Of a DNA stretch of 64,000 bases, positions 1 to 64,000 are shown piece by piece (position 1 is the first letter of the stretch; every line of letters starts with the position of its first letter). The stretch lies in NCBI GenBank assembly GCA_001247695.2, contig LGRX02035295.1:1-64000 (forward strand), in the 5' to 3' direction. A program made the translations under genes and the position numbers. A model generated the notes under the pieces. It worked only from the letters and a program-made list of their open reading frames with translations. It searched no databases and was not told the DNA's origin. Source of the DNA: Cymbomonas tetramitiformis (lineage: Eukaryota > Chlorophyta > Pyramimonadophyceae > Pyramimonadales > Pyramimonadaceae).

Positions 1-19
1 GGAGGCAATATCGTGGCAC

Positions 20-1548
20 TTGGCATGGTGCCCTTTTCACATTTGGTGGGGGCGCTGTGTGGCCTCACTTTTGAGCTGGCTGCCGATGTGGTGGTCGGAT
101 ACTCGACGTTATCCCCGTCGTGCGTACTATAACGTTTGGGTCTTATGGGCCCTCGCCTGCATTTGGTACGTTGGATTGCTTGTCGTGCGCACCACGGGCA
201 TCTATGCTGGCGTGCACCGTGTTCATGGCGAAGGATGGATGGTAGTGCCCCTGCGGGCTGTGATCGTTTCCTTGGCGTGTTGGTCGCAGTGTGCAGCCGC
301 CCTCCTGATCGCAGTCCTTGCTTGGCTTTGGGTTTGTGCCAGCGTCTTCGCGGAGGATGTGGCGTGCCATGTCCCTCATGTCCCGAGCGACCATTTGGAC
401 ACGCATCGCATTCGACGTGGCCATGGATGGGCTGTTCCGTCCCTACGTTGGTCTCAAGTTTTCTTGTTGGGCCGCGTGCGTCTGCCCGCTTTGCCGGCCA
501 GGTTGGACAAACCTCGCTTTGCGGCGCGCTGGGCGCAGCTTCAACGCAATCTTCGACTTCATTACATCGCGCAGGCCACCTACGTAACGCTGGTCCTAGC
601 GATCGTGGTCTTCACCGCCGCTGGTGGGAGTACTCGCTTGGCGCACGGGGGGTGGAGGGTATTGGCGTGCTTCTTCGCTTCGAACTCGCCAGCAGCCGCA
701 GTGCGTTTCAACAGAATTTTACGATTTTTTCTGCTTTTGTGCGGAATTCTGTGGGTCGCTGGCAAGCTGGCTGAGAGCGTGCCCATGTGCGATGTCATGT
801 CGCCCACGCGCAGTGCTTGGGGTAGATCCCCCTGCACTTCATGGGAGGCCCAGCAGTCCTCGAGGCAATGGGAGCCGGGCTGGGAAGCCAACATCGCGGA
901 GCAGGATGAGGTCTTGCCGTACACCGTGCTGGACGAGCTTCAACCTTTGGGTGACACGACAGTGACCAAGGACGAGGCAGCGTGGCTCGACACTGAGCTC
1001 AATGCCACGTTTGGAGGACATCCTGACTTCAAGGAGGAACACTGGGAGGAAATGCGGAATGTTCTTCGCAGGTGCAAGACCACCTTTGCCAACAGCCCTC
1101 ACGATTTGAAAGGCTACAAGGGCAACGCGAAGCACAACACGTTCTCCATCCCTTTCGTAGACGAATCCAAGGCCGCCTACCAGAGACCTAGGAAGTACAG
1201 TCCGGGCGAGCAGGAGATCATCGATATCCATTGCAAGGAACTTTTGGAATATGGTTTCATAGAGCCAGCAGCCAAGCATTGCAGGCATGCGAGCAACGTG
1301 GTCGTAGCTGGCAAGAAGGATCACGAGACTGGCCTGTGGACTCAGACGAGGTTCTGCGTGGACCTCAGGGGTGTCAATCGGCACTCCCTCAAAGACAACA
1401 CGCTGCCGCACCGACCAGAGGAGCTCTACCAGAAGGTGGCCAAAGCCAAGTTCAAGACCACTCTGGATGCCACCAAAGCTTTCCACCAGATCCCCATGGC
1501 TACAGAAGAGGACAGGAGCAAGACGGCGTTTTGGTGGAAGAATCAGCT
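20..1548 (+). CDS. Pol polyprotein, N-terminal part: hydrophobic segments, then RT fingers
   Basis: The true start may lie upstream of the window; 20 is only the first in-window start. Residues 1-250 are rich in Trp and contain about four hydrophobic stretches (near residues 40-60, 80-110, 185-205 and 230-250) that look like membrane helices. I see no gag zinc knuckle or aspartic protease motif here. From about residue 330 the sequence is a normal Gypsy pre-RT linker, followed by RT motifs with [12 protein letters not shown] and the motif A region [11 protein letters not shown], which holds the first catalytic Asp. The frame then changes near 1549, where the RT continues in the frame of the next entry. 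The hydrophobic region is unusual for Gypsy and could be a lineage-specific domain. Confidence 0.7.
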
Positions 1549-4500
1549 CGTACCAATACACCTCGATGCCTTTTGGTGCAGCTGGAGCTACTTCTGCGTT
1601 CGTAAGAATCATGGACTACGAGTTACGACACTTGCAGCATTGCACGGTGGCGTACGTCGATGACGTAGTGGTCTATACGGATTCCACGCCTGAGCAGCAT
1701 TTGAAGGACGTTGAGGATGTACTTCGCACCTTGGGGGATGCTGGCATCCGTTTGCATGCAGGCAAGAGCACTTTTGGTGCAGCCACGGTGGACTTTCTGG
1801 GCTATCGTATTGGCCACAACTCCATTGGCGCGCAAGAAGCCAAATGCAAGGCCATACAAGAGCTTCCAAGCCCTCAGGACAAGACTGGGCTCCGCTCGAT
1901 CTTGGGTATGATGAATTACTACAAGGGCCTGGTGGGTGAGCCAGGGGGGCCAAACTACTCTGAGATGGCCCGCCCTCTCAACGACTTGCTCAAGAAGGAG
2001 GTCACTGACATCAAGGCAGCCTGGGGGAAGCAGCAAGATCAAGCACTCCAAGAACTTAAGGATGCCCTCTGTTCTGGGAGGTGCCTGAGGCCCATCGATT
2101 ACGACAGACCTCTCATATTGTACACTGACTGGAGCACCTATGGCATTGGCGCAGTGCTGGGCCAGAAGGACGATGACGGGAAGGAGTACATTTGTATGGC
2201 AATCAGCCGATCTCTGAGTAAAACGGAGAGACAGTACGCCAGCTTCAAAGGTGAGATGCTCGCAGTGGTATGGGCAGTGCGCACGTTGAGGCAGTACTTG
2301 CATGGAGTCCACTTCACCTTGGTGACCGACCACTCACCGCTCACCACCCTGATGGAGAAGGCCGATCTCCAAGGGCAACATCTACGCTGGGCAATCAGCT
2401 TGCAGGAGTTCGACTTCACGGTGCAGTACCGTCCAGGAGCTAAGAACAGCAACGCTGACGTGCCGTCTCGCTACCCACTGCCGTCCACGACAGATGAGAC
2501 TGGAGCAAGGCATGAGAGGGAGAAGGTGACTGCGCTTCACGCAGGCGTGGGGGAAGTTCACACGAAGGACTTCTGTGACCACTTGTGCCTTATGTTGGCT
2601 GGGGATGCTTCCCCAGGGGAAGAGGCCACGCCAGAGGTGCAGGTTGCCAACTACTGCAGGATAGCTGCCATGGAGCAGCTGGGTACAGGACCAGTGCATC
2701 GTCTGTTCGATTTGCACTACCACGAGGAATTAGAATGCAATCATGGGGACACGTTCGACACCGACTTGCCCGAGCTGGTGACCGACTCTGGGAGGCTAGC
2801 CAGAGCAGCTTGGAAGGCGCTGAGCCTGGTTAGGTCAACGCGAGGCACGCATGGCGAGGGAAGCCCTGCTGTGTACAGCAATGAGTACTTTGAAGGTGAG
2901 CGCATTCTGAAGCCCGAGAAGGTCGACACCAGGGTGCTGAGCATCCGATTCTTCTCGCAAGCTCGGCAGGAAGGCGTGGTGTGCTACGAACCATGTGGAG
3001 GCCTATGTGCTGGGCTGGAAATGTTGCTCCGCAGTGGGATGAAGGTGGATCGCTACCTGTATCAGGACATATCCCCGAGCAGTCAGACGGTTGCCAGAGC
3101 CAGGTGTGCAGCATTGCTGAGACGATACCCTGACCTCATCTCGCCCCATGCAATAGAGATTGGGGCTCTACCCCAAGACCTGCGCGAGACCACCAGCGCC
3201 GACTTCATACGAGCAGGAGCTCTTCAAGGACGCCAGTGGGTCATGGTATGTGGGTTCCCATGTCAGGATCTCTCCCCTGCTGGAACACTCACAGGCCTGG
3301 ATGGCAGGCACAGCAAATTATTTTATGAAGTGGTCAGGCTTCTGTCCACACTCCAGCAGCTGCAGCGGCAGAGGCCTCCAGGTTATATCCTGGAAAATGT
3401 TTCTCCGTTGTCGCACAGACCTGGAACCAAGATCAGGGACGAGGTGTTCCCGTACATTGCCAGCGTCATTGGTAGACCAGTGTCCTTTGATGCAGCACAA
3501 GCAGGCGCCTACGCACATCGGTTGCGGGCGTATTGGAGCAACTTGTTCCAGAGCCACCAGTTTCGCTCCGTCATGAGCAAGGTGGTGAGACCAGAAGGAC
3601 GAATTGTATCGTCAATCATATGCAAGGGCTGGCATCCCAGGCCAGTGATAAGGACAGACCGCGCGCCTCACTACGTGGTGAACGTGGTGGGAGAACCATT
3701 GAGGGCATTACCCACCATCATGGCGACGCAAGGGTCAAGAGCGTTCAGAAGAGCGAGGATGGGCACTGTGGTGCGCAACCAGGACGGCGAAGACGCCGAG
3801 GAAGAATCTCGAGAAGTTAACCTTGAAGAGAAGACGCGAGCCATGGGCTACAGCGCAAGTGAGCTACGCATGGCCGACGGCCTAAGTGACGTAGAATTGG
3901 CGAGCATTCTGGGCCTGGCCATGGATCGCAGAGCAATGGAACTGCTGATGGCAGTCGCAGAAGCAAGCAGGAAGGGGCTTCCTCACAGCAAGGAATCCCC
4001 AGAGGCGGAGAATTCCCCAGGACAGCCCATCGCTGTAGACAACAACTGGGCAGACCACGAGAGGTCGGACCTTCAGCAGAGGGAAGCTTTGCTGGCGGAA
4101 TGGGTTGAGAATTCGAACGCATACACCCAGCAGGTGGCGAAGACTATGACCCATCGCGACTGGGAGGAGAAGCTGCGGATAATGTGCTCGCAAGGGCAGA
4201 AAGGCGCAGAAGGAATTGGAGCCCAGCGACAGAAGGCTGGAACCAAGAAGAAGAAGGAGAACGAGTGGCAGCTTTACACCATGGCGCAGTATCGTCAGAG
4301 GCATGAGAACCACTTCGTGAAGGAGGGCGCGATCCCAGCAGCGCACGTGGATGTGCCTGCCTGGAGTCCGCCTACCAGAGAGTCAGAGATGAGGCTCCCC
4401 AGGTTGACATGTACCACCAGGTTCGAGGACCTGATGGCCAGCGTGGCCGAGCAGCAGGCAGATCGTGACAAGCATCGAGATATACACGATGATGCATGGT

Positions 4501-7028
4501 GCCTCAGATGGTTGAAGTCCAATGGTAGAGTGAGGTTGCCCGAAGAGGAAGTTCGTCGAGTAAGGAGGCGAGCAGCACGACATCGATGGGACGAGGCCAC
4601 GGACGAGATCTACATGGTCACTATGTCGGGCAAGGAGGTGAGAATACCTAAGCCTGCTGACCGTCTTGCGTTGGTCAAAGAATACCACTCCAGAACGGGA
4701 CATTGGGGCATAAGGCGGACACAGCATCTTTTGTGGCAGCGCCATTGGTGGGCCGACTTGAAGAAAGACGTGGAGGCTGTGGTCACTCAGTGTGAGACCT
4801 GTCAGCGTGTGAAGACTCATTATGCGAGAGAGGAGGCATGTTTATCCCCCCTTGAGATCGTGTCGTTCATGTATCGCTGGTCGCTGGATCTGGCATGGCC
4901 CTCGAGGAGAGAGACCAAGTCTGGCACCAACCGAGTGCTCATCATGACCGAGCACTACACCAGATTCATAGTCTGCGTGCCCATTCCCGACAAGGAGGCG
5001 AGCACCATCGCAGCGGCATTTCGCAGCCATGTCCTGGCTGTGTTTGGTGCGCCAGCAGAATGCTTGGTGGATGGAGGCAAGGAGTTTGAAGGCGAGTTCA
5101 AGCAGTTGTGCAGAGATTGCCTGATTGACCGGCGAGTCACCTCGCCAGACTCACCAGAAGGCAATGGGCTGACCGAGCGAGTGGTACGCACTATGAAGTT
5201 CTGCTTTAAGAAGCTTGCCTTGGAGAAGGGTCTCGATTATGAGTGGGATGAGCAGCTTTGGCCACTGGTGCTGAGCTATAATGCAGCACGCCAGGAGTCC
5301 ACGGGGGTGGCGCCGTTCACCATGTTGTTCGCCCAAGAGGCAGTAGTGCCGCCTGATTTGAAACGGGCACCCAGCATAGATTTTGCTGTGGAGGTCGAAG
5401 ATGAGAAGGATGCCAGGGTCAAGGACCTCCTCCAGAGAGCACAGGTGGTGAGGCGACTGATGGTACACGCTGGTTGCAGCCTGGAGGTTGCGCAGCATCG
5501 TGACACATTACATTACGAAAGGAGAAGGGGTGGGGGCTACGAGCCTAGTCCACACCAGTTCAAGGTGGGCGATTTCGTCTATATCAGGCGGAAGCCCCGC
5601 AGCGGCATGGAAGTCGCGACCAAATCCGCCATCCTGAAGCTGGTCAAGATACAGCGAGATGGTGTGGTGGTGCTCGAGGACGCCACCAAGTTAAGAGAGA
5701 AGAGCACCGTGCAGAGCATCGCGCCATGTCACCTACAGGTGAAGGATCAGTATGACTGCAGTGCAGCCGTTCCCAGTAAGCACCTAGCATGTGAAGTTTG
5801 CAGGAAGACCGATGGGGAGGCAGAGATGCTGTTGTGTGACACGTGCAACAGGGGGTATCACTTGTGGTGTTTGACCCCAGCACTGGATGGAGTACCAGAA
5901 GGTAAGTGGCTATGCCCCATGTGCTCAGGCACGGGGAGGCAAGCCGCCAATGCCGAGGTGCAGACCCAGAAAGACGAGAGCTCTGGTGCCCTAGAGGACA
6001 AATTGGGCATGAGGGAGCAGCAATTGAATGAGAAGCTGTCGGCGGAGATGCGCCTGTTGCCAGCAGACGTGGGTCCTCGTCGGGTGGTGAAGGGAGACAA
6101 GTTCCAGCCTTGGCATGCCATTTCATCGAGAGAGATGCTGTTGAAAGAGGAGGACATGTTCTTGGGCATGCCAGATCAGATTGATTGGGGAAGGCAGGAC
6201 AAGCTCTCTGAGGCTGTGCAGATCTTCATGCCAGGGCATTGGAATGAGGGGCATCGCACGGTGCTGAGCAAGAAATATCGAGAACAGAAGGCCTTGGCAA
6301 GGCATCTGAGGGATGCACCTCTTGTGCCTGCGTTGGCTGAAGAAGAAGTTGAAAGACGAGGAGAGCTGAGACACATGACTAAGGCTCAGGTGAGAGAAGC
6401 TAGTGCGCTGCAGTGGGGGCTTGAACTGGTCATTACAGTGCCCTCTGAGGTGAGGCGTTTGGCGACAGAGGTGGACTGGAAGTCCGTCGATGGCGTGTGG
6501 GACCCATGGGCAGGCACTGGGGTCATCAGTGAGGTGATGATGGAGCAATGGCCGCAGTTGAGATTCATGAACAATGACTGGAACTCTCAGTTGGGCTGGT
6601 CTGAGGCGCATGACGCACTTCAACCAGGTAACTATCGTATATGGAAGGAGAAGTATGGTGTCTGTGACGCAGTGGTGACTTCGCCTTGGTTCGCAGCGCT
6701 GGATATCGCGTTTCCGTTGGCGGTAATGGCCAGTCGTGTGGTGGCATGTGTCCACGTTCCATCTTATTACTTGACAGACATGACCGAGAGCAGGGCTGCG
6801 TACTTCAGACGATTGAGTCAGACAGGACGCTTGCATGTGATTGGGCATCTGGAACATGGACCTATTGGCCGCAGGTGTATGTGGGTCTTGGTGTTCAAGA
6901 ACCCATTGATCAGAGCCAGAATGTTACAAGGCGGAGAAGGTGAGGGCATTGGTATGTTCACTTTCAGTTTGGGCAAGTTCATGGCAGATGGTGATACGAC
7001 CCAGTATGCGGAGCAAGCCCACATTTGA
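1549..7028 (+). CDS. Pol polyprotein, main part: RT palm, RNase H, DNMT3-like C5-methyltransferase, integrase, PHD finger, second MTase-like domain
   Basis: The frame is open from 1371, but homology to RT starts near 1549. Residue numbers here count from 1371. The RT motif YVDD is at residues 95-98. RNase H spans about 245-370 ([22 protein letters not shown]). A cytosine-5 DNA methyltransferase spans about 530-865, with motif I near CYEPCGG, motif [10 protein letters not shown] with the catalytic Cys, motif VI ENV, a motif VIII-like [11 protein letters not shown], and a C-terminal motif X-like stretch. KVDRYL and the [10 protein letters not shown] block resemble the DNMT3 family. The integrase has an HHCC zinc region (about 1104-1145) and a DDE core with D, D (VDGGKEF) and E (EGNGLTERV). 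A C4HC3 PHD finger lies at about 1474-1518. The last 250 residues hold DPWAGTG (1711) and TSPWF (1771), a SAM-methyltransferase pattern. The stop is TGA. Confidence 0.85.
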
Positions 7029-7054
7029 GTCTGTGCTACTGCACGCAGCAGCTA

Positions 7055-7066
7055 CAGATGGGGGAT
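7055..7066 (+). promoter_or_regulatory. Polypurine tract of the Gypsy element
   Basis: A purine-rich stretch ending in GATGGGGGA lies immediately before the TG that opens the 3' LTR. This is the position expected for the plus-strand primer of reverse transcription. Confidence 0.6.
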
Positions 7067-7806
7067 GTTGGAATCTGGGCTTGCATATAAGAGTTCAGCG
7101 TTCGATAACAGGATATCGGAATTTTAAAAATTTTGTAGCTCTACGATCTTATGCTGTGTTGAGAGTTGCTCGTACAGTCACCGGCACCAGTGAATATTAA
7201 TGATGCTTATGATCAGTCGCGAGTGTTAAGTTCGTTCGATTCCGAGATGGTACCATCATATGCACGCGTTTGCGACAGCTGTAACAAACGCCGGCTTCTC
7301 ATGGTACCGCGCCGGGTTTGTTCAGCTGGTGACACGCATGACAGTGGTGACAGTATGACAGGCTTCGCGAAGATGACCATCTGTGAGATGCAGACTTGCC
7401 AGAGAAGATATTGTCAATATCAGGTTACTGAGGAATGATACGATGACGACGGCAGTGACTCCTTTGCCACTGACGTGTCAGTCAGAATGTGTTAAACGGT
7501 AACAGTATTAAAGCTGGCACGGAATAATGACTTTCCATTGGCCAGATGAAGATTCGAGGGCTAGAACCCGTTACAGTTTTGGGAAATGTGACAGAGCATT
7601 GAGAGATAAGTGACCTCTGACCGAAGGTCAGACTGGTGGACTCATTATTGTTTTGCCTTCGCAAGTACTAGGTGGCTGTTCGCGTGCCAGTGCTAGAGTG
7701 CTAAGACAGTTCTGCTCACAGCTTTTGTACACACAATAATTCGTATTTTGTGGTATAATATCAATTTTGACGGATATATTTTACTGCTGTTTTCATACTT
7801 TTTCAT
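7067..7806 (+). repeat. 3' LTR of the Gypsy element (740 bp)
   Basis: The repeat starts TGTTGGAATC right after the purine tract and ends in CTTTTTCA at 7806, where a second copy of its own start begins. TG...CA ends and a 740-bp length fit an LTR. A TATA-like GGTATAATATC lies near 7750. Without the 5' LTR the boundaries rest on this internal evidence only. Confidence 0.65.
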
Positions 7807-8018
7807 GTTGGAATCTGGGCTTGCATATAAGAGTTCAGCGTTCGATAACAGGATATCAGAATTTTAAAAATTTTGTAGCTCTGCGATCTTATGCTGTGTT
7901 GAGAATTGCTTGGTCAGTTACCGGCACCAGTGAATATTAATGATGCTTATGATCAGTCGCGAGTGTTAAGTTCGTTCGATTCCGGGATGGTACCATCATA
8001 TGCACGCGTTTGCGACAG
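7807..8018 (+). repeat. Truncated second LTR copy
   Basis: These 212 bases repeat 7067-7278 with fewer than ten differences, then end abruptly at GCGACAG. The copy directly abuts the first LTR with no spacer. It could come from unequal recombination, a 2-LTR-type junction, or an earlier insertion at the same site. Confidence 0.7.
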
Positions 8019-8452
8019 GAAGATGTGGAGGCGCAATCCATGCCAAAAGGCGTTCCTTCTTCGTAATCGTTTCATACTCCGGGTCGCGGAAGCCTTCCGC
8101 GGTACTCCAACCTTCCGGGAATATGAGCTTGATATTGGGAGGGGGGTTGAGCGATGTACCCTCCTGAGCATTGGAAGGTTTGATCGGCTCTCGATCGGCT
8201 AAGCACCCGCCTTGCGCGGGATTTCTCATCGCGCGCTTGGCTAACGAAGATTGTTGTACGGGGGGGCCGCCTTCCCTTGGACGAGGGCGGCGGCTCTAGC
8301 CGAAGGCAAGCCGGTTCGATGTCGCTCCGCATCACTTGGTGATGATGATTGAGGGGATCGTTCATGGCGAGGTCGCTTTTCACCATGAACAATTTGATCT
8401 CCTCGGACCATACTGCATTGAAGTCCCCTTTACCACGCCCATCACCCTTCGA
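8019..8452 (-). pseudogene. Broken coding remnant of unknown family, possibly one exon
   Basis: On the minus strand an AG acceptor-like site near 8452 is followed by an open frame (GKGDFNAVWSEEIKLF...). It moves to another frame at a run of seven C/G bases near 8260 and then continues (LIFPEGWSTAEGFRDPEY...) until it is cut by the LTR fragment at 8018. The upstream intron-like sequence contains the same ATATGTCCGCAGTATATGTCC motif class as the satellite near 12 kb. I do not recognise the protein. The homopolymer frame change may be a sequencing error. Confidence 0.3.
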
Positions 8453-8738
8453 AAATGTACTGCAACTATGTTGTAATATGTTGGACATATACTGCGGACA
8501 TATTGACGATATGCTGAAGGAACTTTCAAGTAAAGCAATAACCCAAAAGTAGGTTTCGGACCCCCCCCACAAAAAACGCACACAAGCTATGTCGCAAAAT
8601 ATAGCTCCTGAGTCCATATAACAAGTCTCACCAGAATTGAAGAACATGTTTTTTCAACTTTTTTAGGGCTCACTTCAACACTTCCGCAGCATACTGAAAG
8701 GGGGGGGCTAAAGGCAGGGCTCAAGGTCTTGAGCCCTC

Positions 8739-8819
8739 ACGTATTGAAGTGAGCCCTCACGTATTGAAGTGAGCCCTCACGTATTGAAGTGAGCCCTCAC
8801 GTATTGAAGTGATCCCTGC
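8739..8819. repeat. Tandem 20-21-bp repeat, four copies
   Basis: The unit GAGCCCTCACGTATTGAAGT is repeated four times in a row. The same words recur in both arms of the inverted repeat at 8897-9148 and again at about 12730, so this is a local repeat vocabulary and not an isolated microsatellite. No gene is visible between 8453 and 9300. Confidence 0.85.
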
Positions 8820-8896
8820 CTTGAGCTCTGCAGGCGGTTGCACGCGGTTGCACGCATATTGACCTTTACAAAAATTTAAAAAACTTTTTAGAGGAG

Positions 8897-9148
8897 AATC
8901 TGTTCAATACTACTTCAATACGTGAGGGCTCATTCTAATACGTTAGCGATTGCAGGCGTATTGAAATGGCGTATTGGAGATGTATTGAAAACTGCTGATG
9001 TCAGCTTTGCCAGTGCCACGTCAGACGGATCTTCGCAAAACTGACTTGGCACTTTTTCGACCCATCTCCAATACGCCATTTCAATACGCCTGCAATCGCT
9101 AACGTATTAGAATGAGCCCTCACGTATTGCAGTAGTATTGAACAGATT
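8897..9148. repeat. Long inverted repeat, 86-bp arms, 80-bp spacer
   Basis: Bases 8897-8982 and 9063-9148 are reverse complements with one mismatch. The spacer is GC-richer and unrelated. This would form a long hairpin as RNA or single-stranded DNA and may be a foldback/MITE-like element. Confidence 0.85.
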
Positions 9149-9299
9149 GGACGATTTTCGGGGAAACAATTTTGGAATTTTAATTTTTAGGAGAATCTGC
9201 ACCCCTCGTTCGTGAATCGAACGGCCGAATTCGTAACTCAAGAAGTACCCCCAAAATGACCCCTGAGATGGCCTGGATAAAAAAGGTTGTCATTGACCT

Positions 9300-9440
9300 T
9301 TAGATGGAGGTGGTACACTTCGCCAGCGAGGAGGAGCTCAACTCCTCGCAGACAAGGTGTATACCTCCAGTGGGACTCGAACCCACTACCGCAGGCTTTG
9401 AAGACCGACGGCCAACCACTAGACCATTGTGACAACGTGA
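9300..9440 (-). mobile_element. tRNA-derived SINE-like sequence
   Basis: On the minus strand an A-box-like TGGTCTAGTGG is followed about 32 bases later by a perfect B box GGTTCGAGTCC in a T-arm with a paired GTGGG/CCCAC stem. The predicted acceptor ends do not pair, and the anticodon stem (loop CTTCAAA) is weak, so this is not a functional tRNA. The sequence continues into a body with TATACACC and CTCCTC blocks, as in a tRNA-headed SINE. Confidence 0.5.
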
Positions 9441-9722
9441 TTGAAAAGATGTTGCGTATTGGACTACAGTACAGTAACGTATGAACACAAATGAAAAGGG
9501 GGGTTAGACGTTCCCCCCCAAAAAAAGAAAAAGAGCGCGATGACAATCGAGATGGACGATGGACGAAATTTCAAAATGCATTTCCAAACGGTCGGTCGTC
9601 GCAGGTGCAATGCGCCCGACACATGAGGCCAACATGCGTGCACGATGCATGGTAACACCCATCGCATCACGGCAACGTACGGAAGGCCTCCTGGAAGCAC
9701 GTTGACGTTCCAGCAGCCGCCC

Positions 9723-9787
9723 TAGCCAGCAGAGGTGTAAACAAAGCCAGCAGAGGTGTAAGAAAAGCCAGCAGAGGTGTAAGAAAA
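9723..9787 (+). repeat. Three direct repeats just upstream of a start codon
   Basis: GCCAGCAGAGGTGTAA plus a short A-rich spacer occurs three times, ending right before the ATG at 9788. The repeats could be 5' UTR sequence of the next gene. Confidence 0.6.
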
Positions 9788-11745
9788 ATGTCAGTCAAAG
9801 AGTTGCACGCTGAGTATGTAGAAAGCTGCGAGCTGTTTGGCGTTGAGCATACATACGCACGAGGGCTTCGTTGACTACGTTGCGAAGGTGAGGGCAAAGG
9901 GGACACCTAGCGAGCCCAAAGGGATCGAGGAAACCCCATTGGCTTTCCTCGACAAAGGCAAGAAAAGGGCGAAGGAAGACGACGAGGACGATGAGGAGGG
10001 AGGGGGGGATGGGAGCAAAAAAAGGCGCAAGGGGGCTCGAAGCGCGTTCGAAGCTCAACTAATTAAAGCATGTCACGAGGAGTTTGGTACGTACTAAGCA
10101 TGCGGCTTCGTTTACTTAACTCGGTTCCTTCGGTGCATGAAAAAATATTGATTTGGGAAGGGTTTGGGGAGAATTACTTGCAGAATTGCGTGTGAAGGAC
10201 GGGCGTCTTGAGCCCCTACTTCACGTGCCGAAGCAAGAGTCCGCGGTGTCGAAGTACGTCACCGCGGTACAAAACCGCTGCAAGTGGCGACCGCGCCCAC
10301 TAACTCCTTCGTGCGGGCGAAAGCCCGTTCGATCGTGAACAACAATCGATATCTTTGGAAGTGCGGCCGGTAGGCGACCGACACGAAAACCGGAATGTGT
10401 ACGTGGGTGGACCCCCAAAAGCTACATCCGTACACCACGTGTATGGAGGAGGGGGTCCCTACCACATGCCCGGTGCGGCAAATCGCCCAGAAGATGGAGG
10501 TGCTCAAAGCCCTCCCCGAATTCGAATTGGAGGAGGGGCCTAACAGCAAGGTGGAGTGCTTGCAAGGGGAGGCAAGACAGCGGCTGGGTACGTTCCCACC
10601 CTCTAATACACGTGACACACGCTCGCAGTATATGTGAAGCATGCCACAGCACACCTTCAGCATACTCAGCATACTTGTGCACCTTTCTGAAAGGTAGGGC
10701 CACAATATGCCTGCAATATGTATGTAGTATACCTGCAACATACCTGTAACATACTGTACACATACGACATAAAACTTACGGTTGATAGCATTTTTTGTTT
10801 GCAGTCGCCTATCTCTACGACCACAACGCCCCCGACAAGGACGACGAGGAGGAGGCTGACCGCCTGGAGGCGGATGCCAAGAAAAAGGAGGGGGAGGCCA
10901 AGGCCAAAAAAGCACCCGCCTCCGCATCCGCATCCGCAAAGGGCAAGGCCAAGGCCTCGGAGGGCCCCGCCTCCGCATCCGCAAAGGGCAAGGCCAAGGC
11001 GGCCGCGTCACCGGCCCCGTCACCGGCCAAGCCCGCCAAGCCCGCCAAGCCCGCCAAGCCCGCCAAGCCCGCCAAGCCCGAAGCCCCCAATGTTGAAGAC
11101 ATCTTCAAGGTGGGAAAAGAGGTGGTGGTGTACGCGGGGGCTCAAACGGAGTACGAAGCGATGAAGAGCTCGCTCCGTCCCGACAAAGGCCAACTCGTGA
11201 CGAACACCGGCCGATTGAAGGCCAACGTCGGGCTGTTCGCCGGGTTGGTGGTGGCGAATGCGGTTGGGGATATTCTCCCCAACCACATCATGGACGGCCC
11301 CGATTTTCCCCTCACCGAGGGGCTCATCGGTATCAAGGTGCGCACCAACCCTTTCAATATGTGCACAATATGTGTACAATATGTCTGTTATAGTACTGTA
11401 ATAGTACTGTAATAGTATTGTAATAGTACTGTACTATATTTCCAATATTTGACACATGTATTTCGTTTGGTGGGGCTGCAGGTAACTGATATCCTCGACA
11501 TGAAGATGCTTTGCAAAGAGAAGCCATATGCATATGTCCGCAGCGCCATCTCCTTCATCATGAAGGAGGTGGACAAGCGCCTCCCGGAAGGGATGGACGC
11601 TAGCCACCGAGTGGGGAATCCCGGCTCGGAGGCGTCCCTCCTCTTGCAGAAGGCCTTCATGCGCGAGGGAAGAACAAAAATAAAAAAACCTTGTAGTGGA
11701 CGTAGCCTACGTACGGCAGGGGGAGCATTTGTGAAACAAATTTGA
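9788..11745 (+). CDS. Unrecognised multi-exon gene with acidic and Ala/Lys/Pro-rich regions, probably with breaks
   Basis: I propose exons at 9788-10088, 10184-10587, 10805-11337 and 11482-11745 (stop TGA), with GT-AG introns of compatible phase: phase 1 at the first two junctions and phase 0 at the third. The product has an acidic/basic patch (DDEDDEEGGGDG), then a K/A-rich segment with KGKAKA repeats and five PAK units, then a folded-looking C-terminal part (VGKEVVVYAG, FIMKEVDKRLPEGMD). The reading changes frame near 9850 and near 10280, and a TAG falls in frame near 10371. The gene is therefore decayed, has further introns, or carries base errors. Two introns are rich in AATATGT-type repeats like the satellite that follows. 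I know of no family match. Confidence 0.45.
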
Positions 11746-11759
11746 CAATTTGTAATTGT

Positions 11760-12620
11760 ATTCAATATTAATTGTGTTCAATATGCCTCTCGTTGACATA
11801 TGCAATAGGTCCACAGCATACTTGCAGCATGTTGAATATGTCTGTGCAACATGCATGCAATAGGTCTTCAGTATATATCCAATATAGGCAACTTTTATTT
11901 CAATACATATGCAATATGTCCACAGTATATATACAGCATATTGAATTTGCATGTTCAATACGTATGCAATAGGTCCGCAGTATGTATCCAACATACTTAA
12001 TGTTCCGTTTCAATACATATGCAATATGTCCGCAATATATATACAGCATATTGAATTTTCATGTTCAATACGTATGCAATAGGTCCGCAGTATGTATCCA
12101 ACATACTAAATGTACCGTTTCAATACATATGCAATATGTCCGCAATATATATACAGCATATTGAATTTTCATGTTTAATACGTATGCAATAGGTCCGCAG
12201 TATGTATCCAACATACTGAATGTTCCGTTTCAATACATATGCAATATGTCCGCAATATATATACAGCATATTGAATTTTCATGTTCAATATGTATGCAAT
12301 AGGTCCGCAGTATGTATCCAATATACTAAATGTACCGTTTCAATACATATTCAATAGGTCCACAATATATATACAACATATTGAATTTACATGTTCAATA
12401 CGTATGCAATATGTCCGCAGTATGTATCCAACATACTGAATGTTCCGTTTCAATACATATTCAATAGGTCCACAATATATATACAACATATTGAATTTAC
12501 ATGTTCAATACGTATGCAGTAGGTCCGCAGTGTGTATCCAACATATTGAATGTTGACTTACAATATGTATACAATATGTATACAATATGTATACAATATG
12601 TGGGCAATATGTCTGCAACA
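11760..12620. repeat. 110-bp tandem satellite built from two diverged ~55-bp halves
   Basis: The word GTTCAATA recurs at 11953, 12063, 12173, 12283, 12393 and 12503, an exact 110-bp period (one copy reads GTTTAATA). Each unit has two related halves (GCAATAGGTCCGCAGTATG and GCAATATGTCCGCAATATA). Flanking sequence on both sides carries more decayed halves. Short open frames here come from the repeat and are not genes. Confidence 0.9.
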
Positions 12621-14302
12621 TGCCTTCATAGTGTTTGCGACATGCATGGTGCATGTCTCCAACCCTATACTACACATATGTTGAAGGCATATTCAAATAA
12701 CTCTCTGCATCAGAACTTCAATATGTCTCCAATACGTGAGGGCTCATTCTAATACTATGTTGCACACATGTTGGAGCGCTTGCAGGCATATTGCACACAT
12801 ATTGTAACATTTTTTATTGTATTGAACATTTATTGTCAATACGCGTGCAATATGCCTGCAATATGTGTTCAATACGATGTATTGCACGCGTCCAGAAACG
12901 TAGGGAATCGAGAGATGGGCGGTTCGATGCCCCCTCTCGGCTCCTTTTTGTCGCGAACCCGAGCGTGCACAACGTGGTCCCACGAATACATATATATCAT
13001 ACAGGACCTGATATTAGACAGTTGCTATTACCCATATGCATAGTACTAGTACGCATACAGTAGTCACAGTCTCACTCTCAGTCCTTCTAGTGACATCACT
13101 CGACACATGGCACACCGTTAGCTTGCGCTCTCTGACAGTATTTACAGCATCATATGTTCACTCTAGACATATTCGAGCTACGCACGTTCACTGAGACTCA
13201 CTGACAGACTTACATATACAGATATATCGTGTGTTATATAGTATATTCCGCCTGCCTTGATATTAGTGATCCTATTAGGTTATCGACCTGTTACCACGCG
13301 CCACTTCGCCTGATTTATTCTCAACGCCCGCCAATTTCAATCCCGGTTACGGTTGTATTAAGGCATTGTATTAAGGCCTTCGTCACAACGATTTTTACGG
13401 ATCAAGAGTTCGAACATGTTTATTATTCCCATGCAGTGTGATTTGATGTCTCGGACTTTTGCTCTTCGCTTCGACAACGCCACAGCAATGATCGTTTAAA
13501 AACCGTATCGCTTTACCATCGCAGCTTTTGGTTCGTGACTGCTTAGTTAAATCTTAAAACGGCGTTCTACGAGAAGGCACACACGCCTTCCGGCAATCGG
13601 CAAAAGGATTTGTTTGTTGATTTCCTGTGCAGAGGGGGGCGCAGCTTTTGGGACTTTCATCAAGTGCCTCGACGGTGTACTGTCAGCTTACCGCCCTGGC
13701 TTCGCCCCGGCACTCCTCAACCTCGATTACCGCCTATCTACGGAGCCCTACGACGGCGTAGACTCCCACAATACAGCTTACACAGACACACGCAGATGCA
13801 GTCATCATTGACCCGGCCGAAAAGGCTACAGTAATCACCCACCTGTAAGAAAACAGAAAAATCCAGGTCAGCCAGCTTTTCTCATCGAGTTGGGTATCCA
13901 GATATCATATCTTTCGTACAATTTTGTAGATTTTGTACCTGTTCATATCAGTCTTCCTTTTGTCGCAGCGACATAATTGAGCTCGGGTCTCATTCCTGTC
14001 GCACTGCGACAATAATAATGAGCACCGTCCTCATTATTGCCGCCCCTCAAAATATCTGGCTTGTCGCATGGTGCGACAAGAATAGAAGATCGTGCGACAA
14101 AATGAAGTGCTACCAGTACTGATATCAGGTCCATGACCGCCAGGGTATATTGCGGCCCGGCCCGGGTTTGACAGGAGCCTTCCGCGGCAACAGGAAGCGT
14201 GGTCGCAACCAGTTGGTGCCTCACAGGGTATCAGCTTAAGGGCCAGGCGCGACCGCAACGGCAGAGCCGTCTCCCGCAGCACGAGCTGGGGAGGAGGCGC
14301 CC
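12621..14302. other. No convincing gene
   Basis: This stretch starts with more AATATG-type words and one further copy of the TACGTGAGGGCTCATTC motif at about 12735. The remainder is mixed sequence. Short frames at 13610-13834 lack support. Near 14059-14079 a small hairpin (CTTGTCGCA/TGCGACAAG) is present. Confidence 0.5.
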
Positions 14303-14866
14303 ATGACCGCGACAAGAGAGCGCTCACCCGAAGTGCAGTTTCTCAATCCAGCGGTACCCGGAGGCGTCGCTGGTGGCACCCATTGGGCGGGACCCGGCGG
14401 CGAGGCTGCGAATCAGTCCCTGGTATAAAACCAGCGGAGGCTGAATGAGCAGCACAGGCGCGTGAGCGAGCAGTTGGCCACCGCGCGGGAGGCCATTCAA
14501 GAGGCGCCCGCGATACCATCCAGGCTAGGATTGATTGGTAGAATGGCCTTCGCCGGAAACTGGAAGGGGGAGAAGTCCAGCCAGCGATTCTCATCGACTT
14601 GGGCACCCCCCACCCCCTACCGAAAGGCTGGCCGTTTCCTTAACGTCGAATTTCCTTATCGCGGGCGATTCGCTTCACCTCGGCCAGCTGGTCGGCTCGA
14701 TCCGTGTGCATCGCTGGCGGTCGACCTTGAACGCGCCGGCGTCGATGCGAACGATCCCATGGAACTCACATGTGACTCGAAAATATATTTCATAAGTTCC
14801 TTAAGAAACTTTTCCAAACACCGCCCGTCTTTAGAAGACTCGATCCAAGATACGGATTGGAGCTAG
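14303..14866 (+). pseudogene. Gag-like or unknown ORF remnant
   Basis: From the ATG at 14303 the frame runs to 14866 with one in-frame TAA at about 14426. The middle part (QRRLNEQHRRVSEQLATARE) could form a coiled coil, as in retroelement gag proteins. No zinc knuckle or pol sequence follows, so the assignment is a guess. Confidence 0.2.
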
Positions 14867-16930
14867 AACGTCACTCGAGCCCTGAGTAACACCCTACTCA
14901 GAGTCCAGCAGCTGCCCTGGATTTCGACCAAACTCGACTTCGTCAGAAAGGAGTTCCAGAGACAAACCTATACTTACTAGAACCGGTCATCTACAAGAGC
15001 CTCTTGCCCCTTAAACATAAAGGGATCAAGGTCGGAGTTGCCATCCTGCCTCTCCTGGTTTTCTGTGCCCGGAGGCACAGCGTGAGTCGATATATTTGTG
15101 TCGATGTGTGTCAACGGTTGTAATTAGGGATTGGCATGGTGACAGTGATGTTGGGCTCGAAGCCACGGACAGAATGAGTACCAGATGTCCGGGGTATGAC
15201 AGTATGACAGTATAACCGTACAGTAGTATGACAGTGCTGTATGACAGTCAACGTGACATCTGGTCAGATCAGCGGAATATGGTCATATTCACATCTGGGT
15301 TGAAGAGACGATGAAAATCAGTACCAGATGTCTGGGGGTGATAGTATGACAGTCATCGGGACAGCCTGTCAATGAGACATCGGAATCGAAGATGTTTCAT
15401 CGAATCAGAAATGAAATCGGAATCGAGATACGATCGGGTTAGAATCGGACGGTGTGAGGTAGTATGACATCAGGTAGTCAGGTCGGCTGACCGAGCTGTC
15501 CGGGTTGTGAGTGAATAAGTAGAGCAAGTGTGAAGTGCGCTTCCTTCAGAACTCGGAACCAAACTAACGTTTGCACCTAAATCTGGCCCTGACCCAATAT
15601 ATCGTATAAAAGAATGATGCACATTTACATGTTCAACCAACTTCCGAATATATGAATCTACAATCTCCTGTCACATTTTCACTTCTACTTATTGTGGCAC
15701 AATCCCGCATATGAACCAGTTATATCTACGCGTGCTGAACCATTTTCCCTATGAGCGTGCACACCTCAACATACAAATACATTATGCATAGGAACATTGA
15801 AGCAACTCGGTACAACGAACCATTTTGGTTTACATATGTTTTGGCTCATAATGGGGGGGCAATTCTTCTTTCGACGGAGAGTTTCTACCTCATTGTATTT
15901 CAACACCCCACAATGATGCGTTATTTTACATACAGGTCCAAACCGGCACCTGTTGAGTTCGTCCGAAATCTGGTTTTGAAGCTCGTGATGAGATATGGAG
16001 GCTTTATTATATTGCATTTCTCTCCTACTATCCTTGCGATATGTAGCAAAAAGACGCCATGTACGACGGTTTGTCCTGAATTTGTCCGAGTTTAATCAAA
16101 GCCCATAACTTGATACATAATTGCGTACCAAACCTCCTCCGAGTTTCATCTGTTAAATGTACACGGGTCCCGAAGTTTGTGGGGTCTAGCAACGAAGTTA
16201 ACGTGTGGTGGGCCACATCAATCTGCCTACCCCTGCTGCCTCGTGCAAAGCAATGGTGTTTAGCATATGAATCAGGATTAAAGTTTTTCTTCGTTGTGAA
16301 TCGAATCCAGGGATTGTACCTACACACCCACAATATATATACAAACGGTATATACAACGCAAAAATGCGTTGAATGAAAGCTTGACCGAGTGATCACTTA
16401 TGTTCTACAAGACCGTTTGCCTAGCTCCAATGCTATTCACATGGAGTGCCGGCACCACGAACACCGCTCGAAACTACAACCGGAACGAATTTAATACGAG
16501 CGCTCGCGGGCAATCGAAACCACATTCGACATGACATTTGCTAGACAAATCATGTGCGCAGCTGCGCACTATTAGCAATCGCGCACATATTTCTATTACG
16601 CACCAACACTATAAAGACGGGCGAAGATGATTTCTTCGAGTTTCTCCTGTGGGAGAAATTCGGCGATGCGCTCTTATTAGACATCATCTGCAGGTTACTG
16701 ACAATAACGACGCGGACCCTGATAAATCCGAGTATATCTCAGTAGCGTCTGCAACATCTAAAATATCGATGAGCATCCATCATCCACAAACCTTCGCAGT
16801 TTGCTTACGTGTATATTTGGACAGTTAATAAAACTTCCGAAGATTCCAACCATTCCAACTTCATTCATTCTTAATCTACGTTTATCAGGCTGAACGACGA
16901 CCCGTGATGAGCGACTGCTAAGTTATATCA
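14867..16930. other. No gene seen; short TATGACAGT-type repeats
   Basis: Between about 15190 and 15260 the words TATGACAGT and GACAGTATGACAG recur irregularly. The rest is AT-rich with scattered stop codons in all frames. Confidence 0.5.
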
Positions 16931-17353
16931 CTGTCAAAAAATGTGGCATGAGAGATGATCGCCAGTCATGAGTGCTCCACTGTCACGACTTCTGTTTTCA
17001 TTATTTCTGCCGAAAGTGCATCTGCTACATAAGACGATTGGTGTTGCTTTGGCTTCAGTGCAACAGGCATGCGCTCTCCGGTCTGTTCCCTGTCGACGAC
17101 GACTTCTATCTGGTAGGCTTTCAGCACGCCTATAGTTTTTCTTTGCAGACGGTTTCTCTTCATCAGGTGTTAGGCTTTCAACCTTCATAATAGGTTCCTC
17201 ACTGTTGAGCACAGCGTTTGTGATGCTACGCGTAAGGTGAAGCTGTTTTTGGTACTGATGTGTCATCGTCATGGGCTGGCGCACTTTGAACACCTCGAGA
17301 GCGCCTCGAGGGCTCGCAACTGTCATGTCAAACTTCTGTACTCCACTAACCCA

Positions 17354-19314
17354 TTAGTACGCCTCGCCCAGCGAACCCATGAATCCAGATACATGCGATT
17401 CTGTATCTGAGAATTCGTCAAAGTTCATTGCGCCTGCCCATGCATCGACAGGCATTTCAATCCCAACCGCCTCAACGTGCTGGGCACCATCTGCTTGCAC
17501 CTCTGAACGAAGCTGAGAAGGCTTTGTAACCTCCTCCACGACGCATACATCAACATCCGATGACCTCGGGAGGGTACATTGTGACGAGGACGCCTTCGCT
17601 TCTACTTCAGCACCCTGCTGTAAGGACTCCCTTGAAAAGGTACGTGGCAGGCTGCAGGTCCAAGGCGCTGGATAAGGGCTGTGCTCCACGGAGGCTCCCA
17701 TAATGGGAGCTGGCAAGGATGCTGGAACAACATTTCCGCCCATTTCGTCATTACCAACGTGATCAATATTGACGTCCGCTGAAACGAGCCGATAGCGAGA
17801 ATCTGCATCCATACTTGGTTCGTGCCCCAACGTCCGTCCAGAGACAGCCCACACGTCACCGTCCAATTGGTGGGCAAAGCTCGGAGTGCTTCGAGGTTCC
17901 TCCCAGATAGTGTCACATATGGTGTGATCCGTCGCCTTAGATGAGCACTCGAGATGGCGGCTGACCACAAAAGCCATGCACGAGAGCACAAGAAGCACGG
18001 ACGACGTCACACTCACATGCACCGCATACTTATGCAGCATAGACCCGGCCTCACGCCCACTCGAACGACCCGATTCTGATTTCTCTCCCTCGTTCTCCTT
18101 TGCTTCATCATCTGATGACTGTTCCGACTCTTCCACAGGTGTTGGGGCATCGGGATCATTGTGTGTCCCACTTTCAGTCTTGGGGGAATCAACCAGATGT
18201 TCGATATCCTCATCAGCTCCACTGCTCGTAGGGCTCGTTGTAGGGGGGTGACTGTGAGGCAAGGGAGGATATGTGATAGGAGGAGACAAAGTAATCTGAG
18301 CCCCCCCGTTTGTGGTGTCATTTGTTGGCGGTGCAACAGGTGGTGGGAGATGTGGAGGCTGAGGCGGAGGCGGCAACGGAGGTGGCGGCGGCTGAATTGG
18401 GAACGGTGGTGGCGGCACGTTGCTTACAATCACGGGCTCGACCTTATCAGGCATGTCCACAACAAAATCCGTTAAATGTGTGCATCGACAGTCCAGCACA
18501 TCCGACCACTCACATCCTGGGCCCACAAAGCCCTGCAGCACCTCGCTCCATGTACAGCCGGCACTGTTATTGGAAGAAAGCACTGCACATATGGCGTTGG
18601 CATCCATGCCTGTCTCTGTTATGTGGTCCGTAGTCCCATTGGACGCCATCAGATCCTCTGTTGTCATGTCTCTCTGATCACAGCCGTCGAGCAGCCAGGG
18701 GTGCCGTATCCCCCAGTACTGATTTTGTGTGAAGAGCCATGTCGAGTTTTTCATGTTGGTATCCGGCTTGCCCCACACTGTTTGATTCCGCCAGTACAGA
18801 GTGGCGTTGCGCGGCGCTGGATTGGGCAAATTGACACAGCCATACGACGAATAATGCATAGCAGTTGCGTCCCAAAAAGCGCAGCGGAGGGGAGACAGAT
18901 TAGCAGCGGTCATCGTGCTATTGAGGTTCACACCACTCTGTTCATGCTCAGGAGTACCGGCCACCGTCAGATTCATTATAATGGGATCCTCCAAATCTGT
19001 GACGGTCACCTCCGTGCCGTTGGCGTACAGGAGGGAGACTGAGGTGATGGCAGAGGCAACGCGGTGGCACCACACATCGTCACACACGGTGCTATTCTGC
19101 CAGCTGGCCAGATCCGAGGAATTGCTGTGGGGGTCATGCCGTATGACGAGAAGGCGTGTGGCGACCTCCTCGCCGGCCTGCGTCTGCAGACTCTGGTGCA
19201 GTGCAGCTGGCAGCCAAAGGGTGGTGGGAGTATCTCCCGGCGTTGTGACCGGGGACTCCAAAAGCCTGCACATCACGCGCATAGGGCCACCCAGCCACCC
19301 GGATCGATCATTCC
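17354..19314 (-). CDS. Giant surface protein, last exon: GAIN/GPS-like region, proline-rich linker, single membrane helix, cytoplasmic tail
   Basis: The exon starts after an acceptor at 19315-19316 and completes the Arg codon split by the donor at 19859, so the phase fits. It begins with NDRSGWLGG and a globular, N-glycosylation-rich region. A GPS-type cysteine pattern follows: CAFWD, then CEWSDVLDCRCTHLTDF, close to the C-x-C-x-H-L-T-xF ending of GPS motifs in adhesion receptors and polycystin-1. After it come a PPPPLPPPP linker, an acidic Ser/Glu stretch, one hydrophobic helix (HVSVTSSVLLVLSCMAFVV) and a tail of about 180 residues. There is no seven-helix or channel domain. The stop is TAA at 17354-17356, but the frame stays open beyond it to a TGA at 16934. 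Confidence 0.75.
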
Positions 19315-19859
19315 TCAAAGTAAGTAGGAAAGTAAGTAAAGTAAAGGAATGCATTTGGCCCACCGGCAATCCACCAGCAATTGGGCGAATAGTGCCAGAG
19401 GTGTCTAGGGTTTTAGGGTTTAGGGTGGCTTTTTTGTTGTGCCAAGTTGGCGGCAACCGATTGGCCGTTAAATGAAATACGTGGATGGACGCTTTGAGAG
19501 ACTTGAGCTAGCAGAGAGCATGGTTGCGATGAGTGGGAGTCGCCTAACATCAGCTGAGTGCCAGAGCCAATGCTCCACTTGGCAGTCCGTATGTACATTC
19601 GTAATCACAATCAAAGTGTCAGAGCAGGCCTGACAGCCCGTGATGGACACATCCATAGCATATCACATTGCCAACACATCGACGGTGACCAGCAGCAGGC
19701 AGAATGAACTCGGCATTTGAGAGTCCAAGAAGATGCAAAGATCGAAACTGAATGTGTGCATACGCACAGCAAGCACCGCGGCAGACGCTTGCTCGTTTAA
19801 GTAAGTGCCTGGTGTGCACACACAGAGGCGGGGCGTCATCAGCCTGCAAAAGGACCTAC

Positions 19860-20146
19860 CTGTCCGAGGTGCCGCCCACCTCTGCCAGGCTGTCACGCTG
19901 CACGCGCAGCTGCAGCTGCTCGGAGGCGACCTCGGCCGGCCGCTCTCCGGCAGACAGCCGCAGCAGGAGAGCGTCTGCGACTCCCTGCAGCACTGAGAAG
20001 GAACTTGCTGTGACGCCGTCCATTTCCAGCCCGAGGCTGATACTGCTTAACCCCTCGAGGATCTGCTGAGCGAGGTCCACGGTCATGCTCGTACCACTGC
20101 CCTCCGTCATCGCCATCTCCACCAAGCTCTGGTAGAGGTCGAGCAC
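19860..20146 (-). CDS. Giant surface protein, GAIN-region exon
   Basis: This exon is bounded by a CTAG acceptor and a GACAG|GTAGGT donor. The protein (VLDLYQSLVEMAMTEG ... EQLQLRVQRDSLAEVGG) is helical and then strand-like, as in the sequence between REJ and GPS motifs in REJ/polycystin-type proteins. It splices in phase 2 to the last exon. The upstream intron is about 6.6 kb and full of repeats. Confidence 0.7.
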
Positions 20147-20905
20147 CTAGTGTCCGCGTACCAGGGAGAAGAGTGAGATGAGCTCAGCAGTAACATCGCA
20201 ATCATACATGGGTCTACAACCTTGTGTTTGTCTTGAGTGCGAAGGTTCGCGCGGCAGATTCACACAAAATGCAAGAAAACTCGACGTGAGTATCTGCATC
20301 CCTAACAGTAGAGGCCCCACGGCAGTCTGAGAACCAAAAGACCTCTGGAAATCAGGTGTGATGGGTTTTCAGGGTGTTGGGCATGTTCTTGCAGCTGGCG
20401 GTGCAAACCATAGGTGGTCAGAATGTAAGAGGCGATTCATCTCACACATTGCACAGACGCACACAACAGATCGGGCGGGTCATGACAATATGCCAAACCA
20501 AACGACATGAGTCCCGCCAACAAAAGCCAGTCCATCATCATCCTACTGAGTGCGAGAAGCGTTCAGGAACAGGGCGGGGCCGTCACAAGATGCCAGACAC
20601 AGATACACCAATCGGCATGAGGCGCGGCAACCGGAGCTAGCTTGCCGCAACTCCGATGAATGAAAGGAGCACGCAGGAGCTTTGCAGCTGCACTCTAGAC
20701 AGATGGAATCCACACGACCCGCGGGACGTTGTCTTCCCGTCAGGAACAGGGCAGAGCCGTGACAAGATGCCACAGACTTGGAGCCGTGAGCGGCGTGCGA
20801 AGGCTCAACCACCACATCAAACAAATCAACCCAAGCGATTGCTCGGTGTCCAATCCAACATTCCACACAACGTATACAAGACTGTGTGTCACACACTCAC
20901 ACCTC

Positions 20906-21236
20906 GATCATATAGCTAGGCAGGTGAGGGACGGATCATATAGCTAGGTAGGTGAGGGACGGATTATATAGCTAGGCAGGTGAGGGACGGATCGCATAGC
21001 CAGGCAGGTGAGGGACGGATCATATAGCTAGGCAGGTGAGGGACGGATCATAGCTAGGCAGGTGAGGGACGGATCATATAGCTAGGCAGGTGAGGGACGG
21101 ATCATATAGCTAGGCAGGTGAGGGACGGATCATATAGCTAGGCAGGTGAGGGACGGATCATAGCTAGGCAGGTGAGGGACGGATCATATAGCTAGCAGGT
21201 GAGGGACGGATCATATAGCTAGGCAGGTGAGGGACG
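20906..21236. repeat. 28-bp minisatellite, twelve units
   Basis: The unit GATCATATAGCTAGGCAGGT plus GAGGGACG repeats twelve times with rare 1-2-base deletions. Each unit contains AGGCAG|GTGAGG, a good splice-donor-like word on the plus strand, which is antisense to the host gene. Confidence 0.9.
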
Positions 21237-21609
21237 GATCCGCCCCACATCCTGTGCTCGTATGCTCTGTGGCACGTTCACATCCTGGAGCCTCCCGCCT
21301 CCAAGTATGCTAATTATAGAACAATCTGCTCGTGTGATCTGTGGTATGTTCATATCCTGGAGCCCCCCACCTCTAAGCATGCTAACTATGCAACTACTAT
21401 CTGCTCGGTGTGACGTGGAGATCGCGGGACTAGCCTGAACTCTGCCACACAGGCCACAAAATACCAGTGATTGACCCTCTAATCGAGGTACCACACGTAC
21501 AGTACACACCCCTGGCAAGTACTACTCAGACGCCACACACCGGCACATGCACACAGAGAAGTCTTTCTGATTATGCGATGCCAAAGAAGTCGGTCCAAGA
21601 ATAAGCCAC

Positions 21610-23098
21610 ACACTGACTCCAGCGACACCGCAGCAGCGCGCCGGCGGTGGTGGTGCAGAGGGGCTCAGGTACCTCAGTAAGGCTTAGGTGGTCCACTCTT
21701 CACTAGTGAGCTCCGGAGAATCCGGATATGTGTCCCGAAGTGTGTGCGGAATCCTATGATCCCCGGCGTGGGTACATAGTGCAGACTTCTGAGGCTACGG
21801 GGTGCCAAAGGAGTCGCAAGGATACGCATACACACACATAGGTGGGGAGGTCCGCGGGTGGAGTTGACACATGCCGGGCCCCTCAGAGCCCGAGGGGCCA
21901 TCCTGGCAGCGATGACCACTTACAACAGGTTGCACGGCAGCATACGGCACCTCATCAGCTTGCGTGCCCACCCGGCGAGGTTGCTGGCCGTGCCGGAACT
22001 AACAGCGAACAGCTGTCGGGAAGGCGACGACCGGGTGGTGAACTATCGGCCGCCGGGAGGGCTTGGGACACACAGGCAACTGTGGGGATGGGACCCCAAA
22101 TAGGAACAATGCGGCACGACAGTTACTGTGCAAGTGTGGAGCGCATTGCTCAAGTTCGCGGCCACCTCGCAAGGCAATCAGTGCAAGGGCTTCAATCATG
22201 GGGAGTCGGTGCTGGGGGTAGAGGGCTACAGGCGCAAGTCGGTGGCGGATGCGCAGGTTCGGATGAGGGCAAACCAAGGTATCATTCTCAGCCCCTTGGG
22301 ACAGCACTTGGGCATTCTGGCTATGACGTGGGTGGGCAAGCTCTCTTGTGATGATATCAGGCTGTAGGGGGCAGCGTGGTGGCGTGGAACATGAGCTTGG
22401 TGGTGGAGGGGTGGCTCGATTGGCGGGGGTGAGCCGGCTTCAGAGACACAACAGCAGTGCGCCGGCAGCACAGTCGCAACGAGGCTCGGGTGGCCCGGTG
22501 AGGCTCAGGGAGCAGAGGGGTGGACTTGCGCGTGGGCTTGGTGGTGGAGATTTGGCGCGCGCCGCTCGGGGGGCAGGGATGAGCCGGCGTCAGACACAAG
22601 GCAGCAGTGCGCTGGCGGTGCAGATGCAGAAGGGCTCGGGTGGCTCAGCGAGGCTTAGGGGTTCCCCCATTCTTCACTAGTGAGCTCCGGAGAATCCGGA
22701 TAAGTGTCCCGAAGTGTGTGCGGAATCCTTTGATCCCCGGCGTGGGTACATAGTGCAGTCTTCTGTGGCTAGGGGTGCCAAAGGAGTCGCAAGGATACGC
22801 ATACACACATAGGCGGAGGTGTGATATGGCTCGCGCAGCTGGGGGGACAGGGATGAACCGGCTTCAGGCACAAGGCAGCAGTGCGCTGGCGGTGCAGATG
22901 CAGAGGGGCTCGGATGGCCCAGCAGGGCTTAGGGGGTCCCATTCTTCACTGTAAGTGAGCTCCGGAGAATCCGGATAAGTGACCCGAAGTGTTTGTTGAA
23001 TCCTCTGATCCCCGGCGTGGGCACATAGTGCAGCCGGTCTTTTGTGGCTACGGGGTGATGCCAAAGGAGTCGGTCCAAGGATCAACACACACACTGAA
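21610..23098. repeat. Local ~230-bp repeat family (other copy at 25155-25400)
   Basis: Copies at about 21610-21845, 22580-22812, 22850-23098 and 25155-25400, with a partial one at 22430-22510, share the words GTGAGCTCCGGAGAATCCGG and CCCCGGCGTGGGTACATAG. They diverge by roughly 5-15 percent by eye. They lie in direct orientation inside the host intron. I see no terminal repeats or coding capacity. Confidence 0.7.
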
Positions 23099-24570
23099 TG
23101 GCATGAGATCGGCCAACAAAAGCCAGCCCACCATCATCCCAGTGGATGTGAAAAGCAAATCAAGAGCAGGGCGGGGCCGTGACAAGATACCACAAACGCA
23201 TACATATTCCCAACCCAAATGCAAAGCAGCATGGAAAGATGATACGATGTGACCGATCGTCGCCAAACAACTGTTGGTCTCTGGGTTACGGAGTAAGCGG
23301 ACCCTGCTGGCATGCCCCCCAGTGGCTCCCGGTCGATGGATGGGACCTGTTGGTCCATGGTTATGTCATGAATGCAGTCACACCACACAGCATGGACACC
23401 CCATGTCAAAAAAAGGAAACATGCGGGCACCTAAGTGCTCCCCACAAAATTCAAGGGAAAACACAGAAGGTGTACTTCACCACCTTCTGCCTCTCCTCGC
23501 AGCACGACAGACGAAACTACCGAGCTCTCCAAGAGGCAGTGCCCGCCAGAATGGCACCACAGGGATAACCGCCTCCCAAAACCCACTTCCACCCGGCGGC
23601 CGTCCCCGTTCACAGCGATCCGCCAGTACTTCATATCAAGGTCAAAGAACACAAGTCCCCCGGCATGTGTAATAACCATGAGTACTGTACACGGAGAGGG
23701 AGCTAGCGTCAGACGAATCCAAGACACTCCCAAAAAGCGAGCCGTAGACGAATCCCTGACGCACTCAAAGAGGCAGTACCCGTCAGAAGGGTACCACAGG
23801 GACAGCCACATCCCATCATCCAAATCATTTCAGTGGCCGTCCCCGTTCACAACGAGATGCCAGTACCCCATAAAGTGGGTGTCGATCACCAGTCCCCCGG
23901 CAGGTGAAAAAGCCCCAAGGCACTGGACATAAATAGAGCCAGCCGCAGACGAATCCCCGACGCCCTCAAAGAGGCAGTACCCGCCAGAAGGGTACCACAG
24001 GGACAGCCACATCCCATCATCCAAATCATTCCAGTGGCCGTCCCCGTTCACAGCGATCCGCCAGTACCCCATAAAGTGGCTGTCAACCACCAGTCCCCCG
24101 GCAGGTGAAAAAGCCCCAAGGCACTGGACATAAATAGAGCCAGCCGCAGACGAATCCCCGACGCCCTCAAAGAGGCAGTACCCGTCAGAAGGGTACCACA
24201 GGGACAGCCACATCCCATCATCCAAATCATTCCAGATCAACACACACACTGAACGGCATGAGATCGGCCAACAAAAGCCAGCCCATCATCATCCCAGTGG
24301 ATGTGAAAAGCAAATCAAGAGCAGGGCGGGGCCGTGACAAGATACCACAAACGCATACATATTCCCAACCCAAATGCAAAGCAGCATGGAAAGATGATAC
24401 GATGTGACCGATCGTCGCCAAACAACTGTTGGTCTCTGGGTTACGGAGTAAGCGGACCCTGCTGGCATGCCCCCCAGTGGCTCCCGGTCGATGGATGGGA
24501 CCTGTTGGTCCATGGTTATGTCAGGAATGCAGTCACACCACACAGCATGGACACCCCATGTCAAAAAATG
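23081..24570. repeat. Direct duplication at 1155-bp offset
   Basis: Bases 23081-23417 and 24236-24570 are almost identical (a handful of changes). They bracket the 67-residue tandem repeat region. The pair looks like a recent tandem duplication product. Confidence 0.85.
23431..24249 (-). CDS. Candidate coding tandem repeat of ~67 residues, unknown family
   Basis: On the minus strand the motif YWRIAVNGDG recurs with starts near 24039, 23838 and 23601. The spacings of 201 and 237 bp are both multiples of three. Units also share MWLSLWYPSDGYCLFE. Diverged units keep an open frame and conserve the aromatic and Gly positions while the DNA differs, which suggests selection on protein. It could be an exon cluster of the host gene, a nested gene or a captured gene fragment. 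I cannot place it in a family, and I see no start codon or clear splice frame. Confidence 0.35.
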
Positions 24571-25524
24571 AAAACATGCGGGAGAAGACACACCTATATC
24601 AATCGATATAGATGTCCCGAGGACTGGGCTGAATAATTTGATCCCCGGCGTAGATACATGCACAAGCAAGGCCGCGAATCAAACCCCAAATATTTAGGCA
24701 AGTGACGGCTTTGCCCACACCATATTACAGTGCTGCACACTGAATCCGCAACTCTCAGTCCCATAGAGTTGGTGGTGGGGGTAGAGGGCTGCAAGTGCAG
24801 ATCGGTGGCGGGTGCGCAAGATCAGATGGGAGCAACTCAGTTTATCATTCACAGTCCCTTGGGGTAGCCCTTGGGCATAACAGCTTTGTCGTGAGTGGAC
24901 AAGCTCTATTGAGACCAGGCGCTAGGGCAGGTAAGGAGCACGGTGGTAGTCCTCAGCACAGGCTGGCATGATGGGGCTGCCCACACTTTGATTCTCAGGG
25001 GGGGCAGGGGAAGCACAGGACATTCAAGAGTCCGGGGGGGAGGGGACCCCCCAATACCCAAAATCAGAGTATAGGGGGGGGCAATCGAATGTCCTTTGCT
25101 CCCCCCCCTTCAGGAGCAAAGCGTGGGCAGCCTGGGCGGATAGGGCTCGAGCTACTCGGGGGGCTTCAGAGACACGGCGGCAGTGCATCAGGAGTACAGT
25201 TGCAGAGGGGCGCAGGTAACCCAGTGAGGCTGCTGAGGGGGTCCCATTCTTCGCTAGTGAGCTCCGGAGAATCCGGATATACAAATTTGTCTCGAAGTGT
25301 GTGCTGCATCCTTTGATCGCCAGTATGTGTACACAGTGCAGCCAATCTTTTGTGGTTACATGGTACCAAAGGAATCAGTCCAAGGATACGCACACATATC
25401 TCCCATCTCTCGCAGAGGCACATCCCGTCCCAGGTAGTGTGGAAACGACCTTAACGCTGCTGCCGTATGGCCTGAATTGGGTCGCGTCCTACAGCATTCA
25501 CAACACTCTAGCATAACAAACGGG

Positions 25525-25697
25525 AGATATGACCTGCTGCCGCATAACCGGTGAGGTCTCCTCAACCGGACAGTCCACAAGTGCTTGCACCACCCCAGCG
25601 ACCCATAACTGCACCGTTGGGGAGGGCGTTAGCATTTTATGTGCCGAAACCGTGACCGCCATCATCGAATCCCGTTGTCTTTGCCTCTGCAAGCTCG
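25525..25697 (-). CDS. Possible small exon in the REJ-GAIN interval
   Basis: An acceptor-like CTTGCAG at about 25692-25698 is followed by an open frame with a helical stretch (VQLWVAGVVQALVDCPVEE), ending at a CAG|GTCATA donor-like site. The position and style fit the sequence between REJ and GPS. The phase does not match the neighbouring exon as I model it, so confidence is low. Confidence 0.25.
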
Positions 25698-26764
25698 CGT
25701 TTGATGGAATCCTGCTCTCAAAGCGCTTCGCCTCATTCTACCCAAATGCAACCGCCACCGACTCAATGCTTTGTCTGCTTTCGTGTCACCCTCATTTGCT
25801 GGCAAGGCTGCAGCAGGGCAGGCATCCGGAGGAGCAACCACGAATGTGCACACATGAAAGGAAGTAGTGAACACACGGGGGACACCTGCCTAAGAGTGCC
25901 ATTATCTGGGATCGCGTTTATGGATGGTTGAAAGTTGTTTGTGCTGAAGGAGTTCCATCAGTAGTTCCGTGGAATGACAATTCTGCCCTTGTGCTTGCGG
26001 TGCCTCGAAACGTGTCTCAAGTTTATAAACGCATGCACCAATATGAGGAAGCAGGCGGGGGCCTAAGAGGAATGACTACCTCCCCCCCCCACCTGTTGGA
26101 GCGCTCCTGTGTAGCTGCTGCGCTGTACGCCTCTGTCCCCTTCCTCCAAACCAGTGCTTTCGGCGGACTCTGCGGGCAATCAGCTTGCGCTCTCGTCAGC
26201 CATCGAAGTCAACATATATCGAGCTGCTGTATCACGGATCCACAGTGCATGGAATAATCATCGGCCCACCTTCGGGCGTTCACGCATCACAGCCTCCGAA
26301 GAACTTGAACCAATCTGGGACGAAAGAAAGCTAACCAGAGTAAATATCAAACTTTGAGGTCGTACGGCCGACACACACAATTTCTATAAGCCACATTCCA
26401 AAAATCGGCCAAATTCCAAAAGTGCCCGCCGCACATGCAGAATTTTTTATGCTAAGCGTGGCATTTTCATGAGAATCGCAACCTTTCATGCAAAATTCAT
26501 ATTTTTCACGTGATGCGTGACGGCCAAGTAAGGAAACTTCCTCGGCCAAATCTCGGCAATAGCCATCATCGCACGGCCACAGGCCGGGCAATCTCCGGGT
26601 TAATATGTAGTTCCCTGAAGCTAACTAAAGAGCAACCTGTGCGGTCGATGCATGCACATCCGAGCATTCGTGCGCCTGATGATCCATCACAGTTGAGATA
26701 CATGCGGGTCGTCATCGCAGCCATGAAGCGCCTCAAGGCTCAAGGAGAAGAACATCCTTTATAC

Positions 26765-27032
26765 CGCTTGTGGCGAGGAGGGATGCAGATCCGGTGACGG
26801 AGTTGACGGCCTCCGCGGCACGCCCGTTGGCAAGCAACGCCTCACTCTCGTCCATCACGGAGTCCACGTAATCCAGTTTGGCGTCCTCGTTGTCGAAGGT
26901 GGGGGCTTGTACCGTGATGTTGCGCGCCTCAAGGGACGCCGCACAGCCGTATCGGTCCTCCACCCGCACCGATACCTCTACCAACGACCCATACTCCTCC
27001 AGCCCGCCCTCCGGCAGCGTCATCTCAACCAC
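26765..27032 (-). CDS. Giant surface protein, REJ C-terminal exon
   Basis: This exon starts after TTGCAG with VVEMTLPEGG and ends at AGCG|GTATAA. It joins in phase 0 to SSVSPQL of the preceding exon. LPEGG...VRVEDRYGC followed by a helical LLANGRAAEAVN segment is typical of the end of a REJ module. Confidence 0.7.
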
Positions 27033-27424
27033 CTGCAAGGCGGGCACACCACACTGACATAATTTCTCTGCGTCTACCCGGCCCAGAGTAGGGTCGGGAA
27101 ATTAATATACAGGGCGTGGTTTTTCTGTTTCTTTTACTTTTTCTCTGCATCTACCAATCGCACGATGTGCCTATGCTTCCTTTTCGATCTCACTACTCGG
27201 TAAACCTGTCATGCTATGCAGAACCTGCGACACACCTGGAGTGATCATGGCTTTGAGCTCGTGCCCAACCCGGCTATGTGTAGCCCACAGGCCAGACGCC
27301 ATGCGCTCAATGCCATCAAATCTCACATCATATGACATGTAACGAGCCTAACCCCCCCTCTTGCTTAAGAGCATGTACTTGTTCTCGGCACTCTGATGGT
27401 GACGCAAGAATTGCCGGGCGTCAC

Positions 27425-28063
27425 CAGCTGCGGGGAGACGCTGCTGAGGGACACCCTTTCCACGCTGGAGTTTCCGCCAATCACTCGATAGCTGAAGGCA
27501 GCTGCCAAAGGGAGGTCTTCGTCCACCCAGCCACTCGCGTTGAGGGTGAAGATTGTCTGCAGCGCCGCGCCCTCTGCCGGGCTCACCTCCAGACGGCCCG
27601 TTCTGGGAGGGCTGTTGACGACCACTTCCATGCTGGCGCTGCCAGTGGCATCGCCTTGCCGCTCCGCATCGAGGCGGAACAAATACCGCCCTCCCTCCGA
27701 GAGCGCACCTGGGTGCAGCACCAGCGTGGCTCCCCCTCGGGTGGCAGAGGCACGCACTTCCTCACTATTCAGATCCACCTCTTCGGCGCTCGTGCCCGCC
27801 ACCGCGTCCACCGACCATAAGAGACTCACCTCCTGCGATGCGCCTGAGCTGCTGCTGTTACTTGCTGGAGACGCGGCGGGCGCAGTGGAGACACTGCCCT
27901 GCAGCGTCAGTTTATTGCCCGCGTTCAGCTTCCCTGCCACGGGGGTAATCACGGGTACCGGGGGGGCGCCCTTGGTCACGATGACCGTGCTGTATGCCAC
28001 GGAGGACCGGGGGCCCTTGCTGGCTGTGAGCTTGAAGGTGTGCTCCCGACCGGCTTCCTCTCC
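27425..28063 (-). CDS. Giant surface protein, REJ core exon
   Basis: The exon is bounded by TATGCAG|GGAGAG and CAGCTG|GTGACG, both phase 0. It includes the REJ signature order: HTFKLTASKGP, a Ser/Ala-rich loop, LLWSVD, RYLFRLDAERQGDATGSA, VNSPPRTGRLEVSPAEGAAL, and SGWVDEDLPLAAAFSY. REJ modules in sea-urchin sperm receptors and polycystin-1 act in extracellular adhesion and signalling. The upstream intron holds the DIRS-like element. Confidence 0.85.
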
Positions 28064-28543
28064 CTGCATACGGCCGAGGCACCATCCCGAGCGCACACCC
28101 GCATGACTACCGATCATCGCAGCCCGGTGATGGACGGCTGTGATAGAGCTGACAGACGATGCTGCACTCCCTGTGAGACATGTAGCTTTCAAAAAGAACA
28201 TCTTGGTATCTGATACGACTCTTCCATGTAGGGTGTAGTTACTACAACCTCATTCGATCCCATTTGGCACTCGCACTTCTTTGTGTCCCATTTTGTAACG
28301 TGCTTTAAGATACAGCTCAGCGCAGTGAACATTTGCAAGTAGCATGCCATGAAGGTTTCATTTCTGCAGCGAGTAACTGTAGCCCCCTAAAACAATCTAC
28401 ATGCCCAGAGTTTGGATCGGCCTCTATGATAGATGACCATCTTGAGAGGGAGGGAGGGGGGCAGGTTTAGACTGCTATGGCCCCAACCACACCAGATGAG
28501 GGCCAAAAGAAGAAGAGATAATGAACCATATTTTAAGATGTTT

Positions 28544-28704
28544 AAATTGGAGCACAGTGGAGGTTGAGTGGTTTCTGCCACGTGTAGATCAATCCCGTGG
28601 CATGCTTGCAACTGTAGTGACGATTCGTGTCACGTGCAGTGTCACAGAAACTAGACAAAAAGCCTGGGAACCTGCATCAGCTTCAACTCTGTTCTTTTGC
28701 CTTC
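28544..28704 (+). repeat. Split direct repeat A1 of the DIRS-like element
   Basis: This repeat begins AAATTGGAGCACAGTGG and ends CTTTTGCCTTC, and matches A2 (33196-33366) with a few substitutions and one insertion of about 10 bp in A2. Confidence 0.8.
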
Positions 28705-28823
28705 GGTAAAAGAACTCCACGAAAATATATACTTTTGATGTATTCTATGTGTGGCACACGCACTGCGAATTTAAAACACTTACTCTTTAGGTAGTAAGCA
28801 TTCAGGAAACCTGTCACAGCACA

Positions 28824-29815
28824 ATGGCTGGTGGCACAGACGATAAGCAATCGGGAGAGACTGAGACCACCCCAGGTGGTGGAGCTCCCCCTGGTATTGG
28901 CGTAACACCTTCACTGCCGTTAGCACTGGAGGTGTAGATGATGTCTCAACAGTTGAAGAATCAGTAAGAGGCCCACGACGTGGCCATGAAGTCTCGAGCA
29001 GCGGCTCGGACCCACCAAGATCTGCAGTCTCAACTGCTGACTGAGCAAATCGCAGCTCTGCGTGCATAGATGACGAAAGCACGTGAGGAGAAGGCAGAGG
29101 CTACAGTTTCGACGACGTCATCTGATGACGCGCAGCTGGAGAAGCTGAGACGTCTGCCGTATTGTCCTTACGCGTTCCCTTCCCATCGCGGTCAGACATG
29201 ATGACGGACGGGATGCCGAAGCTATTTGACATCTACGGGGACAAGACACACACCGCTCTGTCCAAGAAGTCGAATTCTTCGATGAAATTTGAGCAAATGG
29301 TTCTGGCACTAGCTCTAGCTTATTTTCACGACGCGATCGTCTTCGAGGAGACAACGTTGGACCTGCTGCAGGACTTGCCCGCGTCCGAGCACACCCCGTT
29401 CTTGAACGATCTCTGGGACCAGATGCTGCGTGCTCACAACACGAAGAAGGGTGTCTACGGGATGCTGTGCAATCACTGCACGATGATTTCGTACCGTGCT
29501 CTGTTGGATGGCGATAGTGAGGCTCACGGGGGACCCGAGGCGGTTCGAGCCAGTCTGCTCTTCATGGAACAGAAAGCCTATGTGGGTACGGAGGGCATGG
29601 TGGCAGACTCTGTGCTCACCAAGTGGATGGCCGAGTTCGACAGCAGTAAGCAGAAGGCCGTGATGACGACGACAACGAAGCAGGCAGCGGGTGCACAGAA
29701 CCGGGCAGTGCGGAGCGACAGTCGTGTTGGTGGAGGACGAGGAGCAGAACGGAGTCCTCACCAAAATTCCCCGGGTGAGGGCGCCAAGGGCGCCAAGCCC
29801 ACAAAGGGGAATTAA
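28824..29815 (+). pseudogene. DIRS-like element gag-type ORF
   Basis: From the ATG at 28824 the first part has in-frame TAG and TAA codons and a frame change before about 29160. It includes a coiled-coil-like stretch. The second part (29162-29815) is open and includes KLFDIYGDKTHTALSKKSNS, which resembles the self-association region of DIRS/PAT gag proteins, and ends in a basic Gly-rich tail. A single TAA (29813-29815) separates it from the in-frame pol. Confidence 0.55.
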
Positions 29816-31734
29816 ATGTGCCTGGCGGCACCTGACCTAACCCCTCTCGCTTCAGGGGTTCAGGTCAAGCAACGTACGATACAGGAGTACGTACGTTGTC
29901 GCAGAGGAGTATGGCGTGCAGGAGGCGCGAGCAGCGAAGCACTGCAATGGATCGCTCGCGGAGCGAAGATGCGGTGGGTGAAAGGCCCTCCACCCAAGTT
30001 CGACCACGGTATTTCGCTGCAAGATCTGACGCCAGAGCAGCAGGCCTTGTTGGACAACGAGACGGACCGCTCTCTACGGTCTGGGGCATGGGTACGGGCA
30101 CGCCGGCGTCAACACGTTTCGCGGGTATTCCTCGTACCGAAGCTGGGTACGAACGCATGGAGGCTGGTGATGGACTTTCGGTGGTTGAACAACTTCTGTC
30201 TGAAGTCCAAGTGCAAGATGGAGACGCTGAAGAAGCTGGTGCACTCCCCTTCGGGTGGTCGGACTCACCACGGATCTTTGTCAAGTTGATGAAGACGCTC
30301 GTGGAGTTGATTCGCTCTCCGCAAGCGGGGAAGGATCGGCGCGAAGTCAAGAAGTTGAGAGGCGGACAAGAAGTACAACGACGCTGGGCAACGAGAAGGT
30401 GGACTTCGACGAGGCGCGGATCAGGCGGGAGCGAGGGTGCTACCTTACATGGACGACTTTCTGGTCATCACCAAGACGCAGGACGATGCCTTCGTGCAGA
30501 GGGGTCGGGTGACCAAGATCCTGTCTCGACTCGGAACGAGAAGAACGGTCACTGGGAGCCGACACAGCTAGTGGAGCACTTGGAGCTGGAGGTGGACTTC
30601 GAAGAGGGCTTATTCCGTGTCACGGAAAAAGCGATTGAAGAAGATCCACTCCAAGGCCATGGCGTTGCTCTGCAGAGGTGCTCGAGGCAGGGCAACGATG
30701 GGTGCAAGCTCGGGAGCTGGCAGGCTTCAACGGACTCTGTCAGTCGGTGTACTTGGCGGTCCCGGCGGCCAGACTGTACCTTAGAGAGCTCTACTTCGTG
30801 CTGGGCAAGAAGAAAAACTGGGGATCCAAGGTCAAGCTGACGAGGCAGGCCTAGGGAGACCTTCAATGGTGGTCCAAACTGCCGGCGACGAGTCAGTGGA
30901 ACATACAGGCGCAAAATCTGGCGAAGTCCTACGCGGGCGAAGCCGCACACTGACTCCTCCCTGTTTGCATGGGAAGGTGTGCTGAACCTGAAGAAGGAAG
31001 CACGTAGGTCCTGGCCGGACGAGCTCCGAGAACTCCACATCACCCACCTCGAGCTCGAGGCGGTGTACAAGACGGTCAGATCTTTCCTCTTCGAGCTGGA
31101 AGGAAAGGTGGTGCGACTGTACTGCGACAACCAGGCAGTGGTGGCGATGCTCTCCCACTTCACATCACGAAACCCCGAGCTGATGCGACGTATGCGGAGG
31201 CTCTGGTTGCTCCTCGACTTGCACGACATCGAGCTGCAGGCAAGGTACATTCGCAGCAAGGTCAACAAGTGGGCAGACCGGCTGTCAAGGGACAAGGACC
31301 TCGAGCACTGGAGGATCAACGAGCGCTGGTTCAAGTACGCCGAGGAGCAGTGGATCAAGCACTCCTTGGACCGCTTCGCTTCAGAGATCTCGGCACAGCT
31401 GCCGAGGTACTACAGTGCCGCCTGGCACGACCCGAGTTGCGAGGGAGTGGACTCGCTGACGTACGACTGGAGGAAGGAACACAACTGGGTGAACCCTCCG
31501 TGGAGCTTGTTGGACGAGGTGGAGCCTCACAAGCTGCGGGAGGAGGGGGCTGCAGCAACGGTGGTGGCACCGTACTGGGCAATCGTGGTTCCGAGAGCTG
31601 GAGGCGCTGGTTGCGGAGGTGGTGATCGTGCCCCGGCGCAGGGCCGCTTCACTCCCAGCAGGCTGGGAGGGTCCGAGCTGCTCGGAGCCTGCAGCGGGGA
31701 CGCTGTTTTGTTTCACATCCCCAGCTCCCAGTGA
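29816..31734 (+). pseudogene. DIRS-like element RT, RNase H and methyltransferase-like domain
   Basis: The frame continues directly from gag across a TAA. RT motifs seen are RVFLVPKLG, WRLVMDFRWLN, then LPFGWSDSPRIF in another frame, and PYMDDFLVI (YMDD box) in a further frame. The block between ETLKKL and LPFGW, which normally holds the first catalytic Asp, is missing. RNase H follows (LYCDNQAVVAML, KVNKWADRLSR). Then comes the domain typical of DIRS elements: SLDRFASEISAQLPRYYSA ... NWVNPPWSLL, with the NPPW motif of N6-adenine-type methyltransferases near 31492. The protein cannot be active as read here because of the deletion and frame changes. Confidence 0.75.
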
Positions 31735-31784
31735 GCTGTCACTTGAGAGCTACTGGGGGTGTCGGGACGGGACAGATCAAGAAG

Positions 31785-33134
31785 ATGCTCATCAAGGAGA
31801 TTGACGAGGTGAGACCTGGTGGCAAAATAGAAATATTTTGGCCAGAAGATGACGAGTGGTACCACGGTACCGTGGTTGCTACCGGTGAAGATGGACGGGC
31901 AAAAATCGAGTACGACGACGGTGACGAAGAGCACGTGTTCTCTTCGTCACTGAAGGAGGAGAGGTATCGAGTACCTCCCTCAGAGACCACCGAGGACGAG
32001 CAGGAGCCGCAGCAGGAGGAGAAGCCGACTCCGTGGAGGACAGCACTGCTGCAGCATTGGACGGGGGAGCTGGGTGACAACCAGTTCTCCGAGACGGCAA
32101 CAGAAATGCAGGCGACAGCTCTGCAAAAGTCAACAGTGGACAACTACGAGCGGCCCTGGGGTACGTTCGAGAGGTTTTGCACTCGTGAGAAGTTGGAGTG
32201 GCTACCGACAACGGCGGCCACCGCGCAGCTTTATTTAGCTGCGATGAAGGAGTAAGGTATGGTGAAGGGCACCTCCCTTCAGCCGTACTTGTCGGCCATC
32301 AACAGCTTTCACGAGGACTTCAAATTCCAGGGGCCAGCGAAGGGCCGGGCTGTCACACGTGCTGTGAAGGGCATGCCGGCGATGCAGGCAGTGGCAGCGG
32401 AGGAGCTGGGCGACACGGAGACGGTGAGGACCTAACTACCAGCCTCGGCAGTAAGGTGCGTACACAAGGCTGATCTTCGGTTGCCACTGGAGACCGAAGG
32501 GCAGCTAATGCTCTTCCGAGCATGTGTGTACTTGGTCGTGTTTTTTGTGACCTTTGGCAGACCGCAGACAGGAACAACGATGCTGCGTAAGAGCCTGCTG
32601 AGAGACAGCAACGGGCTCTCGGTCGTGTTCGAATAGGCTAAAGGTAAGAACCACCTCTTGGGTAATAAGTGGAGACTCTGCATCCCTGAGGGGGGGGCAC
32701 TAGCAGAGCTGCACGAGTTGCTCGGGCGGTGGGAGCAGATTCGAGATGATGTTTGGCTGCAGGGTGCTTCGACAAGAGCACCGCCAACAGCGGACACGGC
32801 CAGCTACTGGAGGCTGCCGTGCGATGACAAGAAGAAGCAGTTCAAGACCGTTGATGTGAACGAGTGGATTGCTTGTGCCCTGGGGCACGTGCAGTGTGTG
32901 CCTCCATAGGGGGGACACTACACAGCACACAGCACCAGGAAGGGTGCAGGCACCTGCTCACGTGCAGTGGGGATGAGCATGGAGAAGGTGCGCTTCTTTG
33001 CGGGATGGAGCCAGCTGTCTTCTTCAGTGCAGGGCTACATTGGCCCCACAGCAGTAGCAGACTCCGACATGGTCTACTACTTCGGGTGGTTGACACCGGG
33101 GTGGCAGCAGACAGCAGCGCCAGAGGAGAAGTAG
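31785..33134 (+). pseudogene. DIRS-like element Tudor-like domain and tyrosine recombinase
   Basis: From the ATG at 31785 the first 60 residues match a Tudor/Agenet-type fold: KIEIFWPEDDEWYHGTV, then KIEYDDGDEE. A linker follows, then a SAM-like core-binding region (STVDNYERPWGTFERFC). The catalytic domain shows the first Arg (FGRPQTG, near 32559), the HxxR box (HSTRKGAGT, near 32924), a GW and a candidate nucleophile Tyr (near 33035). One frame runs the whole 1350 bases without any indel, but with four in-frame stops: TAA 32253, TAA 32433, TAG 32634 and TAG 32907. The final stop is TAG at 33132. Tyrosine recombinases integrate the circular cDNA of DIRS elements. Confidence 0.8.
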
Positions 33135-33160
33135 AGTGCCGACACAAATCTCTGGGACAC

Positions 33161-33579
33161 GGCAAATGAGTGATCCGTGTGCAAAAGAAAGCTCTAAATT
33201 GGAGCACATTGGATTTGTAGTGCATTAGTGGTTTCTGCCACGTGTAGATCAATGACCCGTGTCATGCTTGCAGCTCTAGTGACGGTTCATGTCACGTGCA
33301 GTGTCACAGAAACTAGACAAAAATCCCGGGAAGCAGCATCAGCTTCAGCTCTGTTCTTTTGCCTTCCCTACCCACCCAACCCAGGAATCTCTGTTCACTT
33401 TGCAGAGGTTTATTTCAAAGAAACCACATCCATCATAATAGACTTTCACTAACTCTGGTAAGCCTGGCTGGTAGCTTAGACTGCACCGGTCAGACAAAAG
33501 CTATTATTTGTAATGGATGTCCCTTCGGGGCAGGCAGTGTGCCTTTTGGCAAATGAGTGATCCGTGTGCAAAAGAAATC
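33161..33579 (+). repeat. B1-A2-B2 repeat block at the 3' end of the DIRS-like element
   Basis: B1 (33161-33190) and B2 (33550-33579) share GGCAAATGAGTGATCCGTGT plus GCAAAAGAAA. A2 (33196-33366) matches A1 at the 5' end. This order lets the element form a circular intermediate in PAT/Ngaro-type models. Confidence 0.8.
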
Positions 33580-34055
33580 GATGAATATTTCTCTTGAGCA
33601 CACGAAGTGGACATTATTCTTTCGAGCTTACAGACTACCTTGGCAGCGAACTGAATCATCACGGCAGCTGTAGAGGCAACTTCCAAAAGGTATCAGGCGC
33701 TGCATGGGAGCTGTGGTCACGACAAGACGTGGCCACCGTGACTGCAACCGGCTTTCTATGTTCCGAGTTGCTTGACAAGCATACTGACAATATAAGGTAA
33801 ACTGAACGGAGTGGATCCGGATGATTACATCTGGACCGTCAAAACCCATTCTACTGAGCTCAATCCAGGCAGCCAGTATCATTCTAAACCTCGCGGCCAT
33901 CCCATCACAGAATCCTTGTCAGGCACACGTGGCATTTGACAACTCACTCATCTGAATCCTGGGAGAGAGAAGGGAGATAGAGGGAGCTGTCTGCGAAGTT
34001 GGTTTGAGCAGAGTGGCCCAAGTGGAGGCTTCAGGGCCTGAGTAACCCCTCGTAC

Positions 34056-34518
34056 CTGCAGGAAAATCTCCAGGGAGGGCTCTGTGAGGCTGGAAGGCAG
34101 TAAGGTTCCATCGAGCTGGCGGCAGCGATCGCCACTGTTCAGCGTACATTGCCAGTCGAAGACGAAGGGGGCCGGGTCGCTCGCTGGGTCGTAGGACACG
34201 CTGGCATCCAGCACCAGCAAGTTCTCCTCGCCGATGCTGGCTCCACCGCCACGTACGAGTGCCTGCAGGGGCTCCTCGTCCACGTAGAGTGCTAGTTGGG
34301 TCGACGCACGGACGTGGTCCGCGTTGACCATATGCGCCATCAGCTCCAGGGTGTAGGAAGTTCGCGGCGCCAGTGAGCCGGTAGGCAGCCGCAGCGTGAG
34401 GGTGTGTGCGCGGTTTGTGTCCGCTGTGAGTTGCATCGTCTTGCCCGCCGAGCTGCTGCCAACCCACTCAAACTCCATTCCGCCCGTGTTCGTGCAGTCT
34501 GCCTGCACTTCCCCGATC
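34056..34518 (-). CDS. Giant surface protein, REJ N-terminal exon
   Basis: The exon is bounded by ATTGCAG|ATCGGG and CTGCAG|GTACGA, phase 0 at both ends. It encodes IGEVQADCTNTGGMEFEW, LRLPTGSLAPRTSYTLEL, an RGGGASIGEENLLVLDASVS block with DPA, and FDWQC, the classic REJ start. It continues across the DIRS-containing intron into GEEAGREHTF without frame loss. Confidence 0.85.
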
Positions 34519-35281
34519 TGCAATGCCCCCGACACCTCACCCCCGACCCACCGTTACCCTGCCCTAGCTCAACCCTTAGCTTCCCTCGCTCTCAGAGCAC
34601 TCCGTAATTATAATCAATATTCCACAAAGACATACGGTTGATTTTGTGGTACTACACCGTGGCCAGGGGTGCTTTCACCCCGTACCACAGCCAAGATAGT
34701 AAGCTCTCGTTGCGCTGTGCGCTCGGTCTCACATGACGCCTGCGCGTGCACGACTTCCTCTCCCTGCGACAGATCATGACGCTCCGCCGTCGCAGATCTC
34801 TGCCGTTTGCTGGGTGCATGCTGGGTCACCAGCAGCTTGCGGCTGTCATTTCCCACATTGTTGCAGTGCCCTTTGTGGGCCGCGCCTGCAGGTAGGGGGA
34901 AGCGAGCCGAAGAGTGCTGCAGGCCTACTATAGCTCCGCTCGTCGATGAAGAGGAGCCACCCCTGGAGATACCTTTCCTTGGCCCCATTCCCCTGCTGCA
35001 TTTCGCGTTGCATAGCCGTGCACCGGAAGACTTTCCGCAGTGAATCTCTTTATTTATGCTATGCTAGATGATGGGCTTTGTTGAGGAGCCCTTTGTTTAA
35101 GTGCATTTGGGGATTTCCTGTTTGCTAGGGATGCCTGGCTCTGAACCTTCTGACTCTCTTGCATGGACTCTTGCACTTTTCGGACGTTCGATTGCTGTAA
35201 TGATACATTTGAAATGCAAATACTCCCCGGCCCTCCGCAAGAAGCATGCATGCGCCGATGCTGGGAGGAGCTTTGCCGGAC
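34519..35281 (-). other. Intron between EGF-like and REJ exons
   Basis: No coding exon is clear in this stretch. The flanking splice sites (donor at 35281, acceptor before 34518) are compatible in phase 0. Confidence 0.5.
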
Positions 35282-35793
35282 CTTGCCGACGACCTGCACC
35301 TCCTGGCTGGAGAGCACCACCCCGTCCACCACCGAGGAGTCCACGATCTCCACCGTCATGGCACACGCCTCGCATACCGTGCCGTTGCCCACGTAGCCCT
35401 CGGGGCACTCCTCACACGTGTGGCCCTCGCCTGGGGCGGCCATGTCATAGCACTGCGCGCTGTTGCCGTACGGATCCTGGAAGCAAGGGCTGTCCGCGCA
35501 TCCGTCCAAGTCGAGGCACCTGGTGTCCCCAGAGCCGGAGTACCCCTCTGGGCACGCGCTGCACACCGTCAGGGGCCCGTCCTGGGTGCAGGTTGTGATT
35601 GCGTCGCAGCCGCCGTTGTTCTCCACGCACTCGGTGCTCGGGGTGCACCCTGCGAGGCCGCTGCCCTTGTACCCCTCCGGGCAGGCAGTGCACTCATAGC
35701 CGCCGAGCGTGTTTGTGCAGGCTGTCAACGAGTCGCAAGTGGAAGCGTCGCCCGAGGCGCATTCGTCGACATCAGCGCACACCGCGCCGTCAC
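35282..35793 (-). CDS. Giant surface protein, EGF-like repeats leading into REJ
   Basis: The exon begins after GGGCAG in phase 1 (DGAVCADVDECASG) and ends at GGCAAG|GTCCGG. It holds about three EGF-like or EGF-type cysteine units (VDECASGDASTCDS, NNGGCDAITTC, PCFQDPYGNSAQC) with the calcium-binding DxDEC start in the first. It then changes to CAMTVEIVDSSVVDGVV, where the REJ module starts. Confidence 0.8.
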
Positions 35794-35959
35794 CTGCCCG
35801 CAGCACCCCGTGGGATCGCTTGAGATGAGCCCCACGCGCCGTGGATCTTGCACGAGTATCTCGGCCGCTAGCTTCACGCTGCCTCTGGTTGGTGAGGATC
35901 ACAGAGCATGCTGCGCGCAGTGATTTGCCCACACTCCTGCGATGGTCGTGGGCGCGCAC

Positions 35960-36533
35960 CTGTCAGTCCCTGCGGGCAATCTCCACAAGCAGCGCCGTCT
36001 CCAGGCGCCGGGATGTCCGTACAGAGAACTCCAGGATAGCACGGGCTCGGAGTGCACCCGTCGGTCTGCAGGCACTCTGTGCCATCCCCGTACACGTCCG
36101 AGTAGCCAGCCGGGCAGCTGCCGCACACCCTGCCCATGGGCGCCTCGGGGTCTGCGGCACATGCTACTTGGAGGGCGCATCCGCCGTTGAAGCGCCAGCA
36201 GGGGTTTTCCTCGCAGAGTACGCCGTCGCCTACCATTCCAGTGGGGCACTCCCCACATGTTGCCCCTGTGCCAGGGGCGCGCACGTCCTCGCAGTGCACG
36301 TCCTCGTAGCACTGCATCTCTGCACACCCGTCCTCGTCCACACAACCGGTGGCACCGGTGCCGGTGTACCCCTCTCCACAGTCCCCGCACACCACCTCGC
36401 CGTCATTGCCTTCCAAGCACGTGACGGTGTCGTGGCAGCCGCCGTTGTCCACCTCACAACTCGTGCTAAGGATGCAGCCAGTGGCGCCGCTGCCAAGATA
36501 GCCGCTCGGGCACGCCCCGCATTCATATCCACC
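35960..36533 (-). CDS. Giant surface protein, four EGF-like repeats
   Basis: The acceptor CTCACAG precedes GGYECGACPSGYLG, and the donor CTGACAG|GTGCGC splits a Gly codon (phase 1) that is completed by the next exon. Units include NGGCHDTVTC, CYEDVHCEDV, FNGGCALQVAC and CYPGVLCTDI, each with a CxxCPxGYxG-like end. Extracellular adhesion is the expected role. Confidence 0.8.
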
Positions 36534-37414
36534 CTGTGAGTAAGCGCCTCCCTCTCCCCATGCCTCCTCCGGACCACTATGATCATCGACCAATTCGAAA
36601 TGCCACCATATCCCTCCAATCACCGATTCGTCTGCAGCAAGCAAGTGGGCAAGACCCGCAAAATAGAGACACTATACGAATCTTTTTAATGGGTACATCA
36701 CTCGGAAATCAAACAAAGTCACCGATTTGTTTCATTGTATGCTTCCGAGACAAGATTCCATTAATTAACTCGTGGAAACTAATACTGTGACACCAACGAT
36801 CTTGATTGATCACCAACCAGCTTGCCCGCATTGGCAGCGATGGGCGTCATTAGGATGCTGATTGTCCTGTTCCGACCATGACAACAACATGCATCTCAGA
36901 ATATCGCGTATGTTTCACGCACAATCATCACCCAGGGCCGTTGTCATGATGTTCAGCGTATTGCAGGTATTTTGGCTGGCATCATCCAGTGACAGCGATG
37001 GGAATCACCGGTAAATGATCCGGCTATGCTTGCAGCATATAAAAAATAGTATGGTTCCTCTATCTGCTCTGCTACAGCTCAGGTCGTCGAGGATTCACGC
37101 TCATCGAGGATACAGATCCACACGGGATGCCACATGCAGTATACGGTGTGTGGTTCAAGTAAAGATAATGGAAGCGCCCGAGTCACAGTCATATAGGGTG
37201 CGCCCACGCCTGCCTGCCCTGCTTCGATCCCTCATAATTCCCCCCAGCTTGCGGGATGCGTTGGGCTCAGCAGGGGGGGGGCTCGGGCCAATGGTGACCG
37301 CACTCGGGTCAACAGCTCTCCACGAAGGCCGGCTCTCACGAGATACTGCCTGCAGGCCTGTTGCGAGGGGGAGGGGCGGGTTGTTGAGGAGTCATATGGC
37401 TGGGGTCGAGCGAC
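36534..37414 (-). other. Intron without visible exons
   Basis: This stretch is AT-rich to mixed sequence between two EGF-like exons. I see no further cysteine-rich open frame. Confidence 0.5.
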
Positions 37415-37510
37415 CTCTGTGTTGGTGCAGGTAGTGCGGTAGTCACAGTCTCCATTGCTCACCGAGCATTCATCTAAGTCCTCGCAGCGTGATCTATCCC
37501 CAGAGTACCC
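37415..37510 (-). CDS. Giant surface protein, calcium-binding EGF-like exon
   Basis: This 96-base exon is bounded by ACGCAG|GGGTAC and ACAGAG|GTCGCT, phase 0 on both sides. It encodes GYSGDRSRCEDLDECSVSNG and then CDYRTTCTNTE. The D-x-DEC start is that of a calcium-binding EGF module, and it joins cleanly to GGYEC of the next exon. Confidence 0.75.
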
Positions 37511-38116
37511 CTGCGTGGCAACTTGCCCGGGTAATGATACCCCAATGAGCCTGACTGAATGGCGGGCCTCGGAAGGTGCAACGAGCTTCATGGAACCTAT
37601 GCTGTGAACATGACACAGCTCCCATGGAGCCGGCATGGGAGCTCAAACACTCCTGATCAAAGCCCTGATCGGTTTCAACATGTTACTGTGGGTGGCTACG
37701 AGCTCATATGATATAGGTAATGAAACAGGCTACATAGAGAAATAGCATCCCGTGAAACCCAAGGCTATAAAAGGGGGGTTGTCTGCATGATTGCCACCGG
37801 GTCATGCATGACTGTCGGTTCAGTCGTTGTGATCGATTATTGGAATTAAGTGGGCAGCCCCCCAAAAGACTAAGCTTATATCCCAACGCTGAATTAAAAT
37901 GGAATGTCAGCGCCCACTGTCCAATTGATCGAAATGCCCACGCCCAATCTGGATTTACATGAAATATCTACATACACCCACTGTGAATTTATCCCTTTAG
38001 GGTATTTCAGGGAATGACAGTCACGGCATCAAAAGGAAGGAAGCTACGAGAAAAAGTGGTTTCTAGTGGCAAGCCGCAAGAGCGCGATTTCGCCTGAGCG
38101 GCCAGTGCTCACTGCC

Positions 38117-38234
38117 AGCAGAGCAAGCCACTTCCCGCACATGATTGGCAGAGCAAGCCACTTCCCGCATGATTGGCAGAGCAAGCCACTTCCCTTTTTA
38201 TGATTGGCAGAGCAAGCCACTTCCCGCACATGAC
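38117..38234. repeat. Short tandem repeat, four copies of ~29 bp
   Basis: GCAGAGCAAGCCACTTCCC is repeated four times with variable ATGATTG spacers, in an intron of the giant gene. Confidence 0.8.
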
Positions 38235-38531
38235 GTTGACGAGCATTTTCTTAGGGGCCTCTACCTTCCCGAGTATGTCGGCGATATCTACTGGCACCTC
38301 TGTGTCAGCAGACCGAGTGTTTTGCTGCCTAGTATCTAAGAGGAGCCAGCTCCAAGATTGTGTGAGCTGATCATTGCGATAGTGATACAGTATATTCCAA
38401 CGGTCGTGAAGTAGTGCGCAAGGCCACGGGCAATTGGGAACCGCAGACACTGAAATATACGCAGGCTGTGTCATCGGCCAGAGGCGTGTAATGAAGCTGA
38501 GGAGAATATGTCATATCTTTTCATGTGATAC

Positions 38532-38873
38532 CTGAGGGCAGCTGCCGCACACCACACCGCCACCTGGCGTCGAAGTGCACGTTGTCAACATATCACAACC
38601 TCCGTTGTTCATAGCACAGTGGTCGGTCTCGCAGCTGATGCCGTTTCGGTGTAGCCTTCAGGACACTCGTCGCATAGGTAGCCGGCGCCGGGAGCCGACA
38701 CGTCAGTGCACTGCGTCCCGGCGAAGCACGGGGCGCTGCTGCAGCCGTCCGTGTCGTTGCAGGTGATGCCATCCCCTGTATAGCCCTCGGGGCATTCATC
38801 ACAGAGGTAGCCGGAGCCAGGTGCTGGCACGTCGGTGCACTGCACGTCGGCGGAGCACGGGGCGCTGCTGCAT
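38532..38873 (-). CDS. Giant surface protein, EGF-like exon with a one-base deletion
   Basis: Three EGF-like units are present: CSSAPCSADVQCTDVPAPG, CSSAPCFAGTQCTDVSAPG and, in a shifted frame, CETDHCAMNNGGCDML. Comparison of the two GYT units shows one base missing near 38655. Upstream of it the frame reads CPEGYTE, and downstream NGISCETDHC is in the next frame. The donor CCTCAG|GTATCA then fits phase 0 to the 37510 exon in the downstream frame. The gene is therefore broken here, or the base is a sequencing error. Confidence 0.7.
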
Positions 38874-38879
38874 GTTGCA

Positions 38880-41529
38880 CGGAGTGAGGTGAGGGGCATG
38901 GAGGTGGGAGTGAAGGGGGACGGAGGTGGGGTTGAAGGGGACGGAGGGTGGGAGTGAGGGGGACGGAGGTGGGAGTGAGGGGGACGGAGGTGGAGGGGAA
39001 GGGAATGGAAGTGGGGGTAAGGGGACGGAGGTGGGGTTGAAGGGGACGGAGGTGGGAATGAGGGGGACGGAGGTGGGAGGGGAAGGAATGGGGGTAAGGG
39101 GGACGAGGTGGGGGCGAAGGGGATGGAGGTGGGGGTGACGGAGGTGGAGCAGGTGGTGGCTTTGGATGAGAGGGTGGATATGGCACGGGTGGAGGGGACG
39201 GTGGTGGGGAGTACACAACAGCCGCTGTCGTTGTGACTACTTCGCTGGCAGCCATGCTCCCGTACGAGCTGAACTCCGGGCTCGTGAATATCGACCCCGT
39301 GTCACTTGCCAACGTCGACTCAAACTGTTCAGTAGACACACCCACAGCTGCCACTGGGATCTCAACACTGGAGGCCACGGAGACACTGGAGGAGGCGATG
39401 CTCGTGATGACAACGGCGCTGGAGCTGACACCGGCGGAGGCGGCCATCTGCGCTTTGAACGAGGCCCTGAACGAGGCGGCCCACGTGGAATTTGAGAAGC
39501 TGGCGATGTCCAGGTCAGAGAAGGCAATGCTGGATGACACCACCCTTACCGTGACCGTACCAGGCGGTGGCGGTGGCGGTGGCAGCGGCGGCGGCGGAGG
39601 GGGCAGCGGCGGTGGCAGCGGGGGTGGGGGAGGTGGTGCTGAGGACACTGTAGGTAAGTAGCTTGGTGTAAATGTGGGAGTTCTGGAACTCGGACTTGCA
39701 GTGGGTGTGTGGGAGAGAGGAGATCCGGTGGGGGCCTCAGTGGGCAGCACAGAAGGTACAGGGGTGGTTGGGGGTGCTGTGGTGGGAGCTGCGGTTGAGA
39801 CCAATGATGGCGACAAGGTGGGAGAAGATGTCAGGAGTGCAGTAGTGGGAGAGGCAGAGGTCGGGAAAGCGGTTGTTGGGAATCCTGTGGGTGTTGCCAT
39901 GGGCGGTTTTGTGGCCGGGGACCGAGTCCGTGATTGGGTGGGAGGTGCAGAGGTGGGTGATAGTGTCGTGGGTACCGAGGTGGCAGGGGATCGAGTCGGT
40001 GATTGGGTGGGAGGTGCAGATGTGGGTGATAGTGTCGTGGGTACCGAGGTGGCAGGGGATCGAGTCGGTGATTGGGTGGAAGGTGCAGAGGTGGGTGACC
40101 CTGTGGTGGGCACTGAGGTAGCCGGGGACCGCCGTAAGCTTGATAACTTATGTGTGCCTTGCCCGGCAACGATGGCAACCCGGTTCCCTCGTGCACCGGA
40201 TATCTCTGAGCTCGAGTCCGACGTCTGCAGGCTCTGTATCGTCCCAACTATCGGGCTCAGCGTGCTTGCTCCAGACTGAACTTGCAGAGTCACCGTGTCC
40301 ACGGTGACCAAGCCCGGCTGCCAGTCAAAACCATCTGCAAAGATCAACACCTGAGTTGGGGGATCGTTAATGAAGCACAAGCTGCACGCAATTGCCACCA
40401 CATCCGTGTCCACAATTGTCAACAAGATGTCAAAAAGATTCAGAGTGTTCGAGCCCGTCTCTATTTGCACCGGGACTGAAAACGTCTCGCCCGCAGCTGT
40501 TGACGTGAACTGCACTCCGTCGTTCAACCCCAGGTCCACATCGTTAGGCATGGGCCTCAAGTTTGCATACACGGACACCGTGTCGGTTACTAGATCTGTG
40601 ATGTCAGACGAGCTGCACGTCGATGCGATAGTTAGCACCACTGCCTGGTAATGATTGTCTAGCAGGGTTGCCACGCCTTCGGCCGTCACGGATACCTTAT
40701 GGGTGGCGTCGCTCGTGAAGGTGGTATACTCGGTGGCTGCCACCCAGCTGGACTGGGTTCCGCCCACAATGTCTGTGAACTGCGTGCCGTCACTGAACAC
40801 AGCCGTCACGCTCAGCGTCTTCGTGCTGTCTTTCACCGCATAAAAAGTGGTAGGAAAGTTAGAACCACTCCACGAGGTGGTGTGGGTGAGCGATGTCACG
40901 CTCACGCGGTTGCTCTCCACCGTGTATGTAAATGCCGTGGAAGCCACTGAGTAGTATGTTGCCGTCACGTCGCAACTGCCATCAGCGCTTGCTTCCACTA
41001 TGCCGTTGCTTGCTGTCACGCTCAGACCTGACGATTGGGATATCGCATAGCTGGACTCTGAGGTCACGTCATGCGTGTTACCGTCCGACAGCGTGGCAGT
41101 GGCCATCAATACTGCTCTCTGATAGGTGCGTGTGCACTGCACCAAGCTCAGGACACTTTCAGTGAAGCTGCTACTGCCATTATAGGTGGGATACGGGTTG
41201 GAGCTCAAAGCCACTGATGAAACCCCAATCACGGTCACAATCGTCGTCGCGGTAATGCTGCTGGCATACGTTGGAAATGACACCTCAATTGTGACCGCCC
41301 CGAAGCCTGTTGTCCCCTCTATGACTGAGGCCGTCACCGACGATGTGCCCACCGTGACCTCCACCAGGGCACCTCCAGACGTCACGGTGTATGTAGAACG
41401 AGAATCAAGCGTGAAGTCCCTTGTGGTGCCGTCATCGAATGTCGCCGTGACAGTGAGTGTACTGGACGTTGCAGTATTGATCGGGCTGTTTGCAGCTCCG
41501 TCAGATGATCTTGAAATCTTATTAGTAGG
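38880..41529 (-). CDS. Giant surface protein, copy 1: Big2-like domains, Ser/Thr/Pro linker, polyproline, SEA-like segment
   Basis: The exon starts after TGTGTGCAG in phase 0 (PTNKISRSSDG). It encodes Ig-like Big2-type repeats (TLTVTATFDDGTTRDF; VLMATATLSDG; LSVTAVFSDGTQF) and a cohesin-like region (FSVPVQIETGSNTLNLF). A 23-residue repeat (SPTRSPATSVPTTLSPTSAP) in about four copies comes next, then a PPPPLPPPP stretch. A globular segment of about 110 residues (TVTVRVVSSSIAFSDLD ...) is followed by a second SPPPP linker. The last 250 bases are a low-complexity 21-bp repeat in which the reading frame moves relative to the EGF-like exon. The protein is probably secreted or wall-associated. Confidence 0.75.
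38885..39150. repeat. 21-bp G-rich coding minisatellite in the proline-rich linker
   Basis: GGGGACGGAGGTGGGAGTGAG-type units repeat with small indels; the minus strand reads as Pro/Ser/His-rich protein in all three frames. Indels that are not multiples of three make the true frame uncertain. Confidence 0.75.
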
Positions 41530-41696
41530 CTGCACACACAAGACAAGCCACCTTTTTCACTCATCAATTCCACACTCTCTATCACCAACCAGGTATCTGC
41601 AACCTTGCACAGCAACTGCAGAGAGCACCTTACTTCAGCAGAGACTCTCTCTGAATGTCAAGTAAACAAGTCACATGCCGCACATCCAAAACTCAC

Positions 41697-43157
41697 CGAT
41701 GCAGTGATCGTTACACTCGTCGGTGTGGCCAATGCCACAGTTACTCCTCCAAAGCCAGAAGCGATTGTCGTTGAATCACACGAGTCTGTCCATGTCGCTA
41801 TAAGCAGCTGTTCAGAGTCGGCACTTGATGGACTATCCGGTACAGTTCCCTTGAAGTCTGCACTTCCAAAGCTTTCCGTTGATACCGTCAGCGCTGAACT
41901 GTACGAAGAGTTCACGGTGACGCCTGACCCATCCGCCGATGGCACCTCCTGCCAGTACCCATCACTGAAATGTGCAAACACATAAATCGGACCACTGTCC
42001 TCCTCCGCAGTCAAGGACTGCACAAAAGTCGTCTGCGCTGTGAAAGTAGTGCTAGGAGCGAGGCTGGCTGATGAGTCCACCCCACTCCATGTCGCCCCCG
42101 TCACCAGCACCGCACTCAGCACCGACACAGTGACTGCCGTGTCCGTCACCGTGACACTCGTGCTGGCCGACAGCCCGCTTGCCCCACCAGAGATGGACAT
42201 TGTTGCAGTCCCCACCGCTATACCTGTGGCTGTTGTCCCAGACACCGAAGCCACCCCACTATCACTGGATTCAAACGACACCAGGCACGTCACATCTATG
42301 TTGGCCACGTAGGTCAACTCGCTTCCGCCCCATGTTGCACTGGCCGACAGCTCAGTTCTCTGATACAATGAGCTGGAGCAGCTCGAAGCTTGCCTCGCCC
42401 CCGTCACCGCGTTCAGCTCCGCGTCATCCGCCGTCACCCTTATGGATGATGGCAACCATACCCGGAATGGCACACTTGTGTTGTACGCCCCATCTGTCAC
42501 GCTCACGGATATGCTGCTTGCACCTGCACTCTGTGAGCTCGTCAGCACTACATCGCAGCTGCTTAGTGTGGCCACAGTGGCATCCGCCAGGCCCGAGCAT
42601 GTTGCGGCGGTTGTGGTTGTGTCACTCTCCCCGCATTTGTTATACACTCTCTTCACCGTGATGCTGCTTGTCACATCCATTCCATCAAGGTACGCAGTGT
42701 TGAAAAGCTCAGCCTGCGCAGCGTATGCATAGATTCCCACCTGTATGAGCTCTGTCACCGTCAGCTGGCCCTGCGTTTGAGCTCCTCCCCGTGCATCGTT
42801 CACCTGCCCCGTCTTCTGCCGTGCAAACTCCACGTTGGCAGTAGTCACCATATGATAAACACTCAAGCTCAACACATTGCTGGATGTGCCAATGGTCGCC
42901 GACGATACCACAGAGAACGCCACCGTGAACAGTGTCACAGCAGTTCCAGTCACATCCGCATCCGCCGTCGAAGACGACAGCCCAGATACCACGACATTGA
43001 TCACGCCGTCAGTGCCAGAGCTCACTATGGGAGAAGTATACTTTGAATCTCCAGATAAGCTGTTATACGTCAGTATGCTGCTTGTGTAATACACAATCGC
43101 AGCAAATCCGCCCAGCACATATTCTGTGCCGCCACTCGTTGTGGTCCGCGCCGACAC
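41697..43157 (-). CDS. Giant surface protein, copy 1: large Ig-like exon
   Basis: The exon is bounded by GGTGCAG|GTGTCG and GCATCG|GTGAGT, both phase 0. It encodes about 487 residues with a cohesin-like start (EYVLGGFAAIVYYTSSILTY) and several Big2-like Ig domains (TELSASATWGGSELTYV; VSFESSDSGVASVSGT). A second copy 11,036 bp away is nearly identical. Confidence 0.8.
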
Positions 43158-43310
43158 CTGCACCCCGGCAATGGCCCGGCCGAGCCGAGCGAGTCACTCC
43201 CCGGTCCCAGCTTCCCTGTAACTCCCCATATGCGCAATCCATGCACCTCTGCCGCCACCGCCACCCAGATACCTGCAGCGCCTCACACCGTGATAGTTCA
43301 GTGGGCGCAC

Positions 43311-45000
43311 CTGAGAGGTGATGGAGTCCCCACCAAAGCGCGGGCTGTAGGGCATCGTGATCACCATACTCGGCTCGGAGAGAGCTGCATGGGAAGCCTG
43401 CATTCACACATTCTCCCTCACACCTCACCACAATCAGCATCAAAAGCATCACTGCCTCAGCCCCTCCCACTCGTATGCGCGCGTCTCACTCCTCAGATCC
43501 TCTCCAACAACCACACCACTACATGCGCGCCCCCTGGGCACCAGCACTGACCTCTTAAAGCCTCCCACGATCCTTCTATACATCATGCCGCCCACGTAAT
43601 ATCACTCCGAATGTGCAAGTCAGGGCGCTTCTCACCTCTGCTCCTAATGTCAGTGTCAGAGAGGAGCTTTCCGCAACCACAGTGTTGCTATACAACACTT
43701 GTACCTGCCATAGCACGTGCCGTCAAACATCAACAACCAGCCAGCCATTTGATCTGCTCATCAGTCCCAGCATAATGATGCGTCATCACCCTTTTTCTCC
43801 CCCCCTTCTCAGCCCCCACGCGTACCTTCACTGAGCCAGTCACGTCGCCTGAGGTGCTGAACTCTGAGGACAGCACATTAGATGTGTACAAGCATGTTGC
43901 TGCTCCGGTGGAAGAGCTCGGAGCTGAGCAGGCTGAGGACAGAGAGGTGCTGCCAGCCGTGATCACCAAGTCGACTGTGATCCCACCCGTCGTCACCTGC
44001 ACCTTGCCATGAGACCAGAGACGGGAATGAGCAAATGCCACATAGAGTAATGTTCTCCACCCTTGCGCCCCATCTCACCGGACCGGACTTTCCTGACAAA
44101 CTGTTCGGCAGTCCCCGTGCATGACTGCGTCCCTTTCCCAATACCTCGCCTGCCTCTGCATGTATGCTTGCCAAGCAAGTGCCCCTTGCTTGTGTGCTGC
44201 AGCGATACAGTGCCCATTATGTAAGCTTCATTCCTTCTCGGCGGCCCCAGGACAGCGGCGATATAGCAGCAGATCATCCACGTCAGGTATTCACCTGCGG
44301 CCGGCCGTCTTCATCGCGCACGTAATACTGCGCACTTATGACATGATTATCGACATAAATAGTGCTCGTGCGCAGCAGCAAAGATATGGACGCAGCTTGC
44401 TTGGTGGCAGTGGTAAACGTTGGGCTATGGTTAGTGCTGAAACTGCTGTCCAGCCCCCCGCCTGCACAGCTCGTGCCCCCAATGTACACCTCCACATTGC
44501 CTGCCACATACACCCATTCCCCCAGTCGCTTCTCAAGCCCAAAAGTGTGCAGTGTCATCACACTTCCTGCAGTGGTAACACACCCTGAGAGCACACCTCC
44601 ATCTCCACACCTCGCTCCCCGCACAAGGTGGTCTCAGGGCTTGCCTCTCTGTCAAAACCCAGAAGGGTGCTCGTCGCATATTTGCGGCTTGCTGCATAAA
44701 TGCTCTCCGAGCCGAATTATCCACGAGAAAGAGGACGAGCCTGGCCCCTTAGAAACCTACCTGACGTGCTTGGGATCCTGTTATTAAATGTTGAGAATGT
44801 GCGGCTGAAAGAGGGAGCGACAGAGGTCGTGCTGCCTTGGGGGAAGGCTGCACTAGTTGACGTCAGCCGCAACACAGTGCGGAGGTAAGTCGCAAACGAA
44901 TGTCGATACACCGTGGGAGCACTAGTAGGGGCAGAAGATGCAGTTGGTGCGCTCGTTGCGGTTGGGGTACTTGTCGCTGTCGCTGCCGGTGCTGAGATGG
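43311..45000 (-). CDS. Giant surface protein, copy 1: five 5'-side exons
   Basis: Exons at 43311-43397, 43636-43704, 43826-43996, 44295-44566 and 44761 to about 45000 all have GT-AG borders and matching phases: 0, 0, 0, then phase 1 between the last two. They encode MVITMPYSPRFGGDSITSQ, VQVLYSNTVVAES, VTTGGITVDLVITAGS, a lectin/LamG-like segment (EWVYVAGNVEVYIGG ... LLLRTSTIYVDNH) and a Thr/Pro-rich linker. The EWVYVAG/ISLLLRTSTIYVDNH pairing resembles a concanavalin-like fold. The linker runs upstream into the 39-bp minisatellite, so the true 5' end is unclear. Confidence 0.65.
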
Positions 45001-45593
45001 GGAGCCCTGCGATACGGCCAAAATCAGCTTCTTCGGAGATGGGGAGCCGTGCGTTGCGGTCAAAAGCAGCTTCTGAGATGGGGAGCCTCGCGTTGCGGCC
45101 AAACACAGCTGTTAAGATGGGGAGTCGTGCAATGATGCAAAAAGCAGCTGCTGAGATGGGGAGCCCTTCAATGTGGCCAAAAGCAGCTGCTGACATGGGG
45201 AGCTTTGCAATGCGACAACCAAAAGCAGTCGCTGAGATGGGGATCCTTGCAATGCGGCCAAAAGCGGCTTCTGATATGGGGCGCCCTGCAATGCGGCCAA
45301 AAGCAGCTTGGAGATGGGGAGCCCTGCAATGCGACGGCCAAAATAAAGCAAGCTGTTGAGATGGGGAGCCCTGCGTGCTGAGATGGGGAGCCGTCGCCGG
45401 TCAAAAGCAGCTGCTGAGATGGGGAGCCTCGCGGCGTGGCTAAAAACAACTGCTGAGATGGGGATCCCTGCAATGTTTCAAAAAGCAGCTGCTGAGATGG
45501 GGAGCTCTGCAATGCGGCCAAAAGCAGCTGCTGAGATGGGGAGCTCTGCAATGCGACGGCCAAAAGCAGCTGCTAAGATGGGGAGCCCTTTAA

Positions 45594-46133
45594 CCCCTAA
45601 GCTGCGAATGGAATTTTTGGCCTTTGAAAATTGCACGTTTCTCGCGATAACTACCTGAATTCTTGCCTGAATGCACTTTTGAAAATAGTGTCGGAAAGGT
45701 CCGTTCAAGGCGGGTTGCATGATGTCGTTCAAATTGGATGACACGGAGTATCAACGACGTGAATTTGAACGGAATATTTAATGGACTCACGTGCTGTTTT
45801 GACAGTTGAAACCCTAATTCTGACCCTAGACCTCAAGTAACAATCTCACCAAGTACTATACATGTTGTTGGGGCTACTTGTTGCCGTTAGGATGATGTAA
45901 CACTATTTTATGACCGCCCTACGCGTGACGCGTTATTTTGTAGTTGAAATTGAGTACGTCTCGGTTAAAACTTCGAGTATTGAAATGATTTAGCTGCGCT
46001 CGAGTTAATGGTTACATGCGGCTGATTGAGAGCTTTTCAGAACTGTCTTCAAAAGTGAATTTGATCAATTTCCCGCTGAGAAAATCAAGTTTAGGTGTTT
46101 GTTGCGATATCGCAACACATAGTAGCTTAGGGG
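45594..46133. mobile_element. piggyBac-like MITE, 540 bp, TTAA target duplication
   Basis: TTAA at 45590-45593 and at 46134-46137 flank terminal inverted repeats CCCCTAAGCT / AGCTTAGGGG. TTAA duplication with C-rich/G-rich ends is the mark of piggyBac-superfamily transposition. There is no transposase ORF. It interrupts a 39-bp minisatellite. Confidence 0.75.
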
Positions 46134-46293
46134 TTAATAATGCGGCCAACAACGGCCGCAGAAATGGGGCGCTCTGCAATGCGGCCAAAAGCAGCTGCTC
46201 AGATGGGGAGCTTTGCGTCGCAGTCAAAAGCAGCTTTTGAGATGGGGAGCCTTGCGTTGCGGCCAAACACAACTGCTGAGATGGGGAGCCCTG

Positions 46294-49135
46294 CTCGGGC
46301 CTGCTAAACCGGATCACCCTCATCAAGCGGATTCGAATGTCACATTTATACGATGTGAAACCCTTTTCACATTCTCGGTTTACATACTTAGTGGGATTAA
46401 ATCTGAATATCAAAGTTTTGACAGATCACGATTTAAAGTAACGGGCGGTGCTTCCCAGAAATGTCATAGGGTATCATTTTAAAGGTATTTCAAAGGCCAA
46501 GCTCACAAACTTCTCAAATAGTGCTCGGTCCCACCGCCCCACTTTATATTCTCAAAAAACCTCGCGTTTGAAGGGTTTTAACTTCGCTTTCACCGCTTTC
46601 AAAGGGGAAACAAAGGGGGGGAACATGATGTCTGTGTACGATTCATGCCAGTATGGTGTGAAAGGGCGTTTTAATTGGGTGCGCTGTAGCGGTATAGGAT
46701 CCATGTAGATAGACGCCTTCCACATGACGTTTTTGTGATGAATATTAGGTTTTGGACACGGTTTATACATTAATCAAATGTTCTGAGGAGGATTTATACA
46801 TTATTCGCATGGAACGACATGTTCAAAGGATATTCTTTATATTACCATCGCAACGGCCTACACCCTCGAGCCTACACGGCTGAAATTAATCTAAAAACTC
46901 CAAAAGTGAAGTAGCTATGTAAAGCAAAATATTCCTTCCGTATCCATATTCCATTCCTACTATTGACGAGTAGAGGTCCTAAATATCAGGCGTCCAACAT
47001 GTCTATCGATATGGCGCAATGACCTGCCGTTTCTGTCTATCGGTCTAAAGCTATATAAATCAATCCATCTTAACCTCAACTAAAATTATTATAATGTGTA
47101 TTTCAATCTTGCGTACAGGAATAAAGTGAAAGCCCAAAAATCTTGGGAAGCGTAAGCTGCATTTGATGTGGAATGGCATTTGTACAAAAATTCCGGGTCA
47201 AGTAAGATAGCGAGAGATAGACAGACAGACGCAAACGCTAGACTCTTTCCCCACTGACAAAACATTTCAATCGATCTGACACCGTTAATTTTCCGTTCTG
47301 ACGGCAAAAAATAAGCAACTTGCAACTTCTTAAGTATGCAAGGACTGCTTTTCGCCGTTGTCTATCTGCGCATACCCCCTTCCTCTAAAATCTAAATTGC
47401 ATTAGGTAAACATTATTTTTAACACGCGTAATTGATATAGATGTATTCATCACAAGAAGAGCTTTTTTTTAAGCTATAGTTTGACCCAATCCGCTTCCGA
47501 ATCAGCTTCGTTTGCAGCCGGGACTGCAAGCTAAGTTGACTCGGTGAAAGATTGGGTCGACCCAACGCATGAAAAACTTTGCAGCTGAGGGGTTTTCGTG
47601 CGTTCTAGCGCACGAAACTTAGCACTAATATTGTTGACAGTAATATTAATGCACCCTGTTAAGCTCAAGGACTTTCGATGAGTGTACACGGAATGATCGC
47701 CTCTTGAAAAAGAGCATTTTGGGTTTGGGTTCGAACGTACCCAAACCCTTAAAAGATGCCTAACGGCCGAGGGCTTCCCGTGTGTTCTAGCACACGGAAC
47801 TTGGCACAAATACTGTCAAGATATATATCTTCAAATTCCTTGAATTCCGAGCTTCAAGTTACTTGTGCGCGAAACGGCCAATTTATTTCTAAGGCAGATT
47901 TATTGGGTTTATTTGGGTTTGGGTTCAAACGTACCCAAACCCAAAGATGCCAAACAGCCGTGGGCTTCTTGGCACAAAAACTCCCAAGGTATATATCTTT
48001 GAGTTACCCGAAGATCAAGGCTTCAGGTTACTTGTGCACAAAACAGGGAATTTATTTCTAAGCCAATCTAAGCTAAAACCCAAACCCAATAAATCTGCCT
48101 TAGAAATGAATTCCCCGTTTTGCTCACAAGTTGTTTCAGTCCTTGTGCGTTGGTCCACCTCAAGATATATATCTTGACAATATTTATGCTAAGCCTCGTG
48201 TGCTAGAACGCACGGGAAGGCCTTGGCTGTTTGGCAGTTCCGTTTTTGGGTACATCAAACCCCAAACCCAAAATGCTCTTTGATATGATGCGCTCATTTC
48301 GAGCATGCTTTAAGAATGTCCTTGCGCTTCAAAGCGGGTGCACCAATATCACTATCAGTAATAGTATTGCCAAGTTTCGTGCGCTGACACGCACGAAAAC
48401 CCCTCCGTTGACAAGCTTTTCATGCCTTGGGTCAACCCCATCGTAAACTGCATCGACTTAGCTGCAGTTGCGACTACTGCAAACGAAGCTGATGCGGTTG
48501 CGGATGGGGTCCATACATCCACAGCTCAAATAGAAGCTATTCGTCTTGCGAATATATTTGTATAGGTTACGAACGTCGAATAAAAATGTACTTCTTGCAA
48601 TGTGATGAAAATCACAACGGGCGATGTCAGCAGTAGCACATACAACAAAGTTGGGGCGGGGAAACGATAAGTTATATTTCCATATTTAATAACTTACGAA
48701 CGGCACTGTATCCTCCCCCACTGCAACATTTTACCGTTGCGATCTGTTCCGTGTTAAGCAGGTTCGTCTTTCTCACTGTGACGGCCACGTCATATGTCAT
48801 TAGGATGGGACGCAATTTTCATGACCAGATATCTATGGCATCTTTATATTTTTTGATTCCCTGCATCGCGGCCAGATTATTGGTTCAAAATTATAAAACA
48901 ATGGTTTTTTATTGGTTCAGTAGAGTGACAAGGCAGTTTTTCTCAACAGATTCGCGATAGTTTTGATCAAAATATTCCCAAAGTCTTTCATGACGTGTTA
49001 TTTACATGGCAGTAAAAGTTCAATGTGAAAGTGCTCCTCACGAGATGTGCCCTCATCAGATTTGAATGTGACTTTCGACAATGTGAAAGTCACATTCGTA
49101 TCTGCCCGATGGTCATCCCCCCGAGCGGGCCCGAG
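46294..49135. mobile_element. 2.84-kb TIR-bounded element inside the minisatellite, non-autonomous
   Basis: The ends CTCGGGCCTGCT... and ...AGCGGGCCCGAG are imperfect inverted repeats that continue for about 50 bases, including GCGGATTCGAATGTCAC against a similar inverted stretch. Minisatellite units resume on both sides. No transposase is visible. It contains the foldback element at 47483-48511. The target duplication is unclear (possibly TGC). Confidence 0.55.
47483..48511. mobile_element. Foldback element, ~1.03 kb, ~280-bp inverted ends and nested inverted repeats
   Basis: GACCCAATCCGC at the left and GCGGATGGGGTC at the right open long imperfect inverted arms. These share CAGCTTCGTTTGCAG, GGGGTTTTCGTGCG, AGCGCACGAAACTT and AAAGAGCATTTTGGGTTT, in order. 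The middle carries two further inverted copies of a CGTGTGTTCTAGCACACG block with ATATATATCTT. No coding capacity is seen. Confidence 0.75.
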
Positions 49136-49817
49136 TGCAATGCGGCCAAAAGCGGCTTCTGAGATGGGGAGCTCTGCAATGCGCGCGGCCAAAAGCAGCT
49201 GCTGAGATGGGGAGGCCAAAAGCAGCTGCTAAGATGGGGAGCCCTGCAATGCGGCCAACGGCAGCCGCAAAAATGGGGCGCCCTGCAATGCGGCCAAGCA
49301 AAATAAAGCAGCTTCTGAGATGGGGAGCCCTGCGTTGCAGTCAAAAGCAGCTTTCGAGATGGGGAACCTCGCGTTGCGGCCAAACACAGCTGCTGAGATG
49401 ACAGTGAGCCATGCAATGCGGCCAAAAGCAGCTGTTGAGATGGGGAGCTCTGCAACGCGGCCAAAATCAGCTGTCGACATGGGGAGCTCTACAATGCAGG
49501 CCAAAAGTAGCTGCTGAGATGGGGACGGAGCCCTACAATGCGGCCAAAAGCAGCTTTTGAGTGGAGGATCTCTGCAATGCGGCCAAAAGCAGCTGCTGAG
49601 ATGGGGAGCCCTGCATTGCGGTCAAAAGCAGCTACTGAGATGGGAAGCCTCGCTCGCGTTGCGGCCAAACACAACTGCTGAGATGGGGAGCCCTGCAATG
49701 CGGCCAAAAGCAGCTGCTCACATGGGGGCTCTGCACAATGCGACGGCCAAAAGCAAAGCTGCTGAGATGGGACGCCCTGCATTGCGGTCAAAAGCAGCTT
49801 CTGAGATGGGGAGCCCT

Positions 49818-52565
49818 TCAATGTGGCCAAACACAACTGCTGAGATGGGGAGCCCTACATGCGGCCAAAAGCAGACATGGGGAGCTCTGCAATGCGACGG
49901 CCAAAAGCAGCTGCTGAGAGGGGGAGCCCCGCAATGCGGTCAAAAGCAGCTTCTGAGATGGACGCCTGCGGCCAAAAGCGGCTGTTGAGTGGGGGAGCCC
50001 TGCGTTGCGGTCAAAAGCAGCTTCTGAGATCGATGGGGAGCCTCGCGTTGCGGCCAAGCACAGCTGCTGAGATAGGGAGCTCTGCATTAAACCTCTACTG
50101 TATGTCGTGGGGCATGCGTTGGGGTGAAAGTTATGATGGAGGTATTCATGTGTGGAGGGGGGGCTTGTAAGCACACTCGTGATTGGGGAGTATGTTGTTG
50201 TGGGGACGTTCGTTGGGGCAAATGTTAGAGTGAAGGTCATTGATTTTGTGGGCGAGGCATCACTTGATGGGGCAGTTGTGAAAATCATTGGACTTGCTGT
50301 CGGGGCGCGTGTAGCCCCAATCAATTCAAATGTGGTGAACGCCCGATATGAGCTCTGATACTGTTGCGTGCTTCCCTGAAATGCCCACACCCGTTGATTT
50401 CCGGACGCCCCGTTGGAGTCATATGTCTTCACAATCACCACAAACCCCACTTCCGACTCCGCGACGAAAGCATTGCCATTCGACGTCGGCCCAGTTCCAC
50501 TAGCGGTATACACACCGGAGCACGGTCCGGACGCCATCACCAGCACGCCGTCATCTGATGAGCTCACATAGGTCCCCACACTCCATTGCATGTTCAAATT
50601 CTCGCCCGTCACTCCAATCTCAAACTGCACCACCGTGCTGTCCGACACCACCGTATTATCTTTGCCATAAATGGGGACGCTGAATGTCAGCACTCCAGGC
50701 TCCGTCGGCACACTCACGGCAGCATCCACCTCCTCTGGGCTGCTTAGCTTCATCCACCGGTAAAAGTTGGCATACACAGAACGTGTGTAAAGTATATCCT
50801 GAACGTGAGCACAGGGAGTGCCGTGCGTCCACCCCTGAGGGCACTTGCTTGTGTCATCCGGAGATGTCAGAAAATCCAAGGTTGGGTCGAGCTGCTGCCG
50901 CTGAAAGGTGGTCAAGCGTGTTGGGTTCGTGTAGCCGCTAGATCCCACAACCCAATTCACAAGAGCCTGCACATCAAAGGTGTCAAAAAAGCCATCCCGA
51001 TTAACATCCCCGAGGACGTCCATCGTTGTCTGCAGCAAATAGCGCCGCGCTCTGCGGGCATCGAGCTCCCGCTGCTGCTGCGCAAGTGTGTCTGCCAACC
51101 GACTTTCATAGGCAGCCATTACCTCAACTTCCAGGAGCCGCCGCCACCGTAATCCTGATAACTCATGCGTGCCTTGCCCGGCAACAATGGCAACCTGATT
51201 GCCTCGTGCATTGGATATCTCTGAGCTCGAGTCCGACGTCTGCAGGCCCTGTATCGTCCCAATTATCGGACTCAGCGCGCTCGCTTCAGACTGAACTTGC
51301 AGAGTCACCATGCCCACGGTGACCAAGCCCGACTGATTTGTCGAGACCGCAGTTCCCGTGATCAGCACCTGAGTTGGGGGATCGTTAATAGTGCAAGATG
51401 CGACAAAGAAATCGATGCTGCATGCAATTGCCACCACATCCGTGTCCACAATTGTCAACAAGATGTCAAAAAGATTCAGAGTGTTCGAGCCCGTCTCTAT
51501 TTGCACCGGGACTGAAAACGTCTCGCCCGCAGCTGTTGACGTGAACTGCACTCCGTCGTTCAACCCCAGGTCCACATCGTTAGGCATGGGCCTCAAGTTT
51601 GCATACACGGACACCGTGCCGATTACCAGATCTGTGATGTCAGACGAGCTGCACGTCGATGCGGTAGTTAGCACCACTGCCTGGTAATGATTGTCTAGCA
51701 GGGTTGCCACGCCTTCGGCCGTCACGGATACCTTATGTGTGGCGTCGCTCGTGAAGGTGGTATACTCGGTGGCTGCCACCCAGCTGGACTGGGTTCCGCC
51801 CACAATGTCTGTGAACTGCGTGCCGTCACTGAACACAGCCGTCACGCTCAGCGTCTTCGTGCTGTCTTTCACCGCATAAAAAGTGGTAGGAAAGTTAGAA
51901 CCACTCCACGAGGTGGTGTGGGTGAGCGATGTCACACTCACGCGGTTGCTCTCCACCGTGTATGTAAATGCCGTGGAAGCCACTGAGTAGTATGTTGCCG
52001 TCACGTCGTAACTGCCATCAGCGCTTGCTTCCACTATGCCGTTGCTTGCTGTCACGCTCAGACCTGACGATTGGGGTATCGCATAGCTGGACTCTGAGGT
52101 CACGGCATGTGTGTTACCGTCCGACAGCGTGGCAGTGGCCATCAATACTGCTCTCTGATAGGTGTGTGTGCACTGCACCAAGCTCAGGACACTTTCGGTG
52201 AAGCTGCTACTGCCATTATAGGTGGGATACGGGTTGGAGCTCAAAGCCACTGATGAAACCCCAATCACGGTCACAATCGTCGTCGCGGTAATGCTGCTGG
52301 CATACGTTGGAAATGACACCTCAATTGTGACCGCCCCGAAGCCTGTTGTCCCCTCTATGACTGAGGCCGTCACCGACGATGTGCCCACCGTGACCTCCAC
52401 CAGGGCACCTCCAGACGTCACGGTGTATGTAGAACGAGAATCAAGCGTGAAGTCCCTTGTGGTGCCGTCATCGAATGTCGCCGTGACAGTGAGTGTACTG
52501 GACGTTGCAGTATTGATCGGGCTGTTTGCAGCTCCGTCAGATGATCTTGAAATCTTATTAGTAGG
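49818..52565 (-). CDS. Giant surface protein, copy 2: Big2-like domains and dockerin-like EF-hand segment
   Basis: This exon matches 40138-41529 almost exactly in its first 450 residues. It then differs: after GTHELSGLRWRRLLEVEV comes a segment with DVNRDGFFDTFDVQALVNW, one dockerin/EF-hand-like calcium loop. A globular region follows (FEIGVTGENLNMQWSVGTYV; SEVGFVVIVKTYDSNG), then a Thr/Ser/Pro linker. The frame finally runs into the 39-bp minisatellite (about 50090 down to 49818), which is unlikely to be native protein. Copy 1 has lost the dockerin-like part. Confidence 0.7.
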   Translation of the reverse strand, partial: PTNKISRSSDGAANSPINTATSSTLTVTATFDDGTTRDFTLDSRSTYTVTSGGALVEVTVGTSSVTASVIEGTTGFGAVTIEVSFPTYASSITATTIVTVIGVSSVALSSNPYPTYNGSSSFTESVLSLVQCTHTYQRAVLMATATLSDGNTHAVTSESSYAIPQSSGLSVTASNGIVEASADGSYDVTATYYSVASTAFTYTVESNRVSVTSLTHTTSWSGSNFPTTFYAVKDSTKTLSVTAVFSDGTQFTDIVGGTQSSWVAATEYTTFTSDATHKVSVTAEGVATLLDNHYQAVVLTTASTCSSSDITDLVIGTVSVYANLRPMPNDVDLGLNDGVQFTSTAAGETFSVPVQIETGSNTLNLFDILLTIVDTDVVAIACSIDFFVASCTINDPPTQVLITGTAVSTNQSGLVTVGMVTLQVQSEASALSPIIGTIQGLQTSDSSSEISNARGNQVAIVAGQGTHELSGLRWRRLLEVEVMAAYESRLADTLAQQQRELDARRARRYLLQTTMDVLGDVNRDGFFDTFDVQALVNWVVGSSGYTNPTRLTTFQRQQLDPTLDFLTSPDDTSKCPQGWTHGTPCAHVQDILYTRSVYANFYRWMKLSSPEEVDAAVSVPTEPGVLTFSVPIYGKDNTVVSDSTVVQFEIGVTGENLNMQWSVGTYVSSSDDGVLVMASGPCSGVYTASGTGPTSNGNAFVAESEVGFVVIVKTYDSNGASGNQRVWAFQGSTQQYQSSYRAFTTFELIGATRAPTASPMIFTTAPSSDASPTKSMTFTLTFAPTNVPTTTYSPITSVLTSPPSTHEYLHHNFHPNACPTTYSRGLMQSSLSQQLCLAATRGSPSISEAAFDRNAGLPHSTAAFGRRRPSQKLLLTALRGSPSQQLLLAVALQSSPCLLLAACRAPHLSSCVWPH

Positions 52566-52732
52566 CTGCACACACAAGACAAGCCACCTTTTTCACTCAT
52601 CAATTCCACACTCTCTATCACCAACCAGGTATCTGCAACCTTGCACAGCAACTGCAGAGAGCACCTTACTTCAGCAGAGACTCTCTCTGAATGTCAAGTA
52701 AACAAGTCACATGCCGCACATCCAAAACTCAC

Positions 52733-54193
52733 CGATGCAGTGATCGTTACACTCGTCGGTGTGGCCAATGCCACAGTTACTCCTCCAAAGCCAGAAGCGA
52801 TTGTCGTTGAATCACACGAGTCTGTCCATGTCGCTATAAGCAGCTGCTCAGAGTCGGCACTTGATGGACTATCTGGTACAGTTCCCTTGAAGTCTGCACT
52901 TCCAAAGCTTTCCGTTGATACCGTCAGCGCTGAACTGTACGAAGAGTTCACGGTGACGCCTGACCCATCCGCCGATGGCACCTCCTGCCAGTACCCGTCA
53001 CTGAAATGTGCAAACACATAAATCGGACCACTGTCCTCCTCCGCAGTCAAGGACTGCACAAAAGTCGTCTGCGCTGTGAAAGTAGTGCTAGGAGCGAGGC
53101 TGGCTGATGAGTCCACCCCGCTCCATGTCGCCCCCGTCACCAGCACCGCACTCAGCACCGACACAGTGACTGCCGTGTCCGTCACCGTGACACTCGTGCT
53201 GGCCGACAGCCCGCTTGCCCCACCAGAGATGGACATTGTTGCAGTCCCCACCGCTATACCTGTGGCTGTTGTCCCAGACACCGAAGCCACCCCACTATCA
53301 CTGGATTCAAACGACACCAGGCACGTCACATCTATGTTGGCCACGTAGGTCAACTCGCTTCCGCCCCATGTTGCACTGGCCGACAGCTCAGTTCTCTGAT
53401 ACAATGAGCTGGAGCAGCTCGAAGCTTGCCTCGCCCCCGTCACCGCGTTCAGCTCCGCGTCATCCGCCGTCACCCTTATGGATGATGGCAACCATACCCG
53501 GAATGGCACACTTGTGTTGTACGCCCCATCTGTCACGCTCACGGATATGCTGCTTGCACCTGCACTCTGTGAGCTCGTCAGCACTACATCGCAGCTGCTT
53601 AGTGTGGCCACAGTGGCATCCGCCAGGCCCGAGCATGTTGCGGCGGTTGTGGTTGTGTCACTCTCCCCGCATTTGTTATACACTCTCTTCACCGTGATGC
53701 TGCTTGTCACATCCGTTCCATCAAGGTACGCAGTGTTGAAAAGCTCAGCCTGCGCAGCGTATGCATAGATTCCCACCTGTATGAGCTCTGTCACCGTCAG
53801 CTGGCCCTGCGTTTGAGCTCCTCCCCGTGCATCGTTCACCTGCCCCGTCTTCTGCTGTGCAAACTCCACGTTGGCAGTAGTCACCATATGATAAACACTC
53901 AAGCTCAACACATTGCTGGATGTGCCAATGGTCGCCGACGATACCACAGAGAACGCCACCGTGAACAGTGTCACAGCAGTTCCAGTCACATCCGCATCCG
54001 CCGTCGAAGACGACAGCCCAGATACCGCGACAGTGATCACGCCGTCAGTGCCAGAGCTCACTATGGGAGAAGTATACTTTGAATCTCCAGATAAGCTGTT
54101 ATACGTCAGTATGCTGCTTGTGTAATACACACTCGCAATAAATCCGCCCAGCACATATTCTGTGCCGCCACTCGTTGTGGTCCGCGCCGACAC
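52733..54193 (-). CDS. Giant surface protein, copy 2: large Ig-like exon
   Basis: Same splice borders and length as copy 1 (41697-43157). The proteins differ at only about seven residues, for example GGFIASVYY against GGFAAIVYY. Introns on both sides are equally conserved, so the similarity is from recent duplication or gene conversion, not selection alone. Confidence 0.8.
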
Positions 54194-54346
54194 CTGCACC
54201 CCGGCAATGGCCCGGCCGAGCCGAGCGAGTCACTCCCCGGTCCCAGCTTCCCTGCAACTCCCCATATGCGCAATCCATGCACCTCTGCCGCCACCGCCAC
54301 CCAGATACCTGCAGCGCCTCACAACGTGATAGTTCAGTGGGCGCAC

Positions 54347-56035
54347 CTGAGAGGTGATGGAGTCCCCGCCAAAGCGCGGGCTGTAGGGCATCGTGATCAC
54401 CATATTCGGCTCGGAGAGAGCTGCATGGGAAGCCTGCATTCACACATTCTCCCTCACACCTCACCACAATCAGCATCAAAAGCATCACTGCCTCAGCCCC
54501 TCCCACTCGTATGCGCGCGTCTCACTCCTCAGATCCTCTCCAACAACCACACCACTACATGCGCGCCCCCTGGGCACCAGCACTGACCTCTTAAAGCCTC
54601 CCACAATCCTTCTATACATCATGCCGCCCACGTAATATCACTCCGAATGTGCAAGTCAGGGCGCTTCTCACCTCTGCTCCTAATGTCAGTGTCAGAGAGG
54701 AGCTTTCCGCAACCACAGTGTTGCTATACAACACTTGTACCTGCCATAGCACGCGCCGTCAAACATCAACAACCAGCCAGCCATTTGATCTGCTCATCAG
54801 TCCCAGCATAATGATGCGTCATCACCCTTTTTCTCCCCCCCCCTTCTCAGCCCCCACGCGTACCTTCACTGAGCCAGTCACGTTGCCTGAGGTGCTGAAC
54901 TCTGAGGACAGCCCATTAGACGTGTACAAGCATGCTGCTGCTCCGGTGGAAGAGCTCGGAGCTGAGCAGGCTGAGGACAGAGAGGTGCTGCCAGCCGTGA
55001 TCACCAAGTCGACTGTGATCCCACCCGTCGTCACCTGCACCTTGCCATGAGACCAGAGACGGGAATGAGCAAATGCCACATAGAGTAATGTTCTCCACCC
55101 TTGCGCCCCATCTCACCGGACCGGACTTTCCTGACAAACTATTCGGCAGTCCCCATGCATGACTGCGTCCCTTTCCCAATACCTCGCCTGCCTCTGCATG
55201 TATGCTTGCCAAGCAAGTGCCCCTTGCTTGTGTGCTGCAGCGATACAGTGCCCATTATGTAAGCTTCATTCCTTCTCGGCGGCCCCAGGACAGCGGCGAT
55301 ATAGCAGCAGATCATCCACGTCAGGTATTCACCTGCGGCCGGCCGTCTTCATCGCGCACGTAATACTGCGCACTTATGACATGATTATCGACATAAATAG
55401 TGCTCGTGCGCAGCAGCAAAGATATGGACGCAGCTTGCTTGGTGGCAGTGGTAAACGTTGGGCTATGGTTAGTGCTGAAACTGCTGTCCAGCCCCCCGCC
55501 TGCACAGCTCGTGCCCCCAATGTACACCTCCACATTGCCTGCCACATACACCCATTCCCCCAGTCGCTTCTCAAGCCCAAAAGTGTGCAGTGTCATCACA
55601 CTTCCTGCAGTGGTAACACACCCTGAGAGCACACCTCCATCTCCACACCTCGCTCCCCGCACAAGGTGGTCTCAGGGCTTGCCTCTCTGTCAAAACCCAG
55701 AAGGGTGCTCGTCACATATTTGCGGCTTGTTGCACCAACCAATGCTCTCTGAGTTGAGCTATCCACGAGAAAGAGGACGAGCCTGGCCCCTTAGAACCTT
55801 ACCTGACGTGCTTGGGATCCTGTTATTAAATGTTGAGAATGTGCGGCTGAAAGAGGGAGAGGCAGAGGTCGTGCTGCCTTGGGGGAAGGCTGCACTGGTT
55901 GAAGTCAGCCGCAGCACAGTGCGGATGTAAGTCGCAAACGAATACACCGTGGGAGCACTTGTAGGGGCAGAAGATGCAGTTGGTGTGCTCGTTGCGGTTG
56001 GGATTGGGGTACTTGTCGCTGTCGCTGCAGGTGCT
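54347..56035 (-). CDS. Giant surface protein, copy 2: five 5'-side exons
   Basis: Exons correspond to copy 1 at 54347-54433, 54672-54740, 54864-55034, 55333-55604 and 55803 to about 56035, with conserved GT-AG borders. The linker in the first exon differs by small in-frame changes (TSTPIPTATSTPTASS) and again abuts the 39-bp minisatellite upstream. I find no signal peptide or promoter, so the gene start is either in the minisatellite-bearing region or lost. Confidence 0.6.
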
Positions 56036-56285
56036 GAGATGGGGAGCCCTGCGATGTGGCCAAACACAGCTGCTGAGATGGGGAGCCGTGCGTTGTGGTC
56101 AAACGCAGCTTCTAAGATAGGGAGCCTCGCGGTGCAGCCAAACACAGCTGCTGAGATGGGGAGCCCTGCAATACGGCCAAAAGCAGCTGAGACTGAGATG
56201 GAGAGCCCTGCAAGGCGGCGGCCAAAAGTTGCTGCTGAGAGGGGGAGCCCTGCAATGTGGCTAAAGCAGCTGCTGAGATGAGAGC

Positions 56286-56730
56286 CTGCCACTCACGTAA
56301 ACAATTCCCTAAGGGAAGCTATATAATCCTATATATGCTAGCATCTCCTAGGATTATATAGGATTCGTATAGGATTATATAGGACAATTTAGGATCCTGT
56401 AATAGGATATTAACTTGAGCTTTTCAGCTCAACCTAACAGTGGGATAATCACTTATAAGCTCCTATAGGATATTAACTTGAGCTTTTCAGCTCAGCCTAA
56501 GAGTTGGTGCACCTATGTTAGTGCCAGCCTGGGTAGCCAAACACCTCACTTTACATCTAGATACAAACCCGAATTTAATGCAATATAGCTTGTAGGGGAA
56601 AGGTTGTAGTTGCAAGAGTTTTACAGATAATTAAGTTCTGTAAAGCCAAGGATTTAAAAGTCGGTTAGACCTGTACGTATCTTTGATGCCAACATGTCAT
56701 TCTGCCATTTGGATGCCTTGCTACAGGTTG
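56286..56730. repeat. ~70-bp repeat units with TATAGGATATTAACTTGAGC
   Basis: The words CCTATAGGATATTAACTTGA, TTTTCAGCTCAACCTAACAG and TGGGATAATCACTTATAAGC occur in order twice at 56400-56520 and again, diverged, at 57425-57535. A run of AGGATTATATAGGA words lies just before. No gene is seen. Confidence 0.7.
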
Positions 56731-56731
56731 C

Positions 56732-56778
56732 CCACACATGACGAAATCGTTAGATTCTGACGATTTCGTCATGTGTGG
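56732..56778. repeat. Perfect hairpin, 19-bp arms, 9-base loop
   Basis: CCACACATGACGAAATCGT (56732-56750) is the exact reverse complement of 56760-56778. Confidence 0.9.
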
Positions 56779-56889
56779 ACACAAGGAACAGCTCAGTCAT
56801 GCGATATCGAATGGCATTTTTTCTTGTTGGGATCCTTACGCGATGGGTTTTTTGAATCGCTGCAAAAACTCACGTCTTCATTCTGACGG

Positions 56890-57343
56890 GTCTTTGCAAC
56901 TATGGAGGGTCCAGAAACGTCACTTTTCGGCCAAAAACAAGTTAGGGTTTGGGTTTGGGTTCGTAGCATGCAAACCGTCACAGGTATTCATGATCTGAAA
57001 ATTGCTGATTTTTTTTCAGCTCAATTCCAGTTCACCGAAAAAAAACCGAAAACTCGAATGGAAAATTTGGATCCGTCACATCGACTTGAAAACGGTCATG
57101 AAAGTGACGCTTTCGTGTCCGTTTTGCGATCAATGTCACGACTTCAAATTTTCGGTTCGAGTTTTGGGGATTGTTGCATCGAATTACATTTGAGCTGAAA
57201 AAAAATACGCACTTTTCAGAACGTGAATACCTATAGCGGTTCGCATTCTATGAACGCGTACCTCAAGTGTTTTTTTGCAGTTTTCTATACAATACAACTC
57301 TAACTTTGGCCACGACTGGACCCGCGGTACTTGCAAAGCTCCC
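56890..57343. mobile_element. MITE copy A, 454 bp, 5-bp target duplication GACGG
   Basis: GACGG occurs at 56885-56889 and 57344-57348. Terminal inverted repeats are about 27 bp, ending in GAGGGTCCAG / CTGGACCCGC. Inside are a TTAGGGTTTGGGTTTGGGTT stretch and an imperfect palindrome centred near 57095. There is no ORF that could be a transposase. Confidence 0.75.
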
Positions 57344-57602
57344 GACGGTAGGCTTTCCAAATCTTGTGGAACCCTAACTCGGGTAGGGTTTTGGCCAAAA
57401 ACGACAGGTTCTGGCCCAAATATAGGTGCACCATCTGCTAACAGTGGGATTATCACGCCTGTAAGTTCCTATAGGATATTGACCTGAGTTTGTTCAGCTC
57501 CGCCTAACAATGGGATCATAACCTGTAAGCAATGTTGCCAAAAGCTGAGACTGCTGAGATGGCGAGCCCTACAACGTTGCCAAAAGCAGCTTCTGAGATG
57601 GG

Positions 57603-58068
57603 GGCCTTTGCAGGTACGGAGGGTCCAGAAACGTCACTTTTCGGCCAAAAACAAGTTAGGGTTTGGGTTTGAGTTTGGGTTCGTAGCATGCGAACCGTCA
57701 CAGGTATTCACGATCTGAAAATTGCGTATTTTTTTTCAGCTCAATTCCAGTTCGTTGCAAAAAACCCGAGAACTCGAATCGAAGAATTGGATCATTGACA
57801 TCGATCGCAAAACGGTGACGAAAGTGACGCTTTCGTCACCGTTTTGCGATCGATGTCGCGACTTCAAAATTTCGGTTCGGGTTTTGGGGATTGTTGCATC
57901 AAACTACAATTGAGCTGAAAATACGCACTTTTCAGAACTTGAATACCTATAGCGGTTCACATTTTATGAGCCCAAACGCTAAGTGTATTTTGCAGTTTTT
58001 CAGCCTTTTTCTGTGAAAGTGACTCTAACCTTTGGCCGCCTCTGGACCCTCGGTACCTGCAAAGGCCC
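57603..58068. mobile_element. MITE copy B, 466 bp, 5-bp target duplication ATGGG
   Basis: ATGGG flanks both ends (57598-57602 and 58069-58073). The ends GGCCTTTGCAGGTACGGAGG and CCTCGGTACCTGCAAAGGCC are inverted repeats. The centre is a perfect 28-bp-arm hairpin (57797-57824 with 57830-57857, loop TGACG). It sits in a 39-bp minisatellite array. A 5'-truncated third copy lies at about 58480-58767. Confidence 0.85.
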
Positions 58069-58479
58069 ATGGGTCCGAGCCCTGCACCCAGCGGCTAAAA
58101 GCAGCTTCTGAGATGGGGCGCCCTGCAATGCTGCGAAAAGCAGCTTTTGAGATGGAGAGCTCTGCAATGTTGCCAAAAGCAGCTGCTGAGATGGGGAGCC
58201 ATGCAATGTTGCTAAAAGCAGCTTCTGAGATGGGTCCGAGCCCGGCAATGTTGCCAAAAGCTGCTGCTGTGATGGAGAGCCCTGCAACGCGGCTAAAAGC
58301 AGCTGCTGAGATGGATTCGAGCCCTGCAATGTTGCCAAAAGCAGCTGCTGAGATGTCAGAGAGCCCTGCAATGCGGCTAAAAGCAGCTGCTGAGATGGGG
58401 AGCCCGGCAATGCTGCCAAAAGTCTTAGCAGAGTCTGCTGAGATTCCAGGGATCGTTATGAATGATAATGAGCTACATG

Positions 58480-58767
58480 ATGACACTTGATCGCAAAACG
58501 ATGATGGAAATGACGCTTGATCGTCATCGTTTTGCGATCGATGTCACGACTTCGAATTTTCTGTTCGAGTTTTGGGAAATGTTGCATCGAAGTACAATTT
58601 CAACAGCTGAAAAAAAAATAAGCACAATTTTTTGAGAACGTGAATGATACCTATAACAGTTCACATTCGATGAACTGATACCTTAAGTGTTGTTTTTGCA
58701 GTTTTCTATACAATACAACTCTTTGAACTTTGGCCACGACTGGACCCGCGGTACTTGCAAAGACCCA
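58480..58767. mobile_element. MITE copy C, 5'-truncated
   Basis: It has the central palindrome (GATCGCAAAACGATGATG ... CATCGTTTTGCGATC) and the right end GGACCCGCGGTACTTGCAAA, but no left terminal repeat. Confidence 0.65.
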
Positions 58768-60180
58768 GCTATCGCCCTTTGAAGAGTCAGAATAGTAATG
58801 CTGAAATCTTGCAGCAACACAACGCTAAGGCTAGTATCGTAAAATCACGAAGCAGGTGTTTCGCAAGACATCAATGCAGTGTGACAATTGATCTAATTTC
58901 AAAGGGGTTCCGAAAACGTGGTTGTTGCCTAGCCCAAGGGCACCGGAAAAATCATCAGTCTGCATGCTTCCACTTCTAATCTCCAACATCAGCAAGCAGA
59001 AATACTGTTACCAGGGCTCCGATGATTCTCTTGAAAGATCCCGAGTTCGGGTGATCCGGGCCTCCAATAAGGACAATCGTGGTATTGGTTTCTGGAAGTT
59101 GAAGCTGCGTGAATCACAATGACCTTAAAGCAGCCAGAAGAAAATCTAAAGGGGGAGTCTAAGCGAAAAATAAGCTACTAAGTCTAACTATGATAATCTA
59201 TCCGAAGGGTATCTCGTCGAACCCAGCAAAAACATGCCTCGCTCTGTACAATTGAAATTAGTTCAGACATCATGTGATAGTTCTCCGTCCGACCCGATCG
59301 ATCCCCAACCTGAATCCAACGCGAATCGGTACCATAAAACCTCGCAACGCTGCCAAACTCTAATAATGTCTTTTAGGTTTGAAACTTTAATATGAAAAAG
59401 ATTCAACTACGGAGGTAGGTTTCATTCGCACGCAACCAAGTCCCTGAGGCAAATGCTTCTAAGAACTCGAAACATGCCGCGTCTTAGAACTTGTCAGATC
59501 ATTGACCCATACGTTGTAATTGCATTACGTTGTTATTGAAGTTTAAATCGTCCGAAAACTCCAAGCTCAAAGTTCTGACAGCAAAAAACATCCATAACGA
59601 AACGGAGCACCTCTAGGGGGATGACAACGACTGGCACAACTACTATTAACAAAACTCCAAGAATAGGAATCCGCTTATGAGAAAGTGAACAGAATTTCAT
59701 TGGACACTGAGGATCAAGGAATTGTGAGTACCACCTTTCGCGTGCAAGTCCGACTCGTTCAGGATAGTAGCGAACACGATCAAGGCTGAGAGAATTTTCA
59801 TGCTAGCCGCGTCCAAGTAGTCTAATGTACCTGCGCACGTTTTATTTGCTTAATTGCAGATTTGAATCTCTTGCCGGAGACTGTCCCGGCGCCAACTTCG
59901 ACGTCACCGACGGTGCCACCGTCACCATCATCACCATTTGGTTTCGAACTAAGCTACTTGACACTGTCGTAGTAGCCTGCTTGGAAGACTATACAGCGGA
60001 CCTTGCTCACTTCACTGACTTCTGAGATCATCTTTGGAAGCATTTGGTTTGACAATGACGCTTAGAGGCAATATTGACCGAGTTTGAAACATTGTTTGCC
60101 CTACTTAAGATTGTGCACATTGAACCTCTTGAAGAAACTTGTGGACCTGCAATCGAATGCACAGATTATGAGATAGAGAG
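58768..60180. other. No gene seen
   Basis: AT-rich sequence with frequent stops in all frames and no obvious repeats. Confidence 0.45.
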
Positions 60181-60539
60181 TTTCCAGCAAGGAGTTCGAA
60201 CAGTGTTCTGAACACCAAATCGAACAGGATGACATGGACAACAAATGACAGAAATCGCTTGCCTGTACAAAAATCGCTCGCGTGTACATCGAAAACTGTG
60301 TCATAATAAAATTCGCGAACCTGTGTCATAATTCCTCGCCGGAGCGTGTTCAGAACAGTGTTCAGAACGAAAGTTTCCGATCACCTCGTCAGTGTTAGGT
60401 GATCAGAAATTTCTGTTCTGAACACTGTTCTGAACACTCGAGAGGTGACGTCACGTTGACGTGTCCGTCACGATTCCAGCGTGGATGATGACCCTGTTGG
60501 ATTTGGTGTTCAGAACACTGTTCAAAACTTGCTGGAAAC
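60181..60539. repeat. Nested inverted repeats (foldback-like), ~360 bp
   Basis: Outer arms 60181-60235 and 60484-60539 are imperfect reverse complements (TTTCCAGCAAGGAGTTCGAA against its partner). Inner arms 60346-60368 and 60415-60437 are perfect (23 bp). The palindrome GTTCAGAACACTGTTCTGAAC-type words recur four times. Confidence 0.8.
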
Positions 60540-60998
60540 TGTTGTCGCTGGCACGTCATCGACACCCAATGGTGTTTTGCCATTTGTACAATTACAAAAG
60601 TCGTATTATCTTAGCTGTCTGATGAACTGTCTGATGTGTCACTGTCACACTGCTCCACATGAGTATAAGTCCAGGTGTACTTCTACAAGTCCAGGTGTAC
60701 TTGTATATGTCCAACTGTACATTATACCCCGTGGTGACATGACTGTCACGAGCAGTGATCGAGCGAGACATCAGGCAGAACAGTCAGACAGGCAAGGCAG
60801 GGCGACATGAACATTAAAAATAAAATATTTACCATCGGGTGTAAGATCGCAACTTCCATCTCTAGATTTTAGGGTTTCCGAGGCAAGAGCGAAGAGCGAA
60901 AGCTATGTCACTGCAGTTAGGGTTTAGCAGAGCGAACAGTCTACTACAGGCTATCTGGCTATGTGAGCGAAGCTAATGTTTTGTAATTGAAGCTAATT

Positions 60999-61451
60999 CT
61001 ACTCGCAGAAGTCGTTCCAATCTTCAGGGGACATCTCAGCCCAGCCAGTCTCCCGCATGGCTTCGCGCGCGTTGGAGTAATTGTAGACGTGGCGGTCGTT
61101 TGAAGAAATGTGAGAGATGGTGGGGCCATGGTGATAATGGACGTTGATGACAGCGTTGTTGCCAACGTTCCAATTCTGCATTTAGGGAGCGTTGGGAACC
61201 ATCATGTTTTCGGGCTGAAAATTCCATTCTGGCGCGGGTGGGGGAAGCGGGGCGACGGGGAAATGGCCGGCGGGATGGGGAATGGGGTAGTGGTGAGGTG
61301 CAGGCGGAAGCGGAGGTGGAAAATGGTGAGGAATTGGTTGCGGAAGAATGAATTCAGGGGGACCCTGCTCAGGGGGACCGGCTGGCGGCTGACCGGCATG
61401 TTGACGGGGATCGAATTGCGCGCATGCGTACGGCCAGACGTTGGGGGGCAA
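60999..61451 (-). CDS. Weak coding candidate: Pro-rich then aromatic, one in-frame TAA
   Basis: Two open segments in one frame are separated by a single TAA at about 61182-61184, directly followed by ATG. The first part is rich in Pro and His (PPLPPAPHHYPIPHPAGHFP). The second, 60 residues, is non-repetitive (NYSNAREAMRETGWAEMSPE). Upstream (61497-61646) lies sequence repeated at 63850-64000 with an acceptor-like TTACATGCAG on the minus strand, so this could be the end of a spliced gene. I do not recognise a family. Confidence 0.3.
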
Positions 61452-61496
61452 GTCCTGACCGAAACCGGAGGCGAGCGTTGAGTCTGGACTGTGCCG

Positions 61497-61646
61497 GAGG
61501 ATCTCGTAGGCGAGCGTTGAGCGTGGAGTCGGTCGAAGATGAACACAAGCGGAAAGGGGTCGACTAGTCGAAGGGCATCATGCGGTCGAGCACTGATCCT
61601 GCATGTAAGCAAAAAGTTAGTCATGCATACACATATCGATGCATAC
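61497..61646. repeat. ~150-bp direct repeat (second copy 63850-64000)
   Basis: The two copies are 2353 bp apart and differ at about ten positions. Both start GAGGATCTCGTAGGCGAGCG. The second copy runs to the end of the window. Confidence 0.85.
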
Positions 61647-61649
61647 ACA

Positions 61650-63849
61650 CTTAACGTCAGTCGCAGAAACATTATGCACAAAGATATTCATAGCAGGCAG
61701 GGTCACAGCGGCAGGGTCACAACATGAGGTGCACGGGAAGATGCAAACAAGAAATGGGCTTGAAATTGCATCAGAACTCCCCTTTGGGTTAATTTCGAAG
61801 TTCGAAGCATCGATCTTAGAAATCCAGCTTTCTAGGCATTGATTGGCAGTATCTTTTTGACGATGACAGACGACTGAAAACTCGAACGATCTTGGAAATC
61901 TGTTTTTTAAGTTTCCGATTGGCTAGTAATTTATAATGTGACTCGCTATTGAAAAGACGATCGACTGCGTTGATGACAGACGATCATCGTAGACATCTTC
62001 ACCGTTCGCTTCGCCGTTCGCTGACGCGACGGTAGAGATCACCGTGCGCTGACGCGCCGGTTACAAAACAGCCTGAGGTAGGATAGACTGTGATGACATG
62101 TCATGACATTGACATGACATGACATGACAGCGACAGCGACAGCGACAGCGACAGTCGACACTGATGACACACCGATGACGTTGTACTGTAAGCAATATTT
62201 GAGCAATATCGCTATCGCGAGTTGTGATGACGTGGCAGAGTCGAGAAATATTGTTGCAAAGCATATTTCATGACGTGGCTCTCACATGATCCCTTCGATT
62301 AATCGAGGGCTGATGTGTCACAAATATATCATGAAGAGGTGCTGATTAGCCCCAATATCACCTGAGGGAGCGCGGTCAGCGACCTCAGGTGATATTGGGG
62401 CTAATCAGCTCCTTTTCATACTATGTATCAATGGTTGATTTTCGGTTCGTTGGGGGGGACGATTTTCGAGGATTTTCGAGGATTTTCGAGTATTATGTCT
62501 ATATATATTTGATATTTCACTATTTTTATGATTTTATATATTCCTCTCAAGCCCCTGATCATACCGATACCCAATAGTATTGTACTTCACCATATTTATA
62601 CGTCACACGTTGCATCTAAATAGCCTCATTATGTTGCCACACCGACAGATTCGAGAAAAAAAAACAGTTTTACATGATAGACGATTCTGTTTTCTCAATG
62701 TTTTCCCAGCCAAATCGCGCCTCGCCAAAGCCGGAAAATGCCATGTGTTTGAAGGAGGCTAACTTCCATTCTAGTGATCTATTTTCGTTGCTTGTATAAT
62801 TTTTCTGGATCGTTTTTCCGCGGTCTTTTGAATGGTGCCTATTGGACAGCCCAATTTGTTATGGAATACGAAATATATATGCATGAATTATACCCTGTTT
62901 CGTTGTTACATGTGTAGTGGATTTGGGGACATGGCTCTTTTTATAGGTGTGTATTCAACCGTGCAGATCTTTTCGGAACTTAATATTTTTGAATGCGGTT
63001 TTTTGGGCGTCGTCAAGGACTCAAATGTGATGCATATAGCATCAACGGGCGTATGATTTGGTAAAGCATACTATAGCTCCACATATTTTATATTATATTT
63101 ATGACACATCGGGTTTGGACCAATGAAAACGTGCCACGCAGGCAGCAATTCTGAGCTATATTAATGATGAAATGCTGATGTGGGAGTAAGGCGGCCACGT
63201 GTTCAGAACTGGATTGGTCAAGTGCATTGACGTGTTCCCAATGTTCGGAAGATTCCATTGAATATTGGTGCTGATCAGCACCAATATTCAGAATATTGGG
63301 GCCATACAGCCCCAATATTCAAATGAAATATTCCGAAATTGGGAAAATGCCAATGCCCTGACCCAGCCCTGAACACGTGGCATTGACGACTTTGACCCGA
63401 AATTAGGTCAAAGCCGACAACGCCTGCGAAATGCTGTGTTGTGCTCTGCCTAAAAATGTTCTAATGCGTGTCAGACAAATACATTATGCAAACAGAACAT
63501 ACACGGCAAAAGCATGGCCGGGATCTCCGCGGTACGCGGTGATGGGCGAGAAAAACCAAAGCCCCCGGATCCCACACAAGACGTCGGAACGAAAACATAC
63601 AAGATGAAAACAAACGAATGCGATACACACACGTAAGCGAGTGCATACAAAATGCAGCACACCAGTTGAGCAACAAACACACTGGGCGCGTGTGTCACAA
63701 GGGGGCATACGCGGATGGCACAAGGGGCATATGGCGGGGGGGATCGGGGAATTAGGGAAAATACACAAGTCATCTGAAAACGTACAGTGACATGAGGGGC
63801 ACACACACGAAAGTGCATATGAAACTAAAATGGTATGCGAGGATGCAGC
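61650..63849. other. No gene; palindromes and GACAGC microsatellite
   Basis: It contains a GACAGC/GACATGA microsatellite (about 62097-62160), a perfect hairpin at 62341-62409 and nested palindromes near 63261-63325 (GGTGCTGATCAGCACC; CCAATATTC words). Frames on the minus strand at 63460-63820 lack support. Confidence 0.5.
62341..62409. repeat. Perfect hairpin, 27-bp arms, 15-base spacer
   Basis: Bases 62341-62367 and 62383-62409 are exact reverse complements (starting GCTGATTAGCCCCAATATCA). The same CCCCAATATC/GATATTGGGG words recur near 63290-63320. Confidence 0.9.
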
Positions 63850-64000
63850 GAGGATCTCGTAGGCGAGCGTTGAGCGTGGAGTCGGTCGAAGATGAACACA
63901 AGCGGAAAGGAGTCGAGTAGTTGAAGGTCATCATGCGGTCGAGCACTGATCCTGCATGTAAGCAAAAAGTTAGTCATGCATACACATATCGATGCATGCA

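Follow-up and report, generated by a model that had tools for sequence, protein, structure and literature searches.

That retrotransposons can encode the very class of enzyme used to silence them is a known puzzle. A Gypsy element with a Dnmt3 in its Pol has already been published, namely KnitGypsy-Dnmt3 from Klebsormidium nitens (de Mendoza et al. 2018, PMC5890265). For SymbioDIRS-Dnmt3 of Symbiodinium, CG methylation was shown in yeast; the KnitGypsy DNMT gave no methylation in yeast, a result judged inconclusive by its authors (PMC5890265). Here, we analysed a stretch of 64,000 nucleotides (the window) from the prasinophyte Cymbomonas tetramitiformis. Its left end holds a Ty3/Gypsy Pol, for which Pfam and fold searches gave the order RT part, RNase H, DNMT, integrase, PHD finger and class-I methyltransferase-like tail, with the following features:

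2..1549, + strand: frame-2 coding part, the 3' end of which is the N-terminal RT half (RVT_1 match at about 1382-1540, 15.5 bits, below cut-off)
1549..1551, + strand: frame break within the RT, where protein matches shift from frame 2 to frame 3
1551..1811, + strand: C-terminal RT half with YVDD (Pfam RVT_1, 57 bits, residues 79-168)
2022..2411, + strand: RNase H (PF17919, E 2e-30; PF17917, E 1e-32)
2943..3947, + strand: DNMT3-type C5-methyltransferase domain (Pfam, alignment, profile and fold searches; catalytic Cys codon at 3261-3263)
4653..5156, + strand: integrase, H2C2 zinc domain and catalytic core (PF17921, E 4e-16; rve, 30.8 bits, slightly below the cut-off of 32.6)
5790..5924, + strand: PHD finger (PF00628, 44.4 bits, cut-off 24)
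6180..6317, + strand: conserved helical segment that precedes the tail domain and carries an LMPG-like motif, with weak H2B similarity
6408..6962, + strand: class-I methyltransferase-like tail with DPWAGTG and SPWF (fold and alignment)
7026..7028, + strand: Pol stop codon
7057..7065, + strand: purine-rich stretch GATGGGGGA, a putative polypurine tract (from the sequence)
7066..7805, + strand: 3' LTR-like repeat of 740 bp, TG...CA
7806..8018, + strand: partial second repeat copy directly adjoining the first, 96% identical to 7066-7278

The sequence-only reading had described one polyprotein in an open frame of about 1.8 kaa, with a DNMT3-like methyltransferase recognisable by motifs I, IV (PCQ), VI (ENV) and VIII between RNase H and integrase, with a PHD finger downstream and a further methylase-like fold at the C-terminus. 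Every named domain was found in that order, the tail by its class-I methyltransferase fold, but the N-terminal RT half lies in another frame. The Pol frame on the + strand covers 1308-7025, with the open frame given as 1371-7028; it contains only part of RT and is not the whole Pol. The element extends past the left edge of the window, and Gag, protease, PBS and the 5' repeat lie outside the view. The order RT-RNase H-integrase with an rve integrase is that of Ty3/Gypsy elements, and Pfam detected rve in all 20 relatives scanned. The element does not match a DIRS retrotransposon: it has the rve integrase, and the window frames scanned gave no Pfam match to a tyrosine recombinase, the DIRS hallmark. 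At the 3' end, the only end in the window, the 740-bp repeat and its partial second copy are seen; the latter may be a truncated neighbouring LTR or the terminal B of a split repeat. The repeats of KnitGypsy are reported to have the A-coding-B-A-B arrangement of DIRS elements (PMC5890265), and the 3' end seen here could match it. A relative with a second layout (L081, see below), assembled as a circle with an end overlap of 127 bp, does not separate an LTR plus truncated LTR from a split repeat.

The RT of this copy is broken. Of the nine protein matches listed between the 2..1549 part and relatives (71-92%), six stop at 1549. Eight protein clusters inspected (P0002, P0003, P0004, P0006, P0009, P0010, P0015 and P0018) are continuous across the break. 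The closest cluster, P0001, follows the window in the wrong frame before jumping forward, and the RT of this sister copy is thus perhaps broken too. Since its RT is split near 1550, the copy in the window is probably inactive. The suggestion that the frame was kept functional until recently holds for the family and for the DNMT, integrase, PHD and tail frame of this copy, but not for its RT.

A broken RT could also point to a chance chimeric insertion, or to an assembly or gene-model artefact, and some Cymbomonas gene models are joined to other domains (such as P0012 with ankyrin repeats). We give this explanation a negligible probability, as identical domain junctions are found again in metagenomes and in further species. 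RNase H, DNMT and integrase occur together in 148 of 182 related proteins, invariably in that order, and further genomic copies with the same layout were found. Because the same set and junctions recur, the comparison of sequences argues against a chance chimera and identifies the combination as a widespread family of green-algal Ty3/Gypsy retrotransposons.

The DNMT of the window matched Pfam DNA_methylase with 37.3 bits (cut-off 22), and the protein matches of the region (n=108, E 5e-279 to 6e-22) exceed what chance would give. Profile and fold searches ranked DNMT3 as its top kin; the predicted model matches DNMT3A/B, and all 50 Foldseek matches listed were DNMT3 entries. In DRM enzymes the motif order is rearranged, with VI-X ahead of I-IV. 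The window DNMT has the unrearranged order I, IV, VI, VIII to X, and a DRM or CMT origin was rejected because of this order and the DNMT3 ranking. A viral source was likewise rejected. The scan of viral contigs gave at least 509 stretches with relatives, of which 80 were kept; among the matches listed, the best tblastn E value was 2e-13 and the best segments were 21-50% identical, and by their scores these relatives were judged ordinary C5-methylases.

PCQ, ENV and RLR are present in the window, with the catalytic Cys, the ENV Glu and RxR, each conserved in 162 of 163 relatives. Catalysis by the DNMT of this family is predicted from its sequences. Several observations count against an active writer of methylation: the residue before the catalytic Cys is Glu in 106 and Pro in 42 of the 163 relatives, and the Pleodorina sequence no longer has the catalytic motif. 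The yeast result for the KnitGypsy DNMT weighs on the same side. In clusters P0104 and P0106, DNMT conservation (33 and 31%) is only slightly above that of the linkers.

The tail domain was found in 98 of the 105 relatives of sufficient length. Its class-I methyltransferase fold resembles that of N6-adenine enzymes. The window tail matched no Pfam family. The D12 profile (PF02086) matched the tails of nine of 17 relatives at E<=0.5 (best 4e-4), the window's not among them. When 20 full-length relatives were scanned, two matched it at E<=0.01. Tail conservation in P0020, P0104 and P0106 (24, 20 and 24%) is little or no better than in linkers. A phage tblastn with the window tail domain as query gave no match; the more canonical P0062 tail matched 11 records at 28-32% across half of its length (E 1e-3 to 4e-2). 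Motif IV is the non-canonical SPWF in the window, and the canonical [DNS]PP[YFW] occurs in only eight of 98 rows. This motif, together with the Glu before the catalytic Cys, would suit a DNMT carried in Pol for DNA binding or structure, with dispensable catalysis, beside a tail that is a degenerate methylase remnant. We consider that explanation decidedly unlikely, as all but one DNMT of the 163 retain the catalytic Cys, Glu and both Arg, and 62 of 101 tails have a motif I-like sequence.

The zinc-ligand columns of the PHD finger (Cys4-His-Cys3) are occupied in 94 of 95 rows. Other readers among the 20 relatives scanned were a PTM/DIR17 Tudor (three) and a chromodomain (one). For the segment between PHD finger and tail, the best E value for a match to H2B was 0.013, and H2B or H2B-H2A chains made up 11 of the 15 matches listed with E up to 1. 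When its profile was compared with three H2B sequences, the probability was 10%, better than all 40 column shuffles; we do not claim homology to histone H2B.

The same domain set in many related elements suggests that such elements may mark their own DNA while spreading. We give an even chance to the likeliest model, in which a green-algal Gypsy Pol with a lasting DNMT3, PHD finger and second methylase methylates its own cDNA or pre-integration DNA while the PHD finger aims it at chromatin. Catalysis, its substrate and timing, the targeting and any gain for the element are inferred, as follows. The DNMT would enter the particle together with RT and integrase and would methylate cytosines of the newly made cDNA, either ahead of integration or as it takes place. 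The PHD finger, sited where chromoviruses hold a chromodomain, would direct the integration complex towards a particular state of the histone H3 tail, with unmodified H3K4 a more probable target than H3K4me3. The tail domain might add a second methyl mark or bind substrate.

Alternatively, the DNMT might act after integration on nuclear copies, where it would start silencing and hold down their number, allowing both host and element to persist. Slowed retrotransposition has been discussed as one possibility by de Mendoza et al., and KnitGypsy copies in K. nitens carry CHH and CHG methylation (PMC5890265). We regard such self-restraint as unlikely, since the fusion beside the integrase and the conservation across many lineages are explained at least as well by a role within the element's own cycle. 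A further possibility is that 5mC hides the cDNA from host attack on unmethylated foreign DNA, or that the methylases counter algal DNA viruses. We know of no host system in these algae that attacks unmethylated foreign DNA, and we find such protection rather improbable. Such a role has been proposed for retrotransposon methylases before (PMC5890265; PMC6338049), and Cymbomonas harbours many endogenous viral elements (PMC10675990).

In a second layout (L081, P0206, and Marchantia and Calypogeia proteins), the DNMT lies ahead of the RT, between protease and RT, and belongs to a separate DNMT group including liverworts. These DNMTs are related to that of the window, and L081 also has a PHD finger after the integrase, but it lacks the tail methylase. 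No tail-methylase match occurred in 34 second-layout sequences, which says little for most of them because they end near the DNMT; only L081 reaches the end of Pol. The DNMT may have been captured once or twice across the two layouts, which the tree cannot tell apart because its outgroups (human DNMT3A and HhaI, or DNMT3A alone) sit on very long branches. A bolder version of the self-marking model sees the green-algal clade as a self-contained reader-writer. Its PHD finger, with a Tudor in some members, would read the H3 tail, and Pol would write 5mC and N6-methyladenine on the element's cDNA, giving new copies that already carry host marks on arrival; the writer position, before RT or before integrase, would have split at the deep divergence of streptophyte-type and chlorophyte-type elements. 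We think this version quite unlikely.

A broad green-algal family that combines a DNMT fixed next to the integrase with a histone reader and another methylase makes the life-cycle role of the DNMT testable. It raises the questions of whether the cDNA is methylated, with which mark, and where integration occurs. Surveys with Pfam DNA_methylase may miss such elements because only 14 of the 20 relatives scanned match at E <= 0.01.

Among open-licence full texts, we found neither the full domain combination, in line with the sequence-only reading, nor the chlorophyte family, the pairing of a PHD finger with a second methylase, or a layout that tracks DNMT phylogeny. KnitGypsy-Dnmt3 shares with the window element the Gypsy LTR type and an unrearranged Dnmt3 with conserved key residues in the Pol ORF; it differs in its charophyte host, as compared by description only (PMC5890265). 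The word PHD is absent from the main text of that paper, in which no mention of a second methylase was met. SymbioDIRS-Dnmt3 also has Dnmt3 in Pol (PMC5890265), but it is a DIRS element with a tyrosine recombinase, unlike the window element with its rve integrase. Chromodomain Gypsy elements (chromoviruses) and the Ectocarpus Tudor Gypsy likewise have a reader module on the C-terminal side of Pol (PMC12477816), whereas the reader in the window is a PHD finger accompanied by methyltransferase domains.

A Ty3/Gypsy retrotransposon is cut off by the left edge of the window, which retains its 3′ part; the Pol frame (1308-7025, 1906 aa) contains Pfam matches in the order C-terminal half of the reverse transcriptase (RT), RNase H, DNA_methylase, Integrase_H2C2, rve and PHD. 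The N-terminal half of RT lies in frame 2, and the frame switch of the protein matches falls between 1549 and 1551. The related proteins P0003 and P0004 are continuous over this switch, and eight inspected clusters (P0002, P0003, P0004, P0006, P0009, P0010, P0015 and P0018) read through the break site. The closest cluster, P0001, keeps the window's wrong frame past the break. P0001 may represent the same locus in another assembly; because it is only 84% identical to the window across the frame-2 stretch, it is probably a sister copy having the break in common. Pol extends upstream beyond the window, as residue 1112 of P0015 aligns from window base 2. The frame-2 stretch upstream of RT (2-796) has several hydrophobic, transmembrane-like segments; it is 65-88% identical among Cymbomonas copies (longer matches), in contrast to 97-100% for RT in the closest copies, and is possibly non-coding in this frame. 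The 3′ end of the element is arranged as follows:

7026-7028, Pol stop codon
7057-7065, GATGGGGGA, between the Pol stop and the 740-bp repeat
7066-7805, 740-bp repeat with TG...CA ends
7806-8018, partial second copy of the repeat (96%), directly abutting the first

This arrangement can be read as a 3′ LTR next to a truncated neighbouring one, or as the B-A-B terminus of a direct repeat that is split, a structure stated for the Klebsormidium nitens element KnitGypsy-Dnmt3 in the Fig. 4 legend of PMC5890265. The window also contains:

8897-9148, inverted repeat whose arms of 114 nt are 89% complementary, adjoined by a 20-bp tandem repeat with sequence in common
9362-9433, minus strand, tRNA gene
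11796-12595, units of 55/110 bp repeated in tandem
27365-28201 and 35054-35959, minus strand, ORFs matching REJ (7e-28) and EGF (5e-10) domains, as in animal-like surface proteins
40116-45212 and 51133-56257, 5.1-kb duplication, 96.7% identical, 11 kb apart
41658-43163, minus strand, ORF matching a TMEM132 Ig-like domain

The methyltransferase domain belongs with DNMT3. As a single sequence it matched DNMT3A in the PDB (3e-6), and a 16-sequence profile matched DNMT3A (7e-17), DNMT3B (1.6e-14), chain 4onj, which we take to be a plant DRM (9e-10), DRM2 (5e-8) and HhaI (3e-7); DNMT2 appeared only at E 0.7; chains of DNMT1 or CMT were absent from the 56 matches with E of 10 or less. With the AlphaFold2 model (mean pLDDT 91.2, pTM 0.90), all 50 Foldseek matches listed were DNMT3 entries (best E 4e-16, TM ~0.8 on the target). 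Unlike in DRM, the motif order is not rearranged. Cys652, Glu696, Arg738, Arg740 and Asn745 are each retained in 162 of the 163 chlorophyte-type relatives whose DNMT match exceeds 290 residues. Immediately before the Cys, 106 of these relatives have Glu and 42 have Pro, the residue found in the window. A Pleodorina sequence is without the catalytic motif.

Search 1 retrieved 108 proteins from 8000 candidates scored, including proteins named for Cymbomonas tetramitiformis, a chlorophyte of the Pyramimonadales, that are up to 99% identical to the window over the whole DNMT region and on which the assignment of the window to that species rests. Search 2 retrieved 187, with 120 of them listed. The named hosts include Cymbomonas, Haematococcus, Chlamydomonas eustigma, Pleodorina, Monoraphidium and, by its JGI label, Chromochloris. 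A domain-profile scan of 217 sequences (214 proteins, two ORFs of the related metagenomic element L081 and the window) found RT, RNase H, DNMT, integrase, PHD and the C-terminal methyltransferase-like tail in this order in 115, everything but the tail in 18 and a DNMT match alone in 30. Because the profiles were built from the same sequences, domain presence was found by design, but domain order was not. Among the 182 proteins of searches 1 and 2, RNase H, DNMT and integrase occur together in 148, in that order in 148/148, and integrase precedes PHD in all 167 proteins with both. The 19 Cymbomonas-named clusters of search 1 show RNase H-DNMT-integrase in order (12) or a partial but compatible arrangement (7). 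P0152, a complete ORF labelled GHRQ01002908 in EukProt, looks by that label like the transcript of a relative. Extra domains in relatives (alignment A4) are a PTM/DIR17 Tudor (3/20), a G-patch (3/20) and a chromodomain (1/20).

Identity to the window by Pol segment (%), unaligned positions scored as different
P0014 (Cymbomonas copy): RNase H 84, DNMT 64, integrase 80, PHD 75, tail 77, linkers 59, 46, 34
P0021 (distant): DNMT 45, integrase 40, tail 41, linkers 30, 20, 18
P0020 (counter-case): tail 24, linkers 23, 20, 20
P0104 (counter-case): DNMT 33, tail 20, linkers 27, 12, 16
P0106 (counter-case): DNMT 31, tail 24, linkers 26, 17, 17

At the protein level, these identities are compatible with purifying selection, which would act on the DNMT in most compared copies and on the tail in some. 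A conserved stretch before the tail (6180-6317) is weakly similar to histone H2B over the final two helices of the latter (best E 0.013; hhalign probability 10%), and in the model a PG turn joins a short helix to a long one there.

A second layout places the DNMT before RT. L081 is a 9285-bp contig of a cyanobacterial MAG, taken as a eukaryotic contaminant, whose 127-bp end overlap gives a circular 9158-bp assembly. One frame encodes zinc-knuckle-like motifs (Gag-side), a sequence that weakly matches protease (E 8e-4), and the DNMT, followed past a single stop in the same frame by RT-RNase H-integrase-PHD (both parts within 3-6635), in which the domain-profile scan found no tail methylase; stop read-through could join the two parts. 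Search 3 with L081 retrieved 36 proteins, with named hosts that include Marchantia, Calypogeia and, weakly, Closterium. P0206 carries DNMT-RT-RNase H-integrase within one protein, and P0205 and P0210 carry DNMT-RT. Related DNMTs occur in P0200, P0202, P0204, P0205, P0207 and P0208, whose names give the liverworts Calypogeia and Marchantia as their source; in P0205 the RT start lies behind the DNMT. A 42-row tree (15/15 second-type rows, 26/45 first-type rows in list order with the Pleodorina row dropped, and DNMT3A) split the two types with support 97/89, and the split recurred in 100% of the trees from a bootstrap of 200 that had not settled; a 62-row quick tree gave 89 for the first type and 47 for the second. 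Where the layout of a row is visible, the position of the domain thus follows DNMT phylogeny, most second-type rows being partial (Gag-side and DNMT only). Since PHD lies behind integrase in both L081 and the first type, the data allow both domains to have been present in a shared ancestor, the DNMT having moved later; alternatively, the DNMT may have been captured twice.

Searches of open-licence full texts turned up no account of a Gypsy Pol that combines DNMT3, PHD and a further methylase. PMC12344493 places DNMT3 in LTR Copia and DIRS elements, whereas PMC5890265 says Gypsy; the main text of the latter has no words beginning chlorophyt, prasinophyt or Marchantia. According to section 10 of PMC5890265, the DNMT3 domain of the Symbiodinium element SymbioDIRS showed de novo CG methylation in yeast, and the KnitGypsy DNMT showed none, a result judged inconclusive. 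From its place between RNase H and integrase, the DNMT3 domain would travel with the nascent cDNA, and its putative role is most likely methylation of cDNA or pre-integration DNA.

The eight zinc-ligand columns of the PHD finger are occupied in 94 of 95 rows, and its best solved relatives include CHD4, MLL3, DPF2, KMT2D, WSTF, ATXR5, BAZ2A, KDM5, PHF21A, UHRF1 and AIRE. Several of these PHDs read unmodified H3K4 or H3R2, and the column where Trp is common in H3K4me3 readers is Gly in 82 of the 95 family rows; by this analogy, we prefer a predicted reader of unmodified H3. Integrases of chromodomain Gypsy elements are targeted via the chromodomain. The PHD of the window element stands on the same side of integrase as that chromodomain, which suggests that it would target integration likewise.
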